NCBI RefSeq assembly: GCF_007833275.1
Contig: NZ_CP042241.1
Coordinates: forward strand, 1-64,000
Direction: 5' to 3'
DNA: 64,000 nt
Source of the DNA: Salarchaeum sp. JOR-1
GTDB taxonomy: Archaea > Halobacteriota > Halobacteria > Halobacteriales > Halobacteriaceae
Below, in pieces: positions 1 to 64,000 of the stretch; position 1 is the stretch's first letter, and each line of letters begins with the position of its first letter. Position numbers and translations under genes: made by a program. The notes under the pieces were generated by a model that saw nothing but the letters and a program-made list of their open reading frames with translations, ran no database searches and had not been told where the DNA came from.

Positions 1-1422
1 TGGTTATAGACGTTCTTAGCCTATTTAATCAAATAACTAAATGTTGATGTCAATTGTACGAATGCAACAGAATCAGATTTATTTCAAAAAGAAATTGTAA
101 GTCTATAGTGAAACTATAGAGCAAGAGTACAAGGGTTATCCTTCCAGAAATATGGTGTCTCAGAGACACACGGCCATTCAGATAACCAACAGAATCGATG
201 AAAATACAAACAGCGTTTCAGCCACTCTATCACCCGGTTTACCCTATGTAATGTGAATGAGTGAAAACTATAGTCTGGCTATAGGGATTCAGATATAGCG
301 GTGTTCAAGGGTTCAAGCCCGTAATCATAGAAACGCTGTTTTGACAATTATAGTATTTGTTTTGGGACGAGGTCGATCTGTCGATTCACGCCTTCTACTC
401 ACTCAATTATATCTTGCAATAATTAGTCAGTACTATAGGCACACTATAGACACGGAGAAACCACGGGATAGAACACCTGAATACGGAAGATAAAACCTCC
501 TTTTCCTCATCAGGAAGATAGGTGTCTGTTTGATGACTGGTTCGAGTATATTTCGGCAATATTCGAGTCAGGAAGAGGATACATGACTATAGTAAGACTA
601 TATAATATGATCTAAATACGGGGTTGCAGGCTGATGATGATTTGTAGGAACTCATCAAAAGTGTGGTTTATCTGGGTCACTGTGAGAGGTTGTTCCTACC
701 CCACCCACTCAGCTGCTGATAGAAGACGGAAAATCCGTTTCTGAGAATGCTACTGAGAGAATTCCGGCAGAAGCAGATACGGAGAATCTCTGAGTATTCT
801 CACCGTGAAATAGTATGTGTAAAATTAGACGTTGAGTGGCATGTCGTACTCTAGCGGTGACGATCGTGATTCTGTTCTCGCTGGCTACTTGGGAGTCCCG
901 CATTTTATTCAGAGTAATAGCACCAACGAGGAAATGCGAGAAGTGTATTAACTAATGTGGTGAGATAGTGGTTAGAGAATTGACTGGCAGGGGTGAGAAT
1001 AATCACGGCGTGATTCCCAACCACCCAGATATACCATTTCGAATATATGAGTTGGTGGCGGTATAGAGAGGCCCCACAGTCGGAACGAGATTGTTCCCTC
1101 AACACTCAGACTGAGTTTAAACGAATCAGAATAGTGCTATGAAAGGAGTGGAGCTATTAGAAGAAATAAACTGTTTGCCGAAAATGAAATATCGTGGTCA
1201 CTGTCCCTGAGAGATTCTGCATTGCGCACCAACCCAGGAATCATTTCGGGAGAGAATAGGCTCTGAGAAAACCAAGATAGAGCGGTGAATGATGCAGTGA
1301 GAGATTAGTAGCGAAAGGGGTGGTGGGTCGCTGAGTGAACAGAGATATGAGCAGCGAAAGAAGCGGGGTAGTGTCCCTGCGGGTACTTACTTTCAGTGAG
1401 AAGAAATGGGTTGAGTTAATCC
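1..1422. other. AT-rich non-coding region, candidate replication or partition region
   Basis: No convincing gene is seen here on either strand: the short open frames have no family resemblance and no typical haloarchaeal acidic composition. The stretch is clearly AT-richer than the genes that follow and contains four widely spaced pairs of CTATAG boxes (separate entry). It lies directly downstream of the primase-associated gene, so by position it could be the origin or partition region of an integrated or resident plasmid. That role is inference; no ORB-type origin recognition box was recognised. Confidence 0.45.
103..603. repeat. Four CTATAG box pairs on an 11-bp register
   Basis: CTATAG occurs twice, 11 bp apart start to start, at 103/114, 268/279, 433/444 and 587/598 (the last copy reads CTATAT). 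The distances between pairs are 165, 165 and 154 bp, all multiples of 11, and a TTATAG at position 4 is also in register with the first pair (99 bp). The DNA between the pairs is not itself an obvious tandem repeat, so the boxes rather than a long unit appear to be conserved. This is the layout of protein-binding iterons placed on one face of the helix. The bound protein is unknown. Confidence 0.6.
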
Positions 1423-3030
1423 TTATTCAGCGTTTCGTACGGTGGACCGGTCGTTGTCAGGGATACGGTCGGAAACCGCATCTTTGAATGGGAGGCTGCG
1501 GTAGATTGAATAGTCACAGTTCTCTAGTCCGATGCAGAACTGGGAGAAGTTCTGGTTGTCGTTGTGGCAGCTCACCGGGAGTAGTTTGTCATTGGTGCCC
1601 GGCATGGTTCGACGCTTCTCATAACGAGCTTGATACCGGCTTGTCTCTTCGTCGAACCACGGGTACTGCCGGAAGTGATCGACAACATCATCGACCGTGA
1701 ATCCATTGTCGAGGCTGAAGATGATGTGAACGTAACTGTAGAGCACCCATCGAACCGGCTCGTTCTCCTGTAAGAATTGGTGGATGTTCTCCATGCACGG
1801 GAGCTCATGGATGTCCCCAATTTCCGAGACGTTCACTTTCTTCGCGTTCCTCCAAGGGGAGTATTCGAGAGTATAGCGATTATATTTCCCCTCTTGGATC
1901 TCAACGTGCCGATGGTCGTCGTATTTTCGTAAGAAGTTCGATACTGCCCGAGGGGTATCGAAATCACTCACATTATCCTGTTCGTGCGACTTGATGTCAT
2001 TGCCTACGTCATCTTCGTCAGCGCCAGGTTCCTGCTCCACAAACCATTCAATCGCGTCGAAGATATCTCTCGCTTCAATTGGTTCATCGAGTTTTGCGAC
2101 TTCATTTGGGGCTTCATCGACGGCCTTCAAAACGACGCGCAACCGTTCAGGATACCGTCGTTCGGCGAATAATTTTTGCGTTTGATTCGCCTCAAGGAGT
2201 TTCTTGATTTTCGCGTGCACGTCCTCCGCGTAGGTGACGATCGTCGTCTCATTCTCGTCAGTGAGCGTGTTCTCAAAAGTCTGCTCCAACTGGTGTGACA
2301 CGGATCGCATCCCTCCAATCAAGTGATTCTTGAACGCGGGCTCGAAGCCAGTTGTCGGAATATAGACACAGTTGTTATCGACCTTTACCTGCAACTCCCC
2401 GTCCACAGGGTCACCCTCACGAACTAGACAATTCTGGCTTGCGTGGACCAATGGAACCTCGTAATACAGCCCACCACCGTTTCCCTCTAAGTGCGTGATT
2501 CCCGTAACTGAACGCCCCGGAGGCGGCCCCCGCTCATCCGGCTTCCCATCGCGCCCGTACACAGCTTCACCCGCAATCAGCTGGATGTTCCCCTCCGGAT
2601 GCTCGAATTGATTTACCGCTGCATACACATGGTACGCGAACACGTCTCGGAGATAGTGATGCAGTGTGATGCGATGACTGTGTTCCTGCAATTGCTCGTT
2701 CTTCCGAATCATCAACGACCCGATCGACAGCAGCACAGCCAACCGTCCAGGACAATCAACAGGCACCCACGGGTCACTAATCACGTCGTCCTGGTCCGGT
2801 TTCTTGAGTGCTTCCAACACAAACGTCTGCACATCTTCAAGCATCTGTTTCTCATTCCGGACGCCTTGCTCTTGCCACGTATCGTACCCGCGCTGAAAAA
2901 GATCAACCAACGCGAAATCACCGTAACCCGACGGCTCAAGCAACACACGCCACGCATCCATCACGTTTGTTCGTGGCGTGATGCGCCCCGATTGCTGTTC
3001 ATCGTTGTCTCGATTTGACTGGGGACTCAT
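1423..3030 (-). CDS. Primase-associated replication protein of haloarchaeal plasmids
   Basis: The 535-residue product matches from memory the haloarchaeal plasmid family annotated as primase-associated protein: an N-terminal alpha-helical part (VMDAWRVLLEPSGYGD, later DVISDPWVPVDCPGR), a Gly-rich segment (HLEGNGGGLYYEVPL) near residue 180, and a C-terminal cysteine cluster (SCHNDNQNFSQFCIGLENC) around residues 490-510. The cysteine spacing recalls the Fe-S domain of the large primase subunit PriL, which would suit a role in primer synthesis at an origin; that comparison is inference. The gene stands alone, reads toward the repeat-bearing region at 1-1.4 kb, and starts at ATG 3030. Lower GC than the right half of the window supports a plasmid origin. 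Confidence 0.6.
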   Translation of the reverse strand: MSPQSNRDNDEQQSGRITPRTNVMDAWRVLLEPSGYGDFALVDLFQRGYDTWQEQGVRNEKQMLEDVQTFVLEALKKPDQDDVISDPWVPVDCPGRLAVLLSIGSLMIRKNEQLQEHSHRITLHHYLRDVFAYHVYAAVNQFEHPEGNIQLIAGEAVYGRDGKPDERGPPPGRSVTGITHLEGNGGGLYYEVPLVHASQNCLVREGDPVDGELQVKVDNNCVYIPTTGFEPAFKNHLIGGMRSVSHQLEQTFENTLTDENETTIVTYAEDVHAKIKKLLEANQTQKLFAERRYPERLRVVLKAVDEAPNEVAKLDEPIEARDIFDAIEWFVEQEPGADEDDVGNDIKSHEQDNVSDFDTPRAVSNFLRKYDDHRHVEIQEGKYNRYTLEYSPWRNAKKVNVSEIGDIHELPCMENIHQFLQENEPVRWVLYSYVHIIFSLDNGFTVDDVVDHFRQYPWFDEETSRYQARYEKRRTMPGTNDKLLPVSCHNDNQNFSQFCIGLENCDYSIYRSLPFKDAVSDRIPDNDRSTVRNAE

Positions 3031-3831
3031 TGTTGGTTCATGTTGGTGTCTGGCGGCCGACGGAGCGACCTGCTTTCGATTTCGCTACTGCTGTACTCCC
3101 AATTTGTTTCCTTAGCCTCTTAGTGCTCAGTCCCCGATGGTATCATAGAACTCGTCACACACTGTGTCCGCGATGCTGCCGTTCAGGATGGTATTCACAG
3201 TCGAGGTGATCGACTGGCTGGATTACCCAGGGAGAATCTCACGGTCGAATCCGTGAGAGTGCGTCAACCACTCGTGATGACAACTATCAGACAAGGTGTG
3301 GAGAATAGGTTCTGCATTTGCCCGAATTTATTCAGAATTAGTAATTTTGCCACCACCATTTATAGATTTATGGTGGTGTCCTTTTGGGGAGTTTTGCCCG
3401 AAGACCGAACTGTTACTGGTGTATTCTACGGTTATGTCCTTCACACTAACTGAAGTTCTCCTGAACCGAGAAGTTTCGGTTGTGGAGGTAGTTCGAACCC
3501 CAATAATGCGAAAATGGGCTCTGTTGCGGGTTGATCCGTGTCACTGCTGGTGATTTCACTAGTTATAGATCGGATCCACACTGCAACCACGATGATGTCT
3601 GAACCACTATCTCTGGGGGTAAAGACCCTAACGCGCGGATTTTTCGACAATATGCTTGAGCAACTGCTGGTGGGGGGCTAGGGTATAAGACAGTAACTCC
3701 AGTACACAGGAGCAAGAAGCAAGACCCCCTCGCAAGGAAGCACAGCATAGCGCACTGGTCAAATAAGCAAATCGAAGGCTGATCAGTACCCGTAGCAACT
3801 CAGCCGATAGTGACGACTCCGCTCAAAGTCC
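3031..3831. other. Intergenic region with a perfect 8-bp hairpin
   Basis: About 800 bp between the divergent primase-associated and integrase genes. No complete gene is visible. A perfect inverted repeat TCTCACGG/CCGTGAGA with a 6-nt loop lies at 3237-3258. A short minus-strand open stretch near 3125-3225 ends in a stop but has no start and could be a gene remnant. Both flanking promoters must lie here, but no single TATA box can be assigned with confidence. Confidence 0.4.
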
Positions 3832-5007
3832 ATGACCGATCGTCCCGACATCGAGGAGGCAGTCAAAGAGCGCCTCTCTGAGGATCCCTCAGAGGAGTTC
3901 ATAGACGAAATAGCCTCCAGAGTCGTGGACGAGATGGACGAATCTTTCTCAGAACTTGGTGTGAAGACTCGAGCGCTGGAAGAGATTGTTGACGACTTTC
4001 GGAACCAGAAGCTCGAAGAAGTGGATTCAGAAGGTCAGTATGAGCGAAAAATCGACTATATCCAGACCTATCTGACCGAGGAAGTTCAAGGCGAAACGTC
4101 TGACGAGTTCACGAGTGAGGACGTTGGCCGGTACAAGAATTGGCGGAAGTATGACTCGCTTGACCGTGAGGAGCCGCTGTCAAACAACACGCTCCAGGAT
4201 GATATGTATCTATTTCGTGAATTCATCTCATACATGGTGGAGCACCGATTGGCACCGTATCGGTTTTTGAGGAGTGTCGAAATCCCCGAATTGGACGACC
4301 CGAAGGAAGGCGTGGATGAGAAGCTGCTGGAGCCTGAGCGAGCCAACGCGATACTAGAATATCTTCGTAAATACCACTATGCGGATGTCGAGCACGCCGC
4401 GATGGAGTTGTTCTGTGAGTCAGGACCGCGGAAAGGAGACGTGTACTCCTGTGACGTCGATAGTTACGACGAAGCTGCCTCGACGATAAGATATCAGAAT
4501 CAAGAAGGGACAAATCTCAAGAATGACGAGGAGAGTTCTCGAGAGATAACTCTCTACGGTATTGTTCCAGAGATCATCAGTGACTACATCGAGAACCGGC
4601 GTCCCGATGAAGTTGATGAGGAAGGGCGCGAACCGCTTCTCACAAAGGGGGATGGCCGAATTGAGAAGTCTACGTTGCAGAAAATCGCATATAAGTGGAC
4701 GCGACCGTGTGCAATCGGCTTAGAATGCCCACACGACAGGGATCCAGAGGACTGCGAAGCGGCACAGAGGAATAATTCGGCGTACAAATGCCCCAGCTCC
4801 CGAGCACCTCATCATATCAGAACCGGGTACATTACTGCCAAGCGGAACGCTGGGGTCTCCCCAGAAGCAATCGAACAGCGCTGTGACGTAACTCCCCAAT
4901 GTCAAGAAGAACACTACGACCTGCCAGATCTAGAGGAGGAAAGGGAACGGTACGAAGACGAGTTCGAAGATACGTCTGTAGATGAAGATTCGGGCTTTAG
5001 CCACTAA
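3832..5007 (+). CDS. Tyrosine recombinase (XerC/D-like integrase) with Cys-rich insert
   Basis: The 391-residue protein has a phage-integrase layout: an N-terminal SAM-like core-binding part (about residues 60-150, helical, DYIQTYLTEEVQ) and a C-terminal catalytic domain with the first Arg in CESGPRKGD (about 202), HHIRTGY giving the H-x-x-R box (about 327) and the nucleophile Tyr in EEHYDLPD (about 363). A segment CAIGLECPHDRDPEDCEA carries Cys/His residues typical of a haloarchaeal integrase subgroup and is shared with the second integrase at 31160-32170. It probably catalysed integration or excision of the left-hand element. It stands alone; no att repeat could be identified next to it. 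Confidence 0.8.
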   Translation: MTDRPDIEEAVKERLSEDPSEEFIDEIASRVVDEMDESFSELGVKTRALEEIVDDFRNQKLEEVDSEGQYERKIDYIQTYLTEEVQGETSDEFTSEDVGRYKNWRKYDSLDREEPLSNNTLQDDMYLFREFISYMVEHRLAPYRFLRSVEIPELDDPKEGVDEKLLEPERANAILEYLRKYHYADVEHAAMELFCESGPRKGDVYSCDVDSYDEAASTIRYQNQEGTNLKNDEESSREITLYGIVPEIISDYIENRRPDEVDEEGREPLLTKGDGRIEKSTLQKIAYKWTRPCAIGLECPHDRDPEDCEAAQRNNSAYKCPSSRAPHHIRTGYITAKRNAGVSPEAIEQRCDVTPQCQEEHYDLPDLEEERERYEDEFEDTSVDEDSGFSH

Positions 5008-5618
5008 CGATGAAGTCCCCCGTTTTGAGCGCAGGTAGATTCCATCATTCTCCCAGATATGTTAGCTGCTACCAGTTATTGGCGTTCCATACTCAGAAAC
5101 TAGTGGGGCTTCAGGTCTGAACTGCTAGAATTAATCGAGAGCCGCTGTATTCGAGGAATCTAGCGATTCACGGCTGAAGCGGCACTAGTAGTAGACACAA
5201 CTCTGCTGAGAATCGGTTGAATGCAGTCAATCTCCTCCATTCAACCTCTCAATCTCTGATAGGATTTCGGAGGTCTGCTGCATACAGCGCGCAAATGCAG
5301 CACCGCGCATCTGTAGCGATCGACCTCTGCGAAGATCGGCAGCAGAGTCGCCCGAATGACGAACTAACACTTGCGATCAGAGGGAGAGGGGTCGAAACCG
5401 CGGGTATCTGCTTCTACGGACGAGCGTCTATGGATATAGGATCTCCGCTCTTGTGAAGCAGATTGTAGGTGAGTATCTGAACCCGGGAAACCAGCTACAG
5501 GCACCTCTACTCAGCCGCTCACACCCCCGTTTGAGAAGGAAGCCCCCAGACGCTACCGAGAACAAAATCGCCAGACAGCTGCCACCAACAATGTTCGACA
5601 CAAGAGCGAGGATCTCAA
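5008..5618. other. Intergenic region, no gene seen
   Basis: About 600 bp between the convergent integrase and LOV kinase genes. Short open frames here have no recognisable family. Nothing else was identified; a terminator for either neighbour may lie here but no strong hairpin was found. Confidence 0.4.
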
Positions 5619-7967
5619 TTAGGAGGTTGCAGCCGGGATCCGGATCGTGACAATACTACCCCGCGGACTGTTTTCACGAATCGTCACCTCGCCGCCGAAA
5701 CTCACCGCGACCCAGTGGATGAGCCACAGACCAATCCCGGAGCTGTGGGTAAGCGGCGTCTCTTCCCCCATCTCGACCACGGTCTGTTCCTGATCCGGAA
5801 TCCCCGGACCATTATCTGCAATCAGGATATCGACCCACTCGCCGGTTTCAGTCCTCTCCGGCGGAGTGGCTGTGAGAGTGACTTCGGGCGGGGTTTGATC
5901 GGAGTGCGTGACCGCATTATCGACGGCTTCCCGGATCGCTGTCGCCAAGCGATCATCCGCTTGCACCAGCGCGGACTCGGGCGTCGTGATAGTCAGTTCC
6001 GCCTCAGGATACTCGTCGTGGAACTCGTCTCTCAGACCCGTCAGCAGGGCATTGACGTCACAGGTCGCGTCGTCTTCAGTCTCTCGATTGAAGAGGTCAC
6101 GTATCTTTCTAGCGTGTTCGGTGAGTTCAAGCAGCTCGTTGGCGCGATTCCGTATTGCCGCCGCCTGCTCTTGCTGGTCCTTGTCACCAAGCGTCTCTGC
6201 AAGGGTCTCGGCATTGCCGCGAACAACGTTCATGGCGTTTCGGATATTATGCCGGAGAACCCGATTCAATACACTGAGACGCTGCTCACGCAACCGCCGT
6301 TCCGTGATTTCGGATTCAATACCGACAAAGTGGGTGATCTCACCGTCAGTATCTGTGATCGGCGCGATTGTCTGCTCAACCTGATATAGACGCCCGTCCT
6401 TGCGCTGATTAACGAGGGTCGCCTCCCAGACATCGCCTGCCGTGATTGTCTCCCATAATTCCTCGTAGAATGTGTCACTATGCTTCCCTGACTTCAGAAT
6501 CCGCGTATTTTGTCCGACTGCTTCTTCCTTCGAGTAACCTGTCGTCTCTTCAAACGCCTGATTCACGTATTCAATCGTACCCTCTGTATCCGTGATCATC
6601 ACTACGTGCCCGGCTTCGTCAACGGCCCGCTGATACAGTTGTAACTCTTGTTCGTTTTCTTTCCGCTCGGTGATGTCCTGTTGAAACCCGATGAAACGGA
6701 TTACGTCTCCTGTCTCATCTCGAACAGGCGCAATCGTGACATAATTCCAGAATTCCGTCCCGTCTTTGCGATAATTGCGGAGTTTAACCGAGACGGGCTT
6801 CCCAGTGTCAATTGCTTCACGCATCTCTGCAACTGGTTCCGCGGCCGTCTTCTCACCTTGCAAGAACCGGCAGTTCCGCCCGAGAATCTCGTCTTCCGTG
6901 TACCCGGTCAACTCCTGGAAACCGTCGTTTACGTACGTGAGAGGGTTGTCATCTTGCGTGGCGTCGGCGATAGTCACACCAACCGGCGCTTCATCAATCG
7001 CACGATGCAGCAACTCGAGTTCTTCCTGCCGCTCTTGCTGGCTGGAGACATCCTCAACCGCGACAATAGCATGCTCTGCCCCGTCACCACGTTCCCCCGG
7101 TGTGCGTGTGGCAGGCTCGTCATGCTCGTGGTGGTCCTGAAGCGGAGACGCCCAGAACTGCACCGCAACTCGGCTGCCATCATAGCGCTGCCACTCCGCC
7201 TCCTCCCTGGTGACCGTGCGACCACTCTCGACCTGCTGGAGGAGTTCATCGAACGCAGCCTGCTCCTCGTCAGGGATGACAGGGAAGGTGTCTCCGAGAA
7301 CCTCACGTTGCTCGTACCCGAAGATGGATTCGGCGGCCTGGTTCCAGGCTTCCACTTCTCCCTCTTGATCGAGGGTGATAAGTGCGATTGGCACCGTCTC
7401 GACAAGCGTGGTGAGCCGCTCGGTCACCTGTTCGTACTGCGTATGTTCGTGAGCCCGCCGGCTGTCGTATACCCCAGTCACGAATCCTCCGACGCCACCA
7501 GCACCCCCTCCCCACATGACAAGCAACCATGGGTCAGCGAGTGCTACCCCATGCGCAAGTTGATATAGTGCTGCAAGACTAGCGATGAAACCGACAGGGA
7601 GCGCGCCCGCTAGACACCAGGCACCGATTCGAGCTGCCGGTCGGAGAGATGTGGCTTGGTTCGGGCTGGTGGCCTTGTGCCACCACCTGTCTGGCGGATC
7701 CTCTCGGTTAATTTCGGTTTGAACGACATGGGTGGGGGACCGGGCGAGCCAGAGGCCGCCAAGAAGGAGCGGCCCAGCGAGTACACCACCCACAAGTCCG
7801 ACGATCACCTGTGTAAAGAACGATTCTCCAGGTGTGAGGATGTGAAGGGCAGACGCGATACTGATGATCCCCCCAAGGACAACGGGGATTCCGTACCCGA
7901 GAACACGTTGCAGTCGGGGTGTCAGCTCAATGAGTGAGTGGGCTGACGACAGTAATGTGTCACTCAT
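5619..7967 (-). CDS. Membrane sensor histidine kinase with a LOV (blue-light) domain
   Basis: 782 residues. Four predicted membrane segments occupy about residues 22-165 (for example PVVLGGIISIASALHIL and LLVMWGGGAGGVGGFV). Three PAS units follow: PAS1 (about 185-300), a LOV-type PAS (about 325-445) and PAS3 (about 450-570). The LOV unit has the signature GRNCRFLQG with the adduct-forming cysteine at 366, the flavin contacts of LRNYRKDG and FWN, and the GFQQDITE end. A haloarchaeal DHp helix with the phospho-acceptor in VLRHNIRN and an HATPase_c domain (DNAVTH, DNGPGIPD, GIGLWLIHW) complete a kinase. LOV domains bind flavin and respond to blue light; that this one does is inferred from the conserved residues. 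It is the last gene of the leftward signalling block, 80 bp after its neighbour. Confidence 0.85.
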   Translation of the reverse strand: MSDTLLSSAHSLIELTPRLQRVLGYGIPVVLGGIISIASALHILTPGESFFTQVIVGLVGGVLAGPLLLGGLWLARSPTHVVQTEINREDPPDRWWHKATSPNQATSLRPAARIGAWCLAGALPVGFIASLAALYQLAHGVALADPWLLVMWGGGAGGVGGFVTGVYDSRRAHEHTQYEQVTERLTTLVETVPIALITLDQEGEVEAWNQAAESIFGYEQREVLGDTFPVIPDEEQAAFDELLQQVESGRTVTREEAEWQRYDGSRVAVQFWASPLQDHHEHDEPATRTPGERGDGAEHAIVAVEDVSSQQERQEELELLHRAIDEAPVGVTIADATQDDNPLTYVNDGFQELTGYTEDEILGRNCRFLQGEKTAAEPVAEMREAIDTGKPVSVKLRNYRKDGTEFWNYVTIAPVRDETGDVIRFIGFQQDITERKENEQELQLYQRAVDEAGHVVMITDTEGTIEYVNQAFEETTGYSKEEAVGQNTRILKSGKHSDTFYEELWETITAGDVWEATLVNQRKDGRLYQVEQTIAPITDTDGEITHFVGIESEITERRLREQRLSVLNRVLRHNIRNAMNVVRGNAETLAETLGDKDQQEQAAAIRNRANELLELTEHARKIRDLFNRETEDDATCDVNALLTGLRDEFHDEYPEAELTITTPESALVQADDRLATAIREAVDNAVTHSDQTPPEVTLTATPPERTETGEWVDILIADNGPGIPDQEQTVVEMGEETPLTHSSGIGLWLIHWVAVSFGGEVTIRENSPRGSIVTIRIPAATS

Positions 7968-8047
7968 AAGCGATCGGACTCGGAGGCATCAGCATCGTGT
8001 GATGTTGTGTCTGAACTAGATCGAGACCCGCTCGGACTCTAACAGTT

Positions 8048-9667
8048 TCACTCATCGGTAGATCCCTCGTCGTGCCAGTCGGCAGTAGGAATAGTAAACT
8101 CGAAGCGGGCGCCTCCAGCGTCGCTCTCCGTGATGTCGATTCCCCAGTCGTGTGCCGCAGCGATTTCGCGGACGATCGCCAACCCGAAGCCAGTGCCGTC
8201 ATCGCTCGTCGTATACCCGGTCTCGAACACGGCATCGCGCTCATCGTTCGGGATGCCGGGGCCGTCGTCAGCCACGTAGAAGCCGGGAGCCCGATCCAGC
8301 ACGCCAACCGTTATCTCCACGGACGGGCCAGCGTGCTCGACAGCGTTCCGAAACAGATTCTCGAAGAGATTGCACACCCGCGAGTCATCCATCCTGACGA
8401 CCACGTCGTCCGGGATCTCGCACGTGAGGGGGGCGTCATCTGTCACGACGTGGTCCCACGCGCGGTGTACGACATCGCACACCTGTACCAAATCGGTGTC
8501 AGTTGCCTGCTGTCCGTGCGTGGCAAGATCCATCGCATCGTCAAGGATGGTTTCCATCCGCTCTAACGCCTGGCGTACCTGTGCGAACTGCTCTTCGTCA
8601 CCGGTCTGTTCAGCAAGATCGAGCCGTCCCTGTGCGACGTTCAGCGGACTTTGCAAGTCATGCGCTAATGTCTGCGTGAATTCCTCCATCCGTGCGGTCT
8701 GGCGCTCCAACTCCTCGGTCCGTCGTCGTAACTCCGTGATCTCGTTATTAATGGCGACAAAGTACGCGATGTCGCCGTGCTCGGTCGTGACTGGCGCAAT
8801 CGTCTGCTCGACCACGTAGCGTTCCCCGTTCTTCCGTTCGTTGACGAGCTCGTCTTCCCAGACCTCACCGGCCCGGATCGTGTTCCACAGTTCAGCGTAA
8901 AATGTGTCGTCGTGGACGCCGGATTTGAGCAGTGACGGCTCGCGCCCGATCGCCTCCCCGGCCGTATACCCGGTGATCTCTTCGAACGCCTGATTCACGT
9001 ATAGAATCGTCCCGTCAGGATCCGTGATATAGATCGAGTGACCCGCGTGCTCGACCGCCTGACAAAACGTCCGCAGTGTGAGCGCATACCGATACCGGGT
9101 TACGATTGCGTGAATCCGCTCGGCGAGCAGTTGAAACTGTTCGGTGTCGGTATCTTTCTGGAGGTAATCATCCACACCGTGGCGAAGCGCCTCGCCAGCG
9201 ATGTGTTCGGCACCCTGCCCGGCGAACATCACGACGGGAAGAGTAGGAGCCGTCTCCCGAATCGCGTCCAGTAGGTCGAGCCCGTCCAGTTCGGGCATCT
9301 GGTAGTCAGTCACCACACAATCGATGTCCTCCCCGATGACCGCCGGCGGCTGCTGCCCGCTGACTGTACTCGCCGACGACACGTCGTCTGTTGCCACGGC
9401 GGGCTCGTCGCCGTCACGGATCGTCGTGACCGCATCGTCGGCCGAGGTGGCTGACTCAGGAATGCGTTCGAGAGCTTCCTCACCCGAGGTGGCGATGTCA
9501 GCCGTCATCCCGTACTCATCTTCGAGGAACGACGCCAGCCGGTCAGCAAACGCCGCATCATCATCAACAAGCAGGACGTGAATCGACGCCGGATCCACAG
9601 TCTCATCGAGGCGGTCGTCAAGCGCCATCTCTGCAAGACGCCCGAACAGCTGGTGGGGCTCAGTCAC
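8048..9667 (-). CDS. Hybrid receiver-PAS histidine kinase
   Basis: 539 residues: an N-terminal receiver domain (HVLLVDDDAAF at about 29, phospho-acceptor Asp in VVTDYQMPELDG, Lys in LQKDTD) with a longer than usual Ser/Ala-rich insertion after the second helix; one PAS (about 205-315, YVNQAFEEITGY); a DHp helix with TLAHDLQSPLNV; and HATPase_c (NLFRNAVEHA, DDGPGIPN, GTGFGLAIVREI). The PAS is related to the PAS3 of the LOV kinase but reads GREPSLLKS at the LOV position, so it lacks the flavin cysteine. No membrane segment is seen, so a cytoplasmic protein is expected. The start overlaps the end of the HalX gene by 4 nt (ATGA), which indicates translational coupling. Confidence 0.85.
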   Translation of the reverse strand: MTEPHQLFGRLAEMALDDRLDETVDPASIHVLLVDDDAAFADRLASFLEDEYGMTADIATSGEEALERIPESATSADDAVTTIRDGDEPAVATDDVSSASTVSGQQPPAVIGEDIDCVVTDYQMPELDGLDLLDAIRETAPTLPVVMFAGQGAEHIAGEALRHGVDDYLQKDTDTEQFQLLAERIHAIVTRYRYALTLRTFCQAVEHAGHSIYITDPDGTILYVNQAFEEITGYTAGEAIGREPSLLKSGVHDDTFYAELWNTIRAGEVWEDELVNERKNGERYVVEQTIAPVTTEHGDIAYFVAINNEITELRRRTEELERQTARMEEFTQTLAHDLQSPLNVAQGRLDLAEQTGDEEQFAQVRQALERMETILDDAMDLATHGQQATDTDLVQVCDVVHRAWDHVVTDDAPLTCEIPDDVVVRMDDSRVCNLFENLFRNAVEHAGPSVEITVGVLDRAPGFYVADDGPGIPNDERDAVFETGYTTSDDGTGFGLAIVREIAAAHDWGIDITESDAGGARFEFTIPTADWHDEGSTDE

Positions 9668-10311
9668 GACTGGTCACGCTCGCTCGTCTCGGACTCTTCA
9701 GGTGTCTCGTTAACCTCGCTGTCAAGGTCGCGGAACGCCGCTTTGAAATCCTCGTCTGTGAACTCCTCGACAGTATCGTCAACGGCGTCTTCTAACTCGG
9801 CGATTTGTTCTTCCAGTTCGACAACCTCATCGCTTTGCCGGAGTTCAGCGTCGGAGAGATTGGCTTCCAACGCGGCACGCGTCGCCACAAGTTGCTGGTA
9901 TTCTTGTAGCGTTTCGTCGTATTCGGAGCGGGTCAGCATCCGTTCGACCGCGTCGTGCAACTCGGCTTCGTCTACGGGCTTGGTGAGATAGTCGTCAAAC
10001 CCCATCCCGATCACGTCGAAGCCGGGATCGACCGCCGAGACGATCACCACCCGACAGTCCAGCTCTTGGTCGCGGATCTCCGCTAATACGTCGTCACCAG
10101 AGAGATCCGGCATTCGCCGATCCAGGAGCACGACAGCAACTTCCTCATCTAGTTTCTCTAAGGCGTCTTCACCGCCATACGCGGTGCGGACATCGTAGGT
10201 GTCAGCGAGCCACGCCGCGTACAGGTCAGCGAGATCTGTTTCGTCCTCAACGACGAGGACGGTTGGGGCGTCTGATGCATCGTCATGGTCGGTTGGGGCG
10301 GTGTCAGTCAT
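9664..10311 (-). CDS. HalX-type response regulator
   Basis: 215 residues: receiver domain (TVLVVEDETDLADLY, phospho-acceptor in VVLLDRRMPDLSGDD, Lys in DYLTKPVDEAE) followed by a HalX domain (about 125-195), a coiled-coil acidic region found only in haloarchaea and of unproven output function. No DNA-binding HTH is visible. The acidic tail after HalX extends about 25 residues further than in the paralogue at 45301-45864. It overlaps the kinase genes on both sides by 4 nt, so it is presumably the direct partner of one or both of them. Confidence 0.88.
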   Translation of the reverse strand: MTDTAPTDHDDASDAPTVLVVEDETDLADLYAAWLADTYDVRTAYGGEDALEKLDEEVAVVLLDRRMPDLSGDDVLAEIRDQELDCRVVIVSAVDPGFDVIGMGFDDYLTKPVDEAELHDAVERMLTRSEYDETLQEYQQLVATRAALEANLSDAELRQSDEVVELEEQIAELEDAVDDTVEEFTDEDFKAAFRDLDSEVNETPEESETSERDQS

Positions 10312-11795
10312 TGGTCTACATCCTCTGTGTGCTCGGTATCGGCGGCCGATTGTGACGGATCGGTCTCGTCGTCGGTCGTGGCGTCGCGGGGGAACGTCCG
10401 TACAGACGCGCGGGGTAGCGTCACCGTCACGCGTGTCCCCCGGGGTGAGCGATCCTCAATCGTCACCTCACCGCCAGCGTAGGTAACCGTCCAGTGGACG
10501 ACCCACAACCCGATCCCACTGCCGTGCGTCAGCGCGGTTTCTTCGCCCGCGTCGAGGACTTCCTGTTCACTATCCGGAAGTCCCGGGCCGTTGTCTACAA
10601 TCACGACTTGAATCATTGGCGACGAGTCGCCCTCGTCGGTGCGTGTCACGCGGATGGTGACTTCCGGTGTCGCCTGATCGTTGTGTTCGATGGCGTTCTC
10701 AACAAGCTCTTCGAACACTAATTCGACATTTGCTCGGACATCAATCTCGTAGTCAGGCAGATCAGTCGTGAGATTCGCCTGCGGATATTGCTCTGCGATC
10801 CCGGTTACAACGCGGTCGCAGGTCGTACACACGGATTGTGACTGGCGATAGGTGCCGCGATCGAACTCCTGTATCGCGCGATATGCCTTCTGACTTAGCT
10901 CAACGAGCCCTTCGACACGCTCGCGGAGGTCATGGACGTAGTCTGTCTGTGCCTCGGTGTCATCTGTCTTCGTGATCTGATGGGCATAGCCGTCGATCAG
11001 ATTCAGATCAGTCCGCAAATTGTGACGCACGACTCGACTCAACACTTGCGTCTGTTGTTGGCTGATCACTTCGCCAGTCCGATCGTTCATAATAGCAACA
11101 AACTTGACGACGTTGCCGTCGCCATCGGTAATGGGTGCAATCGTTTGATCAGCAACGAATAGCTCCCCGGTCGCCCGTTGATTCATGAACTCGTTGTCTT
11201 CCCAGACCTCGCCGGAGCGAATCGTCTCCCACAGCTCCTCGTAGTAGGTCTCGGACTGACGACCTGAATTCAAGATCCGCGGTGTCTCACCGAGGGCTTG
11301 ATCTTCGCTGTACCCGGTGATCTCTTCGAACGCAGGGTTCACGTATTCGATCGTTCCGTCGGTGTCCGTGATGTAGATCGCGTGCCCAGCGTGTTCGATT
11401 GCCTGTTCGAACTGCTGGGCTTCCTGTATCGTCGTCATCAACTGGTCGTGCATCTCGTGCAGCGAGTGAGAGAGGGCCCCGAGTTCGTCGTCAGTATCGA
11501 ACACGGTGATTGACTGATCGAACTCCCCCCGAGCGATGGCGCCTGTATCGGCTGTTAATTGCTGTATCGGGGCGACGATATGCCGATCCAGGAGCACGAA
11601 CAACGCTCCGATGACAAGAAGATCGACGATAAACATGCTGAGCAAGAACAACGGAGAAAGAGTGGAAGAGACAGCAGTCTGTTGCACGAACCACCATGTC
11701 CCTCCAAGATTCGCCGCGAACAAGCACACGATGAGGAAGAGGTGGCCTCCAAGCCGCCACCGAATACTCCAGTCTCGGAGTGATGATTTCGACAT
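10308..11795 (-). CDS. HAMP-PAS sensor histidine kinase
   Basis: About 495 residues from ATG 11795 (MSKSSLRDW); an upstream in-frame ATG at 11882 would add a non-conserved leader and is less likely. Two membrane helices (LGGHLFLIVCLFAANLGG and LSMFIVDLLVIGALFVLL) lie close together, leaving only a short external loop, then a HAMP linker (IVAPIQQLTADTGAIARGEF), a PAS domain (IEHAGHAIYITDTDG, GETPRILNSG, no LOV cysteine), a DHp helix with VVRHNLRTDLN and HATPase_c (ENAIEH, DNGPGLPD, GIGLWVVHW). The small loop argues for sensing within the membrane or cytoplasm. It overlaps the HalX regulator by 4 nt and is about 105 bp downstream of the receiver gene. Confidence 0.85.
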   Translation of the reverse strand: MSKSSLRDWSIRWRLGGHLFLIVCLFAANLGGTWWFVQQTAVSSTLSPLFLLSMFIVDLLVIGALFVLLDRHIVAPIQQLTADTGAIARGEFDQSITVFDTDDELGALSHSLHEMHDQLMTTIQEAQQFEQAIEHAGHAIYITDTDGTIEYVNPAFEEITGYSEDQALGETPRILNSGRQSETYYEELWETIRSGEVWEDNEFMNQRATGELFVADQTIAPITDGDGNVVKFVAIMNDRTGEVISQQQTQVLSRVVRHNLRTDLNLIDGYAHQITKTDDTEAQTDYVHDLRERVEGLVELSQKAYRAIQEFDRGTYRQSQSVCTTCDRVVTGIAEQYPQANLTTDLPDYEIDVRANVELVFEELVENAIEHNDQATPEVTIRVTRTDEGDSSPMIQVVIVDNGPGLPDSEQEVLDAGEETALTHGSGIGLWVVHWTVTYAGGEVTIEDRSPRGTRVTVTLPRASVRTFPRDATTDDETDPSQSAADTEHTEDVDQ

Positions 11796-11900
11796 GGTAT
11801 TACTCAACTGATGTAGACCGACCCCGATCGAACCGCTCCAAGTGCTGGTGCGACTGACATTCACCCGAGCACCAATCGACAAGTGAATTGCAGGGCATCG

Positions 11901-12281
11901 TTACCCACTGAGTGCTGTCTCAATCAGGTCGCGGAACTGCTGTTTGGGAATTGGTTTATCAACGAACTCGTGGGCGCCATAGTCACGACTCTCGCGCCGG
12001 AGCGTGGGGTTCTGAAAGCCCGAGAGAATGATGAACGGTACATCGTTCTCAGCGAGTTGTTCGCAGTACGGCCAGACCGGATCGTCGAACCGGTCAATAT
12101 CAATCGTGGCGACCGCAAACCGTGAGGCCTCTGCAACAACGTCCTCCGCCGTGTCACGATCTGTGACGACCACGGGGTCATAGCCCTCATCGGCGAGGAA
12201 GTCACTGAGCAGCTCCGCATTGCGCTCGTTGGCGTCCATGATCAGGATCTGCGGCTGGTCATTAGATGCCGGCGTCATCAT
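11901..12281 (-). CDS. Stand-alone receiver-domain protein
   Basis: 126 residues forming a single receiver domain: ILIMDANERNAELLSDFL at the first strand, the phospho-acceptor region ATIDIDRFDD, ILSGF for the Thr/Ser switch and VDKPIPK for the conserved Lys. The acidic pair at the first strand is reduced to MDAN and the residue pattern after the phospho-Asp is not the usual MP, so the family is divergent. There is no output domain. It overlaps the KaiC-like gene by about 20 nt and precedes the kinases, the usual layout of a phosphorelay intermediate or of a KaiC-associated receiver. Confidence 0.75.
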   Translation of the reverse strand: MMTPASNDQPQILIMDANERNAELLSDFLADEGYDPVVVTDRDTAEDVVAEASRFAVATIDIDRFDDPVWPYCEQLAENDVPFIILSGFQNPTLRRESRDYGAHEFVDKPIPKQQFRDLIETALSG

Positions 12282-13759
12282 GTGGTGTGGTCTCCGTGGA
12301 GGCCTCCCACTCGGGCGTGCCAGTGAGAATCCCTCGCAGATTGGGCAGTGGCTCGCCGACTGAGAGGGCGTGCTCGGTGATTTCGAGTTCGCGGAGCGTA
12401 TGTTCGAACCCGCTGGTGCGCTGTTTGAGCACGCCGATCACTTTCCGGAGTTCGCCCTGGTACTCGATGTGCCGGAGGAAGACAATATTATCCGCGAGTT
12501 GACTTATTCCCCTCTCGGTTGCCTGGAAATCCCCCGTGATCGCGTGTACCTCGTTCACGAAGATGGCGGTCACACCCGCGTTCCGCAGGTATCGCCCCAG
12601 CGTGACGAGCACATCTTTTGTCTCGGCACCGCGCACACTCTGCTGAAACCCATCGATAGCATCCAGCATGATAACTTCGACACCATTGGTCTCGACGGCA
12701 CGGCGGACTTCCTGTGTGAATTCGTCCACCGTCATCTCATCAGGTTCGATGGTTTCGATCGTGAGCGTGCCGTCGTCACGCATCTCGCGGATGGGGATGT
12801 TGACGGCGTCGGCCCGCTGAAGCAGGGTCCGTTCGTTTTCTTCGAACGAGTAAAGGACAGCCTGGCTGTTCCGTCCGGTGGCTTCTTTCAGGAACTGGAG
12901 CCCGGTCGTGGTCTTGCCAGCGCCAGTTGGGCCCGTAAGCATGGTGAGTGTGCCGCGATCGAGACCGCCGTTCAGTAACGCGTCAAGTTCGGGCACCCCC
13001 GAGGAAAGCGTTCCCTGTGGATCGGTACTGTGTTGCGTCTCCGAGCTGAGTTGCGGTGACGCCACCATTCCGTCGTCGGTGATCTGGAGGGAGTGCTCCC
13101 CGCGTTGAAAGTCCGACCCCCGGAATTTGGACACACGAAGCGTCCGATATTCGTTGGTTTGATCGAGATGAATGACGGCGTCGCTCATGAACTGGAGGTC
13201 GTCGTCAGGTGTGGCTTGGGTCGCCTGAGAGGTGAATACGACACTCGTCCCTTCGAGCAATCGAAACAGGCCCATCACGTGCTGGCGGAATTGATAGGGA
13301 TCCTCGGTCAGATACCGGAGTTGCGTCATCGGATCAATGAAGACGCGATCCGGCTTGACATCGTTGAGTGCTGTTGTAATCTCGTCGGCAAGGGCGGGCC
13401 CTTCGACCTCCTGGGTTGGAAATACGTCGTACGACTCTTCCTGGGTGAACGCCGCCTCGTCAGGCCGCAAATCAAGCAACTCGAAGGCGTCCGGGTCGAA
13501 TCCAAAGGCAGTGGCGTCTTCTCGGAGGTATTGTTCGGGTTCCCCCATGTTGATGAATAACCCTGTTTCGTCATCGGTACCAGCGGTGAGGTAATGCAGC
13601 CCGAATAGCGTCTTTCCCGCACCGGGTGGGCCCCGGACGAGAGTACTCCGGTCTGGGATGAGTCCGCCATTGAGAATGTCATCAATCCCGGGGACGCCCT
13701 GTCGAAATGCGGTCTGTTGTCGATTCCTCGGTAACCGTCGCTCCTGTCGAATCAGTCAT
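12262..13759 (-). CDS. Two-domain KaiC/GvpD-family ATPase, reading frame broken near the 5' end
   Basis: COG0467-type RecA-fold ATPase with two domains. Domain 1 has Walker A GPPGAGKT and DRVFIDPMTQ as Walker B; domain 2 has GPTGAGKT, the catalytic pair in YSFEENERTL and VIMLDAIDGF. Domain 1 is only in frame if reading starts upstream of the first ATG at 13548. The natural start is ATG 13759, which overlaps the upstream regulator as ATGA and gives MTDSTGATVTEESTTDRIST before running into a stop; one extra G near 13697 (GGGCGT instead of GGCGT) separates it from VPGIDDILNGGL. No ATG, GTG or TTG start exists in the main frame before 13548. So the gene is frameshifted, or the base is an assembly error. 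GvpD belongs to the same superfamily. Confidence 0.8.
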
Positions 13760-14172
13760 ATTTGATCTTGGTCCGTATCGATTGGTGGAAGCGCATCATC
13801 ATCGGCTTCGTCCAAGTGCTTTAGAAGAAAGTATTGAAATCGTGTAATTCCATTCAGTAAATCACGGGTTCGTGTGTGCAGGTGTGCTGGATCGTCAATC
13901 TGGTATTCTTTGGAGCGAACTTTATCGACAGTGACTAAGATGCCCTCATCTGCAAGATCACGGAGGTGGGGGTAGACAGTTCCGGGACTCAAGTCACAAT
14001 TGTGGGCTCGAAGATCGTTCAGGAGTTCCTTCCCAGACGCTCCATCGTGAGCCGCAATTAAGACGAGCAGGACCTCGTCCAAACGCGCTTTCACGAACTC
14101 TTCAGGGAGATTGATTTCTTGGGACGGTGTGTCAGTCTCAGAATTCCACGGTAGAGAGTTAGATTCAGTCAT
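13756..14172 (-). CDS. GvpE-like winged-helix (PadR-type) regulator
   Basis: 138 residues. The central part (ARLDEVLLVLIAAHDGASGK then DLSPGTVYPHLRDLADEGIL) closely follows GvpE of this same window (DAILLLLIAVRDGACGKDLL, DLSPGTVYPHLSDLADDGIL), the gas vesicle activator, which has a PadR-like winged helix and leucine-rich dimer helix. This protein is shorter at the N-terminus than GvpE (193 residues). It is the first gene of the leftward signalling block and overlaps the KaiC-like ATPase by 4 nt. Because GvpE works with the KaiC-superfamily protein GvpD, this pair looks like a second D/E module. Its DNA target is unknown. Confidence 0.75.
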   Translation of the reverse strand: MTESNSLPWNSETDTPSQEINLPEEFVKARLDEVLLVLIAAHDGASGKELLNDLRAHNCDLSPGTVYPHLRDLADEGILVTVDKVRSKEYQIDDPAHLHTRTRDLLNGITRFQYFLLKHLDEADDDALPPIDTDQDQI

Positions 14173-14564
14173 GACCTTATTGCGTAGTTAAACCTCTCTT
14201 CGCTTGCTTGTAGCTTGTCTGAGTGGCAGTTTGGACCCTGAGATTCCCAATGTTAGTGACCTGAGGTTCATATCCACTTGTTCCACTCATCGATGATAAA
14301 ATCGTACCCTAAATAGAAAAGGGTAGAAATAAATGAGCCTTATGTGAATAGGGTATTATGAGAAGACGAGCAAGCGGCTTATGCACCCACTCAGTTTCGA
14401 CACTGATCCCGACTTACTGATACACCCAGTAGTATCCACAGATGCTTTCATCACAGAACAGGGTCCCATCATCAAAGACCACGATGTCTCAATTCGCCGG
14501 AGTAAACACCCCGACTGAGGACGATATTTCCACGCCAAACCAAACTGGTGAGCATTAAAGGAAT
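14173..14564. other. Divergent promoter region of the signalling block and Bat-like gene
   Basis: About 390 bp without a gene, AT-rich, between the leftward GvpE-like gene and the rightward Bat-like gene. It must hold both promoters. AT-rich stretches near 14305-14360 are candidates for TATA elements, but no TGAAACGG box like those before gvpA was found here. Confidence 0.4.
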
Positions 14565-17500
14565 ATGATACAGAAAAGTGATGATTTTCGTGTATTGACT
14601 GTCACCAACGATACAGAGGTCGGTAGACAACTGGCAACAACCTTGGCGGATACAGATGATCGGCTCATCGTTGACGCGTATTCAGAGGAAGTTTATACCA
14701 ACGGTAGCCTTACTGAGGAGTTCATTTCACAGTTTCTGATTGCCGATTGTATCGTGAGTACCGATCACGTTCTCAAGCAATGTCCCATAGACTTCGTGGA
14801 GGCGGTCCGTGCGGAATCGCCCGCCCTCCCATTCGTTCTTTTGACCGAGAGTACCAGCGCTTCTGAACCAGCCGTTCCTGGCGATTGTCTTGCCGCTGCA
14901 ATCGGTCAAGAGATCACCGACTGGTTCCCCATAGAATTTGTCTACGAACGTCCGGAGAGCGTTGCTACGCGTATTATTGATACTATTGGCGGGCTGTCGT
15001 CGCACGTTCAGCCGCGTGAGCCAGCAGCCCAGAGAACCTTGGAAGTATGTCCTGACGCTGTGACTGTGGCTGTAGATGGAGACTTCGTGTATGTGAATGA
15101 AGCAGCCGTTGAGTTATTGGGTGCATCAACTCGTGGTGAACTTTTGGATCGACCAGTAAGTGACGTTTTGCACCCGGAGAATCAAGAAGAAATTCTGGAG
15201 AATATGGAGTCAATCACAGGGCGTGAACGGGTCGTTTCAGATCGTCCTCGAAAACTCTTAACGCTTGATGGCAGGGTCATTCACGTCGAAGTAACGGCAC
15301 GCAACGTCGAATGGGAAGACCAGCAGGCTGTCGTTGCCATTCTGCATGATGTGACTGAGCGTGTCAGGCAACAGCGAGAGCTGGAGCGACAGAACGAACA
15401 ATTCGAACAGATCGCTGCCCGGCTTGAGCAAACGGTCATCTGGATGGCGACCCCCGATCTCCAGCAGACGGTGTACGTGAGTCCGGGATACGAATCGATC
15501 TGGGGGCGCTCTACTGATTCCCTATACGAGGATTTTGAGTCCTTCCTTAACGGCGTACACCCCGATGATCAGGAACGGATAGAAGAACAGCTAGCACAGC
15601 TGCGGGCGGATGCTGCACATGGTGACGCCCAACCGGAGTATAAGCAGGAATTCAGGGTATGCCATCCTGATGGGACTGTCCGATGGGTTGAAAACACCAC
15701 ATTCCCGCTACGCAACGGCGATGAGGTAATACAGTGGATTGGGATCACTACTGATATCACGACACGGAAAGAGCGCGAGCAAGATCTCCGACAGTACCAA
15801 ACAGTCATTAAGGCGCTTGACAATCCCGTGTGGGCGACCGATGAAGAGGGAAACGTGACGTTCGTGAACCAGCAGTTTTGTGAGTCAGCGGGGCAGCCGC
15901 GTGAAGCGCTTCTTGGACGACCAATCCACGCAGTATTCCGTACCGAGAAGAATGTGGCTGAGGAAGCGGCGACATCACTCAGGGATGCTGTTGAGGCGAT
16001 TCTTCGCAGCGAGAAAGACAACGCTCACCGTGAGCTAGAAATCACTCACTCTGACTCCTCCATGGTTCGAAACGTACAGGTCGTTCCGCTGGTTGAAGAA
16101 GGCGACATCACAGGTGCGATCGGGATTGATTACGATATTACTGAGCAGAAGCGACAGGAGGAGAAACGCAAGCAAACGATTGATCGGGTCACGGATGCCA
16201 TCGTCAGAGTTGATGACGAGTGGCAGTTCACTTTTGTTGACGAGCAAGCTGAAGATTACTATGAGATGACTGAAGAGGAACTTCTCGGACGGGATTTTTG
16301 GGAGGTATTTGAAGGAGTTCGGAATACTCGGTTTGAAGACGCGTATCGACACGTCATGGGAACGCGGGAGCCGATGTCGGTTGAGGAATATTCGTCCGAT
16401 TTAGATGACTGGTTCCACGTTGAAGTGTACCCCGACGATCGCGGCGGATTATCGTTCTATTTCCGTGAAATTACTGAACGTAAAGAACGCGAGGAAGAAC
16501 TCCAGATGAAAACACGCGCGATGGAGGAAGCTCCGATCGGGATTCTCATCACCGATCCTTCTCAGGATGATAACCCAATTATTTACGCTAATACAGGGTT
16601 TGAACGCTTAACTGGTTATACGAAAGAAGAAATCTTGGGCCGGAACTGTCGGTTTCTCCAGGGCGAGGAGACAGACCCGGAACCGGTCGCAGCGATGCGC
16701 AAAGCGATTGACAATCAAGAATCGGTGTCAGTTGAACTCCGCAATTACCGGAAAGATGGCACTCGGTTCTGGAATCACATGACAATCGCCCCCATAACGA
16801 ACGATGCAGGCGATGTGACGCACTATGTCGGGTTTCAGGAGGACGTGACAGAGCGCAAGGAGTACGAACAGACCCTACCAGCCCTACATGAAGCGACGAA
16901 CGACTTCATCCAAGCATCATCGCAAACTGAGGCTGCCGAGCAGATAGCCGATACTGTAGAAATGGCCACCGGGTTATCGGCCGTTGCCGTCTACCACTAC
17001 GACGACAAGGACGGAGTTCTTCGGCCGGCTGCCAGTTCTACTACTCTTCAGGAACTCGTCGGCAATCTACCCGTCTTTGGTCCGGGTGAGGGGATCGCGT
17101 GGCGTGCCTTCACAACTGGGGAGTCGGTTGCGTACGATGATATTCGGACTGTTGATGACGTGTATAATCCCGAAACGCCGATCCGAAGTGAGCTTATTGT
17201 GCCGGTCGGTGACCACGGCGTCATTTTAGCTGGGAGTCCGGAGCTGGGAGCAGTTACCGAATATGACCGCAAACTCGTAGAACTACTGGCCCTCTCCGCG
17301 GAAGCTGCGATCAATACGATTGAGCAACAAACCCAGTTACGGGCTCGACAACAGGAGCTGGATCAGCGGAATCAACAACTTATGCGTATTAATAAACTAA
17401 ATGATATAATTCGAAATATTAATCAGATTCTCATCAAATCAGACACGCCCGATACCATCACCCAGGGCGTTTGTGATCAACTGGTTGAAATTGATCAAAT

Positions 17501-18608
17501 AGAATTTGCATGGATTGCCAAACCAGAACTAGATAGTCAAGCGGTACAGCCGACAGCGTGGAGTGGATCCGACCGTTCGTACCTAGATCAGCTTGGTGAG
17601 TCAATCGGCGACGAAGTAGCCCCAGATGAACCGACTGTCCAAGCGGCCCGGACCCAGGAGTCCGTTTCTGTTCCCAACATCGCACGGCAACCCTCTAGTG
17701 ACTGGCAAACGTCGGCGCTTCAACAGGGCTATAGCTCCGTTTTGAGTGTTCCGCTCATCTATGAGGAGTCCTTCTATGGGGCGTTGAGTGTGTACGCGTC
17801 TGATCAGCAATTCTTTGAGGAGGAATACCAAGACGTGATGACTGAATTGGGTAAAATGACAGGATTAGGCATAAATACGATAAACCAACGTGACGCACTG
17901 CTGGGGAAACAATACACGACTATCACGCTCCAGATAGACGGTGTTGCATCTTCCAAGCAGCCCTTCCTCAACTTATCCAATCAACTCGGATGTGAGGTAG
18001 AACTCAGCACGATCCTCTCAAGTAAGCGAGGCCACATTGTGTACGCACAAATCCAGGATGTCACGGCTACAGATGTGATCGAATTCGCTGAGAAAACTTC
18101 GGAGATCAACCACGCACGTCAGGTTCAAGGGACGAATCACTGCGAGACAGAGCCTTGCCTGTTTGAATTTCTCGTGAGAGAAACGTGTTTGGCGATTCAG
18201 ATTGCTGACCAAGGAGGGGTGCCAAAGACAATAACCTTTAACAATAACCGCGGACGGGTTATTGCAGATCTGCCCCCAACAGTAGAACCAGCAACCCTCA
18301 TAGAATCGCTGCAATCTCAGCAATCCTCTATCCAACTTGTCTCAACAAGCACTCAACAAAATCCAATTGAGTCATCTGATATCTTCAATCAGGACTCAAG
18401 TGAATCACCTAATATCTACATATTGCAGAATGATCTCACCTCCGCTCAACGAGAAGCGGTTGAAGCCGCATATGCGGGTGGATTTTTCGAGTGGCCGCGT
18501 GACAGCACCGGGGAAGAAATCGCGGATGTCTTAGGAATCTCCCAGCCAGCCTTCTCGGAACGGTTACGAGCAGCTCAGCGAAAAATCATCGCCGCGTACT
18601 GTCGTTAA
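14565..18608 (+). CDS. Bat-like multi-PAS/GAF transcription activator with LOV domain and HTH_10
   Basis: 1347 residues, much larger than Bat (about 670). Order seen: a degenerate receiver-like N-terminus (1-130), four PAS units (about 155-640), a fifth PAS of LOV type (about 645-765) with GRNCRFLQG, adduct cysteine 695, LRNYRKDG, FWNHMTIAP and GFQEDVTE, then two GAF domains (about 770-930 and 945-1110), a Bat-type output region and a C-terminal HTH_10 (SAQREAVEAAYAGGFF, ADVLGISQPAFSERL). Bat in Halobacterium activates bacterio-opsin genes in response to oxygen and light; here the target is unknown. There is no kinase domain, so it should act directly on DNA. It points toward, and lies next to, the end of gvpM, and is divergent from the signalling block. 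Blue-light sensing is inferred from the LOV residues. Confidence 0.85.
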   Translation: MIQKSDDFRVLTVTNDTEVGRQLATTLADTDDRLIVDAYSEEVYTNGSLTEEFISQFLIADCIVSTDHVLKQCPIDFVEAVRAESPALPFVLLTESTSASEPAVPGDCLAAAIGQEITDWFPIEFVYERPESVATRIIDTIGGLSSHVQPREPAAQRTLEVCPDAVTVAVDGDFVYVNEAAVELLGASTRGELLDRPVSDVLHPENQEEILENMESITGRERVVSDRPRKLLTLDGRVIHVEVTARNVEWEDQQAVVAILHDVTERVRQQRELERQNEQFEQIAARLEQTVIWMATPDLQQTVYVSPGYESIWGRSTDSLYEDFESFLNGVHPDDQERIEEQLAQLRADAAHGDAQPEYKQEFRVCHPDGTVRWVENTTFPLRNGDEVIQWIGITTDITTRKEREQDLRQYQTVIKALDNPVWATDEEGNVTFVNQQFCESAGQPREALLGRPIHAVFRTEKNVAEEAATSLRDAVEAILRSEKDNAHRELEITHSDSSMVRNVQVVPLVEEGDITGAIGIDYDITEQKRQEEKRKQTIDRVTDAIVRVDDEWQFTFVDEQAEDYYEMTEEELLGRDFWEVFEGVRNTRFEDAYRHVMGTREPMSVEEYSSDLDDWFHVEVYPDDRGGLSFYFREITERKEREEELQMKTRAMEEAPIGILITDPSQDDNPIIYANTGFERLTGYTKEEILGRNCRFLQGEETDPEPVAAMRKAIDNQESVSVELRNYRKDGTRFWNHMTIAPITNDAGDVTHYVGFQEDVTERKEYEQTLPALHEATNDFIQASSQTEAAEQIADTVEMATGLSAVAVYHYDDKDGVLRPAASSTTLQELVGNLPVFGPGEGIAWRAFTTGESVAYDDIRTVDDVYNPETPIRSELIVPVGDHGVILAGSPELGAVTEYDRKLVELLALSAEAAINTIEQQTQLRARQQELDQRNQQLMRINKLNDIIRNINQILIKSDTPDTITQGVCDQLVEIDQIEFAWIAKPELDSQAVQPTAWSGSDRSYLDQLGESIGDEVAPDEPTVQAARTQESVSVPNIARQPSSDWQTSALQQGYSSVLSVPLIYEESFYGALSVYASDQQFFEEEYQDVMTELGKMTGLGINTINQRDALLGKQYTTITLQIDGVASSKQPFLNLSNQLGCEVELSTILSSKRGHIVYAQIQDVTATDVIEFAEKTSEINHARQVQGTNHCETEPCLFEFLVRETCLAIQIADQGGVPKTITFNNNRGRVIADLPPTVEPATLIESLQSQQSSIQLVSTSTQQNPIESSDIFNQDSSESPNIYILQNDLTSAQREAVEAAYAGGFFEWPRDSTGEEIADVLGISQPAFSERLRAAQRKIIAAYCR

Positions 18609-18622
18609 GAGAAGCTGAGATT

Positions 18623-18870
18623 TGACATCCTCCTCTGCGTAAACGCGGAGATATCCCGAGCGGTGGGAGTTTCAGGTTTACAGTTCAATCGGCGGACTAC
18701 CAGCCCCTTTCGGGCGCGGATGGTCCCACAACGTCGGACTGGTGGGCTGCTGGTCATGCCAAGTGGCCGTTACCCCTATTCTCAACTACGCTCATGCCGA
18801 CGACTCGTAACTTGAAGACTATTCTGTCAATGAAACCGCGGACACATACTATTTCAGTGGCTTCACAGTC
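18623..18870 (-). mobile_element. Solo right end of an IS200/IS605-type element, omega-RNA-like remnant
   Basis: On the minus strand this gene-free segment ends with a short imperfect hairpin (CTCCGCGT/ACGCAGAG arms, 18633-18650) and GGAGGATGTCA. It resembles, from memory, the 3' end and guide-RNA region that follow tnpB genes of haloarchaeal IS1341-type elements, with the blocks GGCCACTTGGCATGACCAGC and AGCCCACCAG near 18740-18775. No tnpB is present: gvpM lies directly upstream. A second segment ending in the same GGAGGATGTCA is at 45862. The call rests on pattern memory. Confidence 0.5.
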
Positions 18871-18873
18871 GGG

Positions 18874-19122
18874 TTACAACTCGTCGGGTTGAGCGTCTGA
18901 AATATCGCCTCTCTGCTGGTGTCGATGCGTAGCATCCCAGTCTTCAAATATACCGTAGTCCGTCATTGTCGTCATGCCAGCGATTGCTGCCCGGAGACTA
19001 ATTCCGATTAGCGGAATATCGGCAACTGTCACGATTACATCCGCTTGAACTACGACACCCTCGCGTAACAATACGTCAACAAACTCGACTATCGCGTGTG
19101 TCTCGTCTTTCGTTGGCTCCAT
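18874..19122 (-). CDS. gvpM: Gas vesicle protein GvpM
   Basis: 82 residues from ATG 19122 ([10 protein letters not shown]). It is a GvpA-related minor gas vesicle protein: AIVEFVDVLLREGVVVQADV and VADIPLIGISLRAAIAG align with the helix-strand-strand core of GvpA. Such GvpA-like proteins (GvpJ, GvpM) form the nucleation or tip complex together with GvpF, G, H, I, K and L. The start codon overlaps the stop of gvpL (TAATG). It is the last gene of the gvpDEFGHIJKLM unit; a remnant of an insertion element follows 3 nt later. Confidence 0.9.
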   Translation of the reverse strand: MEPTKDETHAIVEFVDVLLREGVVVQADVIVTVADIPLIGISLRAAIAGMTTMTDYGIFEDWDATHRHQQRGDISDAQPDEL

Positions 19123-19976
19123 TACTCTGCCCCGATATCTGGCGCAAACGTATATGGGGGCCATGGCCCCGTGAATCGAATCTCTACTCCGTCCTGTTCG
19201 ACGATTGTATCTAATCGATCGCCGAGGGCAGTTTCGTTGTCCTCGTCTGCAAGAACGGCTACCCGGAGGATCTGTTCCTGTTCAGCAGATGAGTGGGTAT
19301 CATCGGAGAGCGTAGGACGCGATTCCTGTTCGGCGAGGTCGTTCACGACCGGGGTGATAGCCTCCGTCAATTGCTCTGCGAGGTCTGTCCGTTGATCTTG
19401 TTTCAGCTCTTGAATGCGCTTCTCATATTGTTTCTCAAGCAGGAATCGTTTCCCTGCACCCGCTTGCTGCTGGCGCTGTTGCAATTCCTGAAGCCGGTCA
19501 TCCTGCTCCGTAATTCGGTCCTCAAACGGGGACGAGTCCCACAAGAGGGTGATGCGGTACTCCCACATTCCTGCAAACGACTGTAAGTCATCGTGAATGT
19601 TCTCATAGTGCTCGGCCAGCCAGTCTTCGACACTTGCATCACCACCCTCAAGCACTGTGTCAAACCGCATCGGCAACGGTGTCCCGAATACGTCACTCGC
19701 CGCATCAACCACCTGCTGGTGGGTAACCACCCATTGCTTTACCTGGTCGAGATCGTCTGTTTTGTAGACGGTCTCACAATCGTGGACAACGGCACCGATC
19801 CCGTCAGTCTCAATGACGTAGACGGGATTCTCATCAATGCCCGTCGTGGAGAGGGTCTCCGTGTCCGAGGCAGTGGTATCAACCACGCAGTACAGATAGC
19901 GTCCCTGCTGGACAGGTTGTTCGTCGTCCGCCGCTGTGGTCTGTGCGTCGTCCAGTGATTGGGAGTGATCCGTCAT
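19122..19976 (-). CDS. gvpL: Gas vesicle protein GvpL
   Basis: 284 residues of the GvpL/GvpF family. N-terminal RYLYCVVDT and C-terminal [20 protein letters not shown] are the family hallmarks, the latter closely matching GvpF here (IKYTGPWPPYNFVDIHIGAE). The middle part (about 130-230) is a long charged coiled coil. GvpL is an accessory protein that binds the other accessory Gvp proteins during nucleation of the vesicle. It overlaps gvpK by 4 nt (ATGA) and gvpM by 1 nt, which supports one polycistronic transcript. Confidence 0.93.
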
Positions 19977-20314
19977 ATGTCGTCGCCCTGTCCGTGCGCT
20001 GATCGCCGGGAAGCGTCTGTTTCGTGCTCGGACAGCTGGTCAATCGCGTCGCGGACGACGTGGTCGAGATCCTCCTTGAAGTCGGATACGTCGTCGTCGA
20101 TGTCTTCCTGCTGTTTCAGCCGCTCGAGTTCGTCTTCTAGGGCCTGCAATTGCTGCCCTAATTGTTCGATTTCCTCCTCCGAGAGTGTTCCCGATTCCAT
20201 CCGACGGACGGCTTCTCGTTCGAGGGCCTCAACCAGCAGTTCGATAACAGTTATAACCAGTGCTGTCAGGCCACCTTGGATATCCTCGGCGTCGTCATCA
20301 AGAGCCAGTTCCAT
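19973..20314 (-). CDS. gvpK: Gas vesicle protein GvpK
   Basis: 113 residues, the usual length. The conserved block [27 protein letters not shown] (residues about 14-40) and [20 protein letters not shown] mark the family. GvpK is a required accessory protein for vesicle formation. It follows gvpJ after 2 nt and overlaps gvpL by 4 nt. Confidence 0.93.
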
Positions 20315-20316
20315 AT

Positions 20317-20667
20317 TTAGTCACTCTGCTCCGACGATGAGGGTGCTGTCGGCGAGGGGCCATCCGACGGGGGGGTTGTAGATTCAGTCTCTGACGAGGA
20401 CCCCGTCTCAGCGTCGGACTCGGATGGGTCTGATGAGATATTCGCAGCAGATTCAACCTGCTCCATATCTGTGCCGGTCGGGAATTCGAGCCCGTATTCA
20501 GCCGCTGTTTCGAAAGAAGCAATCGCGGCCCGCAGCTCGATCCCAAGCAGTTCCGTATCGCCAACGCTGACGACGACATCGGCGTTGACGACGACCCCCT
20601 TATCCAACAGCATCTCCAGCATCTCGGCGAGATCGCCCTGCGAGCGCGTCGGTTTGGGGTCACTCAT
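20317..20667 (-). CDS. gvpJ: Gas vesicle protein GvpJ
   Basis: 116 residues from ATG 20667 ([10 protein letters not shown]), chosen because the longer frame adds a non-conserved Arg/Pro leader and because this start gives the 8-nt overlap with gvpI seen elsewhere in the cluster. The N-terminal 70 residues are GvpA-like ([39 protein letters not shown]); the C-terminal tail is acidic, Ser/Pro-rich and probably disordered. It is a minor structural or tip protein of the vesicle. Confidence 0.92.
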
Positions 20668-21091
20668 CGGTTTGGTCCCCGCCGGCGTCACGGTCTGATG
20701 GAGTCGTGGAGGCCTCCGAAGCACTAGCGGACTCCGCGGTGTCGCTTGTTGTTTGCTGGTGGAGACGCTGTCCGTATAAGCGCTCGCGGCCTACCATATC
20801 CGAGTATTTCGGAGTTTTCGGAACGGTCGAGTGAGAGTTCCGAGCCGCATTTTCCGCGTTCGTCTTCTGCGGCGGCATCGTTGAGTGTGCTGTTGGATTC
20901 TCGACGCCGTCCTCATCATCATTTGTATCGTCACGTCGGGCTTCCGACTGCTTCCGGTTGCGCTTCCGCCGTTGGGCGAGTTTTTCCCGCTGTTGGAGCA
21001 ACTTCCGGCGGGCTTTGTCCCGATTGATCTGGGCTTTGACCCGTGCTTGTTGTGCTTTCTGCTCGTGTTGTTGCTGTTGTTTGTCACTCAT
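20660..21091 (-). CDS. gvpI: Gas vesicle protein GvpI
   Basis: 143 residues from ATG 21091 (MSDKQQQQ). It is the unusual basic member of the haloarchaeal gvp set: a Gln/Lys/Arg-rich N-terminal helix (HEQKAQQARVKAQINRDKA), then a disordered, Thr/Ser-rich C-terminal half. Basic proteins are rare in haloarchaea; GvpI is known to interact with GvpH and to influence vesicle length. It overlaps gvpH by 8 nt and gvpJ by 8 nt. Confidence 0.9.
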   Translation of the reverse strand: MSDKQQQQHEQKAQQARVKAQINRDKARRKLLQQREKLAQRRKRNRKQSEARRDDTNDDEDGVENPTAHSTMPPQKTNAENAARNSHSTVPKTPKYSDMVGRERLYGQRLHQQTTSDTAESASASEASTTPSDRDAGGDQTDE

Positions 21092-21650
21092 TGGTCGTCC
21101 CTCCATTGGAGTCCGATTCGCGCGAGACGCGAATTTCGAGTACCTGGTTATTGATGGTCATATCAGTGATTGTCATCTCGGACTGGTCAAGCGGAATCCG
21201 CTTCACCTCGTTCTCATTGATCCGGAGGATCAGGGCTGGCTCATCAGCATCGAGGTCAACATCTACGTCATCCTCATCAGCCACGCCAGGCAAATCCGCG
21301 ATCACGACGAGTTCGTCGTCACTCGGCCCCTCACGGGTTTCGATAGGTACCGAATCCTCTGTCGCTCGCTGGTGACGCGATCGCCGTTCGTGCGACCGAT
21401 GCGGTGATGACCTCGTAGTCGATGATTGATTACGTTGTCCCAGCCCGATGGAAACATCGTAATTGTAATCGATACGGCTTGTTCCGCGGTCAATCTGGCC
21501 TGACCCACGGCGGTGGCCCGCTTCCTCCTCGTCGATCTCGGCGAGTGTCTCAAGAAGGGTACGCAGCTGGTCAAGCAGACCCGTCGGCTGGGTAGATGTA
21601 TTGTCGCGCTCGTCGTCGGATGTATCGTCGTTGTTTTTGTTGGGTGGCAT
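21084..21650 (-). CDS. gvpH: Gas vesicle protein GvpH (Hsp20-like domain)
   Basis: 188 residues. The C-terminal half (about 105-185) is a small heat-shock (alpha-crystallin) type domain: DDELVVIADLPGVADEDDVD, LILRINENEVKRIPL and NNQVLEIRVSRE. The N-terminal half is polar and probably disordered. GvpH is thought to chaperone GvpI and other aggregation-prone Gvp proteins. Its ATG shares bases with the stop of gvpG, and its end overlaps gvpI. Confidence 0.92.
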   Translation of the reverse strand: MPPNKNNDDTSDDERDNTSTQPTGLLDQLRTLLETLAEIDEEEAGHRRGSGQIDRGTSRIDYNYDVSIGLGQRNQSSTTRSSPHRSHERRSRHQRATEDSVPIETREGPSDDELVVIADLPGVADEDDVDVDLDADEPALILRINENEVKRIPLDQSEMTITDMTINNQVLEIRVSRESDSNGGTTNE

Positions 21651-21901
21651 TATTGTTTGACCTCCATGCGGCCGCGCATTTGTTCTTGGATCTGTTGCGC
21701 CGTTTCGAGTTGTGTCTCAAGCTCTTGCTTGCGCTGCTGGTATTCCTCTTCGGACCGCTCACCAATCTCATAGAGGAGGCGGTTCTCCTTGATGTCGTCC
21801 TGAATTGCGTCGGTATCGTACATTTCATCCAGTGCCATCGTATGCAGGATATCCAGCAGCGAGAGAAACGGTTTCACCAACAGGTCGTCCACGAGGAACA
21901 T
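21650..21901 (-). CDS. gvpG: Gas vesicle protein GvpG
   Basis: 83 residues, the usual size. The N-terminal MFLVDDLLVKPFLSLLDILH is an amphipathic or hydrophobic helix, followed by a charged coiled coil (ERSEEEYQQRKQELETQLET). GvpG is one of the accessory proteins required early in vesicle formation, working with GvpF and GvpL. It lies 3 nt after gvpF and abuts gvpH. Confidence 0.93.
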   Translation of the reverse strand: MFLVDDLLVKPFLSLLDILHTMALDEMYDTDAIQDDIKENRLLYEIGERSEEEYQQRKQELETQLETAQQIQEQMRGRMEVKQ

Positions 21902-21904
21902 GCA

Positions 21905-22546
21905 TTATCGCCCTCCTTGTTGTTCGGCCCCGATATGGATATCCACAAAGTTGTATGGGGGCCATGGGCCCGTGTACTTGATGGTCAACTCGTCGTCGTA
22001 CTCTGCTTCAATCTCGTCAATCGCGGCATCGAAGGCGTCACGTTGGTCGCGGTCCACGAGGTACGACTTGTTGACGATCAAGCGGTCCGTGAAGAGATCG
22101 TTCTCTGTCTCGTTGATGCTCAACTCTGTCAGTCGATCTGTGACGGTTGCTTGGATGTCTTCCTGAGGGATCGTATCGTCAGCAGGCGCGAGTATCTTCA
22201 CCCCGAGTTCAACGGTTCCCTCAATATCGTTGAGCGTACTGCGCAACGCGCGTCGTGCGCCCCGTAGGACGCCTTTGATCGTGCGCTCGTTTTTGAACGC
22301 CATCCCGAAACTCATCGGCACGACCGTGCGTCCACCATCGTACTCCAACACGTGTTGGAGGACAGTATTATGCGCCTCCACGTCCTCGTCGGTGCGGTCG
22401 GGTTCAGTCGTGTCGATGTCGGACACGACCGCGGAGAAGTTCTTGTAATCGACCGTGTAAATCTGGTCTGCGCCAGCGACGCCTTCGACATCTAATTCGA
22501 GGTCTTCCTGTTCAATGATGCCGTACGTGTATAGGTTCTCACTCAT
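21905..22546 (-). CDS. gvpF: Gas vesicle protein GvpF
   Basis: 213 residues from ATG 22546 (MSENLYTYGIIEQEDLELDV), the conserved family start; the ATG three codons upstream is not conserved. The GvpL/F fold is shown by LYTYGIIEQ, RTVVPMSFGMAFK, RGARRALRSTLNDIEGTVEL and the C-terminal YTGPWPPYNFVDIHIGAE. GvpF is known to bind GvpA and to help start vesicle assembly. It overlaps gvpE by 8 nt. Confidence 0.94.
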   Translation of the reverse strand: MSENLYTYGIIEQEDLELDVEGVAGADQIYTVDYKNFSAVVSDIDTTEPDRTDEDVEAHNTVLQHVLEYDGGRTVVPMSFGMAFKNERTIKGVLRGARRALRSTLNDIEGTVELGVKILAPADDTIPQEDIQATVTDRLTELSINETENDLFTDRLIVNKSYLVDRDQRDAFDAAIDEIEAEYDDELTIKYTGPWPPYNFVDIHIGAEQQGGR

Positions 22547-23120
22547 CGATCTCACTCCGGTGGGATTGGGATTGTGACTGATTGGCGTTGCAATCGGTCA
22601 GGACTTCCTTGAGAACGACCGAAAACAGCAGCAACTGCTCGGCCGCATGGTCTACTCGGGTTAATGCTACGTCAGGATCGGAAAGGCGATACACTTTGCG
22701 CTTGCTCAATTTTTGCATTTCAAGAATACCGTCGTCCGCAAGGTCACTTAAATGCGGATATACTGTACCCGGACTCAGGTCTGTCCCAAACAATCGCCGA
22801 ATATCTTGTAACAGGTCTTTGCCGCAGGCTCCATCGCGCACAGCGATTAAGAGGAGGAGAATCGCGTCGATGTGTTCGGTAACGATTTCATCACTGATCG
22901 TGTGCAGCTGGTCATTGTCAACCCACCCGTCTATCGGAGCGACCGCGTCATCAGTCAGCGGCGTATCCGTGTACCGTTGCGCCGCTCCTTCATCATGCGG
23001 CTGGTCTTCGTGAGCTGACGTACCGTCGGAGTCGATCATCGATTCGAGATCGGATACTGTGAGCGAGAGTGCGGTGTCGGCGTCGATGTCCGCGGTGAGT
23101 TCCTCCAGCAGGTCGTCCAT
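22539..23120 (-). CDS. gvpE: Gas vesicle gene activator GvpE
   Basis: 193 residues, against about 190 in Halobacterium. The central winged-helix part (HIDAILLLLIAVRDGACGKD, DLSPGTVYPHLSDLADDGIL) is PadR-like, and a C-terminal leucine-rich helix (HAAEQLLLFSVVLKEVL) suits dimer formation. GvpE activates gvpA, gvpD and gvpF promoters by binding an upstream sequence of two TGAAAC-type boxes; such boxes lie before gvpA here. GvpD antagonises it. The gene follows gvpD after 2 nt. A paralogue is found at 13756-14172. Confidence 0.93.
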   Translation of the reverse strand: MDDLLEELTADIDADTALSLTVSDLESMIDSDGTSAHEDQPHDEGAAQRYTDTPLTDDAVAPIDGWVDNDQLHTISDEIVTEHIDAILLLLIAVRDGACGKDLLQDIRRLFGTDLSPGTVYPHLSDLADDGILEMQKLSKRKVYRLSDPDVALTRVDHAAEQLLLFSVVLKEVLTDCNANQSQSQSHRSEIDE

Positions 23121-23122
23121 TG

Positions 23123-24733
23123 TTAGACCATCTCCGTGAGCGTGATCTTGGGGATCGACTCTGACTGGCTGATGCCGATACCGAGCAGAGGCGTCAACGG
23201 GTTTTCGCCATACAGGATGATGGCGTCACTGGACCGTTCCAGCCGGAAGTGCATATCGGCAACCCGATCCGCTCGCGTGCGGAGTTCAGTACCTGGCTTG
23301 GTGATGAGGAGTGCCAGATCGTTGTGGAGAGCGACATAATTCGCAAAGTCACCCAGCCGGGTTTCGAACGCCTCCTGCGCCGTGTCCATGCTGATCACGT
23401 GTAATAACGGGTTTTCACTTTCTTCTCGCACCTGTTCAACGTAGGCCATGTATGGCTCGTACGCGAGTTGCCCGCCTTCTATGGGTGACTCAAGATCCTC
23501 ATCGGTCGGGTTCGACTGGCCACCTCCTGTACCTGCATCCATCGAACGTGGCTCATCGGCCTGCTCATCTGTCTTATCTGCCGGCGTCGCTTCATCGGCG
23601 GGTGTGGTTGCCGTTGTCATCTCAGAATCGGACGTATCGGTGTCCAGTTGGTCGTACCGATCTGCATCGTCAGAGGGACCGGCGTATGTTTCGAAAATAT
23701 GGCAGTAGGTATTGAAGACCTGGGGAGAGAGCACCGTATTGAGATCGTTGTGGAGTAAGCCGGGGCTGCCCTCCCGAGGCGGGACAACCGCAACGCCCAT
23801 CTCCTGAGCAAGGAAGTTACGAATCGCCGGGAGCGTCAACACGCTCCACGCGTCACGAGAGAGATCAGGCCCAAGGTCGAGATGAACGACGCTGCCGCGG
23901 TTATAGCCTCCCGAGAGGATACGGTCAAGATCACGGATGCCAGTCGAGAATTTCGCCTTCGAATTTGCCAGGGGATCCCACGTGCCATTCCCGGTTCCTG
24001 TTCGGAGGGTTGGTAATTCGACTGGCGTGATCGCTTGGAACTTGCCGTCGGCAAGTGTAAACGGCTGTAAGCGGTTGCTGATTCGAACACCCCGAAGCTT
24101 TTCCAAGCGAAGATGCCGACGCGTTCGGCCGCGGTCGTCCTCTTCAACATCAAGGGTGACGACACCATCGACGATGTATCCAAGCGATGAGGACTCCGCT
24201 GTTTCTGACACCAACATCAAACGAATGTTCTCTTCGCGGGCAAGAACGACCAGTTGATTCGTCACTGTCTCGATGTCGGGGGGGTCGTCGTGGCGCGTCG
24301 CCAAGTACTCGTAGATGAGTTCCCAGCTATCGAATGCGATTGTGAGTTGCGTGGTCGCGGCGTTGATCTCTTGGATCCATTCGAGTAACGAATCCAGATC
24401 GAGTTTCTCGAATGGCACGTCTACGTCCAGTGGGAGTTCGAATGGGTCTTGGGAGAGGTCAAGAATCGCGGTTGTGTCAAGTGAGGAGTGATCGTCGAAG
24501 TACATCTCGTGAACCGTCTCCTGATCAACGCGTGTGGACACGTAGAGGACATCCCCATCCCGGTTCAACACATCGAGACCGCGGATCGTAAACAAGGTTT
24601 TGCCCGTGCCTGGTGCACCGTTGACGAGGAGCGTTTGCCCGGTGTCACCCGTGAAAAACTGGCTAATCTCACGTGGGAACAGCGCGAGCCCGGTGTGGTC
24701 TGTGGGCGGTTGAGCTGGGCTGGATGAACTCAT
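23123..24733 (-). CDS. gvpD: Gas vesicle gene repressor GvpD
   Basis: 536 residues when started at ATG 24733 ([11 protein letters not shown]), preceded by a GGAGG ribosome-binding site and equal to the known GvpD length; the ATG at 24769 would add 12 unconserved residues. It is a RecA-superfamily ATPase (KaiC/GvpD/RAD55): Walker [12 protein letters not shown] at about residue 38, and a degenerate second half ([17 protein letters not shown]). An acidic, Thr-rich linker occupies about 345-410. GvpD reduces GvpE activity and amount; its P-loop and arginine-rich patches are needed in Halobacterium and Haloferax. Here [19 protein letters not shown] is a candidate basic patch. Confidence 0.93.
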
Positions 24734-24812
24734 TACTTTCCTCCAGTCGGTGGCGATAGAGTACCTCAACTAATCGGTGAGGCTTTCTTCGCGTAACGAC
24801 TGCATAGGGGAC

Positions 24813-24818
24813 TTTATA
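24813..24818 (-). promoter_or_regulatory. TATA box of gvpD
   Basis: TATAAA on the minus strand, in GAATATAAAGT, about 80 bp upstream of the gvpD ATG. Transcription would start about 25 bp downstream, giving a leader of roughly 50 nt that contains the GGAGG site. It lies back to back with the gvpA promoter, so both share the intervening control region. Confidence 0.6.
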
Positions 24819-24854
24819 TTCTCCTTACTTAGAGGTGCGACTCATTACAGGGGG

Positions 24855-24901
24855 TGAAACGGTTGATGAAACGGCTGATGAAACGGCTACTGAAACTATA
24901 C
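24855..24901 (+). promoter_or_regulatory. GvpE-type upstream activating array and core promoter of gvpA
   Basis: TGAAACGG occurs at 24855, 24867 and 24879, and TGAAACTA at 24891, each exactly 12 bp apart. The known GvpE site is two such 8-bp boxes separated by 4 bp, so this array offers three overlapping two-box sites, with the last box running into the BRE/TATA region (TGAAACTATACA). The start of transcription expected about 27 bp later leaves a leader of some 30 nt before the gvpA ATG at 24957. Confidence 0.75.
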
Positions 24902-24956
24902 ACACCATTTTGTAACAACCGAGTACAGTTAGAGATGGGTTCACCCCAGATCATCA

Positions 24957-25187
24957 ATGGCGCAGCCAGATTCCTCAAGCTTGGCAGAAGTCCTTGATCG
25001 CGTACTGGACAAAGGTGTCGTCGTGGACGTGTGGGCTCGCGTGTCGCTTGTCGGCATCGAGATCCTGACCGTCGAGGCGCGGGTCGTCGCCGCCTCGGTG
25101 GACACCTTCCTCCACTACGCAGAAGAAATCGCCAAGATCGAACAAGCCGAACTTACCGCCGGCGCCGAGGCGGCACCCGAGGCCTAA
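24957..25187 (+). CDS. gvpA: Major gas vesicle structural protein GvpA
   Basis: 76 residues, the canonical length. The sequence has the highly conserved core [40 protein letters not shown] and [15 protein letters not shown]: a helix-beta-beta-helix that polymerises into the ribbed vesicle wall. It is first of gvpACNO and divergent from gvpD. An inverted repeat at its stop codon may end most transcripts, which fits the large excess of GvpA over GvpC known in other haloarchaea. Confidence 0.98.
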
Positions 25188-25200
25188 CCTAGGCTTCCCC
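25182..25200 (+). terminator. Inverted repeat at the gvpA stop codon, candidate partial terminator
   Basis: GCCTA (25182-25186) and TAGGC (25190-25194) form an inverted repeat spanning the TAA stop, followed by a pyrimidine run CTTCCCCCTTC. Monocistronic gvpA transcripts are common in haloarchaea, and this is the natural place for such an end. The stem is only 5 bp, so the assignment is tentative. Confidence 0.4.
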
Positions 25201-25274
25201 CTTCGGCACGGCATAAGAGAGGTGAATAGCTTGCAAACTACCATTAACACCCTTCTCGGGTACACAGTAATCCC

Positions 25275-26423
25275 ATGAGTGTCACAGACAAACGCGACGA
25301 GATGAGAACGGCCCGCGAGGAATTCGCGGAGGCACAGTCCGAATTCGAATCATACGCTGACGAGTTTGCAGCTGATGTCGCGGCACAACAAAACGAGATT
25401 AATAACCTCGTTGATGAGATCGGCGACTTTCAGGCGGAGATGACCAGTACGACAGATGCGTTTCACACATATAGTGACGAGTTTGCCGCTGAGGTTGACC
25501 AGCTCCGTGCCGATATTGACGCCCAGCGGGACGTAATCCGTGAACTCCAGGACGCATTCGAGGCGTATGCTGACACCTTCGCTACAGATGTCGCAGCCAA
25601 ACAAGATATCGGCGAGCTCCTGGCTGCGATTGAGGCGCTCCGAACGGAAATGAACACAACTCACGAGACGTTCGACGCATACACAGAGGATTTCGCAGCC
25701 GATGTCGCTGCGCTCCGCGATATCTCTGATCTGGTTGCAGCAATCAACGACCTGCGAGAGGAATTCATCGCCGTACACGACGCGTTTGACGACTACGCTG
25801 CTGACTTCGATGCCGAGATCAACCAGTTCCACGCTGCCACCGCGGATCAACGCGAGAGCTTCGACGCTACCGCCGACGCCTTCGAAGAGTACCGAGAGGA
25901 GTTCCATGGCGAAGAGGTAGAAGCACTACTCGAGGCGATCGATGACTTCCAACAGGAGATCGGCGACTTCCGAGCGGAGTTCGAAGCGACTGAGGACGCC
26001 TTTGCTGCCTTCACTCGTGACTTCTACGGCGACGAAATTACGGCTGAAACAGTCACCACTGAAACGGAAGCCGAACCCGTCGAGACTGATGCGGACGTAG
26101 ATGCGGAAGCAGAGGCCCCTCCAGACGAAGCTAGCAGCGAATCCGTCGATACCGCGGACGAAGAGACCGAGCCGGTTGAAGTTGAAACGACGGCTCCGGA
26201 AGCAGAAAGTAGTCCTATGGACGCGACAGACGAAGCTGAAGAGGAGGAAGCAGAGGAAGAGACAGGGGAAGAAGCGCCGGAAGACATGATTAAGTGTCGG
26301 GTCTGTGGCGAATACTATCAGGCGATCACTGAACCCCATCTCCAGACGCACGATATGACGATTCAGGAGTACCGTGACGAATTCGGTGAGAACGTCCCGC
26401 TTCGGCCGGATGATCAAGCATGA
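25275..26423 (+). CDS. gvpC: Gas vesicle outer-surface protein GvpC
   Basis: 382 residues. About seven related 30-40-residue repeats occupy residues 15-250, each ending in a variant of AYxxDFAADVAA with a preceding FxxxxDAF motif (for example DAFEAYADTFATDVAA). They bind along the outside of the vesicle wall and stiffen it. A very acidic linker (about 255-335) follows, then a C-terminal CRVCGEYYQAITEPHLQTHD segment whose C-x2-C and H-x3-H pattern could bind zinc. The last part resembles Ros/MucR-like zinc-finger tails. Its stop overlaps the gvpN start by 4 nt. Confidence 0.95.
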   Translation: MSVTDKRDEMRTAREEFAEAQSEFESYADEFAADVAAQQNEINNLVDEIGDFQAEMTSTTDAFHTYSDEFAAEVDQLRADIDAQRDVIRELQDAFEAYADTFATDVAAKQDIGELLAAIEALRTEMNTTHETFDAYTEDFAADVAALRDISDLVAAINDLREEFIAVHDAFDDYAADFDAEINQFHAATADQRESFDATADAFEEYREEFHGEEVEALLEAIDDFQQEIGDFRAEFEATEDAFAAFTRDFYGDEITAETVTTETEAEPVETDADVDAEAEAPPDEASSESVDTADEETEPVEVETTAPEAESSPMDATDEAEEEEAEEETGEEAPEDMIKCRVCGEYYQAITEPHLQTHDMTIQEYRDEFGENVPLRPDDQA

Positions 26424-27463
26424 CAGACGGGTCCCGGAAACGCAAAGTACGCGGCTCCCAGATTCGCTCCTCACACGAGGAGAAGCAACAGCAGCGAACG
26501 CAGCATCGGGAGGACAAGGAACTCGAACGACTCGACAAGCAACATGACGGTCGTAGTCGAGAGCCACCGACTGACCGTGAGGGGGGGTTTACCCCTGAGG
26601 AACAGCCGTTTATCGAGACGGAGGCAGTCAAGCAAGTCCAAACGCGAATGGAACGGTGGCTCGATGTTGGGCGGCCTGTCCACGTGATCGGCCCCACCGG
26701 CTCTGGCAAAACCTCGCTGGCGATGCACGTCGCACGGGAGCGCGACCGGCCCGTGGTCTGGATCAATGGCGACGCCGAGCTCACGACAAGCGACCTCGTT
26801 GGCGAATACGCCGAAAAGGAGCGAATCTCGGAACGAGACCAATTCATCCACAACGTTGTCAAAAGCAAGGATATCATCCGGGATCGGTGGGTAGACAATC
26901 CGCTGACACTCGCCGTGCAAGAGGGCGCGACACTCGTCTATAACGAGTTTTCCCGCACCAAGCCGGTAGCGAACAACGTGCTATTATCGGTCTTCGAAGA
27001 AGGTGTGCTTGAGTTACCAGGGAAACGTGGCGAATCGCGCTACGTCGATGTCCATCCCGAGTTTCGAGCAATCTTAACCTCGAACTCTGTCGAGTATGCT
27101 GGTGTCCACGAGCCGCAAGACGCGCTACTTGACCGTCTCATCGGTATCCACATGGATTTCTACGACCTCGAGACGGAGATCGAGATCGTTCAAGCCCATG
27201 TGGAGGAACCTGACGGTACGGAGATCGACCAGATTGTGCGAGTAATACGCGAACTGCGCGAGGAGCTTGATATCACTGTCGGCACGCGGGCCGCAATCAT
27301 GGCCGCTGAAGGGGCGACTACCGTTGACACGCTTGACCAGGCGACCTTAGCCGACATCTGCACGGACGTGCTGGCCTCAAAAGTCGCCCAACGGAGTGAT
27401 GTCCACGACTTACGAAATAATATCGAGGCTACACTTGACGAGATGGGAGCCAGTCATTCTTAA
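26420..27463 (+). CDS. gvpN: Gas vesicle protein GvpN (AAA ATPase, MoxR-like)
   Basis: 347 residues. A charged N-terminal extension of about 65 residues precedes the AAA core: Walker [12 protein letters not shown] at about 93, [19 protein letters not shown] typical of GvpN, a Walker B-like region [10 protein letters not shown] and a sensor in [10 protein letters not shown]. GvpN is an ATPase of the MoxR group needed for vesicles to grow to full size. It is translationally coupled to gvpC by ATGA. Confidence 0.95.
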
Positions 27464-27486
27464 GACTCGGCTCCCCAGATAGAAGC

Positions 27487-27918
27487 ATGGCAGACCCAGC
27501 AAACGACCAATCAGGTTACGACAACGAGAGCGAACGCACCGAGGTGCCGTCCTCTCCCGACAGAGAGGAAGCGTCAGCACCAGCAGACGCCAACGACGGC
27601 GGCACCGATCAAGATACGACGGGCGACGAAGATATCTCATCATCAACGAGTGAGACACTCACTCTTGTCGATGCTCAAAATCGGGCACAGGAGGCAGCGG
27701 AAGAGCTATTAGACCACAAATTCGAGGGAATTATCAAAGCGGAGACAGCGGATGGTGACGGCTGGCGGACGGTCGTCGAAGTCGTTGAACGGAGTGCTGT
27801 CCCTGACACACAAGATATTATTGGCCGCTACGAAATCATGCTTGATGCGGCCGGGGAGGTTACCGGCTACGAACTCCTTGAACGGTATCGACGTAACGAT
27901 ATGAAAGAAGAGCTGTAG
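27487..27918 (+). CDS. gvpO: Gas vesicle protein GvpO
   Basis: 143 residues. The N-terminal half is acidic and disordered; the C-terminal half (about 60-140) is the GvpO domain with [20 protein letters not shown] and [20 protein letters not shown]. GvpO is essential for vesicle formation and influences gvpA expression in Halobacterium. It ends the gvpACNO unit, 23 nt after gvpN. Confidence 0.94.
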
Positions 27919-27940
27919 CGGTACAGAGAATGCAACAGAC

Positions 27941-28702
27941 ATGGCCTATCGGTTGACTGTGGCAAATGAGAAAGGCGGTGTGGGGAAAACGACGACTGCA
28001 ATTAATGTTGCTGGAGCCCTTGCTGACCGTGGGCATGAGGTTCTATTTGTTGATCTTGATGCGCAGGGAAATGGAACGATCGGACTTGATCTCGACACAG
28101 CGTATACCGACGACGAACTTTCCCTGTATGATATCCTCATAGATCTGGACGAGCAACAGAAGATTGATGCGGTGATACGCTCGGACGAAGAATTCGATGT
28201 GCTCCCTTCTCACGTTGATATGTTTAATGCTGAGTCTGAGCTGCAAACAGCGATGCGTGGGCGTGAACGGCTATGGATGGCCTTAGATGAGCTTGACGCC
28301 GAATATGCCTATGTCATCGTTGATGCGCCCCCATCGTTGGGATTACTTACAGATAATGCACTCCTTGCCTGCCGGAATGTTCTCATCCCAGCCCTCCCTG
28401 AAGAGGCGTCCCAGCATGCACTGAATATCCTGTTGAGCCATATTGATACACTGGAAGATGGATATGGCGTTGACATTAATATAGTCGGGCTCGTCGCTAA
28501 CAGAATCGAGGTGGATGGCGAAACTGACCGGATGCTGGAGTGGTTTGCCGATCAGTATGGGTCACTCCCAATCTGGAAGATCCGGAATCGAGTTGTGCTC
28601 AAGCGTGCATGGGCGAATGGAACATCAGTGTTCGCTCATTCGGAAACAACGGATATGAAGGAGCGATTTCATACTATCGCTGCTCATCTCGAACAGGGAT
28701 AG
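27941..28702 (+). CDS. ParA/Soj-type partition ATPase
   Basis: 253 residues with the deviant Walker A KGGVGKTTT near the N-terminus, VLFVDLDAQGNGTIGLDL, Walker B VIVDAPPSLG and the AEASQ-like PEEASQHALN segment of ParA proteins. No N-terminal HTH is present, so it is a type Ib-like or chromosomal Soj-like ParA. It follows gvpO by 22 nt. ParA-like genes are common on haloarchaeal plasmids; no ParB-like partner is seen in this window. Its codon use is more AT-rich than that of the gvp genes, which suggests a separate origin. Confidence 0.85.
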   Translation: MAYRLTVANEKGGVGKTTTAINVAGALADRGHEVLFVDLDAQGNGTIGLDLDTAYTDDELSLYDILIDLDEQQKIDAVIRSDEEFDVLPSHVDMFNAESELQTAMRGRERLWMALDELDAEYAYVIVDAPPSLGLLTDNALLACRNVLIPALPEEASQHALNILLSHIDTLEDGYGVDINIVGLVANRIEVDGETDRMLEWFADQYGSLPIWKIRNRVVLKRAWANGTSVFAHSETTDMKERFHTIAAHLEQG

Positions 28703-28847
28703 ATAGAGATGATTAGTTGCCACTCTTGAAACACAACTTAGCCACATCGAACGAACACGGGAACTTGTAGAGCTCGCTGGACGATTTGTTCCCGAGTCCG
28801 GCACTGACGTTATGAGAATCCTGCCCGCTTAAGCCCCATGGGTGTGA

Positions 28848-29700
28848 GTTATTACGCAGTTCAACGGAGATGGAACGCTGACACCCACCGCGTATTCGGC
28901 ACAGGTAGAGACGCTCATCGGTGAACCGCCCACACTACCCCCTGGAAATAGTCTCGCGTGGCGCGTCTACACGAATCAGGAGGCCGCCACCTTCGACGAT
29001 GTCCGCACTGCTGAGGACGTGTATAACCCCACGACGCCATTTCGGAGCGAACTCATCTATCCGCTCGGCAATCATGGCGTGCTCCTAATTGGTGACACGG
29101 AGATTGGAGCCTTCGATAGAGACACAGAAGAACTCGCGGACCTACTTGCAACGGCCGCAGAAACAGCACTTGACCGCGTCGCCTGGGCCCAACAACTCCA
29201 GACTCAGAAGCAGGACGCACAGCGGCAAGCCCAGCAACTTACCCGTGCGAATCAGATTAACGAGAAACTGCGCGAGAGTATTCAGGCGATCATCGAAGCT
29301 GACACACGCCAAGAAATCGAACAGGCAATCTGTACGCACCTAACCGAGATCGATCGGTTCGCGTTCGCCTGGGTCGGGAAACCCACGCCGACAGGGGATG
29401 CTGTCACGCCAGTTGCGTGGGCAGGGTCCAATTCGGAATACATAGAAGATTTGTCAGGACATCTCGATATAGACTCTCATCTACCAGCTGTGCAAACAAT
29501 CCGTGAGCGCGAGCCAACCAACGTCTCAACGGTTGCAGACGCAGCAAATCAAGAACCGTGGCGCCAACTAGCGCTCCTCCACGAGTATCAGTCCGCTATC
29601 AGCGTCCCCATCATCTACGACGAGACTTTGTATGGCGCACTCACAATATATGCGACTCGCCCGTCAGCGTTTGATGAACGTTCGACAGCCGTCTTGCAAC
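28848..29700 (+). pseudogene. Fragment of a second Bat-like GAF protein
   Basis: An open frame without a good start (stop at 28845-28847) encodes one and a half GAF units: SLAWRVYTNQEAATFDDVRT, TPFRSELIYPLGNHGVLLIG, then a linker helix and DRFAFAWVGKPTPTGDAVTP and SAISVPIIYDETLYGALTIY. These match the GAF region of the Bat-like protein at 14565-18608 (AWRAFTTGESVAYDDIRTVD, SELIVPVGDHGVILAG). The N-terminal sensors and the C-terminal HTH are missing. The frame ends artificially in an unrelated sequence near 29700. It is probably a remnant of a deleted regulator. Confidence 0.7.
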
Positions 29701-29701
29701 C

Positions 29702-29908
29702 ACGGGTATTGCGTTCCGGGCATACCGGCACCAGAGAACGCGGTATCTCCGCGATGCGACGCTTGGCTTCGGGCTGATGACACTGGGGGTCTTGATTGAG
29801 GGCGTGCTCTATCAGGTAACTCCGCTTTCGTTGACACAAGTACATATCATTGAATCAGTGGCGATCGGGGCCGGATTCGTTACCCTCCTCTACTCGTTCC
29901 TGCAATAA
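29702..29908 (+). pseudogene. 3' fragment of a haloarchaeal small membrane protein
   Basis: In the second frame, immediately after the Bat-like homology ends, about 65 codons read IAFRAYRHQRTRYLRD followed by two hydrophobic helices (LGFGLMTLGVLIEGVLYQV and ESVAIGAGFVTLLYSFL) and a stop at 29906-29908. This resembles the C-terminal part of a common haloarchaeal family of small membrane proteins (DUF7521-like, from memory). The upstream part is missing, so the junction marks a deletion or recombination. Confidence 0.5.
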
Positions 29909-30045
29909 GCTATCCTTGCTGCATATACTCTCTACATCTCACACGCCGATCTCAGAAAGTCAGCATCCCGTTATGTTGGAAAGTATGAGGGCTTTTGTCA
30001 ATCCCTATTAATCGATATTGAATCATGAGCCTTCCAGAAGATATT

Positions 30046-30498
30046 CTATTGCCACTGGATCTTTGATAGTTGCTCCGGGATACTGACGAGTCGCTGTTCG
30101 AACGTTCGATACGGGTGTTCGTCTTCTACGTGCTCCGCTGATTGACGATCGGTCGTCCCGTCTGGATACTTTATCTGGAGGTGGACTGGCCCGTAGTCCG
30201 GTTCTGTCTCGTCAGCATGCCAGCCGAACCCACGACCGCTATCGGGTTCCCACCACTGAATCCAGTAATGGGGTCGCTCTCCCTCCAGATCGAATTCAAC
30301 GCGAAGCCGGGCTTCCGGGGCTGCGTACTCGCGCTCGAGAAATGACACGGGATCGATCTTGGTGACGACTTCGTTGGCGTCCCTCCGAGACGGTTCGTAC
30401 CACACAGTCTCACAGCCACCGGTTCTAGAGAGGCGGTCGTGGACGCGACGAAGGAGTTTCGGCTCGACAGGTCGCCACACCCCGAACACTGGCCCCAC
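30046..30498 (-). CDS. Conserved haloarchaeal protein of unknown function, possible toxin-like partner
   Basis: 150 residues from GTG 30498, 6 nt after the HTH gene. No membrane segment. The core RLRVEFDLEGERPHYWIQWW followed by HADETEPDYGPVHLQIKYPD and EHPYRTFEQRL is a beta-rich pattern with several Trp, His and Tyr, like the small haloarchaeal DUF6516-type proteins often paired with an HTH gene. A toxin-antitoxin arrangement is possible but unproven. Confidence 0.6.
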   Translation of the reverse strand: MGPVFGVWRPVEPKLLRRVHDRLSRTGGCETVWYEPSRRDANEVVTKIDPVSFLEREYAAPEARLRVEFDLEGERPHYWIQWWEPDSGRGFGWHADETEPDYGPVHLQIKYPDGTTDRQSAEHVEDEHPYRTFEQRLVSIPEQLSKIQWQ

Positions 30499-30504
30499 GG
30501 CGGG

Positions 30505-31026
30505 TCACCCCGCGCTCTCGAGATGGAGGTTGTCGGGGACGCCGTCGGTGAGTGACTGGATGTCGTCGTAGAGGTGAAGCGCGGTCTGGATGGTGTCACG
30601 GGAGCGGAGACTGTTCTCCCAGCGGCGGAGTGCCTGTCGTCGCTCGCTGATTTCGTCGGCCGGGAGGTCGTCTGCCAGCGTCGCTTCGAGGTCCTCCGGC
30701 GAGTCAACATCGTACGTCGTTTTCCACTCCTCGATTCGGTCAGCGATCGCTTCGAGCTCACCACGTAGCTCCTCTTTGTCGTTGGTCAGGATGAACTCAC
30801 GTAACTGATCGAAGTACGCTCGCGTCGGGTCGGGGACGTACTTGTCATCGCTCGTCACGAGGAGTTCGCCCGAGTCGGCGAGATCGTCGAGATGTTTCTT
30901 CGCTGTATCCCACTTGACGTCGGCCTGCTCGGCGATCCAGTTGGCGGTTCGTGGCTCGGAGAGCGTCGTCGCAATCGTTTCAACCCGTTCCCGCGCGGTC
31001 ATCGAATCGGTCCACGATTCAACCAT
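30505..31026 (-). CDS. Winged-helix regulator, DUF7342-like
   Basis: 173 residues from ATG 31026 (MVESWTDSMTARERVETIA); the ATG at 31074 would add an atypical leader. The N-terminal winged helix has EPRTANWIAEQADVKWDTAK and HLDDLADSGELLVTSDDKYV, an ArsR/MarR-like recognition pattern. The C-terminal part is helical and acidic with RRWENSLRSRDTIQTALHL. This haloarchaeal family is frequently found on plasmids and islands, with a small unknown gene behind it, as here. Confidence 0.65.
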   Translation of the reverse strand: MVESWTDSMTARERVETIATTLSEPRTANWIAEQADVKWDTAKKHLDDLADSGELLVTSDDKYVPDPTRAYFDQLREFILTNDKEELRGELEAIADRIEEWKTTYDVDSPEDLEATLADDLPADEISERRQALRRWENSLRSRDTIQTALHLYDDIQSLTDGVPDNLHLESAG

Positions 31027-31159
31027 AGTGGTGGCTACACGATGCAGTACCATATACTCTGGGGATAGACCCAATATAATGGAGTGAGGTGAGATTGCTC
31101 CTGTAAAAATCAGGAAAGCCGTCCGAGGTGGTTGCTCGATCAGGCCCTACTAGTCGGAG

Positions 31160-32170
31160 TTATAGATCATCGAGGTAGTCCCTCCGCTGCTCCATTTTCT
31201 CCCGTTCCGTCCGTCGGTCGTAGTGCTGGTCGATGACTGCTTGACTGACGTTTGCGCGGTCGCTGACGACCTTATCTGGCATGTCGTTGTTCAGGCTATG
31301 GGTGATACTACCGCGGCGGATGGCGTGCGGGCTAACACTCGACGGACACTTGCTTGCCGAGCCATGGGGTATTGCCTCACATTCCTCGGGGTCACGATCG
31401 TGCGGACATTCGTTTCCGATTGCACAGGGACGACTCCACTGGTACACGTACTCCCGCAGTGTCGTCTTCTGTGCCCGCCCCCGCCGGGATGCCAGTAGTG
31501 GCCGACGATTGTAGTCGTCCGTTACCTCAGGACGCTGGTTTTCGATCCAGTCCTCGAGGAGCGTGCAGAGTTGGTCAGAGAGCGCGACCAGCCGTTCGCC
31601 GTCGCCCTTGTTCTTGATTGGTGTGCCCGCGTCTGGGCGATGTCGGACTTCGAGGTACTGTTCCTCCGCGTCGAAGTCTTCGACGTCTAGGGCGTGGACT
31701 CCCCCGACACGCATCATCGTGTGCCACATGAGGGCGATCGCAACGTGGTCGATGGTGGCGTATTCGTACTTCTCTAAGTGGGCGAGCACTTCGGTGGCAC
31801 GCTCCGTGTCGAGCATCACGTCTCGGGAATTTTCGTCCGGAGTGATCGACGGCGACAGCACTTTCTCGCTGAGATCTTGCTCAACGCCGTCGATGGACTC
31901 CAGCCACCGAATGAACACGCGAACCGTGTCCATCTGCGTCTTCTCGGCGACCTTGCTGAGGTCGCCTTCCTCGCGTCGCCACAGGCGGTACTTGTGAAGT
32001 TGCCGACCCGTGAGCGTGTTGAGGTTCGTGATGTCCTGTTGATTACACCAACGAACCAAGTGGTTGAGCCGGTACTCGTGGGCTTCGAGCGAGGCCTCAG
32101 CGAGGTCGTTTTCTTTGTCGGCCAAGTACAGTTCGAGCGCGGTTTCGGGATCGATTGGTTCGAGACTCAT
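31160..32170 (-). CDS. Second tyrosine recombinase (XerC/D-like integrase)
   Basis: 336 residues: an N-terminal SAM-like core-binding domain (LYLADKENDLAEASLEAHEY, WCNQQDITNLNTLTGRQL) and a catalytic domain with Arg in MMRVGGVHALDVEDF (about 155), HAIRRGSITH for H-x-x-R (about 287) and the Tyr nucleophile in DQHYDRR (about 318). The Cys/His insert NECPHDRDPEECEA matches the integrase at 3832-5007, so the two belong to one subfamily. It sits at the right edge of the AT-richer region, about 280 bp before leuB. Confidence 0.85.
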   Translation of the reverse strand: MSLEPIDPETALELYLADKENDLAEASLEAHEYRLNHLVRWCNQQDITNLNTLTGRQLHKYRLWRREEGDLSKVAEKTQMDTVRVFIRWLESIDGVEQDLSEKVLSPSITPDENSRDVMLDTERATEVLAHLEKYEYATIDHVAIALMWHTMMRVGGVHALDVEDFDAEEQYLEVRHRPDAGTPIKNKGDGERLVALSDQLCTLLEDWIENQRPEVTDDYNRRPLLASRRGRAQKTTLREYVYQWSRPCAIGNECPHDRDPEECEAIPHGSASKCPSSVSPHAIRRGSITHSLNNDMPDKVVSDRANVSQAVIDQHYDRRTEREKMEQRRDYLDDL

Positions 32171-32451
32171 GGTTGGGTTGCCTCTCGTGCGAACCCCACG
32201 AGTCTCGGTTACTGCCCATCACAGACTTGCCGCGTCAGCTCCGTTACCGTCTGAAAGGAGGGTTGTGACGCCGCGTACCCGAAGCCTGCAGCGCCCATGT
32301 TTCTATCGACGAACCAAGTAGGAGGCCGGAACGGGGACGAGAACGGTGTTCAAGAGCGTGCCTCGGCCGCGACACTACCAGTACTCGAGACCGAGTCTCG
32401 TCGTTCAGGCGAGGCGGCGGATGACGGCGTAGGTTGTTGCGCCGCGGGACG
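32171..32451. other. Boundary between the mobile region and the chromosome
   Basis: About 280 bp without a gene between the integrase start and the end of leuB. Base composition and gene density change here: to the left genes are AT-richer and spaced out, to the right they are GC-rich and overlapping. No tRNA and no obvious att repeat were recognised. Confidence 0.5.
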
Positions 32452-33414
32452 TTAGAGGCGGTCGAGAACCGCGTCCGCGACCACGTCCGTCCCGGCGTCC
32501 CCGCCGAGGTCGGGCGTTCGCGGGCCGTCCGCGAGCACGGACTCGACGGCGCTCCGAACCGCCGCGGCCTCTTCCCCGTGGTCGAGGAAATCGAGCAGCA
32601 TCGCTGCGGACAGGACGGTCGCCGCGGGGTTCGCGATTCCCTCGCCGGCGATGTCGGGCGCGCTCCCGTGTACGGGCTCGAAGAGGCCGCGCTCGCCGCC
32701 GATGTTCGCCGACGGCAAGAGGCCGAGGCCGCCGACGAGGCCGGCAGCGAGATCGCTCAACACGTCGCCCGCGAGGTTCGGCGTCACCACGACCTCGAAG
32801 TCGCTCGGGGAGAGACAGAGGTGGGTGGCGAGCGCGTCCATCAACACCGACTCGGTGGGGACGCCGCGTTCGCGCGCCACGCCTTCGACGGTTTCGAGGA
32901 ACAGGCCGTCGGTCTCCCGCATCACGTTCGCCTTGTGCGCGACGTGGAACCCGTCGGGTGCGTAGTCGCACGCGTACTCGGCGAGCCGGCGACTCGCGTC
33001 CGCCGTCACCACCCGAGTGAGGGTGGCGCGGCCGTTCTCGCGGGACTCCGCGCCCGTGTAGACGCCCTCCGTGTTCTCCCGGAGGAAGACGACGTCGAGG
33101 TCGGGGCAGAGCGCGTCAACGCCCGGATACGCGCGGGCGGGCCGGACGTTCACGAACGACCCGACGGCCTCGCGCAGCGGGAGCACCACGTCCGCCGCGG
33201 TCTCGCCCGCCGCGCCGAACAGCGTCGCGTCCGCCGACGCCGCTCGCTCGCGCGTCTCCTCGGGGAGCGGCGTTCCCGTTTCCTCGGCGACGGCGTCGCC
33301 CGCGTCCGCGTGCACGAACTCGAAATCGCCGACGGCGTCGAGCACGTCCACCGCGACCGGCACAACCTCCGAGCCGATTCCGTCCCCGGGGATGACCGCG
33401 ATTTCCTCAGACAT
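32452..33414 (-). CDS. leuB: 3-isopropylmalate dehydrogenase LeuB
   Basis: 320 residues from ATG 33414 ([17 protein letters not shown]); the longer open frame upstream is out of family. It oxidises and decarboxylates 3-isopropylmalate with NAD in leucine synthesis. Motifs: [29 protein letters not shown], and [20 protein letters not shown] plus [13 protein letters not shown] near the C-terminus, which include the Mg/substrate-binding aspartates and the NAD-binding loop. It overlaps leuD by 8 nt and is the last gene of the ilv-leu operon. Confidence 0.93.
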
Positions 33415-34018
33415 CCGTATAGGGGAGGCTGTGCGCGGTCTCTTCGACGGCGTCGGCGTTCGACCGCAGGAGCGCCGTCGTGTCCCAGACGCCCTCCACG
33501 AGCGCCGTGTGCTGGGCGTCGTCCACCTCGACAGCGACCGTTCGATCGCCAAAGGTCACGGTCTCGTTCGCGACGTCGACAGTGACCTCGGCGTCCGGGT
33601 TCTCGTCGATGAAGTCCTGGAGGTCGGTGACGGTGTCGTGATCCGCGACGACGGTGGGGATGCCGAGCGCGAGGCAGTTCCCCGCGAAGATGTCGGCGAA
33701 CGACTCGCCGACGATGGCGTCGATGCCCCACCGCATCAATGCCTGCGGCGCGTGCTCCCGGCTCGACCCGCAGCCGAAGTTCGCGTTCACCGCGAGCACG
33801 GACGCGCCCTCGAAGCGGTTCTCGTTGAACGGATGCTCCAGCGGCTCGTCGTCCTCGTCGAATCGCTGGTCGAAGAAGGCGAACTGCCCGAGGCCGTCGA
33901 ACGTCACGACCTTCAGGAAGCGCGCGGGAATTATCTGGTCGGTGTCGATGTCGTCGCCGCGCACGGGAATCCCGGTGCCCGTGACTCGTTTCACGGTGTC
34001 GGCGGGCCCCCGGCTCAT
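33407..34018 (-). CDS. leuD: 3-isopropylmalate dehydratase small subunit LeuD
   Basis: 203 residues from ATG 34018, overlapping leuC by 4 nt. The signature [15 protein letters not shown], the swivel-domain motif [15 protein letters not shown] and the helix [17 protein letters not shown] are typical. With LeuC it isomerises 2- to 3-isopropylmalate. The size fits a bacterial-type LeuD rather than the short archaeal homoaconitase-like form. Confidence 0.93.
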
Positions 34019-35430
34019 GCGGTCGTCACCTCCCGCATCGTCCGCACGTCCGTGACTTCGCCGGTGACCGCCGCCGCGGCGACCATCTTCGGGTTCATCA
34101 GAATCGTGCGGCCCTCCGTCGAGCCCTGCCGGCCGACGAAGTTCCGGTTCGAGGAGGACGCACAGACCTCGTCTCCCTCCAGCTGGTCGTCGTTCATCGC
34201 GAGGCACATCGAACACCCGGGGTCGCGCCACTCGAACCCCGCCTCGCGGAACACCTCGTCCAGGCCCTCGGCTTCCGTCGCGGCCTGCACGCGCTGACTG
34301 CCGGGGACGACGAGCGCGCGAACGCCATCCGCGACCTCGCGGCCCCGCACGACTTCGGCGGCGCGCCGCAAGTCGCGGAGGCGGGCGTTCGTACACGACC
34401 CGAGGAACGCCACGTCCACGAGATACCCCTCCATCGTCTCGCCCGGACTCACACCGACGTGTTCCTGCGCCTGCCGCGCCGTCTCCGGACTGTGACAGCT
34501 CTCCGGCTCCGGGATGGACTCGGTGACGCCGACGCCCTGCGCGGGCGTCGTCCCCCACGTCACCATCGGTTCGAGGGCGTTCGCGTCGATAGTGACCACG
34601 TCGTCGTACTCCGCGTCGTCGTCGGACCGAATCGACTCCCAGTACGGCTTCAGTTCCGCGAACCGCTCGGGGTCGTTCTCGAAGGCGTCCGTCTCGCGCA
34701 GCCAGTCGTACGTCGTCTCGTCGGGGTTGACGTAGCCGGCGCGCGCGCCGCCCTCGATGCTCATGTTGCAGATGCTCATCCGGCCCTCCATCGACAGCGA
34801 CTCGATGGCGCTCCCCGCGTACTCGTACACGTAGCCCGACCCGCCGTCCGTGCCGAGGCGACGGATAACCTCCAGAATGACGTCCTTCGCGGAGACGCCG
34901 TCGCCGAGTTCGCCCTCGACGCGAACCTGACGCACGTTCGCCTTCTCCATCGCCACCGTACCAGTGGCGAGAACGTCCCGAATCTGGCTCGTGCCGATAC
35001 CGAACGCGAGCGCGCCGAACGCGCCGTGCGTCGCCGTGTGGCTGTCGCCGCACACGACCGTCATCCCCGGCTGGGTGAGCCCCTGCTCGGGGCCGACGAC
35101 GTGCACGATACCCTGGTCGCCCGTCCCCGGGTGGCTGAACTCGATGCCGGCGTCGCGGACGTTCTCCTCCAGTTCCGAGAGCATCTCCTCGGCGGCGTCG
35201 TCCGCGTACGGCCGGTCGCGGCCCTCCGTGGGAACGATGTGGTCGACCGTCGCGTGCGTCCGCTCCGGGTACGCCACGTCGAGGTCGCGCTCTTCGAGCA
35301 TCCCGAACGCCTGCGGACTCGTCACCTCGTGCACCAGGTGCAATCCGACGAACAACTGGTCTTGTCCCGTGGGGAGCGTCGTCACGCGGTGTCGGTCGTA
35401 GACCTTGTCGTAGAGCGTTCGCTCACTCAT
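34015..35430 (-). CDS. leuC: 3-isopropylmalate dehydratase large subunit LeuC
   Basis: 471 residues, aconitase family. The cysteines for the 4Fe-4S cluster lie in FLGSCTNARLRDL and DPGCSMCLAMN; VVCGDSHTATHGAFGALAFG and GNFVGRQGSTEGRTILMNP-like C-terminal motifs agree. Works with LeuD. It overlaps the small gene upstream by 8 nt and leuD by 4 nt, so all are translated from one message. Confidence 0.94.
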   Translation of the reverse strand: MSERTLYDKVYDRHRVTTLPTGQDQLFVGLHLVHEVTSPQAFGMLEERDLDVAYPERTHATVDHIVPTEGRDRPYADDAAEEMLSELEENVRDAGIEFSHPGTGDQGIVHVVGPEQGLTQPGMTVVCGDSHTATHGAFGALAFGIGTSQIRDVLATGTVAMEKANVRQVRVEGELGDGVSAKDVILEVIRRLGTDGGSGYVYEYAGSAIESLSMEGRMSICNMSIEGGARAGYVNPDETTYDWLRETDAFENDPERFAELKPYWESIRSDDDAEYDDVVTIDANALEPMVTWGTTPAQGVGVTESIPEPESCHSPETARQAQEHVGVSPGETMEGYLVDVAFLGSCTNARLRDLRRAAEVVRGREVADGVRALVVPGSQRVQAATEAEGLDEVFREAGFEWRDPGCSMCLAMNDDQLEGDEVCASSSNRNFVGRQGSTEGRTILMNPKMVAAAAVTGEVTDVRTMREVTTA

Positions 35431-35644
35431 CCTCGAACTCGCCGCCGCGCTCGAACACGCGGTTCGGCTCCTCTCGCGTCGAGTGCGTTACGTCCGCCAT
35501 CTCGCCCTGTCCTCGCTCGTCCGTCGCGTCACGCCGCCCGCCGTCGGCCGCGACGGTTTCCCCGCGCGCGTACAGCCGTCGTCGGCTGTGCGCGGTGTCC
35601 GTGTGCGTGTGCGAGATCTCGTGCATGCTGGTTTCGTCGGTCAT
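35423..35644 (-). CDS. Small conserved protein in the ilv-leu operon
   Basis: 73 residues from ATG 35644, 2 nt after ilvC and overlapping leuC by 8 nt. It is hydrophilic with Thr, Arg and Glu rich segments (HEISHTHTDTAHSRRRLYAR, EEPNRVFERGGEFEDE), with no membrane segment or known motif. Placement between ilvC and leuC in tight overlap suggests a real gene with a role tied to the pathway; a similar small gene is remembered at this site in other haloarchaea. Function unknown. Confidence 0.65.
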   Translation of the reverse strand: MTDETSMHEISHTHTDTAHSRRRLYARGETVAADGGRRDATDERGQGEMADVTHSTREEPNRVFERGGEFEDE

Positions 35645-35646
35645 TG

Positions 35647-36684
35647 TCAGTCGTCCGCTGAGGCTTCGGCTGTCTCTCGCTCTTCGTCCTCGTTCCACGC
35701 GAACAGCTCGCGGAGATCCGCGCCCACGGCCTCGATGTCGTGGGCTTCCTCGGCGGCGACGAGCTGGTCGTAGCTCGGACGGCCCGCCTGGTTCTCCAGG
35801 ATCCACTCGCGGGCGAACGTGCCGTCCTGCACCTCGCCGAGCACGTCCTCCATGTTCTCCCGCACGTCTTCGTCGATGATTTCGGGGCCCCGGGAGAGCC
35901 CGCCGTACTCCGCCGTGTCCGAGACGGAGTGCCACATCCCGCCGATGCCGTCCTCGTACATCAGGTCGACGATGAGCTTGAGTTCGTTCAAGCACTCGAA
36001 GTACGCCATCTCGGGGCTGTACCCGGCGTCCACGAGCGTCTCGTAGCCCGTCTTCACGAGCTCCGTGACGCCGCCGCAGAGCACGGCCTGCTCGCCGAAC
36101 AGGTCGGTCTCGGTCTCCTCCTGGAACGTCGTCTCGATGACGCCGGCGCGCGTGCAGCCGATGGCCTGCGCGTACGCCAGTCCGATGTCGTGGGCGGCAC
36201 CGGTCGCGTCCTGGTAGACCGCGAGCAGGCCCGGCGTCCCCTCGTCGTTCTCGTAGTTCCGGCGGACGAGGTGGCCGGGCGACTTCGGGGCGACCATCGT
36301 CACGTCCACGTCCTCACGGGGTTCGATCTGGCTGTAGTGGATGTTGAACCCGTGTGCGAACTGGAGCACGTCGCCCGAATCGAGTTCGTCCTCGATGTCC
36401 GCGTAGACCGCGGGCTGCACCGTGTCCGGCACGAGCACGCTCACCACGTCCGCCTCGCGAGCGGCCTCGCTCGGCGTCGCGACCCGCAGACCGTCCGCCT
36501 CGGCGGCGCTGCGCGAACTCGAACCGGGCTGCAGGCCGACAACCACGTCCACTCCGGAGTCGGCGAGGTTCTGAGCGTGCGCGTGACCCTGGCTGCCGTA
36601 CCCGATGACGGCTACGGTCTTTTCCTGGATGTGCGATGCGTCGGCGTCTTCGTCGTAGTAGACGGGGTTCTCGAAGTCAGTCAT
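35647..36684 (-). CDS. ilvC: Ketol-acid reductoisomerase IlvC
   Basis: 345 residues from ATG 36684 ([13 protein letters not shown]). Rossmann motif [17 protein letters not shown], the catalytic region [37 protein letters not shown], and the knotted domain with [18 protein letters not shown] and [19 protein letters not shown]. It converts acetolactate or acetohydroxybutyrate to the dihydroxy acids of valine and isoleucine synthesis. It overlaps ilvN by 4 nt. Confidence 0.95.
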
Positions 36685-37292
36685 TTGAGTCGGTCTGGGG
36701 CGATGGATGTCTTGGTCTCGCCGCGCGCGAGCGCGGTCTTGCCGGTGCGGGCTATCTCCCGGATGTCGAACTGGCGGAGCGCGTCGAGCGCGTCGTCGAT
36801 TTCGCGCTCGGAGCCCGTGAGTTCGACCGTGACGCTGCGCGGCCCGGCGTCGAGAGTCGTACCGTCGTACATCTCCGTGATAGCGTGCACGCGCTCCGGC
36901 TCGTCCGCGTCCATCTTCACGAGCACCAGCTCGCGGGAGACGGCGTCTGAGCCGAGCTCGCGCGTGTGGATGACGGGCACGACCTTGTCCAGCTGTTTCT
37001 CTATCTGTTCGATGTTCGGGTCGGGTTCCTCCACCACCACGGTGACCCGCGACCACTCGGGGTTCTGCGTCGTCCCGACGGTGAGGGACTCGATGTTGTA
37101 CTGGCGGCGGCTGAAGAGGTCGGAGACCTCGGAGAGGACGCCGGGTTCGTTCTCCACGAGCGCCGTGATGGTAGTGCGCCGGGGCTCCGGTTCCGCCTCG
37201 ACCTCGGGGTCGATACGGATGCCCTGGCTGTTCCGTCGGCCCTCCGGACGGGGCCGTTCCTCGGGCGCGGGCCCCTGCAGTCCGTCGCTCAC
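36681..37292 (-). CDS. ilvN: Acetolactate synthase regulatory subunit IlvN
   Basis: 203 residues. A disordered, Pro/Arg-rich N-terminus of about 40 residues precedes an ACT domain ([33 protein letters not shown]) and a C-terminal domain with SRELVLVKM. Binds branched-chain amino acids and controls IlvB. It overlaps both ilvB and ilvC by 4 nt. Confidence 0.93.
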
Positions 37293-39025
37293 AGCTGATC
37301 ACCCGCGAGCGCGAACAGGCCGTTGTCGCCGCCGCTCGGCACCATCGGATACACGTCCTCCTCCGGGTCGATGTGGACGTCGACGACAGAGGGGCCGTCG
37401 GCGGCGAGCGCGGCTTCGACGGTGTCCTCGACCTCGTCGTAGTCGTCGATGCGGAAGCCCGTCGCGCCGAACGCCTCCGCGAGCACGTCGAACTGGGGAA
37501 TCCAGTCGTACTCCGAGGCCATCCGGCGGCCGTCGAAGAAGCCGTCCTGCCACTGGCGAACCATCCCGATGAACTCGTTGTTCAGGACGAACACCGTGAG
37601 GTCGAGGTTCTCGCGCGCCGCCACCGTGAGTTCCTGACACGTCATCAGGAAGGAACCGTCGCCGTCGAAACAGACGACGGACTGGTCGTCGCCGGCGGCG
37701 TACCGCGCGCCGATGGCGGCGGGGACGCCGTACCCCATCGTCCCCAATCCGTGACTGGACACCCACGTCCGGGGTTCGGTGAACGTCCAGTACTGCGCCG
37801 CCCACATCTGGTGCTGGCCGACCCCAGTGGTGACGAGCGTGTCGTCGTCCGTCGCGGCGTCGACGGCCTCGACGACGAACTGGGGTTTGACGGGGCCGTC
37901 CTCGTCGATGCTGTATTCGAGCGGGTAGTCGTTCTTCCACGTCCAGCACGTCGCCACCCACTCCTCGGTGTCCGGCGCGCGCGGGAGCGCGTCCGCGAAC
38001 TGCCGGACGACCGCCGAGGCGTCCCCGACGAGGCCGTGGTCGGCCTGAATGTTCTTCGAGATCTCCGCCGGGTCGATGTCGACGTGAATGATCTCGGCGT
38101 CCGGCGCGAACGTCTCCACGCCGCCCGTGAGCCGGTCGTCGAACCGCGTGCCGACCGCGAAGATGCAGTCGGACATCGTGAGCGCGAGGTTCGCGTACCC
38201 CGTTCCGTGCATTCCCGCCCACGACAGCGAGAGGTCGTGGTCTTCGGGGAACGCGCCGATACCGGGCATCGTCGTCACGACCGGCACGTCGTTCTCGATG
38301 GCGAGGTCGCGGACGCGGTCGCTCGCCTCGGCCTTGATGACGCCGCCGCCCGCGAGAATCACGGGGCGCTCGGCGTCCGCGAATGCCTTCGCGGCCGCGT
38401 CCACGTCCGCGGGGTCGGCCTCGGTCGCCGGCCGGTACGTGTCCGGCAGGCGCGCCGACCCGGGTTCGCGGTCGGTATCCGCGTTCGTCACGTCCTTCGG
38501 CAGGTCGACGAGCGTCGGGCCCTGCCGGCCGCGCTCCGCCATCGCGAACGCCTCGCCGACCGTGTCACCGACGCTGTCGGCGTCGGTCGCGAAGTAGTTC
38601 TCCTTCGTGATGGGGCGCGTGACGCCCGTCGTGTCCGTCTCCTGGAAGGCGTCGCTCCCGACGAACTCCGTCGGAACCTGGCCCGTGAGCGCGACCACGG
38701 GGTCGGAGTCCATGTCGGCGTCCGCGAGCCCGGTCACGAGGTTCGTCGCGCCCGGCCCCGAAGTCGCCATGCAGATGCCGGGCGTACCGGTGACGTGGCC
38801 GTACGCGTCCGCCGCGTGCGCCGCGCCCTGTTCGTGCGCCATCGTCACGTGCGAAATCGGCGAGTCGTAGAGCGCGTCGTACACGGGCATGATGGCGCCG
38901 CCCTGCACGCCGAACACCGTGTCGACGCTCGCGTTCTCCAGCGCGCGCACGACGGACTCCGCGCCCGACGTGACTGGCTGTGCGCTCTCATCCGGATCTC
39001 GCTCTATCGTTCGTTCGCTACTCAT
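37289..39025 (-). CDS. ilvB: Acetolactate synthase catalytic subunit IlvB
   Basis: 578 residues, ThDP-dependent. Conserved features: the catalytic Glu in [35 protein letters not shown], the central FAD/nucleotide domain (VILAGGGVI) and the ThDP motif [15 protein letters not shown] with the later [13 protein letters not shown]. It makes 2-acetolactate or 2-acetohydroxybutyrate. It is the first enzyme gene of ilvBNC-orf-leuCDB; a candidate leader peptide lies upstream. Confidence 0.95.
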
Positions 39026-39103
39026 CGGTCTGGGTGGGTGTGTCGTACATCGGTCGCTGACTGGTCGAGGTTCGCGGACGATACGTCGTGGGGGAGAAGC
39101 GAG

Positions 39104-39193
39104 CTAGTGGGCCATCGCGGCCCGTACGCGAATCGACGCGACGGCCGCGACGCTCCCGAACGGCGACCCGCGGGAAGCGCGCGACCGCGTCAT
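39104..39193 (-). CDS. Candidate leader peptide upstream of ilvB
   Basis: A 29-codon open frame from ATG 39193 to TAG 39104, about 80 bp before ilvB. A TATA-like GTTATA lies 28-33 bp upstream of its ATG, so the expected transcript starts at or just before this ATG. The peptide contains a run rich in Val, Ala and Ile (GSVAAVASIRVRAAMAH). An ordinary ilvB 5' region would not need such a frame. No alternative hairpins were worked out, so an attenuation role is inference. Confidence 0.35.
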   Translation of the reverse strand: MTRSRASRGSPFGSVAAVASIRVRAAMAH

Positions 39194-39220
39194 ACGAGAC
39201 CCCCTGACGCGGTCGGCCGG

Positions 39221-39226
39221 TATAAC
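39221..39226 (-). promoter_or_regulatory. TATA box of the ilvBNC-leuCDB operon
   Basis: GTTATA on the minus strand within CAACCGTTATACCGG, 28-33 bp before the leader-peptide ATG. The spacing suits a haloarchaeal core promoter with a leaderless first frame. Confidence 0.5.
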
Positions 39227-39247
39227 GGTTGCGTTCGTGCTGCTGGC

Positions 39248-40465
39248 TCATGCGTCCACCTCCGCGTGCTCGCGCTCCGTGGGGATTCCCACGTCCTCGG
39301 CGAACCGTTCGAGGTCGGACGCGGTGACCCGGCCGTTCTCGGCCGCGTACTCCTTCAGCCGCTTCGTCACGGCTACTACCTGGTCGTCGCTCGGCGCGTA
39401 CCCGGACTCCTGGAGGCGTTCGCGCACGGAGTGCGTGCCCGTGTGCTTGCCGAGGACGAGTTCGCGCTCGCCGCCCACGTCGCTCGGATCCATCACGCCC
39501 GTCTCGAAGGTCGCGGGGTTCTCGATGACGCCCGCGGCGTGAATGCCGGACTCGTGGCTGAACGCGTTCGCGCCGACCACGGGCTTGTTCGCGGGAATCG
39601 GGATGTCGCTCTTCTCAGCGACCAGATCCGCGAGCTCGCGGATGTACGTCGTGTCGATGCCCGTGTCGACGCCGTACGCGCCTTCGAGGGCCATCACGAC
39701 CTCCTCGTAGGCGGCGTTCCCGGCGCGCTCGCCGATGCCGTTCACGGACACCTGCGCCTGCGTCGCGCCCGCCTCGAAACCGGAGAGCGCGTTCGCGGTC
39801 GCCATCCCGAAGTCGTCGTGCGTGTGCACGTCGATACCGGCGTCGGTGTGCTCGTGGACGAGCGAGACGAGGTCGGCGAACCGCCGCGGCGTCGCCACTC
39901 CGCACGTGTCCGGGATGTTTATCCAGTCCACGCCGGCGTCGTCGACCGCTTCGACGACCTCGACGAGGTACTCCCGGTCAGTTCGCGTCGCGTCCATCGG
40001 GGAGAACATCACGTCCGCCCCGGCGTCCCGAACCTGTTCGACCGCCTCGACGGAGCGTTCGAGGACTTCCTCGCGCGTCGAGTGCATGGAGTCCTCGATC
40101 TGGACGTCGCTGGTGGACGCGAACACGTGCACGAGTCCGACGCCGGCGTCGAGCGCGGCCTCCACGTCGGAGTCCACGACTCGCGCCAGCCCGCAGACGG
40201 TGGCGTCCGTGTTCGCCGCGATGTCCCGGACGGCCTCGAACTCCGCGTCGGAGTTCGCGGGGAACCCGGCCTCGATGACGTGCGTTCCCATCTCGTCCAG
40301 CAGCGCCGCTATCTCGCGCTTGTCGTCGTAGTCGAACGAAGTCCGCGGTGACTGTTCGCCGTCTCGCAGCGTCGTGTCGAAGATGCGTGCGTCCGAGATC
40401 TCGGACTGGTCACTCAATGTGCCCTGGAAGAACTCGACCCCCCTGACGGGTGTCAGAGGACGCAC
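39248..40465 (-). CDS. leuA: 2-isopropylmalate synthase LeuA (or citramalate synthase paralogue)
   Basis: About 405 residues of the DRE-TIM family: IFDTTLRDGEQSPRTSF, IEAGFPANSD, HVFASTSDVQIEDSM, HTHDDFGMATANAL and GERAGNAAYEEVVMAL, ending with the start of a LeuA linker (GKHTGTHSVRERLQESGY). The regulatory C-terminal domain is absent, as in haloarchaeal short forms, which have been named both LeuA and citramalate synthase. The start is uncertain: GTG 40465 is given, but a TATA box at 40507 fits a leaderless ATG at 40481 that is in another frame, separated by a run of six C (plus strand, 40438-40443). Confidence 0.85.
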   Translation of the reverse strand: MRPLTPVRGVEFFQGTLSDQSEISDARIFDTTLRDGEQSPRTSFDYDDKREIAALLDEMGTHVIEAGFPANSDAEFEAVRDIAANTDATVCGLARVVDSDVEAALDAGVGLVHVFASTSDVQIEDSMHSTREEVLERSVEAVEQVRDAGADVMFSPMDATRTDREYLVEVVEAVDDAGVDWINIPDTCGVATPRRFADLVSLVHEHTDAGIDVHTHDDFGMATANALSGFEAGATQAQVSVNGIGERAGNAAYEEVVMALEGAYGVDTGIDTTYIRELADLVAEKSDIPIPANKPVVGANAFSHESGIHAAGVIENPATFETGVMDPSDVGGERELVLGKHTGTHSVRERLQESGYAPSDDQVVAVTKRLKEYAAENGRVTASDLERFAEDVGIPTEREHAEVDA

Positions 40466-40506
40466 CAGTGTCGTTGGACATGGTAATACACGCCACACGC
40501 GGGCCG

Positions 40507-40514
40507 ATACATAA
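40507..40514 (-). promoter_or_regulatory. TATA box of leuA
   Basis: TTATGTAT on the minus strand, centred about 29 bp upstream of ATG 40481. The spacing predicts a start of transcription within a few bases of that ATG and excludes the in-frame ATG at 40498 as a normal start. Confidence 0.5.
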
Positions 40515-40720
40515 GCCTGTCCCTCAAACAGATTCTTGCGGGCGCCGTTCGACCCGTCGATCGAGAAAACCGCACGAGGGCGTAGCTGCGTTAGACATTA
40601 AATGTGTATTAATGATTGGGTAGGCGTTCAGGGGAACGACGGCCGACGCCAGGATTTTTACGCTACCAGAAGTTTGGAATTTTCGTATTCGGTGGCCGCG
40701 CGCGCCCCAGTTCTTGACGA

Positions 40721-41359
40721 TTACAGAGATTCGACGAGCGCGCGAACCGCGTCCAGTTCGTCCGGAATGACGGTGTGCCCCATCCCCTCGTAGAGGCGCA
40801 TATCGACCTCGGCGTCCATCCCGGTGAGGATGCGGTCGGTCTCCCGCACGCGCTCCGCGTCGATGTGCGGGTCGCGGTCGCTGCACCCGAGGAAGACCGG
40901 CGTGCCGTCGAGGCTCCCGGGATAGTCGTCCTCGCTCACCGTGTCGCCGATGAGGCCGCCGGAGAGCACTGCGAGGGCGCCGTACCGCGCCGGGTTCCGG
41001 GCGACGTATTCGGAGGAGAGACACGCGCCCTGGCTGAACCCACCAATCAGGGTTCGCTCGCGGTCGATGCCGGCGTCCGCGACGGTCTCGACGACGCCGT
41101 CGAGTTTCGCGAGCGCGGAGGAGAGCCACGGTTCGTTTCGCTCCTCGGGCGCGGTGAACGGCTGGGGATACCACGTGTTGCGCGCGGCCTGGGGCGCGAG
41201 GTACGCGACGCCGTCCGTGGGGAGTTCGTTCGCGAAGGCGAGGACGCTCTGCGCGGTCGCGCCGCGGCCGTGCGACAGGACGACCGCCGCGCCGGCCTCG
41301 CTCAGGTCGGTGCCCGCCGTGACGACCTGCTGGTCGCCGTGTGGGTCGCTCGTGCTCAT
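40721..41359 (-). CDS. Alpha/beta hydrolase, phospholipase/carboxylesterase type
   Basis: 212 residues. Oxyanion region VVLSHGRGATAQSVL, the nucleophile elbow GGFSQGACLSSEY (Ser at about 116), an acid in CSDRDPHIDAERV and His in YEGMGHTVIPDE give a full catalytic triad of the carboxylesterase/phospholipase group; the substrate is not evident. It is divergent from the HxlR regulator at 41480, and shared GTTACC boxes between them suggest that regulator controls it. Confidence 0.85.
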   Translation of the reverse strand: MSTSDPHGDQQVVTAGTDLSEAGAAVVLSHGRGATAQSVLAFANELPTDGVAYLAPQAARNTWYPQPFTAPEERNEPWLSSALAKLDGVVETVADAGIDRERTLIGGFSQGACLSSEYVARNPARYGALAVLSGGLIGDTVSEDDYPGSLDGTPVFLGCSDRDPHIDAERVRETDRILTGMDAEVDMRLYEGMGHTVIPDELDAVRALVESL

Positions 41360-41411
41360 CGCTCTGTTCGAGACGCGGTTGTGGGTTCGGTTTGTCGGCT
41401 CATGGTTTCGT

Positions 41412-41475
41412 CGTGTTACCTGATTCGACGGCGAACCTATTTAGGGGCTTCCCGACGTAGGGGTTACCAGATAAC
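41412..41475. promoter_or_regulatory. GTTACC boxes between esterase and hxlR gene
   Basis: GTTACCTGAT near 41414 and GTTACCAGATAAC at 41463-41475, where GTTA and TAAC form short inverted arms. Similar GTTAC/GTAAC boxes precede the other HxlR gene near 63330 and the HTH gene at 62663. Operator role is inference from position and symmetry. Confidence 0.4.
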
Positions 41476-41479
41476 AGTC

Positions 41480-41818
41480 ATGTCATCCGAACCGACGCAG
41501 GTCGCCGGCGAGGGGCCGTGCTCCGTGGTGGACTCCATCGAACAGATCGGGAGCCAGTGGCGACTGGTCGTCCTCCACGACCTCCTCGACGGCGAGAAGC
41601 GGTTCAACGAACTCAAGCGCTCGACGGACGCGAGTTCGCGCACGCTCTCCCGCGTGCTCGACGACCTCCAGGAACACGGGTTCGTCGACCGCCGCCTGGA
41701 AGAGGACGCCCCGGTCGCGACGTACTACTCGCTGACGGAGAAAGGCGCGTCGCTCTGCCCCGTCTTCGACGAAATCGAAGCGTGGGCGGACGAGTGGCTG
41801 GACGCCCCGAGCGAATAG
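41480..41818 (+). CDS. HxlR-family winged-helix regulator
   Basis: 112 residues from ATG 41480. CSVVDSIEQIGSQWRLVVLH has the conserved Cys and Trp of the family, then RFNELKRSTDASSRTLSRVL (recognition helix region) and the wing DAPVATYYSLTEKG. HxlR proteins are dimeric repressors or activators that often sense redox or electrophiles through the N-terminal cysteine. It is divergent from the esterase gene and probably autoregulated. Confidence 0.88.
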   Translation: MSSEPTQVAGEGPCSVVDSIEQIGSQWRLVVLHDLLDGEKRFNELKRSTDASSRTLSRVLDDLQEHGFVDRRLEEDAPVATYYSLTEKGASLCPVFDEIEAWADEWLDAPSE

Positions 41819-41870
41819 CCCCCGACCCCAAACCCTTATACCCAGGAACAGTATGTTGGATTAGTAACTC

Positions 41871-44174
41871 ATGGGGCTTCCACGCGTGGTCGCATTCGCG
41901 CCCCGCGACCGCCGGAACGCGCTCGCAGACGCGCTCACATCCTACGACGCGACGGTCGTGAGCGACGCGGACGCCGCGCGGGACGCCCTCGCCCCGGACG
42001 TGCACGCGGTCGTCTGTCGCGCGGACGCGGACGGCGAGTGGAAACGCGTCCTCACGGCCGCACCAGCCATCGAGTCGTTCGTCCTCACGGACGGCGACCC
42101 CGCGCCCGACGACGTAACCGCGGCGAACGCGACGCCCGTGTACGCTGGCGACGGCTGGGACTGGGCGGACGCGCTCACCGCGGCGCTCCCGGACACGGCG
42201 AACGGTACGAGCGACGACTACGCCCGATTCATCGAGCAGGCGCCCGTCCCCATCGTCGTCACGGACGCGAATGGCGTCGTCCGACGCGCGAACGCCGCGA
42301 CCGCGGGGCTGTTCGGGTACGACGACCCCGCACGGATCGAGGGGAACGACGCGACCACGCCCATCCACCCGGCTGACCGCGATGAGGCGCGCGAACGCCT
42401 CGAGCGCGTTCTCGAAGAGTGCGTGACCGTGCCGACGACCGCGCTCACGTTCACCGACCTCGACGACAACCCCGTTCGCGTGCTCGCGGCGAGCGCTCCC
42501 GCGACGCTGGACGGCGAACCCGCGGTGCGCACGATCCTCCTCCCGGACGAGTCCTACGAGACCCGCCGCGAACTCGCGGAGAGCCGGGAGAAAATCGCGG
42601 CGATTCACGAGGTCGCGGTCGACCTGGAAACCGCGACGACTGTTAGTGAGGTCTGCGAGCGCGCCGTGCGGGCGGCCGAAGACATCCTCGAGTTCGACCT
42701 CTCCGTCATCGACAGCGTGCGCGACGGCCGGTTCGAAGTGGAGTACACGTCGGAGAAACTCCCCGAGGACGACCTCGCGCACATGCCGTCCGACGCGGGC
42801 CTGCTCGGAACGGCGTATCAGACGGGCGAGACAATCGTCACCGACCGCGTCTCCGAGAGCGCGGACGCCGACCCCCAGGGGCCCTACGAGTCCGCGCTCT
42901 CGGTGCCGATGGGGGAGTGGGGGGCGTTCCAGGCGGTCGCAGTCGAACCCGCGGCGTTCGACGAGTCCGACGAAGAACTCGCCGAAATCCTCGTCTCGCA
43001 CGCGCACGTCGCCGTGGAGCGAATCGAACGCCAGCAGGATCTCCGGGAGCGCGAGCGCGCGTTCTCGGCGTTGCACGACGCGACCCGGGAGATGGCGAAC
43101 GCGAACACGGAGCGCGAAGTGCTCGAACGCGCGGTCGACGCGGCGGTGGAAACCCTCGAGATGCCGCTCGCGGGCGCGTTCCGCCACGACCCCGACAACG
43201 GCTGCCTCCGCCCGGCAGTGGTGACTGATAAGGGCCAGGACGTCGTCGGCGACCACGCACCGCTCCGGAAGGGAGAGAGCCTCGCGTACGACGTGTTCAC
43301 GTCCGGCGAACCCGGCGTGTACAACGACCTCGGCGCGACCGACGGCCGCGCGAACCCCGACACGTCGCTCGGGAGCGAACTCATCCTCCCGCTCGGCGAC
43401 GTCGGCGTCCTCCTGTTCGGGAGTCAGGAACGGGACGCGTTCGACGACGTGGCCGTGACGACGGGCCGCGTGCTCGCCGCGAACACCACCACCGTCCTCG
43501 ACCGGGTCGCGCGCGAACAGGAGGTCGCGGCCGAACGCGAACGCCTCGACGAGTTCGCGAGCATCGTCGCGCACGACCTCCGAAACCCCCTGAACACCGC
43601 GAGCGGCTTCCTCGAACTCGCCAGGGAGACCGAGGGGGACGAACCGCTCGAACGCGTCGAGGACGCACTCGAGCGCATGGATCACCTCATCGAGGACGTG
43701 CTCACGCTCGCCCGTCAGGGAACGCTCGCGGGCGACCAGACCGCGGTCGCGCTCGTGGACGCCGCGCGCGACGCGTGGCAGGTCACGCCCGGAGGAGCGG
43801 GGACGCTCACCGCGCGCGACGAGTCGCTCGCCGTGCTCGCGGACCGCGAACGCCTCGTCGAACTGCTCGGAAACCTCTTCGAGAACGCGAAAACGCACGT
43901 CGGCGGAGACGTGACCGTGACCGTCGGCGAACTCGACGACGGTCAGGGATTCTTCGTGGCGGACGACGGCTCCGGCGTTCACGCGTCGAAGCGCGACCAG
44001 GTGTTCAGCCACGGGTACTCGACGAGCGACGCCGGGACGGGGTTCGGGCTGAGTATCGTGGAGAGTATCGCCGAAGCCCACGGCTGGCGGGTGAACCTGA
44101 CGGAGAGCGAGTCGGGGGGCGCGCGCTTCGAGTTCCGCGGCGTCACGTCGACGGCGTCGCCTTCGGGAGCGTGA
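41871..44174 (+). CDS. Cytoplasmic PAS-GAF-GAF histidine kinase
   Basis: 767 residues, no membrane segment. A degenerate receiver-like N-terminus (1-115) without phosphorylation residues, one PAS (about 122-225), two GAF domains (about 235-380 and 390-540; the second has YDVFTSGEPGVYNDLGATDG as in Bat-type GAFs), a DHp helix with SIVAHDLRNPLNTASGF (His568) and HATPase_c (NLFENAKTHV, ADDGSGVHAS, GTGFGLSIVESI). Ligand unknown; GAFs may bind a small molecule or redox cofactor. Its last 32 nt overlap the convergent kinase gene at 44143. Confidence 0.88.
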   Translation: MGLPRVVAFAPRDRRNALADALTSYDATVVSDADAARDALAPDVHAVVCRADADGEWKRVLTAAPAIESFVLTDGDPAPDDVTAANATPVYAGDGWDWADALTAALPDTANGTSDDYARFIEQAPVPIVVTDANGVVRRANAATAGLFGYDDPARIEGNDATTPIHPADRDEARERLERVLEECVTVPTTALTFTDLDDNPVRVLAASAPATLDGEPAVRTILLPDESYETRRELAESREKIAAIHEVAVDLETATTVSEVCERAVRAAEDILEFDLSVIDSVRDGRFEVEYTSEKLPEDDLAHMPSDAGLLGTAYQTGETIVTDRVSESADADPQGPYESALSVPMGEWGAFQAVAVEPAAFDESDEELAEILVSHAHVAVERIERQQDLRERERAFSALHDATREMANANTEREVLERAVDAAVETLEMPLAGAFRHDPDNGCLRPAVVTDKGQDVVGDHAPLRKGESLAYDVFTSGEPGVYNDLGATDGRANPDTSLGSELILPLGDVGVLLFGSQERDAFDDVAVTTGRVLAANTTTVLDRVAREQEVAAERERLDEFASIVAHDLRNPLNTASGFLELARETEGDEPLERVEDALERMDHLIEDVLTLARQGTLAGDQTAVALVDAARDAWQVTPGGAGTLTARDESLAVLADRERLVELLGNLFENAKTHVGGDVTVTVGELDDGQGFFVADDGSGVHASKRDQVFSHGYSTSDAGTGFGLSIVESIAEAHGWRVNLTESESGGARFEFRGVTSTASPSGA

Positions 44175-45234
44175 CGACGACCTCGGTCCGGTCTGCGGCC
44201 TCCGCGATGTCGACGCTTCCCCCGCAGTCATCGACGATGACGCCGACCGCGTAGAGCCCGATCGCGCTGTCCCCGGCGTCCCCGGGTTCGAACGCGGTCG
44301 TCCGGACGCGCTCGGGGAACCCGGAGCCGTTGTCCACGACGCGCACGTCCACGACGTCCGCGCGCTCGCTAGCGGTGACGCGGACGAACGGATCCGCCAC
44401 GTCGTTGTGTTCGATGGCGTTCTCCACGAGGTGGTCGAAGACCACGCGGAGCGACCCGTTCGATTCGACGTACGTGTTCGGCGGAACGTCCACCTCGATC
44501 GTCGTCTCGGGGGTCGCGTCCTGGTACGCGCCGGCGATGTCGCGGACGAGCGACCCGACGTCAACGCGAGTGGTTTCCGTGTTCTCAGAGAGCGCGTTCG
44601 AGATCGTCTGCACCGTCTCCACGAGCGACGCGACGTGGTCGCTCCGTTCGCGGATAGCACGGACGTGCGCGGCGGCCTCGTCGTCCACCTCGTCCTCAAC
44701 GAGTCCAGCGCGACCGCGGATGATGGTGACCGCGTTCAGGAGGTGGTGGCGGAGCAGTCGGTTCAGGAAGACGAAGTCGTCTCGGCGCTCGTTCGCGAGC
44801 CGCGCGTTCTCCGCGGCATCCGCGGCGTGCGTGCCGATGAGCACGCCGAGCAGACACCCGACGTTCATCGCGGTGAGCACGGACACCGCAACCGAGACCG
44901 CGGAGTGAGAGGAGTCGCCGACGTGAACGTCCGTGACTGCCGCCGTAGCGGCCACAGAGACACCGACGAGGATACCCCACTCCAGCACGGACTCCGCGGA
45001 CGTCTCGTCCACGTTCCGTGCGATCGCGAGCAGTCCGAGCGTCGGGACGACCAGCACCGCGAGTTTCACGCCGACGATAGCGCTCTCGACCGGTGTCTCC
45101 GCTGTCGACAGCGTCGCGTCGGCGGCGAGACCGGCGGTCACGACCGCGGCGGCGAAGAGGAGGGTCGCGAGCAGCAAGAGGGAGCCACGGCCGGTCGTAG
45201 GGCGCACGGCGGGACGTTCCACGCCGCCCGGCAT
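44143..45234 (-). CDS. Membrane histidine kinase
   Basis: 363 residues from ATG 45234 (MPGGVERPAV). About four to five hydrophobic segments fill residues 15-140 (LLLLATLLFAAAVVTAGLAA, LAVLVVPTLGLLAIARNV, and others), with very short loops, like a 7TM-less sensor that detects something in the membrane. Then a DHp helix with LNRLLRHHLLNAVTIIRG and HATPase_c (HLVENAIEHND, DNGSGFPER, IGLYAVGVIV). No extra sensor domain. The response regulator at 45301 is divergent and close, so the two are likely partners. Confidence 0.85.
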   Translation of the reverse strand: MPGGVERPAVRPTTGRGSLLLLATLLFAAAVVTAGLAADATLSTAETPVESAIVGVKLAVLVVPTLGLLAIARNVDETSAESVLEWGILVGVSVAATAAVTDVHVGDSSHSAVSVAVSVLTAMNVGCLLGVLIGTHAADAAENARLANERRDDFVFLNRLLRHHLLNAVTIIRGRAGLVEDEVDDEAAAHVRAIRERSDHVASLVETVQTISNALSENTETTRVDVGSLVRDIAGAYQDATPETTIEVDVPPNTYVESNGSLRVVFDHLVENAIEHNDVADPFVRVTASERADVVDVRVVDNGSGFPERVRTTAFEPGDAGDSAIGLYAVGVIVDDCGGSVDIAEAADRTEVVVTLPKATPST

Positions 45235-45300
45235 AACGCTTTCCCGGAACACCCGGGCACGTCAACACAGTTAACCGTGCGCCCGTGAAACGCTATCGGT

Positions 45301-45864
45301 ATGAGCGATGAGGGCCCGCCCATCGTACTCGTCGTGGACGACGAGCCGGACATGACGCGGCTCTACGAGGCGTGGCTCTCCGGCGAGTACGAGGTCTGGG
45401 TGGCGAACGACGGCCACGAGGCCCTCGAACGAATCGACGAGCGCGTCGACCTCGTGTTCCTCGACCGTCGAATGCCGGACTTGCTCGGGCGGGAAGTCCT
45501 CGAGCGCATCCGCGAACGCGAATACGGCTGCCGGGTCGCGATGCTCACCGCCGTCGCGCCCGACGTAGACATCATCCGCATGGGGTTCGACGACTACCTC
45601 ACGAAGCCCGTCGACCGCGAGGACGTGCTCACCGCGGCCGACCGCCTGCTCTCTCTCGACCAGTACGACGACAGCATTCAGGAACTCTACGTTCTCGTGG
45701 AGAAACGCAACAGTCTCGAACGCGCCGTCTCCCGGGGAGAACTGGAGGAGAACGCCGCGTACAGCGACCTCGAGAACCGCATCGAAGACCTCGAAGAACG
45801 GCTCGACGAGACGGTACGGGAGTGGGACGATAACAACTTCCGCGCGATGTTCCGCGAGCTGTGA
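45301..45864 (+). CDS. HalX-type response regulator, ended at an insertion-like sequence
   Basis: 187 residues: receiver (IVLVVDDEPDMTRLYEAWLS, phospho-acceptor in VFLDRRMPDLLGRE, DYLTKPVDRED) and HalX (about 120-187). The protein stops directly after the HalX core (NNFRAMFREL), whereas the paralogue at 9664 continues for some 25 residues. The TGA stop at 45862 is also the first base triplet of a TGACATCCTCC segment that is shared with the remnant at 18623, so an inserted element end seems to supply the stop codon. Confidence 0.88.
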   Translation: MSDEGPPIVLVVDDEPDMTRLYEAWLSGEYEVWVANDGHEALERIDERVDLVFLDRRMPDLLGREVLERIREREYGCRVAMLTAVAPDVDIIRMGFDDYLTKPVDREDVLTAADRLLSLDQYDDSIQELYVLVEKRNSLERAVSRGELEENAAYSDLENRIEDLEERLDETVREWDDNNFRAMFREL

Positions 45865-46068
45865 CATCCTCCCCCTGCTACCCGATGGGGCGTCTCGCAC
45901 CGCAAGCGGGGACAGTCGCCGGTCGCCGACACGGCCTGCTCTCTCGTGTGAAACACCCCGCTCTCGCGGTCGAACAAGTATACTGATGGCTGTGTCGTTC
46001 GAAAGGCGCGGAGCGCCCTTCGTGATGACGAGAGACCTCCGGTCGCTCGAACCACACAGCCGGTACGC
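45862..46068 (-). mobile_element. Second solo IS200/IS605-type right end, omega-RNA-like remnant
   Basis: About 200 bp without a gene. Read on the minus strand it ends with a G/C stem region and GGGGGAGGATGTCA, as does the copy at 18623 (GAGGAGGATGTCA). It begins near CTACGTATAGGCG and contains GGCGCTCCGCGCC, a perfect GC palindrome, at about 46000. No tnpB is left. Assignment rests on the shared terminal sequence and on memory of haloarchaeal IS1341-type ends. Confidence 0.45.
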
Positions 46069-46827
46069 CTATACGTAGCTCGCGAGGCTCGACTGGCGGT
46101 CCGAACTCTCCTTTTCGGGGTCAAGCTCGTGGCCGACGAGGTCGCGGAGGTCGACGGCGTAGTTCGTGGCCCCGCGTTCGAGCACGAGCACGCGGCCCCG
46201 CGTTCCGACGACGGTTCCGCGGGCGACGGTGGTCGCGACCGGCTGACTCGCGAGGTCGAGTCCGTAGTCGAACGCGAACGTCTCGATGGGGTCGAACCCC
46301 GCGAGCACCACGCCCCAGGCGTCCGCGTCCACGGCCTCGTGGAGCCCGTCGAGTTTCGCCGGGACGCGCACCCGATCCGGAATCTCGGTCGCGATGTCGG
46401 ACTCGATTTCGCGGGCGAGCCGGCCGTTCGAGACTGTTTCGAGGTGTGCCGCTCGCTGTGCGCCCTGCTCGCGGAGCCGCGTGTCGAGTCGCCACTCCCG
46501 GGTGACGCCGACCTTGAACACGTCGGGCGCGAACGCCGCGAGGTATATCGCGTGATCCTCGTGGCAGTCCATCTCGTCCTTCAGGCAGTCGCCCGTGCAG
46601 CGCGCGCACACCCACGTCGAACTGTGCACGGGACAGTACGGCGCGCTCTCGTCGCTACACGCGTAATGCGCGTCGTCGTCCACCGCGCCCGCGCAGTGAC
46701 GCTCTCCCAGCCCGTAGTCCAGTCGCGCCCCGGACGCGAGCGACAGCCGCGACACCTCGCCGTCGTCCGCGACGACCAGCGCCGGCCCGTCCTCGCGGAC
46801 GGCCGTCCGATACCCCACGACTTGCAC
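46069..46827 (-). CDS. DUF2797 family protein with zinc-ribbon cysteines
   Basis: 252 residues. The N-terminal third is beta-rich, followed by a Cys/His cluster (CAGAVDDDAHYACSDES, YCPVHSSTWVCARCTGDCL) that could bind zinc and the conserved DUF2797 block HAIYLAAFAPDVFKVGVTRE with TRLREQGAQRAAHL, a GIY-YIG-like pattern. Function is unknown. It is a conserved chromosomal gene in haloarchaea. Confidence 0.8.
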   Translation of the reverse strand: MQVVGYRTAVREDGPALVVADDGEVSRLSLASGARLDYGLGERHCAGAVDDDAHYACSDESAPYCPVHSSTWVCARCTGDCLKDEMDCHEDHAIYLAAFAPDVFKVGVTREWRLDTRLREQGAQRAAHLETVSNGRLAREIESDIATEIPDRVRVPAKLDGLHEAVDADAWGVVLAGFDPIETFAFDYGLDLASQPVATTVARGTVVGTRGRVLVLERGATNYAVDLRDLVGHELDPEKESSDRQSSLASYV

Positions 46828-46862
46828 ACGTACAGAGAAGAACGCGAGAAGTAAAGCGTCTG

Positions 46863-47429
46863 CTATCGCCCGAGGTCGTAGAACTCGTCGTTTGGCCGCA
46901 TGTCGGCGACCGTCGCCATGCGATTACTGAGGTTGAAGACGGAGACGACGCTCGTGATGTCCCAGATTTCTTCCTGGCTGAAACCGGCGTCGCGGAGCGC
47001 TTGCACGTCCTCGTCGGTGATTTCGCCAGGGGATTCGGTGAGTTTCACGGCGAAATCGAGCATCTCGCGGTGGGCGTCCCCGAGGTCGGCGAGCCGGTGG
47101 TTGGTCGCGAGCTGGTCTGCGAGTTTCGGGGCCTTGTTGTAGATGCGGCAGAGCGCGCCGTGCGCGACGACGCAGTAGAGGCAGTCGTTCACGCCGCTCA
47201 CCGTGACGACGAGCATCTCGATCTCGCCGCGTTCGAGCGTCGACTCCTCGATGAGCGCGTCGTGGTAGTCGAAAAAGGGGCGGAAGTGCGCGGGCTTGTA
47301 CGCGAACGCCGGAAAGACGTTCGGCGTGAACCCCGCCTCCTCGGTTTCGGCCTCGATTCGCTCGCGAACGTCGTCGGGCAGGTCCGCCCGGTCGGGAACC
47401 GGGAAGCGGCGCATGGCATCGTCACCCAT
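46863..47429 (-). CDS. AhpD-like carboxymuconolactone decarboxylase family protein
   Basis: 188 residues from ATG 47429 (MGDDAMRRFPV); ATG 47414 is an alternative. The CMD core has VTVSGVNDCLYCVVAHGAL, with the C-x2-C and His of a peroxidase-related AhpD active site, and a helical C-terminal half (DVQALRDAGFSQEEIWDITS). Members reduce peroxides or act in general stress. It stands alone. Confidence 0.85.
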   Translation of the reverse strand: MGDDAMRRFPVPDRADLPDDVRERIEAETEEAGFTPNVFPAFAYKPAHFRPFFDYHDALIEESTLERGEIEMLVVTVSGVNDCLYCVVAHGALCRIYNKAPKLADQLATNHRLADLGDAHREMLDFAVKLTESPGEITDEDVQALRDAGFSQEEIWDITSVVSVFNLSNRMATVADMRPNDEFYDLGR

Positions 47430-47513
47430 ACCGGGTTTGGGACGGGGGGCCACAAGTAGCTTCGTGCATGCGGGAACCGGACTCCTAAGTCAACCGTCGC
47501 CGTAGCCGGGAGT

Positions 47514-47888
47514 ATGACGGAGTTGAAGGGGTACGCGGATGCGCTGCGCGAGGACGTCGGGGAGACGCTTCGAGGGGTTGCAATCGCCGACCTCCGCGCG
47601 AGAGAGTTCGACGTTATCTACATGCGCGAGGACATCTGGGAGCTGTACTCGGACGAGACCCAGCAGGAGATATTCGAGGACGCGGTGTTCGAGACGATGG
47701 GGATGAACCGCAAGGAGGACTTGTTCGAACCGCTCGGCGGCCTCGAAGCGACCGTGCGCGTGTTCGAGGGCGGTATCAACGTGCTCGCGTGGGCGGACGA
47801 CCACGGCGTGTTCGTCGGTCTCGGGCGGGACGAGGACGCGATTCCGGCGGCGGTTCGGACGGCGAACGAGATACGGGAGACACTCTGA
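47514..47888 (+). CDS. Conserved haloarchaeal protein, DUF7522-like
   Basis: 124 residues, mixed alpha/beta, no membrane segment. AIADLRAREFDVIYMREDIW and AWADDHGVFVGLGRDEDAIP are conserved in haloarchaeal homologues as remembered; the fold resembles small roadblock-like sensor domains. Its stop codon overlaps the start of the SRAP gene (TGATG), so the two are co-translated. Function unknown. Confidence 0.65.
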   Translation: MTELKGYADALREDVGETLRGVAIADLRAREFDVIYMREDIWELYSDETQQEIFEDAVFETMGMNRKEDLFEPLGGLEATVRVFEGGINVLAWADDHGVFVGLGRDEDAIPAAVRTANEIRETL

Positions 47889-48574
47889 TGTGCGGGCGGT
47901 ACGCGGTGTTCCTCGACCCGGCGAAGTTCGAGCGGTCGTTCGGCGTGGAACCGCCCGTGGGCTACGAGACGTACAACGCCGCGCCGAGTCAGTCCCTGCC
48001 GGCCGTGCGCGAGCGCGGCGAATCGAGTGACAGAGAGGCGGCGACGCCCGAGTGGGGGTTCGTGCCGTCGTGGGCGGGCGACGACTACTCGCCGAACATC
48101 AACGCCCGGGTGGAGACCGTGCGGGAGACGTCGAGTTTCGCGGAGGCGTACCGGGAGCGGCGGTGTCTCGTGCCCGCGAGCGGGTTCTACGAGTGGCGCG
48201 AGGAGTCGGGGGAGAACCGGCCGTACTACTTCGAGCGCGAGGACGGAGAGCCGTTCGCGATGGCGGGTATCTGGAGCGAGCGCGTCCCCGAGACCACGCA
48301 GACCGGCTTGGGCGCGTTCGCGGGCGGCGGGCCGAGCGACCCGGAGCCGGTGGAGACGTTCGCGGTGCTGACGCGGGCGGCGACGGGAACGGTCGCGGAC
48401 TACCACCACCGCGAGTCCGTCGTGGTCGCGCCCGACGACTACGGGACGTGGCTGTCCGGCGACGACCCCCTCGACGACGTGCTCGCGGAGTCCGCGTCCT
48501 TCCGCGCGCACCGGGTGTCGTCGGCGGTGAACGACCCGGGGAACGACGCGCCCGAACTCACGCGTCCGGTGTGA
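47888..48574 (+). CDS. SOS-response-associated peptidase (SRAP/YedK/HMCES)
   Basis: 228 residues starting with MCGRYAVF, where Cys2 becomes the N-terminal nucleophile after Met removal. Other family marks are YNAAPSQSLPAV, EWGFVPSWAGD, NINARVETVRET with the conserved Asn/Arg/Glu, and CLVPASGFYEWRE with Glu. SRAP proteins form a thiazolidine crosslink with abasic sites in single-stranded DNA and protect them. Its 3' end overlaps the convergent fragment at 48558 by 17 nt. Confidence 0.93.
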   Translation: MCGRYAVFLDPAKFERSFGVEPPVGYETYNAAPSQSLPAVRERGESSDREAATPEWGFVPSWAGDDYSPNINARVETVRETSSFAEAYRERRCLVPASGFYEWREESGENRPYYFEREDGEPFAMAGIWSERVPETTQTGLGAFAGGGPSDPEPVETFAVLTRAATGTVADYHHRESVVVAPDDYGTWLSGDDPLDDVLAESASFRAHRVSSAVNDPGNDAPELTRPV

Positions 48575-48790
48575 CGGGCGGGTCGCTCGCGCGCACCGCG
48601 TCCGCCGTCTCCACCGTCGCGTCCACGATCCGCCGCCAGTCGGGCGTGACGCGCTCGCCGTTGACGACGGTGAGCGGGACGCGGATCGACTCGCCGAGGA
48701 ACGTCTCGCTGATGGCGTACCGGCCGTGGTAGGTCTCCCCCGGTTCGACGGTGCCGCCGCCGTACGCGAACCTGTCGCTCCATACGAGAA
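48558..48790 (-). pseudogene. 3' fragment of an unidentified gene
   Basis: The last 75 or so codons (WSDRFAYGGGTVEPGETYHG through TPDWRRIVDATVETADAV) have near-complete GC at third positions and read as true protein with a soluble alpha/beta character. Upstream of about 48790 the same frame turns into an atypical Arg/Pro-rich sequence without good coding character, so the 5' part of the gene appears lost. The family was not recognised. Confidence 0.4.
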
Positions 48791-48984
48791 GCACGCGCGT
48801 GAGAACACAACCGCCCCGGCTCTCGTGAACGCCGGTCGGCCGCCGTCCGAGCGGCCGGGGCGCTCTCAGAGGCACAGCCAGTGTAGTGCACACCAGCACG
48901 CGTATCAGGGATACCATACGTCATGAAGCCATCTATCGGGTGTTCGCTCACGGACTGAGTATTTCGCCCCCGTACGCACCACCT

Positions 48985-49013
48985 TTATATCAAACGGGTG
49001 TCGACATTGACAC
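48985..49013 (+). promoter_or_regulatory. TATA box and inverted repeat before the HTH gene at 49020
   Basis: TTATAT at 48985-48990 is about 30 bp before the GTG start, fitting a nearly leaderless message. Between them GTGTC (48998) and GACAC (49009) form an inverted repeat with a 6-nt spacer that covers the predicted start of transcription. An autoregulatory operator is likely. Confidence 0.5.
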
Positions 49014-49019
49014 ATATCC

Positions 49020-49796
49020 GTGGTTCCGAGAGCAGCGGACGACACGGTCGGGCTCGTCGGATTGCTCGCACAGCGCGGCGACTACCTCGAGAGCATCGCG
49101 GACGGCGTGACGGAGAAGCGCGCGCTCGTCGACGCCCACGACGCCTCCCGCTCGACCGTCGACCGCGCCGTCCGCCAGCTCGCCGACGCGGGCCTCGTCG
49201 ACCGCACGCACGGCGAGGTCGCGCTCACCACGACCGGCCGCCTCGCGCTCGACGCCTACACGACCTTCCGGAACCGCGTCACCGGTATCGACGACGCCAA
49301 CGACGTGCTGGACGGAGTAGACGACGCCGACGACCTGGACGTGCGACTGTTCGAGAACGCGACCGTCGTCGAAGCCGCACACACGCCACAGAAGCCGATG
49401 GACGAAGTCGCGGACGTCATCCGGACGGCGACCGAGGTGCGGGTGCTCGCGCCGCTCGTCCTCCCGAGTCACGTCGAGATCTACCGCGACCGCGTCAACG
49501 AGAACGCGCTGGCTGCGGACGTGGTAGTCACGCAGGCCGTCCTCGACGAGCTCGTCACCAACCACCAGGACACGATAGAGACGTTCGTCGGGAGCGACGA
49601 CGCCGCGCTCTCCTTCACGAACGACGACCTCCCCTACGGCCTCGTCCTCGCGTCGCTCGACGACCGCGACGTGGTACTCGTCGTCTGCGGCACCGGCCCG
49701 GTCGCGGGCGTCCTCCGAAACGATACCCCCGACGCCGTCGCGTGGGCCGCCGACCGCTTCGCGTCCGCGCGCGAGACCGCGACCCGCCTCGGCTGA
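49020..49796 (+). CDS. Helix-turn-helix regulator with FilR1-like C-terminal domain
   Basis: 258 residues from GTG 49020. The winged helix at the N-terminus has RALVDAHDASRSTVDRAVRQ and LADAGLVDRTHGEVALTTTG; the C-terminal 150 residues (VIRTATEVRVLAPLVLPSHV, ENALAADVVVTQAVLDELV) match the haloarchaeal HTH-10-like family with the effector domain once called DUF1724. Target unknown; the operator-like repeat over its own promoter suggests self-control. Confidence 0.82.
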   Translation: MVPRAADDTVGLVGLLAQRGDYLESIADGVTEKRALVDAHDASRSTVDRAVRQLADAGLVDRTHGEVALTTTGRLALDAYTTFRNRVTGIDDANDVLDGVDDADDLDVRLFENATVVEAAHTPQKPMDEVADVIRTATEVRVLAPLVLPSHVEIYRDRVNENALAADVVVTQAVLDELVTNHQDTIETFVGSDDAALSFTNDDLPYGLVLASLDDRDVVLVVCGTGPVAGVLRNDTPDAVAWAADRFASARETATRLG

Positions 49797-49903
49797 CCCA
49801 CTGACACGCGTGTCACCTCGTTACCCGAGTGTTCGCTTACGCATAAGGCCGTGACGCCCCTCCCGTGGAGTATGTAACTCGACACGACAGAGGTGCGTAC
49901 CGC

Positions 49904-50320
49904 ATGGCAGTAGACGGCGACGCCGGACTCTTCCTCCTGCTCGGCCGCCTCCTGTTCGGCCTGACGCTCGCGTTCATGGGCCTGAACCACTTCCTCAACC
50001 TCGAACAGATGACGGGCTACGCCGAGTTCAAGGGCCTGCCCGCGCCCAGATTCATGACCGTCGCGTCCGGCGTGATGCTCCTCCTCGGCGGCCTCGGCAT
50101 CGCGGCCGGCGCGTACCCCGTGCTCAGCGCGGGCGCGCTCGCCGCGTTCAACGTCGCCGCCGCGTTCACGATGCACGCGTTCTGGAGCGTGCCCGAAGAC
50201 CAGCAGCAGGACGAGATGACGCAGTTCCTCAAGAACATGGTCATCACGGGCGGCGCGCTCGCGTTCCTCGCCGTCGGCGGCCAGGACTGGGCGTACGCCG
50301 TCGGCGTCTCCCTCTTCTAA
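49904..50320 (+). CDS. DoxX-family membrane protein
   Basis: 138 residues from ATG 49904 (MAVDGDAGLFL). Four helices: LLLGRLLFGLTLAFMGLNHF, PRFMTVASGVMLLLGGLGIA, AGALAAFNVAAAFTMHAFW and VITGGALAFLAVGGQDW. The GRLLFG and HFxN pattern is typical of DoxX/DoxD-like proteins, of uncertain redox function. Located alone before the ABC transporter genes. Confidence 0.85.
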   Translation: MAVDGDAGLFLLLGRLLFGLTLAFMGLNHFLNLEQMTGYAEFKGLPAPRFMTVASGVMLLLGGLGIAAGAYPVLSAGALAAFNVAAAFTMHAFWSVPEDQQQDEMTQFLKNMVITGGALAFLAVGGQDWAYAVGVSLF

Positions 50321-50382
50321 CCCGCCCCGCGGTTTTCGCGACTGCCGAAACGACGATATGCCCGACGCCCGCGTGTTCGGGT

Positions 50383-51255
50383 ATGATATCGGTGGACGGC
50401 CTGACGAAACAGTACGGGAGCGTCCACGCCGTCCGCGGCATCGACCTCGACGTCGAGGCGGGCGAGGTGTTCGGATTAGTCGGGCCGAACGGCGCGGGGA
50501 AGACGTCGACGCTGAAGATGCTCGCCGGCCTCGTCGAACCCACGTCGGGGTCGGCGACCGTGAACGGCTACAACGCCCAGAACCCCGAGATGCGCCGCTC
50601 GCTCGGCTTCCTCCCCGAGGAATCCCCGCTCTACGAGGACATGACGCCGCGCGGCTACCTCCGCTTCTTCGCCGACCTCTACGACGTTGAGCGAGAGACG
50701 GCGAACGACCGCATCGAGCGCGCGCTCGACCGCCTCGATCTGGACGCCCGCGACCGCCCCGTCGGCGACTTCTCGAAGGGGATGAAGCGGAAGGTCGCCA
50801 TCGCGCGCTCGCTCGTGAACGACCCGGACGTGCTCATCTACGACGAACCCGCGTCCGGCCTCGACCCCCTGACGACGAACGAGGTCGTGGAGTTCACGCG
50901 CGAACTCGCCGACCAGGGGAAGACCGTGCTGTTCAGCGCGCACGACCTCTACCACGTCGAGTCAGTCTGCGACCGGGTCGCCATCATGAACGACGGCCGC
51001 ATCGCCGCCCATGGGGCGCTCGCCGAGATCCGCGCGGAGTACGGCCGCATCGAGTACCACGTCTACACGTCCGTGCCCGTCGCGGACGCCACGGAATCGG
51101 GCGATCGCTACGAGGTCACGGTGGACGGCATGGACGGCGTCGAACGCGTCAGGGAAGCGGCCGAATCCGCGGGCGGCGAGGTGCTCGACATCCGCACCCG
51201 CGAGTCGACGCTGGAGGACGTGTTCCTCGACGTGACCCGGGAGGGCCGAGCGTGA
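50383..51255 (+). CDS. ABC transporter ATP-binding protein (ABC-2 type)
   Basis: 290 residues: Walker A GPNGAGKTSTLKML, Q-loop YNAQNPEM-like region, signature FSKGMKRKVAIARSL, Walker B VLIYDEPASGLDP and H-loop FSAHDLYHVES, followed by the C-terminal extension usual in NatA/CcmA-type ATPases. It is coupled to the permease gene at 51252 by 4 nt and energises the two permeases that follow. Substrate unknown; the order ATPase-permease-permease is like Na+ exporters NatAB or gene-island ABC-2 exporters. Confidence 0.93.
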   Translation: MISVDGLTKQYGSVHAVRGIDLDVEAGEVFGLVGPNGAGKTSTLKMLAGLVEPTSGSATVNGYNAQNPEMRRSLGFLPEESPLYEDMTPRGYLRFFADLYDVERETANDRIERALDRLDLDARDRPVGDFSKGMKRKVAIARSLVNDPDVLIYDEPASGLDPLTTNEVVEFTRELADQGKTVLFSAHDLYHVESVCDRVAIMNDGRIAAHGALAEIRAEYGRIEYHVYTSVPVADATESGDRYEVTVDGMDGVERVREAAESAGGEVLDIRTRESTLEDVFLDVTREGRA

Positions 51256-53153
51256 CTCCGCGCCGCGCCCTCCGCATCGCGCGCTGGGAGGCGGCGAAGA
51301 GCACCGGGAACGTCGACCGCCGAACCGCCGTCCTCCTCGCCGTCGTCGTCCTCGCGCTCGCGGTGCTCGCGCCCGTGCTGGTCGCCGCCCAGCCGAGTCC
51401 CGGCGAGGGCATCTACCGGGTGGGCGTGGACGAGGACAGCCGCTACCACGCCGTCGTCGAGCGGAACCCCCAGCTTCGCGCCGTGGGCGCAGACCCCCGC
51501 GACGTGGTCGCAGGCGACGCCGAACTCAGCATCCGAGGCGGCCGGTTCTACGTCGGGGACTCCGCGAAGGCGCAGGCCGCGCTCGCCGAGCTCAGGGCGG
51601 CCGTCGTCGCCTACAACGACTACCTCATGCGTCACGAACCCGACCAGGCCGCCGCGTTCCCCGTCACCGTCACCCTCCAGTACCTCGAGCAGAACCCACC
51701 CGGCGACACGGCGGGCGACAACACGACCGACGGCGACACAGCGGGCGACAACACGACCGACGGCGACACAGCGGGCGACAGCACGACCGACGGCGCTGGC
51801 GGCAACGGTGGCGGCGCTGGCGATACCACGACCGCGTCCGGCGGCGGCGCGACGACGGCCGCGCCCGGCGGCGGCGGAACGCGTGATGGCGGCGGCGGAA
51901 CGCGTGATGGCGGCGGCGGAACGCGTGATGGCGGCGGCGGAACGCGTGATGGCGGCGGCGGTGGCGTGCCCGCGGTGCCCGGCGGCGCGTTCGGCGGGAC
52001 GCAGACCGGGACGCCGAGCTCGCTGAGCCCGCCGTTCCCGCTGCGCTCGCTCGTGCTCGCGTTCGCCTTCCTCCTGCCGCTGAACGTCCTGATTCAGGCG
52101 TACGGATCGAGCGTGATCAACGAGCGCATCAACCGACGAGGCGAGCCGATGCTGGTGTCGCCGGCGAGCCGTGGAGACATCGTGCTCGGGAAAACGCTCC
52201 CCTACCTCGGCGTCGCCGCGGCCATCACGGCCGTCATCGCGTTCGCCGTCGGCGGCGGTCTCGTGAGCGTGCTCGCCGTCCTCCCCCTCGCCGCGCTGTT
52301 CCTCGCCGCGACGTTCGTCGGCGCGATGCTCGCGCGCTCCTACAAAGAACTCACGTTCGTCACCGTGTTCGTCAGCGTCCCCCTGATGGCGTACGCGTTC
52401 GTCCCCGCCGTCTTCACCGAAGTCCACCCCATCGCCGCCATCAGCCCGCTCTCCCTCGTCGTCCAGGACTTGCAGGGCGCGCCGATCGGCCTCGGCGAGT
52501 TCCTGTTCGGCACGCTCCCCGTCTCGCTCGCCGCGCTCGTCTGCTTCGCGCTCGGCACCGGCATCTACCGCGAGGAGGACATGTTCACGCAGCGTCCGAT
52601 TCCCGCGAAGGCGATGGACGCGCTCGCCGCGCCCCTCCGCTCCGTCTGGCGCGTGGGGCTGTGGACGGCGCTGTTCATTCCGTTCGCGTTCATCGCGGAG
52701 CTGTTCGCCGTCGCGAGCCTGTTCGTCCTCCCGGCGTCGCTCGCGCTCCCCGTCCTCTTCGCCGCCATCGCGGTCGTCGAGGAGGCCGCGAAGAGCCTGC
52801 ACGTCCGCGCGGGCCTCCTCCGGTCGCGCTTCCCGACCGACCGCCGCACCGCGCTCGCGCTCGGCGTCGCGTCCGGCCTCGGGTTCTTCCTCGGGGAGAA
52901 ACTCACCCTCATCACCCAACTCGTCGGCCTCCCCGACCTCGAACTCGGACAGGCCGCGTTCGGCCCGACGCTCGGCGCGAGCCCGCTCGTCCTCGCGGTC
53001 TCGCTGTTCGCGCCGCTCGCGCTCCACACCGTCACCGCGTCGCTGAGCGCGCTCGGCGCGCGCGGAACCCGGGCGAAGTACCTCGCCGGGTTCGGCCTCG
53101 CCGTGCTCGTCCACCTGGCGTACAACCTCACGGTGGTGAGCGCCGTTGCGTGA
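51252..53153 (+). CDS. ABC-2 permease fused to a PrsW-like intramembrane protease domain
   Basis: 633 residues. Residues about 25-45 are a membrane segment, then an extracellular part (about 45-255) with low-complexity repeats, then ABC-2 permease helices (about 260-430: SLVLAFAFLLPLNVLIQAYG, INRRGEPMLVSPASRGDIVL). The C-terminal third (about 450-630) has VVEEAAKSLHVRAG, LGFFLGEKLTL, APLALHTVTAS and LVHLAYNLTVV, the EExxK, GxxxxE and two His motifs of PrsW/M82-type membrane proteases. PrsW in Bacillus cleaves an anti-sigma factor; the target here is unknown. It overlaps the ATPase and the second permease genes. Confidence 0.8.
   Translation: MTPRRALRIARWEAAKSTGNVDRRTAVLLAVVVLALAVLAPVLVAAQPSPGEGIYRVGVDEDSRYHAVVERNPQLRAVGADPRDVVAGDAELSIRGGRFYVGDSAKAQAALAELRAAVVAYNDYLMRHEPDQAAAFPVTVTLQYLEQNPPGDTAGDNTTDGDTAGDNTTDGDTAGDSTTDGAGGNGGGAGDTTTASGGGATTAAPGGGGTRDGGGGTRDGGGGTRDGGGGTRDGGGGGVPAVPGGAFGGTQTGTPSSLSPPFPLRSLVLAFAFLLPLNVLIQAYGSSVINERINRRGEPMLVSPASRGDIVLGKTLPYLGVAAAITAVIAFAVGGGLVSVLAVLPLAALFLAATFVGAMLARSYKELTFVTVFVSVPLMAYAFVPAVFTEVHPIAAISPLSLVVQDLQGAPIGLGEFLFGTLPVSLAALVCFALGTGIYREEDMFTQRPIPAKAMDALAAPLRSVWRVGLWTALFIPFAFIAELFAVASLFVLPASLALPVLFAAIAVVEEAAKSLHVRAGLLRSRFPTDRRTALALGVASGLGFFLGEKLTLITQLVGLPDLELGQAAFGPTLGASPLVLAVSLFAPLALHTVTASLSALGARGTRAKYLAGFGLAVLVHLAYNLTVVSAVA
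51702..51955 (+). repeat. Two in-frame coding tandem repeats inside the fused permease
   Basis: Three 30-bp units encode GDTAGDNTTD (51702-51791; the third has GDSTTD), and four 21-bp units encode GGGGTRD (about 51867-51955). Both lie in the extracellular loop, are multiples of three, and are almost identical at the DNA level, so they are likely to change in number by slippage or recombination without breaking the frame. Confidence 0.8.
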
Positions 53154-54183
53154 CCGCCTCGTCGTCGGGCGGCGCGAACTCGCGAGCCTCCGCTCCGAGA
53201 AGACAATCGTGCTCGCGCTCGTCATCCAGTTGTTCATCGCCGCGTTCTCCTCGTTCCTCGTCGTCGGCCTGGTCAGCCTCTACAGTCCGAGCGCGAGCCA
53301 GGGCGACTACGTCGTGAACGTGGGGGTCGCCGGGAACGCGAGCGACGACCTCGCGCCCGTCGTCGCGAGCGACCGCCGGAACGCCGTCGTCTACCCGAGC
53401 GAGAGCACGGCTCTCGCGGCGTTTACCAACGCTGACGTGGACGCGCTCCTGCTCGCGACCCAGTACCCGGACGGCCACGTCAGGGTGTCCGCGTACGCCC
53501 CCGAGGGGAGCTTTCGAACCACCCTGGTCGTCGTCCAACTGAAGGACGTGCTCTCCGAGTACGAACGCCACCTCCGCGACGAACTCAGCAGTCGACTCAC
53601 CCGCGAACCGCTCTCGCTCCCGCCGGAGTCGTCGGGGTCGACCTACTACGGCTTCACGTACACCATCCTCCTCCCGCTCTTGATGTTCCTGCCGGCGTTC
53701 ATCAGCGGGAGCGTGGTCGCGGACACGCTCAGCGAGGAACTCGAACGCGGGACGTTCGAACTCCTCCGCGTGACGCCGCTCTCGGTGCCCGAGATCGTGG
53801 ACGGAAAGAGCCTCGCGATGATCGCGCTCGCGCCGGCGCAGGCCGCGCTCTGGCTCGCGTTCCTCGGACTGAACGGCATCCGCGTCGACCACCCGCTGCC
53901 GATTCTCGTCCTCGCCACCGCGCTCGCCGCCGTCCTCGTCGGCGGCGGCGCGGCGCTCGCGCTCCGCCTCGGCGAACGCCGGGAGACCCAGCTCGTCTAC
54001 TCGTTCGCCGCCATCGGCGTGTTCGCGCTCGCGTCCCTGCTCCCGGAGAGCCCGCAGAACGCCGTCGCGAAACTCGCGGTGGGGAGCGCGACCGGCCTCA
54101 CGTATCAGACTATCGCGGGGTTCGTCGTCGCGGCCGTCGCGTGCTTCGCGCTCGCCCGGCGCGTGGCGGGCGGCGTGGACTGA
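53146..54183 (+). CDS. ABC-2 type permease, NatB/YhaP-like
   Basis: 345 residues; TTG 53146 is the best start, overlapping the preceding gene by 8 nt. N-terminal helix LALVIQLFIAAFSSFLVVGL, a large extracellular domain (about 45-165), then five helices (TILLPLLMFLPAFISGSVVA, IALAPAQAALWLAFLGLNG and others) with ELERGTFELLRVTPLSVPEI, the intracellular signature of NatB-like permeases. It forms the membrane part of the exporter together with the fused permease. Confidence 0.85.
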   Translation: MRDRLVVGRRELASLRSEKTIVLALVIQLFIAAFSSFLVVGLVSLYSPSASQGDYVVNVGVAGNASDDLAPVVASDRRNAVVYPSESTALAAFTNADVDALLLATQYPDGHVRVSAYAPEGSFRTTLVVVQLKDVLSEYERHLRDELSSRLTREPLSLPPESSGSTYYGFTYTILLPLLMFLPAFISGSVVADTLSEELERGTFELLRVTPLSVPEIVDGKSLAMIALAPAQAALWLAFLGLNGIRVDHPLPILVLATALAAVLVGGGAALALRLGERRETQLVYSFAAIGVFALASLLPESPQNAVAKLAVGSATGLTYQTIAGFVVAAVACFALARRVAGGVD

Positions 54184-54184
54184 C

Positions 54185-54610
54185 TCACTGACCGGGGCCG
54201 GCGGTGAGGTAGACCGCGACCGCCGCGAACCCGATACCTGCTATTTTTCGGAGGGTGAGGTCGTCGCCGAGCCACACGGCAGAGACCAGGGAACTGGTGA
54301 CGATGAACATCCCGAAGACGGGTACGACGATGCTCACCGGGCCGGTCGCGAGCGCCTGATAGTACGCGAGGATGCCGACCGTGAGGCAGACGCCGGCGGC
54401 GTACACGTACACGGCACGGGGATGGGTGAGGTAGGGCGTGACGGGGATGTCGACGTAGAGGACGACCGCGAGCGACCCGGCGACGAGCACGGCGTTCGCG
54501 AGGAGCGCGGCGACCGTCGAGGGGATGTCGACCGTCGCGACCTTCATCAGGGGCGCGACCATCGTGTACCCGATCAGGGCGACGACCGCCCACTTCAGAT
54601 AGGCTTCCAT
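54185..54610 (-). CDS. EamA/DMT-type half transporter
   Basis: 141 residues from ATG 54610 (MEAYLKWAVVALIGYTMVAP). Five hydrophobic segments and GPVSIVVPVFGMFIVTSSLV with LGDDLTLRKIAGIGFAAVAV are typical of a single EamA repeat, which acts as a homodimer. Substrate unknown. Convergent with the permease gene (1 nt between stop codons). Confidence 0.85.
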   Translation of the reverse strand: MEAYLKWAVVALIGYTMVAPLMKVATVDIPSTVAALLANAVLVAGSLAVVLYVDIPVTPYLTHPRAVYVYAAGVCLTVGILAYYQALATGPVSIVVPVFGMFIVTSSLVSAVWLGDDLTLRKIAGIGFAAVAVYLTAGPGQ

Positions 54611-54686
54611 AGAGGCAGAAACACGAGTGCGCGAAAGGGCGTGTCGGTTCGGAACCGTCGAGTGCCCGCGCGCACAACACCCGGGC

Positions 54687-55091
54687 GTGCAGCCCGGAAC
54701 GTACACGCTCGTCGTCTCGCTCGACGAGTCGGTCGCCGTGACGTTCGGCGCGGCCGGCGAGCGCGACCTCGACCGCGGATTCTACGCCTACACGGGGAGC
54801 GCGTTCGGGTCGGGCGGCCTCTCGCGCGTCGACCGCCACCGTGAACTCGACAGGGGAGAGCGCGACACGCGCCACTGGCACGTCGACTACCTCCTCGGCC
54901 ACCCCGCGAGCACGCTCGTCGACACGTACACCGTGGAGAACGAGAACCGCGAGTGCGAACTCGCGCGCCGACTCGCGGACGCCCTCACGCCGGTTCCGGG
55001 ACTCGGCGCGTCGGACTGCGACTGCGACACCCACCTCGCGTACGCGGAGGAACGGGCGGACGTGGAGCGCGTGCTCGACGCCCTGTACTAG
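54687..55091 (+). CDS. DUF123 (GIY-YIG-like) nuclease-family protein
   Basis: 134 residues from GTG 54687 (VQPGTYTLVVSLDE); the upstream frame is atypical. Family marks: TYTLVV, RGFYAYTGSAFGSGG, the basic GGLSRVDRHRELDRG and HWHVDYLLGHP with conserved His and Asp, and a C-terminal CDCDTHLAY. DUF123 proteins share a GIY-YIG-like fold and are often fused to endonuclease III. The 3' end overlaps the RAD55-like gene by 4 nt on the opposite strand. Confidence 0.85.
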   Translation: MQPGTYTLVVSLDESVAVTFGAAGERDLDRGFYAYTGSAFGSGGLSRVDRHRELDRGERDTRHWHVDYLLGHPASTLVDTYTVENENRECELARRLADALTPVPGLGASDCDCDTHLAYAEERADVERVLDALY

Positions 55092-55747
55092 TCGAACGCC
55101 ACCCACTCGGTCGGGGAGCCGGTGACGCCGCGCACGCGCGCCTCCCGAGTGCCGTCGTCGGCGACGCGCACCTGAACCATCCCGTCGAACAGCTGGCTGA
55201 TAGTGTTCACGACCTGCTCGTCGTGGCTGTCCGGGTCGATGGCGAACAGCCCGAGCCAGTCCCGGCTCTGGATCTGGCTCGTGAACACGTGCAGGAAGCG
55301 AAAGAGCCGCTGGAGGTCGACGTACATCAGGAGCGGGCTGAGGGAGTCGAAGCCGATGCGGAGCCGTTCGACGCCGTTGTTCTCCGCTTCGCGAGCAAGT
55401 TCGGAGAACTCGATACCGATCCCGGTGAGTTCGCCGGGCGAGGAGACGTTCCGAACGAAACTCATCTCTCCCTCGTTCCCGCCGCTGCGCGAACTCACGC
55501 TATCGATGATGCGGAAGAAGCTCGTTCGGTCGCCGAGGAGGTCGTTGTACTCCGCTGCGAGGTCGTCCGCGGGGTTCCGGGACGTGACGACGATGGCGCC
55601 CTCGCCGTCGTCCGCGCCGCGGGCGAGCAGGCGAAGCAGTAGCTGGCGCTTCCCGGACATGGCCGGCCCGCTGACGAGCAGATTCGTCCCGGGCTCGACC
55701 TCCGAGAGGAGCTCCGGCGGAAACACCCCGTCTAGTTTGTATGGCAT
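55088..55747 (-). CDS. RAD55/KaiC-like RecA-superfamily ATPase (HTR-like)
   Basis: 219 residues from ATG 55747 (MPYKLDGVFP). One RecA-fold domain: the P-loop reads NLLVSGPAMSGKRQLLL, with Arg after the Lys in place of Thr/Ser, as commonly seen in the haloarchaeal HTR-like group; VTSRNPADDLAAEY and RLRIGFDSLSPLLMYVDL give Walker B. Such proteins may act in signalling. It does not resemble the KaiC-like protein at 12262 beyond the fold. Confidence 0.82.
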   Translation of the reverse strand: MPYKLDGVFPPELLSEVEPGTNLLVSGPAMSGKRQLLLRLLARGADDGEGAIVVTSRNPADDLAAEYNDLLGDRTSFFRIIDSVSSRSGGNEGEMSFVRNVSSPGELTGIGIEFSELAREAENNGVERLRIGFDSLSPLLMYVDLQRLFRFLHVFTSQIQSRDWLGLFAIDPDSHDEQVVNTISQLFDGMVQVRVADDGTREARVRGVTGSPTEWVAFD

Positions 55748-56051
55748 TTCTACAGGATGGTGGGACGTGGAGGCGACGCCTCGCCTTGGGTACGCTGACG
55801 TAAGCCGACGAGGCATAAGTATGTGCGGGATATCGGCGTGAGACACTGCCTCTCCCCCCGCCGAATCGGGCGGTTTGTGCCGGCTTTCGGGGGATTCGGC
55901 TGGCGAGCCCGTACCCGCCCGTGGCGGCCCGACGAGCGACACGATGTCGTCGGCACGCGCTATCGCCTACCACGGGCCGCACTCGGTCTCGGACTCACGC
56001 GCATCTATCTCGACCACGCACTCGGGGGATTAAAACGCGTCGAGACCGTTG

Positions 56052-57698
56052 TCACGGAGCATCGGGACGCACGTCTGCGAGGTCGGTGAACCGCGCGATG
56101 TCGTCGTCCGTCCCCGCGACGACGAGCGCGTCCCCGCGCTCGATCCGGAACTCGGGCGACGGGTCGGACTCCACGGTGCCGTCGCGCTGCACCGCGATGA
56201 CCGTACAGCCCGTGCGCTCGCGGACAGCGGCCTCCCGGAGCGTCTGCCCGACGAACGCCGGCGCTCGCGTCCGCACGAGATCCACCTGATTGTCGAGGCT
56301 CATCACGTCCTCGCCGAGCAGGGTGGACGCGAGCATGCGGCCGCTGACGGTGGCGAGCGCGAGCACGTACCCCGCGCCCGCCGCGTACAGCCGCGGTTCT
56401 GCGCGCGTGTCGTTCGCGCGACACAGTAGCTCCACGTCGGGGTAGTTCTCGCGCGCCACCAGCGTCGCGAACACGCTCGCGGCGTCGTCCCCGAGCGCGA
56501 GCAGGAGCGCGCTCGCGTCCGCCAACCCCGCCTCGGCGAGCGTCTCCTCCTCCGATACGTCCCCGACGACATCGACACCCGGGCGATCCTTCCGATCGAC
56601 GACCGTGTGCGGAACGTCGTTCTCGTCGAGGATTTCGCTGACGCGCGTCCCGGTGTCGCCGTACCCTGCGACGACGACGCGGCCCCGGTCGTGCCGCCGC
56701 GCCTCGGTGAGCGTAAGTTCCTTCAGGGCGGTGAGCGCGTCGTCGTCTCCGGCGACGAGGAGGATGGTGCTCCGGTCGAGCTCCCGCGTCGGGTCGGGTG
56801 CGGCGATGAACTCGCCCGCCGCCCACAGGCCGACGACGTTCGCGCCCGTTCGCTCGCGAACTCGGCCGTCGGCGAGCGTGCTGCCGTCGAGTTCGCTCCC
56901 CCGCTGTATCGGCATCTCCGCGACCTCGAAGTCGTCGCCCAGCCGAACGGTCTCCCCGAGGTCTGTAGTGATAGCGTTCGTCACCTTGTTCGCGAGGCTG
57001 CGCCCGAGAATCTCGTGCGGGGAGAGCACGCGGTCTGCGCCCGCGTACCGGACGTAGTTCGCGTGGCTGGGGTCGGCGACGAACCCGACGACGCGAACGT
57101 CCGCGTCCACCTCGCGTACGCTCAGCGCGAGCGTGGCGTTCGTCTCGTCGGACGCGTCCAGCACGACCGCGCGCGCGTCCGGGACAGACACGGCGTCCAG
57201 TACGTCGGTGTCCTCCGCGTTTCCGTGCACGACCGTCACACCGCCCTCGTGGAGTTCCTGCGCCTCCGCTCGGTCGGGTTCCACGACGACGTAGTCGACG
57301 GTCTGCGCGTCCAGTTCGTCGATGAGCGCCTCCACGCGATCCGTGTACCCGCAGATCACCACGTGGTCGGTGAGCGAGACGCTCTCGGGCGGGTCGACTT
57401 CGAGGCGTCGCTCCACCCACGGCACGACGAACAGCGGGAGCGTCAGGAACAGCATCAGGACGCCCGTGAGCTGCATCGCGTCCATCAACAGCAGGATGCC
57501 CGCGGTGTCCCAGCGGCTCGCGTCCTCGCCGTACCCCGTGGTGGTGAACGTCTCGACGACGATGTGGAAGGCGTGGACGAGCGTGACCCGCTCGCCCTCG
57601 AACACCGCCATCCCGACCTGATAGGCGAGCGTGTACCCGGCCACGACGACCGCGAGGAGCGCGAGGTAACCGACGGCGCGGCGCTGCTGTCTCTCCAT
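56052..57698 (-). CDS. TrkA-domain potassium channel
   Basis: 548 residues. Two N-terminal membrane helices flank a pore helix and selectivity filter TTTGYGED (about residue 50), then two RCK units: TrkA_N (HVVICGYTDRVEALIDEL, and VVVAGYGDTGTRVSEILDEN) each followed by TrkA_C-like parts (FEVAEMPIQRGSELDGSTLA; APAFVGQTLREAAVRERTGC). The layout is a calcium- or nucleotide-gated MthK/Kch-like channel. Potassium uptake is central to salt-in adaptation. Confidence 0.9.
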   Translation of the reverse strand: MERQQRRAVGYLALLAVVVAGYTLAYQVGMAVFEGERVTLVHAFHIVVETFTTTGYGEDASRWDTAGILLLMDAMQLTGVLMLFLTLPLFVVPWVERRLEVDPPESVSLTDHVVICGYTDRVEALIDELDAQTVDYVVVEPDRAEAQELHEGGVTVVHGNAEDTDVLDAVSVPDARAVVLDASDETNATLALSVREVDADVRVVGFVADPSHANYVRYAGADRVLSPHEILGRSLANKVTNAITTDLGETVRLGDDFEVAEMPIQRGSELDGSTLADGRVRERTGANVVGLWAAGEFIAAPDPTRELDRSTILLVAGDDDALTALKELTLTEARRHDRGRVVVAGYGDTGTRVSEILDENDVPHTVVDRKDRPGVDVVGDVSEEETLAEAGLADASALLLALGDDAASVFATLVARENYPDVELLCRANDTRAEPRLYAAGAGYVLALATVSGRMLASTLLGEDVMSLDNQVDLVRTRAPAFVGQTLREAAVRERTGCTVIAVQRDGTVESDPSPEFRIERGDALVVAGTDDDIARFTDLADVRPDAP

Positions 57699-57759
57699 TC
57701 ACTCGTGCTTCCCGCGGCCGAAGCATAAAACGAATGCCGCTGGCGGCGGAGTATCCGGT

Positions 57760-58185
57760 ATGTCACTCGCCGCCGCGGTCGCGTCCTTCGTCGCCGACCT
57801 CGCGCTCGGCGCGTGGTTCGGCGCGATGGCCTTTTTCTCGTTCGTCGCCGCACCGACCACGTTCAGCGTCCTCGGCACCGACGACGCCGGCCCCGTCGTG
57901 AACGCCATCTTCCCGACGTACTACCAGGTCGGCATCGGCCTCGGGTTCGTCGCGCTCGGCGGGATCGCCGTCACCGACACGCTCGCCGGCCTCGACTACT
58001 ACTGGGTGGCGTACGGCGCGACCGCCGTCGCCGTCGCGGCGGCGGCGTACGCCCGCTACCGCCTCATCCCGAAGATGGAGGCCGCCGGGGACGACGCGTT
58101 CAGCCAGTACCACAAACAGAGCGTCGCCCTGAACGCGCTCGCCATGCTCGCCGTGCTCGTCGCGCTCGCCGCCACCCACGCGTGA
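57760..58185 (+). CDS. DUF4149/TMEM205-like membrane protein
   Basis: 141 residues with four helices (LALGAWFGAMAFFSFVAAPT, GIGLGFVALGGIAVTDTLAG, WVAYGATAVAVAAAAYARYR, LNALAMLAVLVALAATHA). AMAFFSFVAAPTTF, RLIPKMEAA and FSQYHKQSVALN match the DUF4149 pattern. The homologue TMEM205 is linked to copper/platinum handling in animals; here the copper genes follow directly, but that link is only positional. Confidence 0.8.
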   Translation: MSLAAAVASFVADLALGAWFGAMAFFSFVAAPTTFSVLGTDDAGPVVNAIFPTYYQVGIGLGFVALGGIAVTDTLAGLDYYWVAYGATAVAVAAAAYARYRLIPKMEAAGDDAFSQYHKQSVALNALAMLAVLVALAATHA

Positions 58186-58195
58186 CGTACGTTCG

Positions 58196-58390
58196 TTACG
58201 CGGACGCGTCGTAGCCCGCGTCCTCGACCGCGGCGACGAGCGCGTCCGTGTCCGCGTCGCCCTCGACGGTCGCGGTGCCGAGTTCGCGGTCGGCGCTCGC
58301 CTCGGTGACGCCCTCGACGCCCGAGAGCGCGTCCTCCACCTTCTGCTCGCAGTGGCCGCAGGTCATGCCGCTGACGGTGAGTGTCGTCAT
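58196..58390 (-). CDS. Small HMA copper chaperone, CopZ-like
   Basis: 64 residues from ATG 58390. Single heavy-metal-associated domain with GMTCGHCEQKVEDAL (C-x2-C metal site), EGVTEASADRELGTATVEGD and AVEDAGYDA. It carries Cu(I) in the cytoplasm, probably to CopA, whose gene is divergent from it. Confidence 0.92.
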   Translation of the reverse strand: MTTLTVSGMTCGHCEQKVEDALSGVEGVTEASADRELGTATVEGDADTDALVAAVEDAGYDASA

Positions 58391-58483
58391 ACTCGTACAC
58401 AGGACGCCGCGACTTTTCCCCGTTTTCCCTCCGACTCCACGCCCGAACGCCGCCGGAACCTCGAAAACGAAGAAGGGCCTAGA

Positions 58484-58517
58484 CCCCAACAAACGCCTCG
58501 TTCAGGGCGTTTTGGGG
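58484..58517. promoter_or_regulatory. Hairpin in the copZ-copA divergent region
   Basis: CCCCAA, then AAACGCC, an 8-nt loop, GGCGTTT and TGGGG form a stem of at least 7 bp, extendable past a bulge and followed by a run of seven G. It lies between the two divergent copper genes. It could be a protein-binding site or a structure near one 5' end; no function is assigned. Confidence 0.35.
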
Positions 58518-58662
58518 GGGTCGCTCGGCCAGGCCGCGTGGTTTTCCATGCCAGATACCGGCGTTTCTCCGCGCTTCCGCCTTCGATTCCGCAGCTGAGT
58601 TCCGTTTCGATCCCGGGAGAACAGTAACAATCCACTAAAGCGATGCGTCCGTAGTCTCAGGC

Positions 58663-61230
58663 ATGCCCAGAACTGCGCACGTGGACATCACGGGAATGAG
58701 CTGTGCGAACTGCTCACAGACCGTGTCGTCCGCGCTCGAATCACTCGACGGCGTCGCGGAGGCGAGCGCGAACTTCGCCACCGACGAGGCGACCGTCGAG
58801 TACGACCCCGAGACGGTGTCGCTTTCCGCCGTCTACGACGCCATCCGGGACGCCGGGTACACGCCGGTGAGCGACACGCGAACCATCGGGATTTCCGGAA
58901 TGAGCTGCGCGAACTGCTCGCAGACGAACCAGGAGGCGCTCGAATCCGTGCCCGGCGTCGTCGAAGCGGACGTGAACTACGCGACCGACGAGGCGCAGGT
59001 CGAGTACAACCCGAACGACACCTCGCTCGACGCGCTCTACGACGCCATCGAAGACGCGGGCTACGACCCGATTCGCGAGGACGACGCCGACGAGTCGGAC
59101 GCGCGGGAGGTCGCGCGCACCGAGGAGATCGAGCGCCAGCGCAACCTCGTGCTGTTCGGCGCGGCGCTCTCCGCGCCCCTGCTCGGCATGCTCGTAGAGC
59201 ACTTCTTCTTCCCCGAACTCCTCCCCGACGCCGTGTTCGGTGTCGGTCTGGGCTGGGTGATGTTCGCGCTCGCGACGCCCGTCCAGGTCGTGCTCGGCAA
59301 GGAGTTCTACGAGAACGCGTACACCGCGATCGTGCGGAACCGCACGGCGAACATGGACGTGCTCATCGCGCTCGGATCCTCGACGGCGTACGGGTACTCC
59401 GTCGTCGCGCTCCTCGGATTACTGCCGAACGCCGGCCTCTACTTCGACACCGCGGCGCTGATTCTCGTGTTCATCACGCTCGGGAACTACCTCGAAGCCC
59501 GCTCGAAGGGCCAGGCGTCGAGCGCGCTCCGCGAACTCCTCGAGATGGAGGCCGACACAGCGACCCGAGTGCGCGAGGACGGCACCGAGGAGGAGATCTC
59601 GGTGGACGACATCGAGGTCGGCGACCGCCTCAAGGTGCGGCCGGGCGAGAAGGTGCCGACGGACGGCGTCGTCGTGGAGGGCGAGTCCGCGGTGGACGAG
59701 TCGATGGTCACCGGCGAGTCCGTTCCCGTCTCCAAGGAACCCGGCGACGAGGTCATCGGCTCCACCATCAACGAGAACGGCGTCCTCACGGTCGAAGCGA
59801 CGAGGATCGGCTCCGAGACCGCCATCCAGCAGATCGTCGAGCGCGTGAAGGAGGCGCAGAGCCGCCAGCCCGAGATCCAGAACGTCGCCGACCGCGTGAG
59901 CGCCGTGTTCGTCCCCGCGGTCATCCTGAACGCGCTGTTCTGGGCGGTCGTGTGGTACGCGTTCCCGGGAACGCTCGCGGACCTCGTGAGCGCGCTCCCC
60001 GTCTGGGGGCTCGTCGGGGGCGGTCCCGGCGCTGTCGGCGTGTTCGAGTTCGCCGTGGTCGTGTTCGCGTCCGCGGTGCTCATCGCGTGTCCGTGCGCGC
60101 TCGGGCTCGCCACCCCGGCGGCGACGATGGTCGGCACCACCATCGGCGCGAAACACGGCGTCCTGTTCAAGGGCGGCGACGTGCTCGAACGCGTCGAGGA
60201 CGTGGAGACGGTCGTCTTCGACAAGACGGGGACGCTCACCACGGGCGAGATGTCGCTCACCGACGTGGTCGCGCTGGACCGAACCGCCGCGGACGGCGGC
60301 GCGGTCGCGCAGGGCGAGGCGGGCGCGGACGCGGAGTCGAGCGAGGAGTTCGTGCTGCGGATGGCGGCGAGCGCCGAGCGCGGGAGCGAACACCCGCTCG
60401 GGGACGCCATCGTGCAGGGCGCGCGCGACCGCGGCGTCGAACTCACCGACCCGACGGACTTCGAGAACGCGCCCGGGAAGGGCGTTCGCGCGACCGTGGA
60501 CGGCCGCGACGTGCTCGTGGGTAACCGCAGGTTCCTCGACGACAACGGCGTGGACACCAGCGCGGGCCGCGCGGAACTCGAACGCCTCGAATCCGAGGGG
60601 AAGACCGCGATGTTGGTCGCCGTCTCCGGAGCGCTCGTGGGGCTCGTCGCGGACGCGGACACCGTGAAGGACACCGCGAAGCGGGCGGTGAGCGACCTCC
60701 GCGAGCGCGGCACCGACGTCTGGATGCTCACCGGGGACAACGAGCGCACCGCGCGCGCCGTCGCCGAGGAAGTCGGCATCGACCCCGAGAACGTCCGCGC
60801 GGGCGTGCTCCCCGAGGAGAAGGCGAGCGCCGTCGAGGACATCCAGCACTCGGGGGACGCGATGATGGTCGGGGACGGCGTGAACGACGCGCCCGCGCTC
60901 GCCGCCGCGTCCGTCGGCACCGCTATCGGCTCCGGCACCGACGTGGCCATCGAGGCCGCGGACGTCACGCTGATGCGGGACGACCCGCTCGACGTCGTGA
61001 AGGCCGTGCGCATCAGCGAGGGGACGCTCGCGAAGATACGCCAGAACCTCTTCTGGGCGCTCGGCTACAACACCGCGATGATTCCGCTCGCCTCCCTCGG
61101 CCTCCTACAGCCCGTGCTCGCCGCGGGCGCGATGGCTCTCTCGTCGGTGTCCGTCCTCTCGAACAGCCTGCTCTTCCGGGCGTACACGCCAGACCACGAC
61201 TACCGCCTGCTCGGGTGGCTGCGCCCATGA
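58663..61230 (+). CDS. copA: Copper-exporting P-type ATPase CopA
   Basis: 855 residues. Two N-terminal HMA domains (GMSCANCSQ at about 9 and 78), eight expected membrane helices with the metal site in IACPCALGLATPA (CPC), actuator VTGESVPVSKE, phosphorylation site FDKTGTLTTGEM, the HP motif in SEHPLGDAIV and GDGVNDAPALAAA. The NFxxxx/ membrane motifs at the end (FWALGYNTAMIPLA) indicate a P1B-1 Cu(I) pump. It removes cytoplasmic copper. Its stop overlaps the start of the Lrp/TRASH regulator (ATGA). Confidence 0.95.
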   Translation: MPRTAHVDITGMSCANCSQTVSSALESLDGVAEASANFATDEATVEYDPETVSLSAVYDAIRDAGYTPVSDTRTIGISGMSCANCSQTNQEALESVPGVVEADVNYATDEAQVEYNPNDTSLDALYDAIEDAGYDPIREDDADESDAREVARTEEIERQRNLVLFGAALSAPLLGMLVEHFFFPELLPDAVFGVGLGWVMFALATPVQVVLGKEFYENAYTAIVRNRTANMDVLIALGSSTAYGYSVVALLGLLPNAGLYFDTAALILVFITLGNYLEARSKGQASSALRELLEMEADTATRVREDGTEEEISVDDIEVGDRLKVRPGEKVPTDGVVVEGESAVDESMVTGESVPVSKEPGDEVIGSTINENGVLTVEATRIGSETAIQQIVERVKEAQSRQPEIQNVADRVSAVFVPAVILNALFWAVVWYAFPGTLADLVSALPVWGLVGGGPGAVGVFEFAVVVFASAVLIACPCALGLATPAATMVGTTIGAKHGVLFKGGDVLERVEDVETVVFDKTGTLTTGEMSLTDVVALDRTAADGGAVAQGEAGADAESSEEFVLRMAASAERGSEHPLGDAIVQGARDRGVELTDPTDFENAPGKGVRATVDGRDVLVGNRRFLDDNGVDTSAGRAELERLESEGKTAMLVAVSGALVGLVADADTVKDTAKRAVSDLRERGTDVWMLTGDNERTARAVAEEVGIDPENVRAGVLPEEKASAVEDIQHSGDAMMVGDGVNDAPALAAASVGTAIGSGTDVAIEAADVTLMRDDPLDVVKAVRISEGTLAKIRQNLFWALGYNTAMIPLASLGLLQPVLAAGAMALSSVSVLSNSLLFRAYTPDHDYRLLGWLRP

Positions 61231-61820
61231 GGGGGCTCGACGACATCGACCGCGAGATCCTCTCGATCCTCTCCGAGGACGCGCGCACGCCGTACAGCGA
61301 CATCGCCGACGCGGTCGACCGCGCGCCCCCGACGGTCTCCGACCGCGTGGACCGCCTCCGCGACCTCGGCGTGATTCGACGGTTCACCGTCGACCTCGAC
61401 CGGAGCAAACTCGACGCCGGCACGCCTGTCCTCGTCGAACTCGCGGTCGCGCCGAACGGCGTCGAGGACGTTCGGGAAGCGCTCCGCGGCGCGGACGCGG
61501 TGGAGCGCGTGTACGTCACCGCCGGCGACCGCGTGGTCGCGCACGCGCACGTCCCCGGCGACGTCCGCGACTTCCTCGACCGCGTGCTCCCCACGGAGGA
61601 CGTGCGGTCGCGGGACGTGTCGCTGCTCTCCGAGTCCGAGAGCGCGCCCGGCGTCGGGGACGTGTCGCTCGCGCTCTCCTGCGCGGAGTGCGGGAACACG
61701 GTCACCGCGGAGGGCGAATCCCGCGACCTCGACGGCGACACCTACTACTTCTGCTGTTCGTCCTGCGAGGAGCGGTTCGCCGAGCGCTACGAGTCGTTTG
61801 CGGACGCCACAAACGCCTAA
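61227..61820 (+). CDS. Lrp/AsnC-type regulator with TRASH metal-binding domain
   Basis: 197 residues from ATG 61227. N-terminal AsnC-type HTH (LDDIDREILSILSEDARTPY, RAPPTVSDRVDRLRDLG), a RAM-like middle (VLVELAVAPNGVEDVREALR) and a C-terminal TRASH domain with Cys pairs SCAECGNTV and YYFCCSSCEERFAERY. This architecture is the haloarchaeal and crenarchaeal copper-responsive regulator (CopT/CopR type). It is co-translated with copA and likely controls it. Confidence 0.92.
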   Translation: MRGLDDIDREILSILSEDARTPYSDIADAVDRAPPTVSDRVDRLRDLGVIRRFTVDLDRSKLDAGTPVLVELAVAPNGVEDVREALRGADAVERVYVTAGDRVVAHAHVPGDVRDFLDRVLPTEDVRSRDVSLLSESESAPGVGDVSLALSCAECGNTVTAEGESRDLDGDTYYFCCSSCEERFAERYESFADATNA

Positions 61821-61844
61821 AGCGTCCGGGTTCTTCACGCACCT

Positions 61845-62048
61845 ATGCCGACGACTCTGTCAGTCAGCGACCTCACGTGTGACGGCTGCGAAGAGATCGT
61901 TCACGACGCGCTCGCCGACGTGAGCGGCGTCGAGTCCGTCGACATCAGCCGAGAGGAAAACGAGGCCGTCGTCGAGGGCGACGCCGACCACGACCGCCTC
62001 CTGCGCGCCGTGGACTACGCGGGCTACGAGGGCGACATCCAGGAGTAG
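61845..62048 (+). CDS. Small HMA metal-binding protein
   Basis: 67 residues. One HMA domain: TLSVSDLTCDGCEEIVHDAL has the C-x2-C pair (CDGC), followed by SGVESVDISREENEAVVEGD and AVDYAGYEGD. A second copper chaperone or metal buffer of the copper block, 24 bp after the regulator. Its loop is D-L-T-C rather than G-M-T-C, so affinity may differ from the first. Confidence 0.9.
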   Translation: MPTTLSVSDLTCDGCEEIVHDALADVSGVESVDISREENEAVVEGDADHDRLLRAVDYAGYEGDIQE

Positions 62049-62216
62049 CACGCACGACAAACGAACGAATCGGTCGTACGGAACGCGGACGAAGTTGCAG
62101 TCGAGTACAGCGGGTTTCGCAACTGGGCGACGGCGTTACCGAGGCCGCCCCGCAGCGTTCGTTCAACCGGGGCGGGTGGGCGAGACGGGAGAGCGCCCGC
62201 ACACACCCGCTCGTTC

Positions 62217-62390
62217 TCACCGATCCGATTTTCGCCGGAGGAAGATAGCAACGCCGAAGATGGCGATTGCGACGCCGACGAGCACTATTTGAAGGCGGCC
62301 GGCCGTGAATCCGGACGCAGCAAATACGGCCCATCCGAGCGCCCCGAGAAGGCGCCATAGGCGGTGTTCGGGGAGTGAGACGCCTTCCAT
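62217..62390 (-). CDS. 57-residue two-helix membrane protein
   Basis: ATG 62390 to TGA 62217. The product starts MEGVSLPEHRLWRLLGALG and has two hydrophobic helices (LGALGWAVFAASGFTAG and VLVGVAIAIFGVAIFL) and a basic tail RRKSDR, which suggests both ends in the cytoplasm. Third-position GC is high, supporting a real gene. It is too short for family assignment. Confidence 0.5.
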   Translation of the reverse strand: MEGVSLPEHRLWRLLGALGWAVFAASGFTAGRLQIVLVGVAIAIFGVAIFLRRKSDR

Positions 62391-62586
62391 AGTAATCCGG
62401 CCGCCACCACCAGGCCGATAACGGGACTGACTATTCCGACCAACATACTAGTGGTGGAACCCACCACGGCGGCTCGTATTGCGGTGCCACGACGATGTCT
62501 TCCGATCGACCCTCAGCACGTTTGATTTTAATGGCATCAGCCTCGGGGGAGCGCGCTACGACGGAGTCGCACGAACGCGCAGAGTA

Positions 62587-62604
62587 GGTTACCGGCCAGT
62601 AACC
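62587..62604. promoter_or_regulatory. Perfect inverted repeat before the HTH gene at 62663
   Basis: GGTTAC (62587) and GTAACC (62599) with a 6-nt spacer. The arms match the GTTAC/GTAAC boxes upstream of both HxlR genes. About 60 bp before the ATG of the HTH gene, so it may overlap or flank its promoter. Confidence 0.5.
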
Positions 62605-62662
62605 CCGTGACAATGCCGTTACCGAGTGCCTAAGAGGGTGGCGTTCGTTGTGGTAGACGACG

Positions 62663-62938
62663 ATGGACGACGTACTCTCCGAGTTGCCGCCGAGCGCGAA
62701 ACTGGTCGTGAAAGTGCTCGAATACAACGGCGGCCTGACCCAGAAGGAAATCGTCGAGAAGTCCCGGCTCTCCCAGCGAACCGTCCGGGACGCTCTCGAC
62801 CGCCTCCAGGAGAACGACCTCGTGGAGAAGGACATCTACATCCCCGACGCCCGCCAGAACCTCTACCGACTCGCGCTCGCGGAGAGCGACGACGGGGAGG
62901 AAGAAGAGGCAGCGAAAGCAGAAGCCCTTCTAGACTAA
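62663..62938 (+). CDS. Small MarR-like winged-helix protein
   Basis: 91 residues: VVKVLEYNGGLTQKEIVEKS RLSQRTVRDAL and LQENDLVEKDIYIPDARQNL form a winged helix, with a short acidic tail (EEEEAAKAEAL). Conserved haloarchaeal regulator type. Its last 9 nt overlap the convergent HxlR gene. Confidence 0.82.
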   Translation: MDDVLSELPPSAKLVVKVLEYNGGLTQKEIVEKSRLSQRTVRDALDRLQENDLVEKDIYIPDARQNLYRLALAESDDGEEEEAAKAEALLD

Positions 62939-63286
62939 GTTTTCCGCCGGTTCGAGGTGTTGTTCGCCCCACGCCGCGAGCGACTGCACCACCGGTTCGA
63001 GCGACTCGCCGAGGTCGGTGAGCGAGTACCGCACCCGCACGGGTTTGTCCTGCACGACCTCGCGGTTCACGAGGCTGTGCTCCTCGAGGTCGTCGAGGCT
63101 CTCCGAGAGCACCTTACTGGAGATGCCGTCGACGTCCTCCTGGAGTTCGTTGAATCCGAGGGCGTCCGCGCGGAGGAGTCGGTGGATGATGACGGGATGC
63201 CACTTCTTCCCGATGAGGGAGGCGGTCGCAGTGATGGAACACCAGTCGTTGCCGGCGCACTCCACGGGAACCCGTTGGTCGGCCAT
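62930..63286 (-). CDS. HxlR-family winged-helix regulator
   Basis: 118 residues. CSITATASLIGKKWHPVIIH has the family Cys and Trp (the Cys pattern ECAGNDWC contains two cysteines), then LGFNELQEDVDGISSKVLSE and PVRVRYSLTDLG for recognition helix and wing. A divergent inverted repeat lies just upstream at 63326-63338. Partner genes are unknown. Confidence 0.88.
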   Translation of the reverse strand: MADQRVPVECAGNDWCSITATASLIGKKWHPVIIHRLLRADALGFNELQEDVDGISSKVLSESLDDLEEHSLVNREVVQDKPVRVRYSLTDLGESLEPVVQSLAAWGEQHLEPAENLV

Positions 63287-63325
63287 ACGGGGAGCAGGCG
63301 GCGCGTCCGGAAAAACGTACCTCTC

Positions 63326-63338
63326 GTAACCTAGTTAC
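63326..63338. promoter_or_regulatory. GTAAC-GTTAC inverted repeat upstream of the HxlR gene
   Basis: GTAAC (63326) and GTTAC (63334) with a 3-nt spacer, about 45 bp before the HxlR ATG and overlapping the stop codon of the gene at 63331. Symmetry and position suggest autoregulation. Confidence 0.4.
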
Positions 63339-63600
63339 CGTCCGTATCCTCGAAGAGGTCGTCCCAGCCGACCGCGTCCGCCACCTCGTCGATCACCTTC
63401 TCTATCGGCCCCTCGCCCCGGGTTTCGCCGGCCTCGTAGACGTCTTCGCGCTCGATAGCCTCGAACGCGACCTGGTCGCTCTCGTCGAAGTACACGGGCT
63501 TCCCGCGCGTGTCGACGCCGAGGATGTGTCCGCCCTCGATTTCCTCCGGATACTCGAACGCACCGGCCGGCGGCGACGAATCACGGTCGTCACGAGCCAT
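63331..63600 (-). CDS. Small conserved haloarchaeal protein
   Basis: 89 residues from ATG 63600 (MARDDRDSSPP); the upstream frame is Arg-rich and atypical. Acidic, no membrane segment: FEYPEEIEGGHILGVDTRGK and VGWDDLFEDTDGN. Resembles short haloarchaeal orphan proteins of unknown role. Confidence 0.6.
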   Translation of the reverse strand: MARDDRDSSPPAGAFEYPEEIEGGHILGVDTRGKPVYFDESDQVAFEAIEREDVYEAGETRGEGPIEKVIDEVADAVGWDDLFEDTDGN

Positions 63601-63886
63601 ACGCGAATCGTCGTCCGCGCCGCCGAAAAACCCGACGGCCGCCCGCGACGCCGAACACCGCCGCGTCGCCCTCACCCAGCAGGTAGCCCGCGCTCGCGGT
63701 CGTGCCGTTCGCCGCGTTCGACAGACTCCCCCTCGCAAGCGCTCCCGGAATGCGCGCGGGAGTGAAGTTCACCGTCTCGCCTGGTCTCGGGACGCGGTGG
63801 TCGTTCGTCTCCCTGCCCGGCGCGAGCGTGACGGCGCCCGCACTGACACCCGCACCCGTTTTATTCTCGAATCGACTAGGGAGCCC
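63601..63886. other. Intergenic region with the promoter of the glycosylase gene
   Basis: About 285 bp without a convincing gene on either strand. TTTTAT at 63859-63864 lies about 25 bp before the GTG at 63887 and fits a leaderless promoter. Confidence 0.4.
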
Positions 63887-64000
63887 GTGGAGAACGTCAC
63901 CGACCGCACGAGCAATCCCTTCGGCATGAACCCGCCGCACGAGACGCCGGTTCCCGGGTACGGGGACGCGAACGCGGATTTCCACGTCATCGGCGACCAC
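63887..64000 (+). CDS. Uracil-DNA glycosylase family protein, 5' part only
   Basis: 38 codons from GTG 63887 to the end of the window. VENVTDRTSNPFGMNPP and VPGYGDANADFHVIGDH match from memory the start of haloarchaeal uracil-DNA glycosylase-family proteins, where GDHPGVHGG would follow. It removes uracil from DNA. The gene continues outside the window. Confidence 0.7.
   Translation, partial: MENVTDRTSNPFGMNPPHETPVPGYGDANADFHVIGDH

Follow-up and report, generated by a model that had tools for sequence, protein, structure and literature searches.

The window (the whole stretch of 64,000 nucleotides analysed here, from Salarchaeum sp. JOR-1) contains a gene for a small regulator whose end overlaps the gene of a KaiC-like ATPase. 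In the preliminary description, these two were taken for a second pair of the GvpD/GvpE type, paralogous to that of the gvp cluster in the same window and linked to a phosphorelay. The question raised by the locus is whether both genes, one of them or neither can be traced to gvpD and gvpE. The regulator and the ATPase are designated PadR2 and KaiC2 here, and they are found in the following setting.

8048..9667, minus strand: hybrid kinase, REC-PAS-HisKA-HATPase (Pfam)
9664..10311, minus strand: REC-HalX response regulator (PF00072, PF08663)
10308..11882, minus strand: membrane histidine kinase, HAMP-PAS-HisKA-HATPase (Pfam); its true start is probably an internal ATG
11901..12281, minus strand: stand-alone receiver-domain response regulator, overlapping the end of KaiC2 (PF00072, E 1.5e-8)
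12262..13755, minus strand: KaiC2, open frame of a two-domain KaiC-like ATPase (PF06745 twice; Walker A GPPGAGKT and GPTGAGKT)
13756..13759, minus strand: ATGA overlap of the PadR2 stop and the presumed KaiC2 ATG, typical of translational coupling
13756..14172, minus strand: PadR2, PadR-type winged-helix regulator of 138 aa (ORF list, Pfam, BLASTP, fold)
14565..18608, plus strand: divergent Bat-type regulator with PAS, GAF, BAT and HTH_10 domains (domain search)

Besides the ATGA at 13756-13759, overlaps of 20 bp (12262-12281), 4 bp (10308-10311) and 4 bp (9664-9667) join neighbouring genes. From this overlapping or nearly abutting order on one strand, the six genes from PadR2 to the hybrid kinase are presumed to be transcribed as a single operon. 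The phosphorelay link was thus well founded, in that PadR2 heads a presumed operon with two-component genes. The five genes other than KaiC2 are open, and PadR2 is intact. The operon and the gvp cluster both lie on a low-GC island that occupies positions 1-32000 of the window (45-59%, versus 65-71% past 32 kb) and carries a phage-type integrase (31160-32170, minus strand) and an integrase-like ORF (3832-5007, plus strand) without a Pfam match.

The family of PadR2 was examined together with that of GvpE and GvpD, which are encoded in the window as follows.

22539..23120, minus strand: gvpE (Pfam; predicted PadR winged helix with a long C-terminal helix)
23123..24733, minus strand: gvpD (GvpD_P-loop and GvpD_bR2)

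In the Pfam HMM search against PF03551, PadR2 scored 24.9 bits (E 2e-5), slightly below the curated cutoff of 27, and the GvpE of the window scored 32.3 bits, above it. AlphaFold models of both proteins were made with input alignments from the window and locus proteins, and they share one architecture, in which helices are combined with a wing of two strands and a helix at the C-terminus. The PadR2 model is a winged helix with a core pLDDT of about 90-96, composed of helices 31-42, 47-56 and 63-75, a wing of strands 79-83 and 88-92, and a helix at 95-126, so that both the winged helix and the C-terminal dimerisation helix of the PadR family are predicted to be present. When the models were compared with the PDB by Foldseek, Rv3488, LmrR and PadR came out on top for PadR2, and structures of PadR, LmrR, Rv3488 and hsRosR were matched by GvpE; the haloarchaeal hsRosR stood further down in both lists. 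PadR2 is accordingly modelled as a PadR-type winged-helix protein, with predicted DNA binding. GvpE has been described as a bZIP protein (cited in PMC9501494 and PMC4390858), and a heading in a 2024 paper reads 'PadR transcriptional regulator-GvpE' (PMC11218638). From the PadR HMM match, the predicted model and the Foldseek matches, GvpE is more aptly regarded as a winged-helix protein whose C-terminal helix is long than as a bZIP. Its basic stretch KLSKRKVYR would form the wing in the predicted model. With GvpE viewed as a PadR winged helix, its DNA contacts become directly testable.

PadR2 and the GvpE of the window were 49% identical over 83 aa (BLASTP, E 7e-23), and their Smith-Waterman score was 193, as compared with a mean of 35.3 (sd 6.5) and a maximum of 62 for shuffled sequences, which places the likeness far above chance. 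The blocks common to the two proteins are LLVLIAAHDGASGK in PadR2 and LLLLIAVRDGACGK in GvpE. The shared blocks pointed out in the preliminary description are thus real, and they coincide exactly with the part of PadR2 that is most GvpE-like. In the recognition-helix stretch, 18 of 20 residues are identical (DLSPGTVYPHLRDLADEGIL in PadR2, DLSPGTVYPHLSDLADDGIL in GvpE), and this stretch of PadR2 reaches at most 16/20 with other GvpE proteins and at most 14/20 with solitary PadR proteins. Third codon positions of the PadR2 gene and gvpE in the conserved stretch agree at only 25%, and PadR2 is therefore not a recent copy of gvpE. Recent gene conversion between the two genes, considered as a source of the 18/20 stretch, was rejected for the same low third-position identity.

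Matches to PadR2 were obtained in 104 of the 293 genomes of the order that were sampled. The 100 loci scanned fell into two kinds: true gvpE genes next to gvpD, and PadR genes of the solitary type, which were more numerous. In the unrooted tree, the GvpE clade was supported at 99/97 with PadR2 outside it, on a long branch that lies between this clade and that of the solitary proteins (61/90). A tree rooted with RosR and two other PadR outgroups, one of which has a very long branch, left alternative sisters of PadR2 at AU p values of 0.37-0.42. These results indicate that PadR2 and GvpE belong to one haloarchaeal PadR subfamily, together with the common solitary regulator, and that PadR2 is a distant cousin of GvpE by sequence; the kinship with GvpE that had been proposed holds at the level of the subfamily, and membership in the GvpE clade does not. 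One GvpE-clade regulator gene (L079:5132-5620, plus strand) has no gvpD within 6 kb, adjoins DnaK-like and DnaJ-like genes, and lies beside a gene for a GvpA/J/M-like protein at about 5943-6659; L079 is possibly a reduced gas-vesicle-like locus.

The likeness in the recognition helix leaves room for the explanation that PadR2 alone goes back to an old copy of gvpE, or retains an ancestral recognition helix of the GvpE type, and has been taken over by a KaiC cassette, in which case it may still read GvpE-type operators. This is consistent with the gradient of 18/20, 16/20 and 14/20 given above and with the intermediate branch in the unrooted tree. However, outside the recognition stretch PadR2 is nearer to the solitary family, with up to 41% identity to solitary PadR proteins and at most 33% to GvpE, its wing VRSKEY is of the solitary-family type VR[ST]KEY and not the KRKVY of GvpE, and the rooted tree leaves the alternatives just described. 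We consider such a descent unlikely, and the control region of PadR2 adds a further point against it. The boxes concerned are the following.

24855..24896, plus strand: four TGAAAC boxes, 12 nt apart, upstream of gvpA (motif search)

The array was sought in the PadR2 control region (14173-14564) and was absent there, being found at gvpA only, and only a few short repeats occur in the control region, none of them a convincing operator. The UAS of Halobacterium consists of two 8-nt elements with 4 nt between them, and the gvp UAS pattern is TGAAACN6-10TGAACC; this pattern had no match in the window. The four boxes at gvpA keep an exact 12-nt phase, unlike the Halobacterium UAS. Because the recognition helices are nearly identical, a direct role of PadR2 at gvp promoters is conceivable. 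It would mean that the KaiC/two-component module reads the gvp control boxes through PadR2, or blocks them with it, and thereby wires an environmental phosphorelay into flotation without GvpD, which we regard as a doubtful proposition. Heterodimers of PadR2 with GvpE, the other action put forward in the preliminary description, are a hypothesis.

The identity of the ATPase was decisive for the notion of a paralogous pair. KaiC2 matched PF06745 with two domains (E 7e-74, 248 bits). As in haloarchaeal two-domain KaiC proteins, it has two KaiC domains with a Walker A in each and a kinase encoded downstream. Its closest relatives in the 293 genomes were 52-57% identical, and of 40 of the best relatives nearly all have histidine kinases downstream of the KaiC gene, several with REC-HalX upstream. 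The score against the cyanobacterial clock KaiC model (TIGR02655) was 178.6 bits, under the cutoff of 546. Against the GvpD_P-loop model (PF07088), KaiC2 gave 23.8 bits on one short stretch and missed the cutoff of 24, and PF20440 (GvpD_bR2) was looked for in KaiC2 by Pfam HMM and was not found; the GvpD of the window scored 342 and 435 bits with the two models, respectively. KaiC2 and GvpD share about 25% identity over 261 residues. The assignment to the KaiC/GvpD superfamily and the P-loop GPPGAGKTLF reported before are correct as to the superfamily and the motif, but this P-loop end gives no tie to GvpD, being ordinary for KaiC (GK[TS]IF stands there in 28 of 39 relatives). In a domain tree from a quick search, both KaiC2 domains fell among cassette KaiC proteins, away from GvpD, which formed a single clade with full support, set off by a branch of about 6.8 changes per column; the attachment point of such a long branch is unreliable, and the separateness of GvpD is reliable. 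KaiC2 is thus an ordinary ATPase of a haloarchaeal KaiC-histidine-kinase cassette and no paralogue of GvpD. A grouping of the ATPase with ordinary KaiC-like proteins was one of the outcomes that the preliminary description itself had named as refuting its reading. The same genome contains a KaiC paralogue 52% identical to KaiC2 (L215, C2:995133-996551), in a cassette of a Bat-like gene, REC-HalX, KaiC and kinases (C2:990000-1001500). In the plasmid records H1, H3, H7 and H11, ATPases matching KaiC2 are annotated as gvpD and look like cassette KaiC proteins; public 'gvpD' labels on such ATPases are a likely source of confusion.

Since KaiC2 is an ordinary cassette KaiC, the reading of PadR2 and KaiC2 as a duplicated gvpD-gvpE pair re-wired to a phosphorelay is left without support. 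It would account for the GvpE-like recognition helix in PadR2, for the KaiC-superfamily neighbour and for the gvpDE genes lying 8-10 kb away on the same low-GC island. But the regulator precedes the ATPase here, whereas gvpD precedes gvpE in the gvp cluster, the closest relatives of KaiC2 are cassette members far from GvpD, and KaiC2 has a complete second KaiC domain in place of PF20440. In addition, the 25% third-position identity makes any duplication an old one, yet the pair was kept in no other genome sampled. This origin is very improbable, and with it the paralogous DE pair of the preliminary description is set aside.

To what extent the PadR-KaiC adjacency occurs elsewhere was examined from both sides. 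A PadR gene upstream of the ATPase was found in 0 of the 40 close KaiC2 relatives, and a KaiC-type ATPase directly after the PadR gene in none of about 100 loci of PadR relatives, true gvpE beside gvpD excepted. Two loci came closest to an exception: at L134 a KaiC gene lies some 4 kb from the PadR gene, and at L233 the other strand carries a weak KaiC match. An alignment-based scan of GTDB genomes yielded 51 further PadR loci, none with a PadR-KaiC pair, and a protein scan of genome contigs with the PadR2 sequence alone yielded no relative. IMG/VR scans with the regulator family and the ATPase gave no relative, and phage records gave no match. In plasmid records, the ATPase alone or GvpE/PadR alone was matched, and the pair was not found. 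Within the sampled genomes, plasmids, phages and IMG/VR, the combination of PadR2 and KaiC2 was therefore seen in one genome only, and the pairing does not appear to be a shared old trait.

The start of KaiC2 required a closer inspection, because the description of the ATPase as an overlapping neighbour had missed a break in its frame.

13696..13699, minus strand: one-base frame break between RISTG, in the frame of the ATG at 13759, and VPGIDDILNGG, in the P-loop frame (frames; intact relatives)

The P-loop frame (12262-13755) has no ATG, GTG or TTG ahead of the first Walker A, and the first start listed, ATG 13548, lies downstream of it. The ATG at 13759 that overlaps the PadR2 stop opens another frame, which reads MTDSTGATVTEESTTDRISTGRPRD and soon ends in two stops. 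No intact KaiC2 frame starts at an ATG ahead of the first KaiC domain, and from these two observations we conclude that the gene is interrupted. RISTG ends at 13697 and VPGIDDILNGG starts at 13695, so that the latter and the first Walker A are one base out of register. Intact KaiC2 relatives have an ordinary ATG start followed by a beginning of the type M...RISTGVPGxDxILxGG, and RISTG and VPGIDDILNGG accordingly belong together, with the one-base break between them. Since about 480 codons of KaiC2 after the break are open, a mutation at this place would have to be recent; a base-calling or sequencing error is the other possible cause. With a genuine break, the KaiC arm would be out of action, leaving PadR2 to act by itself.

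Two further explanations follow from this break. According to one, KaiC2 is a pseudogene and PadR2 the leftover of a decaying mobile KaiC/two-component module. This agrees with the break before the Walker A and the lack of a start codon there in the P-loop frame, with the intactness of the relatives, several of which are on plasmids, and with the location of the region on a low-GC island with an integrase; on the other hand, PadR2 is intact, and open frames are kept in the remaining 480 KaiC2 codons and in the other five genes of the operon, which indicates a recent lesion or a base-calling error. We hold decay to be possible, if the less expected outcome; it would fit the ancestry that we prefer for the locus, though not the mechanism. 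In the other explanation, the break is bridged by +1 slippage from ATG 13759, or by read-through of the PadR2 stop, to yield an ATPase or a PadR-KaiC fusion. The P-loop frame is indeed open from directly after the PadR2 TGA, which lies in that frame. However, no relative is so arranged, those examined starting at an ordinary ATG, and an in-frame TGA follows by itself from one inserted base downstream of the ATGA overlap, so that bridging is highly unlikely.

The explanation that we prefer, and consider probable, is that a GvpE-related PadR regulator leads a six-gene KaiC/two-component operon in which KaiC2 is of the cassette type and of separate ancestry, the two having been joined in this lineage, with PadR2 under inferred KaiC control. 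The kinases and receivers would determine the state of the KaiC ring, in terms of phosphorylation or ATP, and this in turn would let the ring govern how active or stable PadR2 is at the promoters that it targets. GvpD, which reduces the level of GvpE (PMC4390858), limits its partner in much the same manner. With KaiC2 interrupted just before the first Walker A, this control arm may be dead, unless the break is a sequencing error. As the adjacency is a singleton, only the gene overlap points to a functional coupling of PadR2 and KaiC2. KaiC-like ATPases have been discussed as signalling hubs (Makarova, Galperin and Koonin 2017, as cited in PMC5847659). If the operon works in this way, the PadR protein joins a short list of haloarchaeal winged-helix regulators tied to KaiC proteins (GvpE/GvpD, CsmR/CirA), and control of a winged-helix regulator by a KaiC protein would then seem to be a recurrent arrangement, with GvpDE as one instance of it.

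A comparison with known systems places the two proteins as follows. Like PadR2, GvpE is a PadR-type winged helix with the invariant SPGTVYP and a C-terminal helix; PadR2 lacks its N-terminal extension of about 55 residues, has a shorter C-terminal helix, and is encoded outside any gvp operon and not beside GvpD. The solitary haloarchaeal PadR proteins (about 165 aa; Natrialba, Halopiger; L221, L222, L224, L225) are up to 45% identical to PadR2 in the aligned core and 50-55% in the best local segments, but they are isolated genes, with neither gvpD nor a KaiC gene beside them, and their recognition helix is mostly P[RAS]LHxLEx. The hsRosR and LmrR/Rv3488 proteins match the PadR2 and GvpE models in fold, whereas sequence identity is low and their ligands and regulons are other. 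GvpD shares with KaiC2 the KaiC-superfamily P-loop domain and GxPGxGKTLF, and differs from it by its own Pfam domains (PF07088 and PF20440), the lack of a complete second KaiC domain and a separate clade. The KaiC-histidine-kinase cassettes of haloarchaea have, like this locus, a two-domain KaiC followed by kinases, several with REC-HalX; upstream they have no close co-directed gene, or REC-HalX, while KaiC2 is led by a PadR gene and its frame is broken. In Haloferax volcanii, as proposed here for PadR2, a KaiC-like protein, CirA, has been proposed to tune a winged-helix regulator, CsmR, which resembles Lrp/AsnC regulators and not PadR (PMC13286277).
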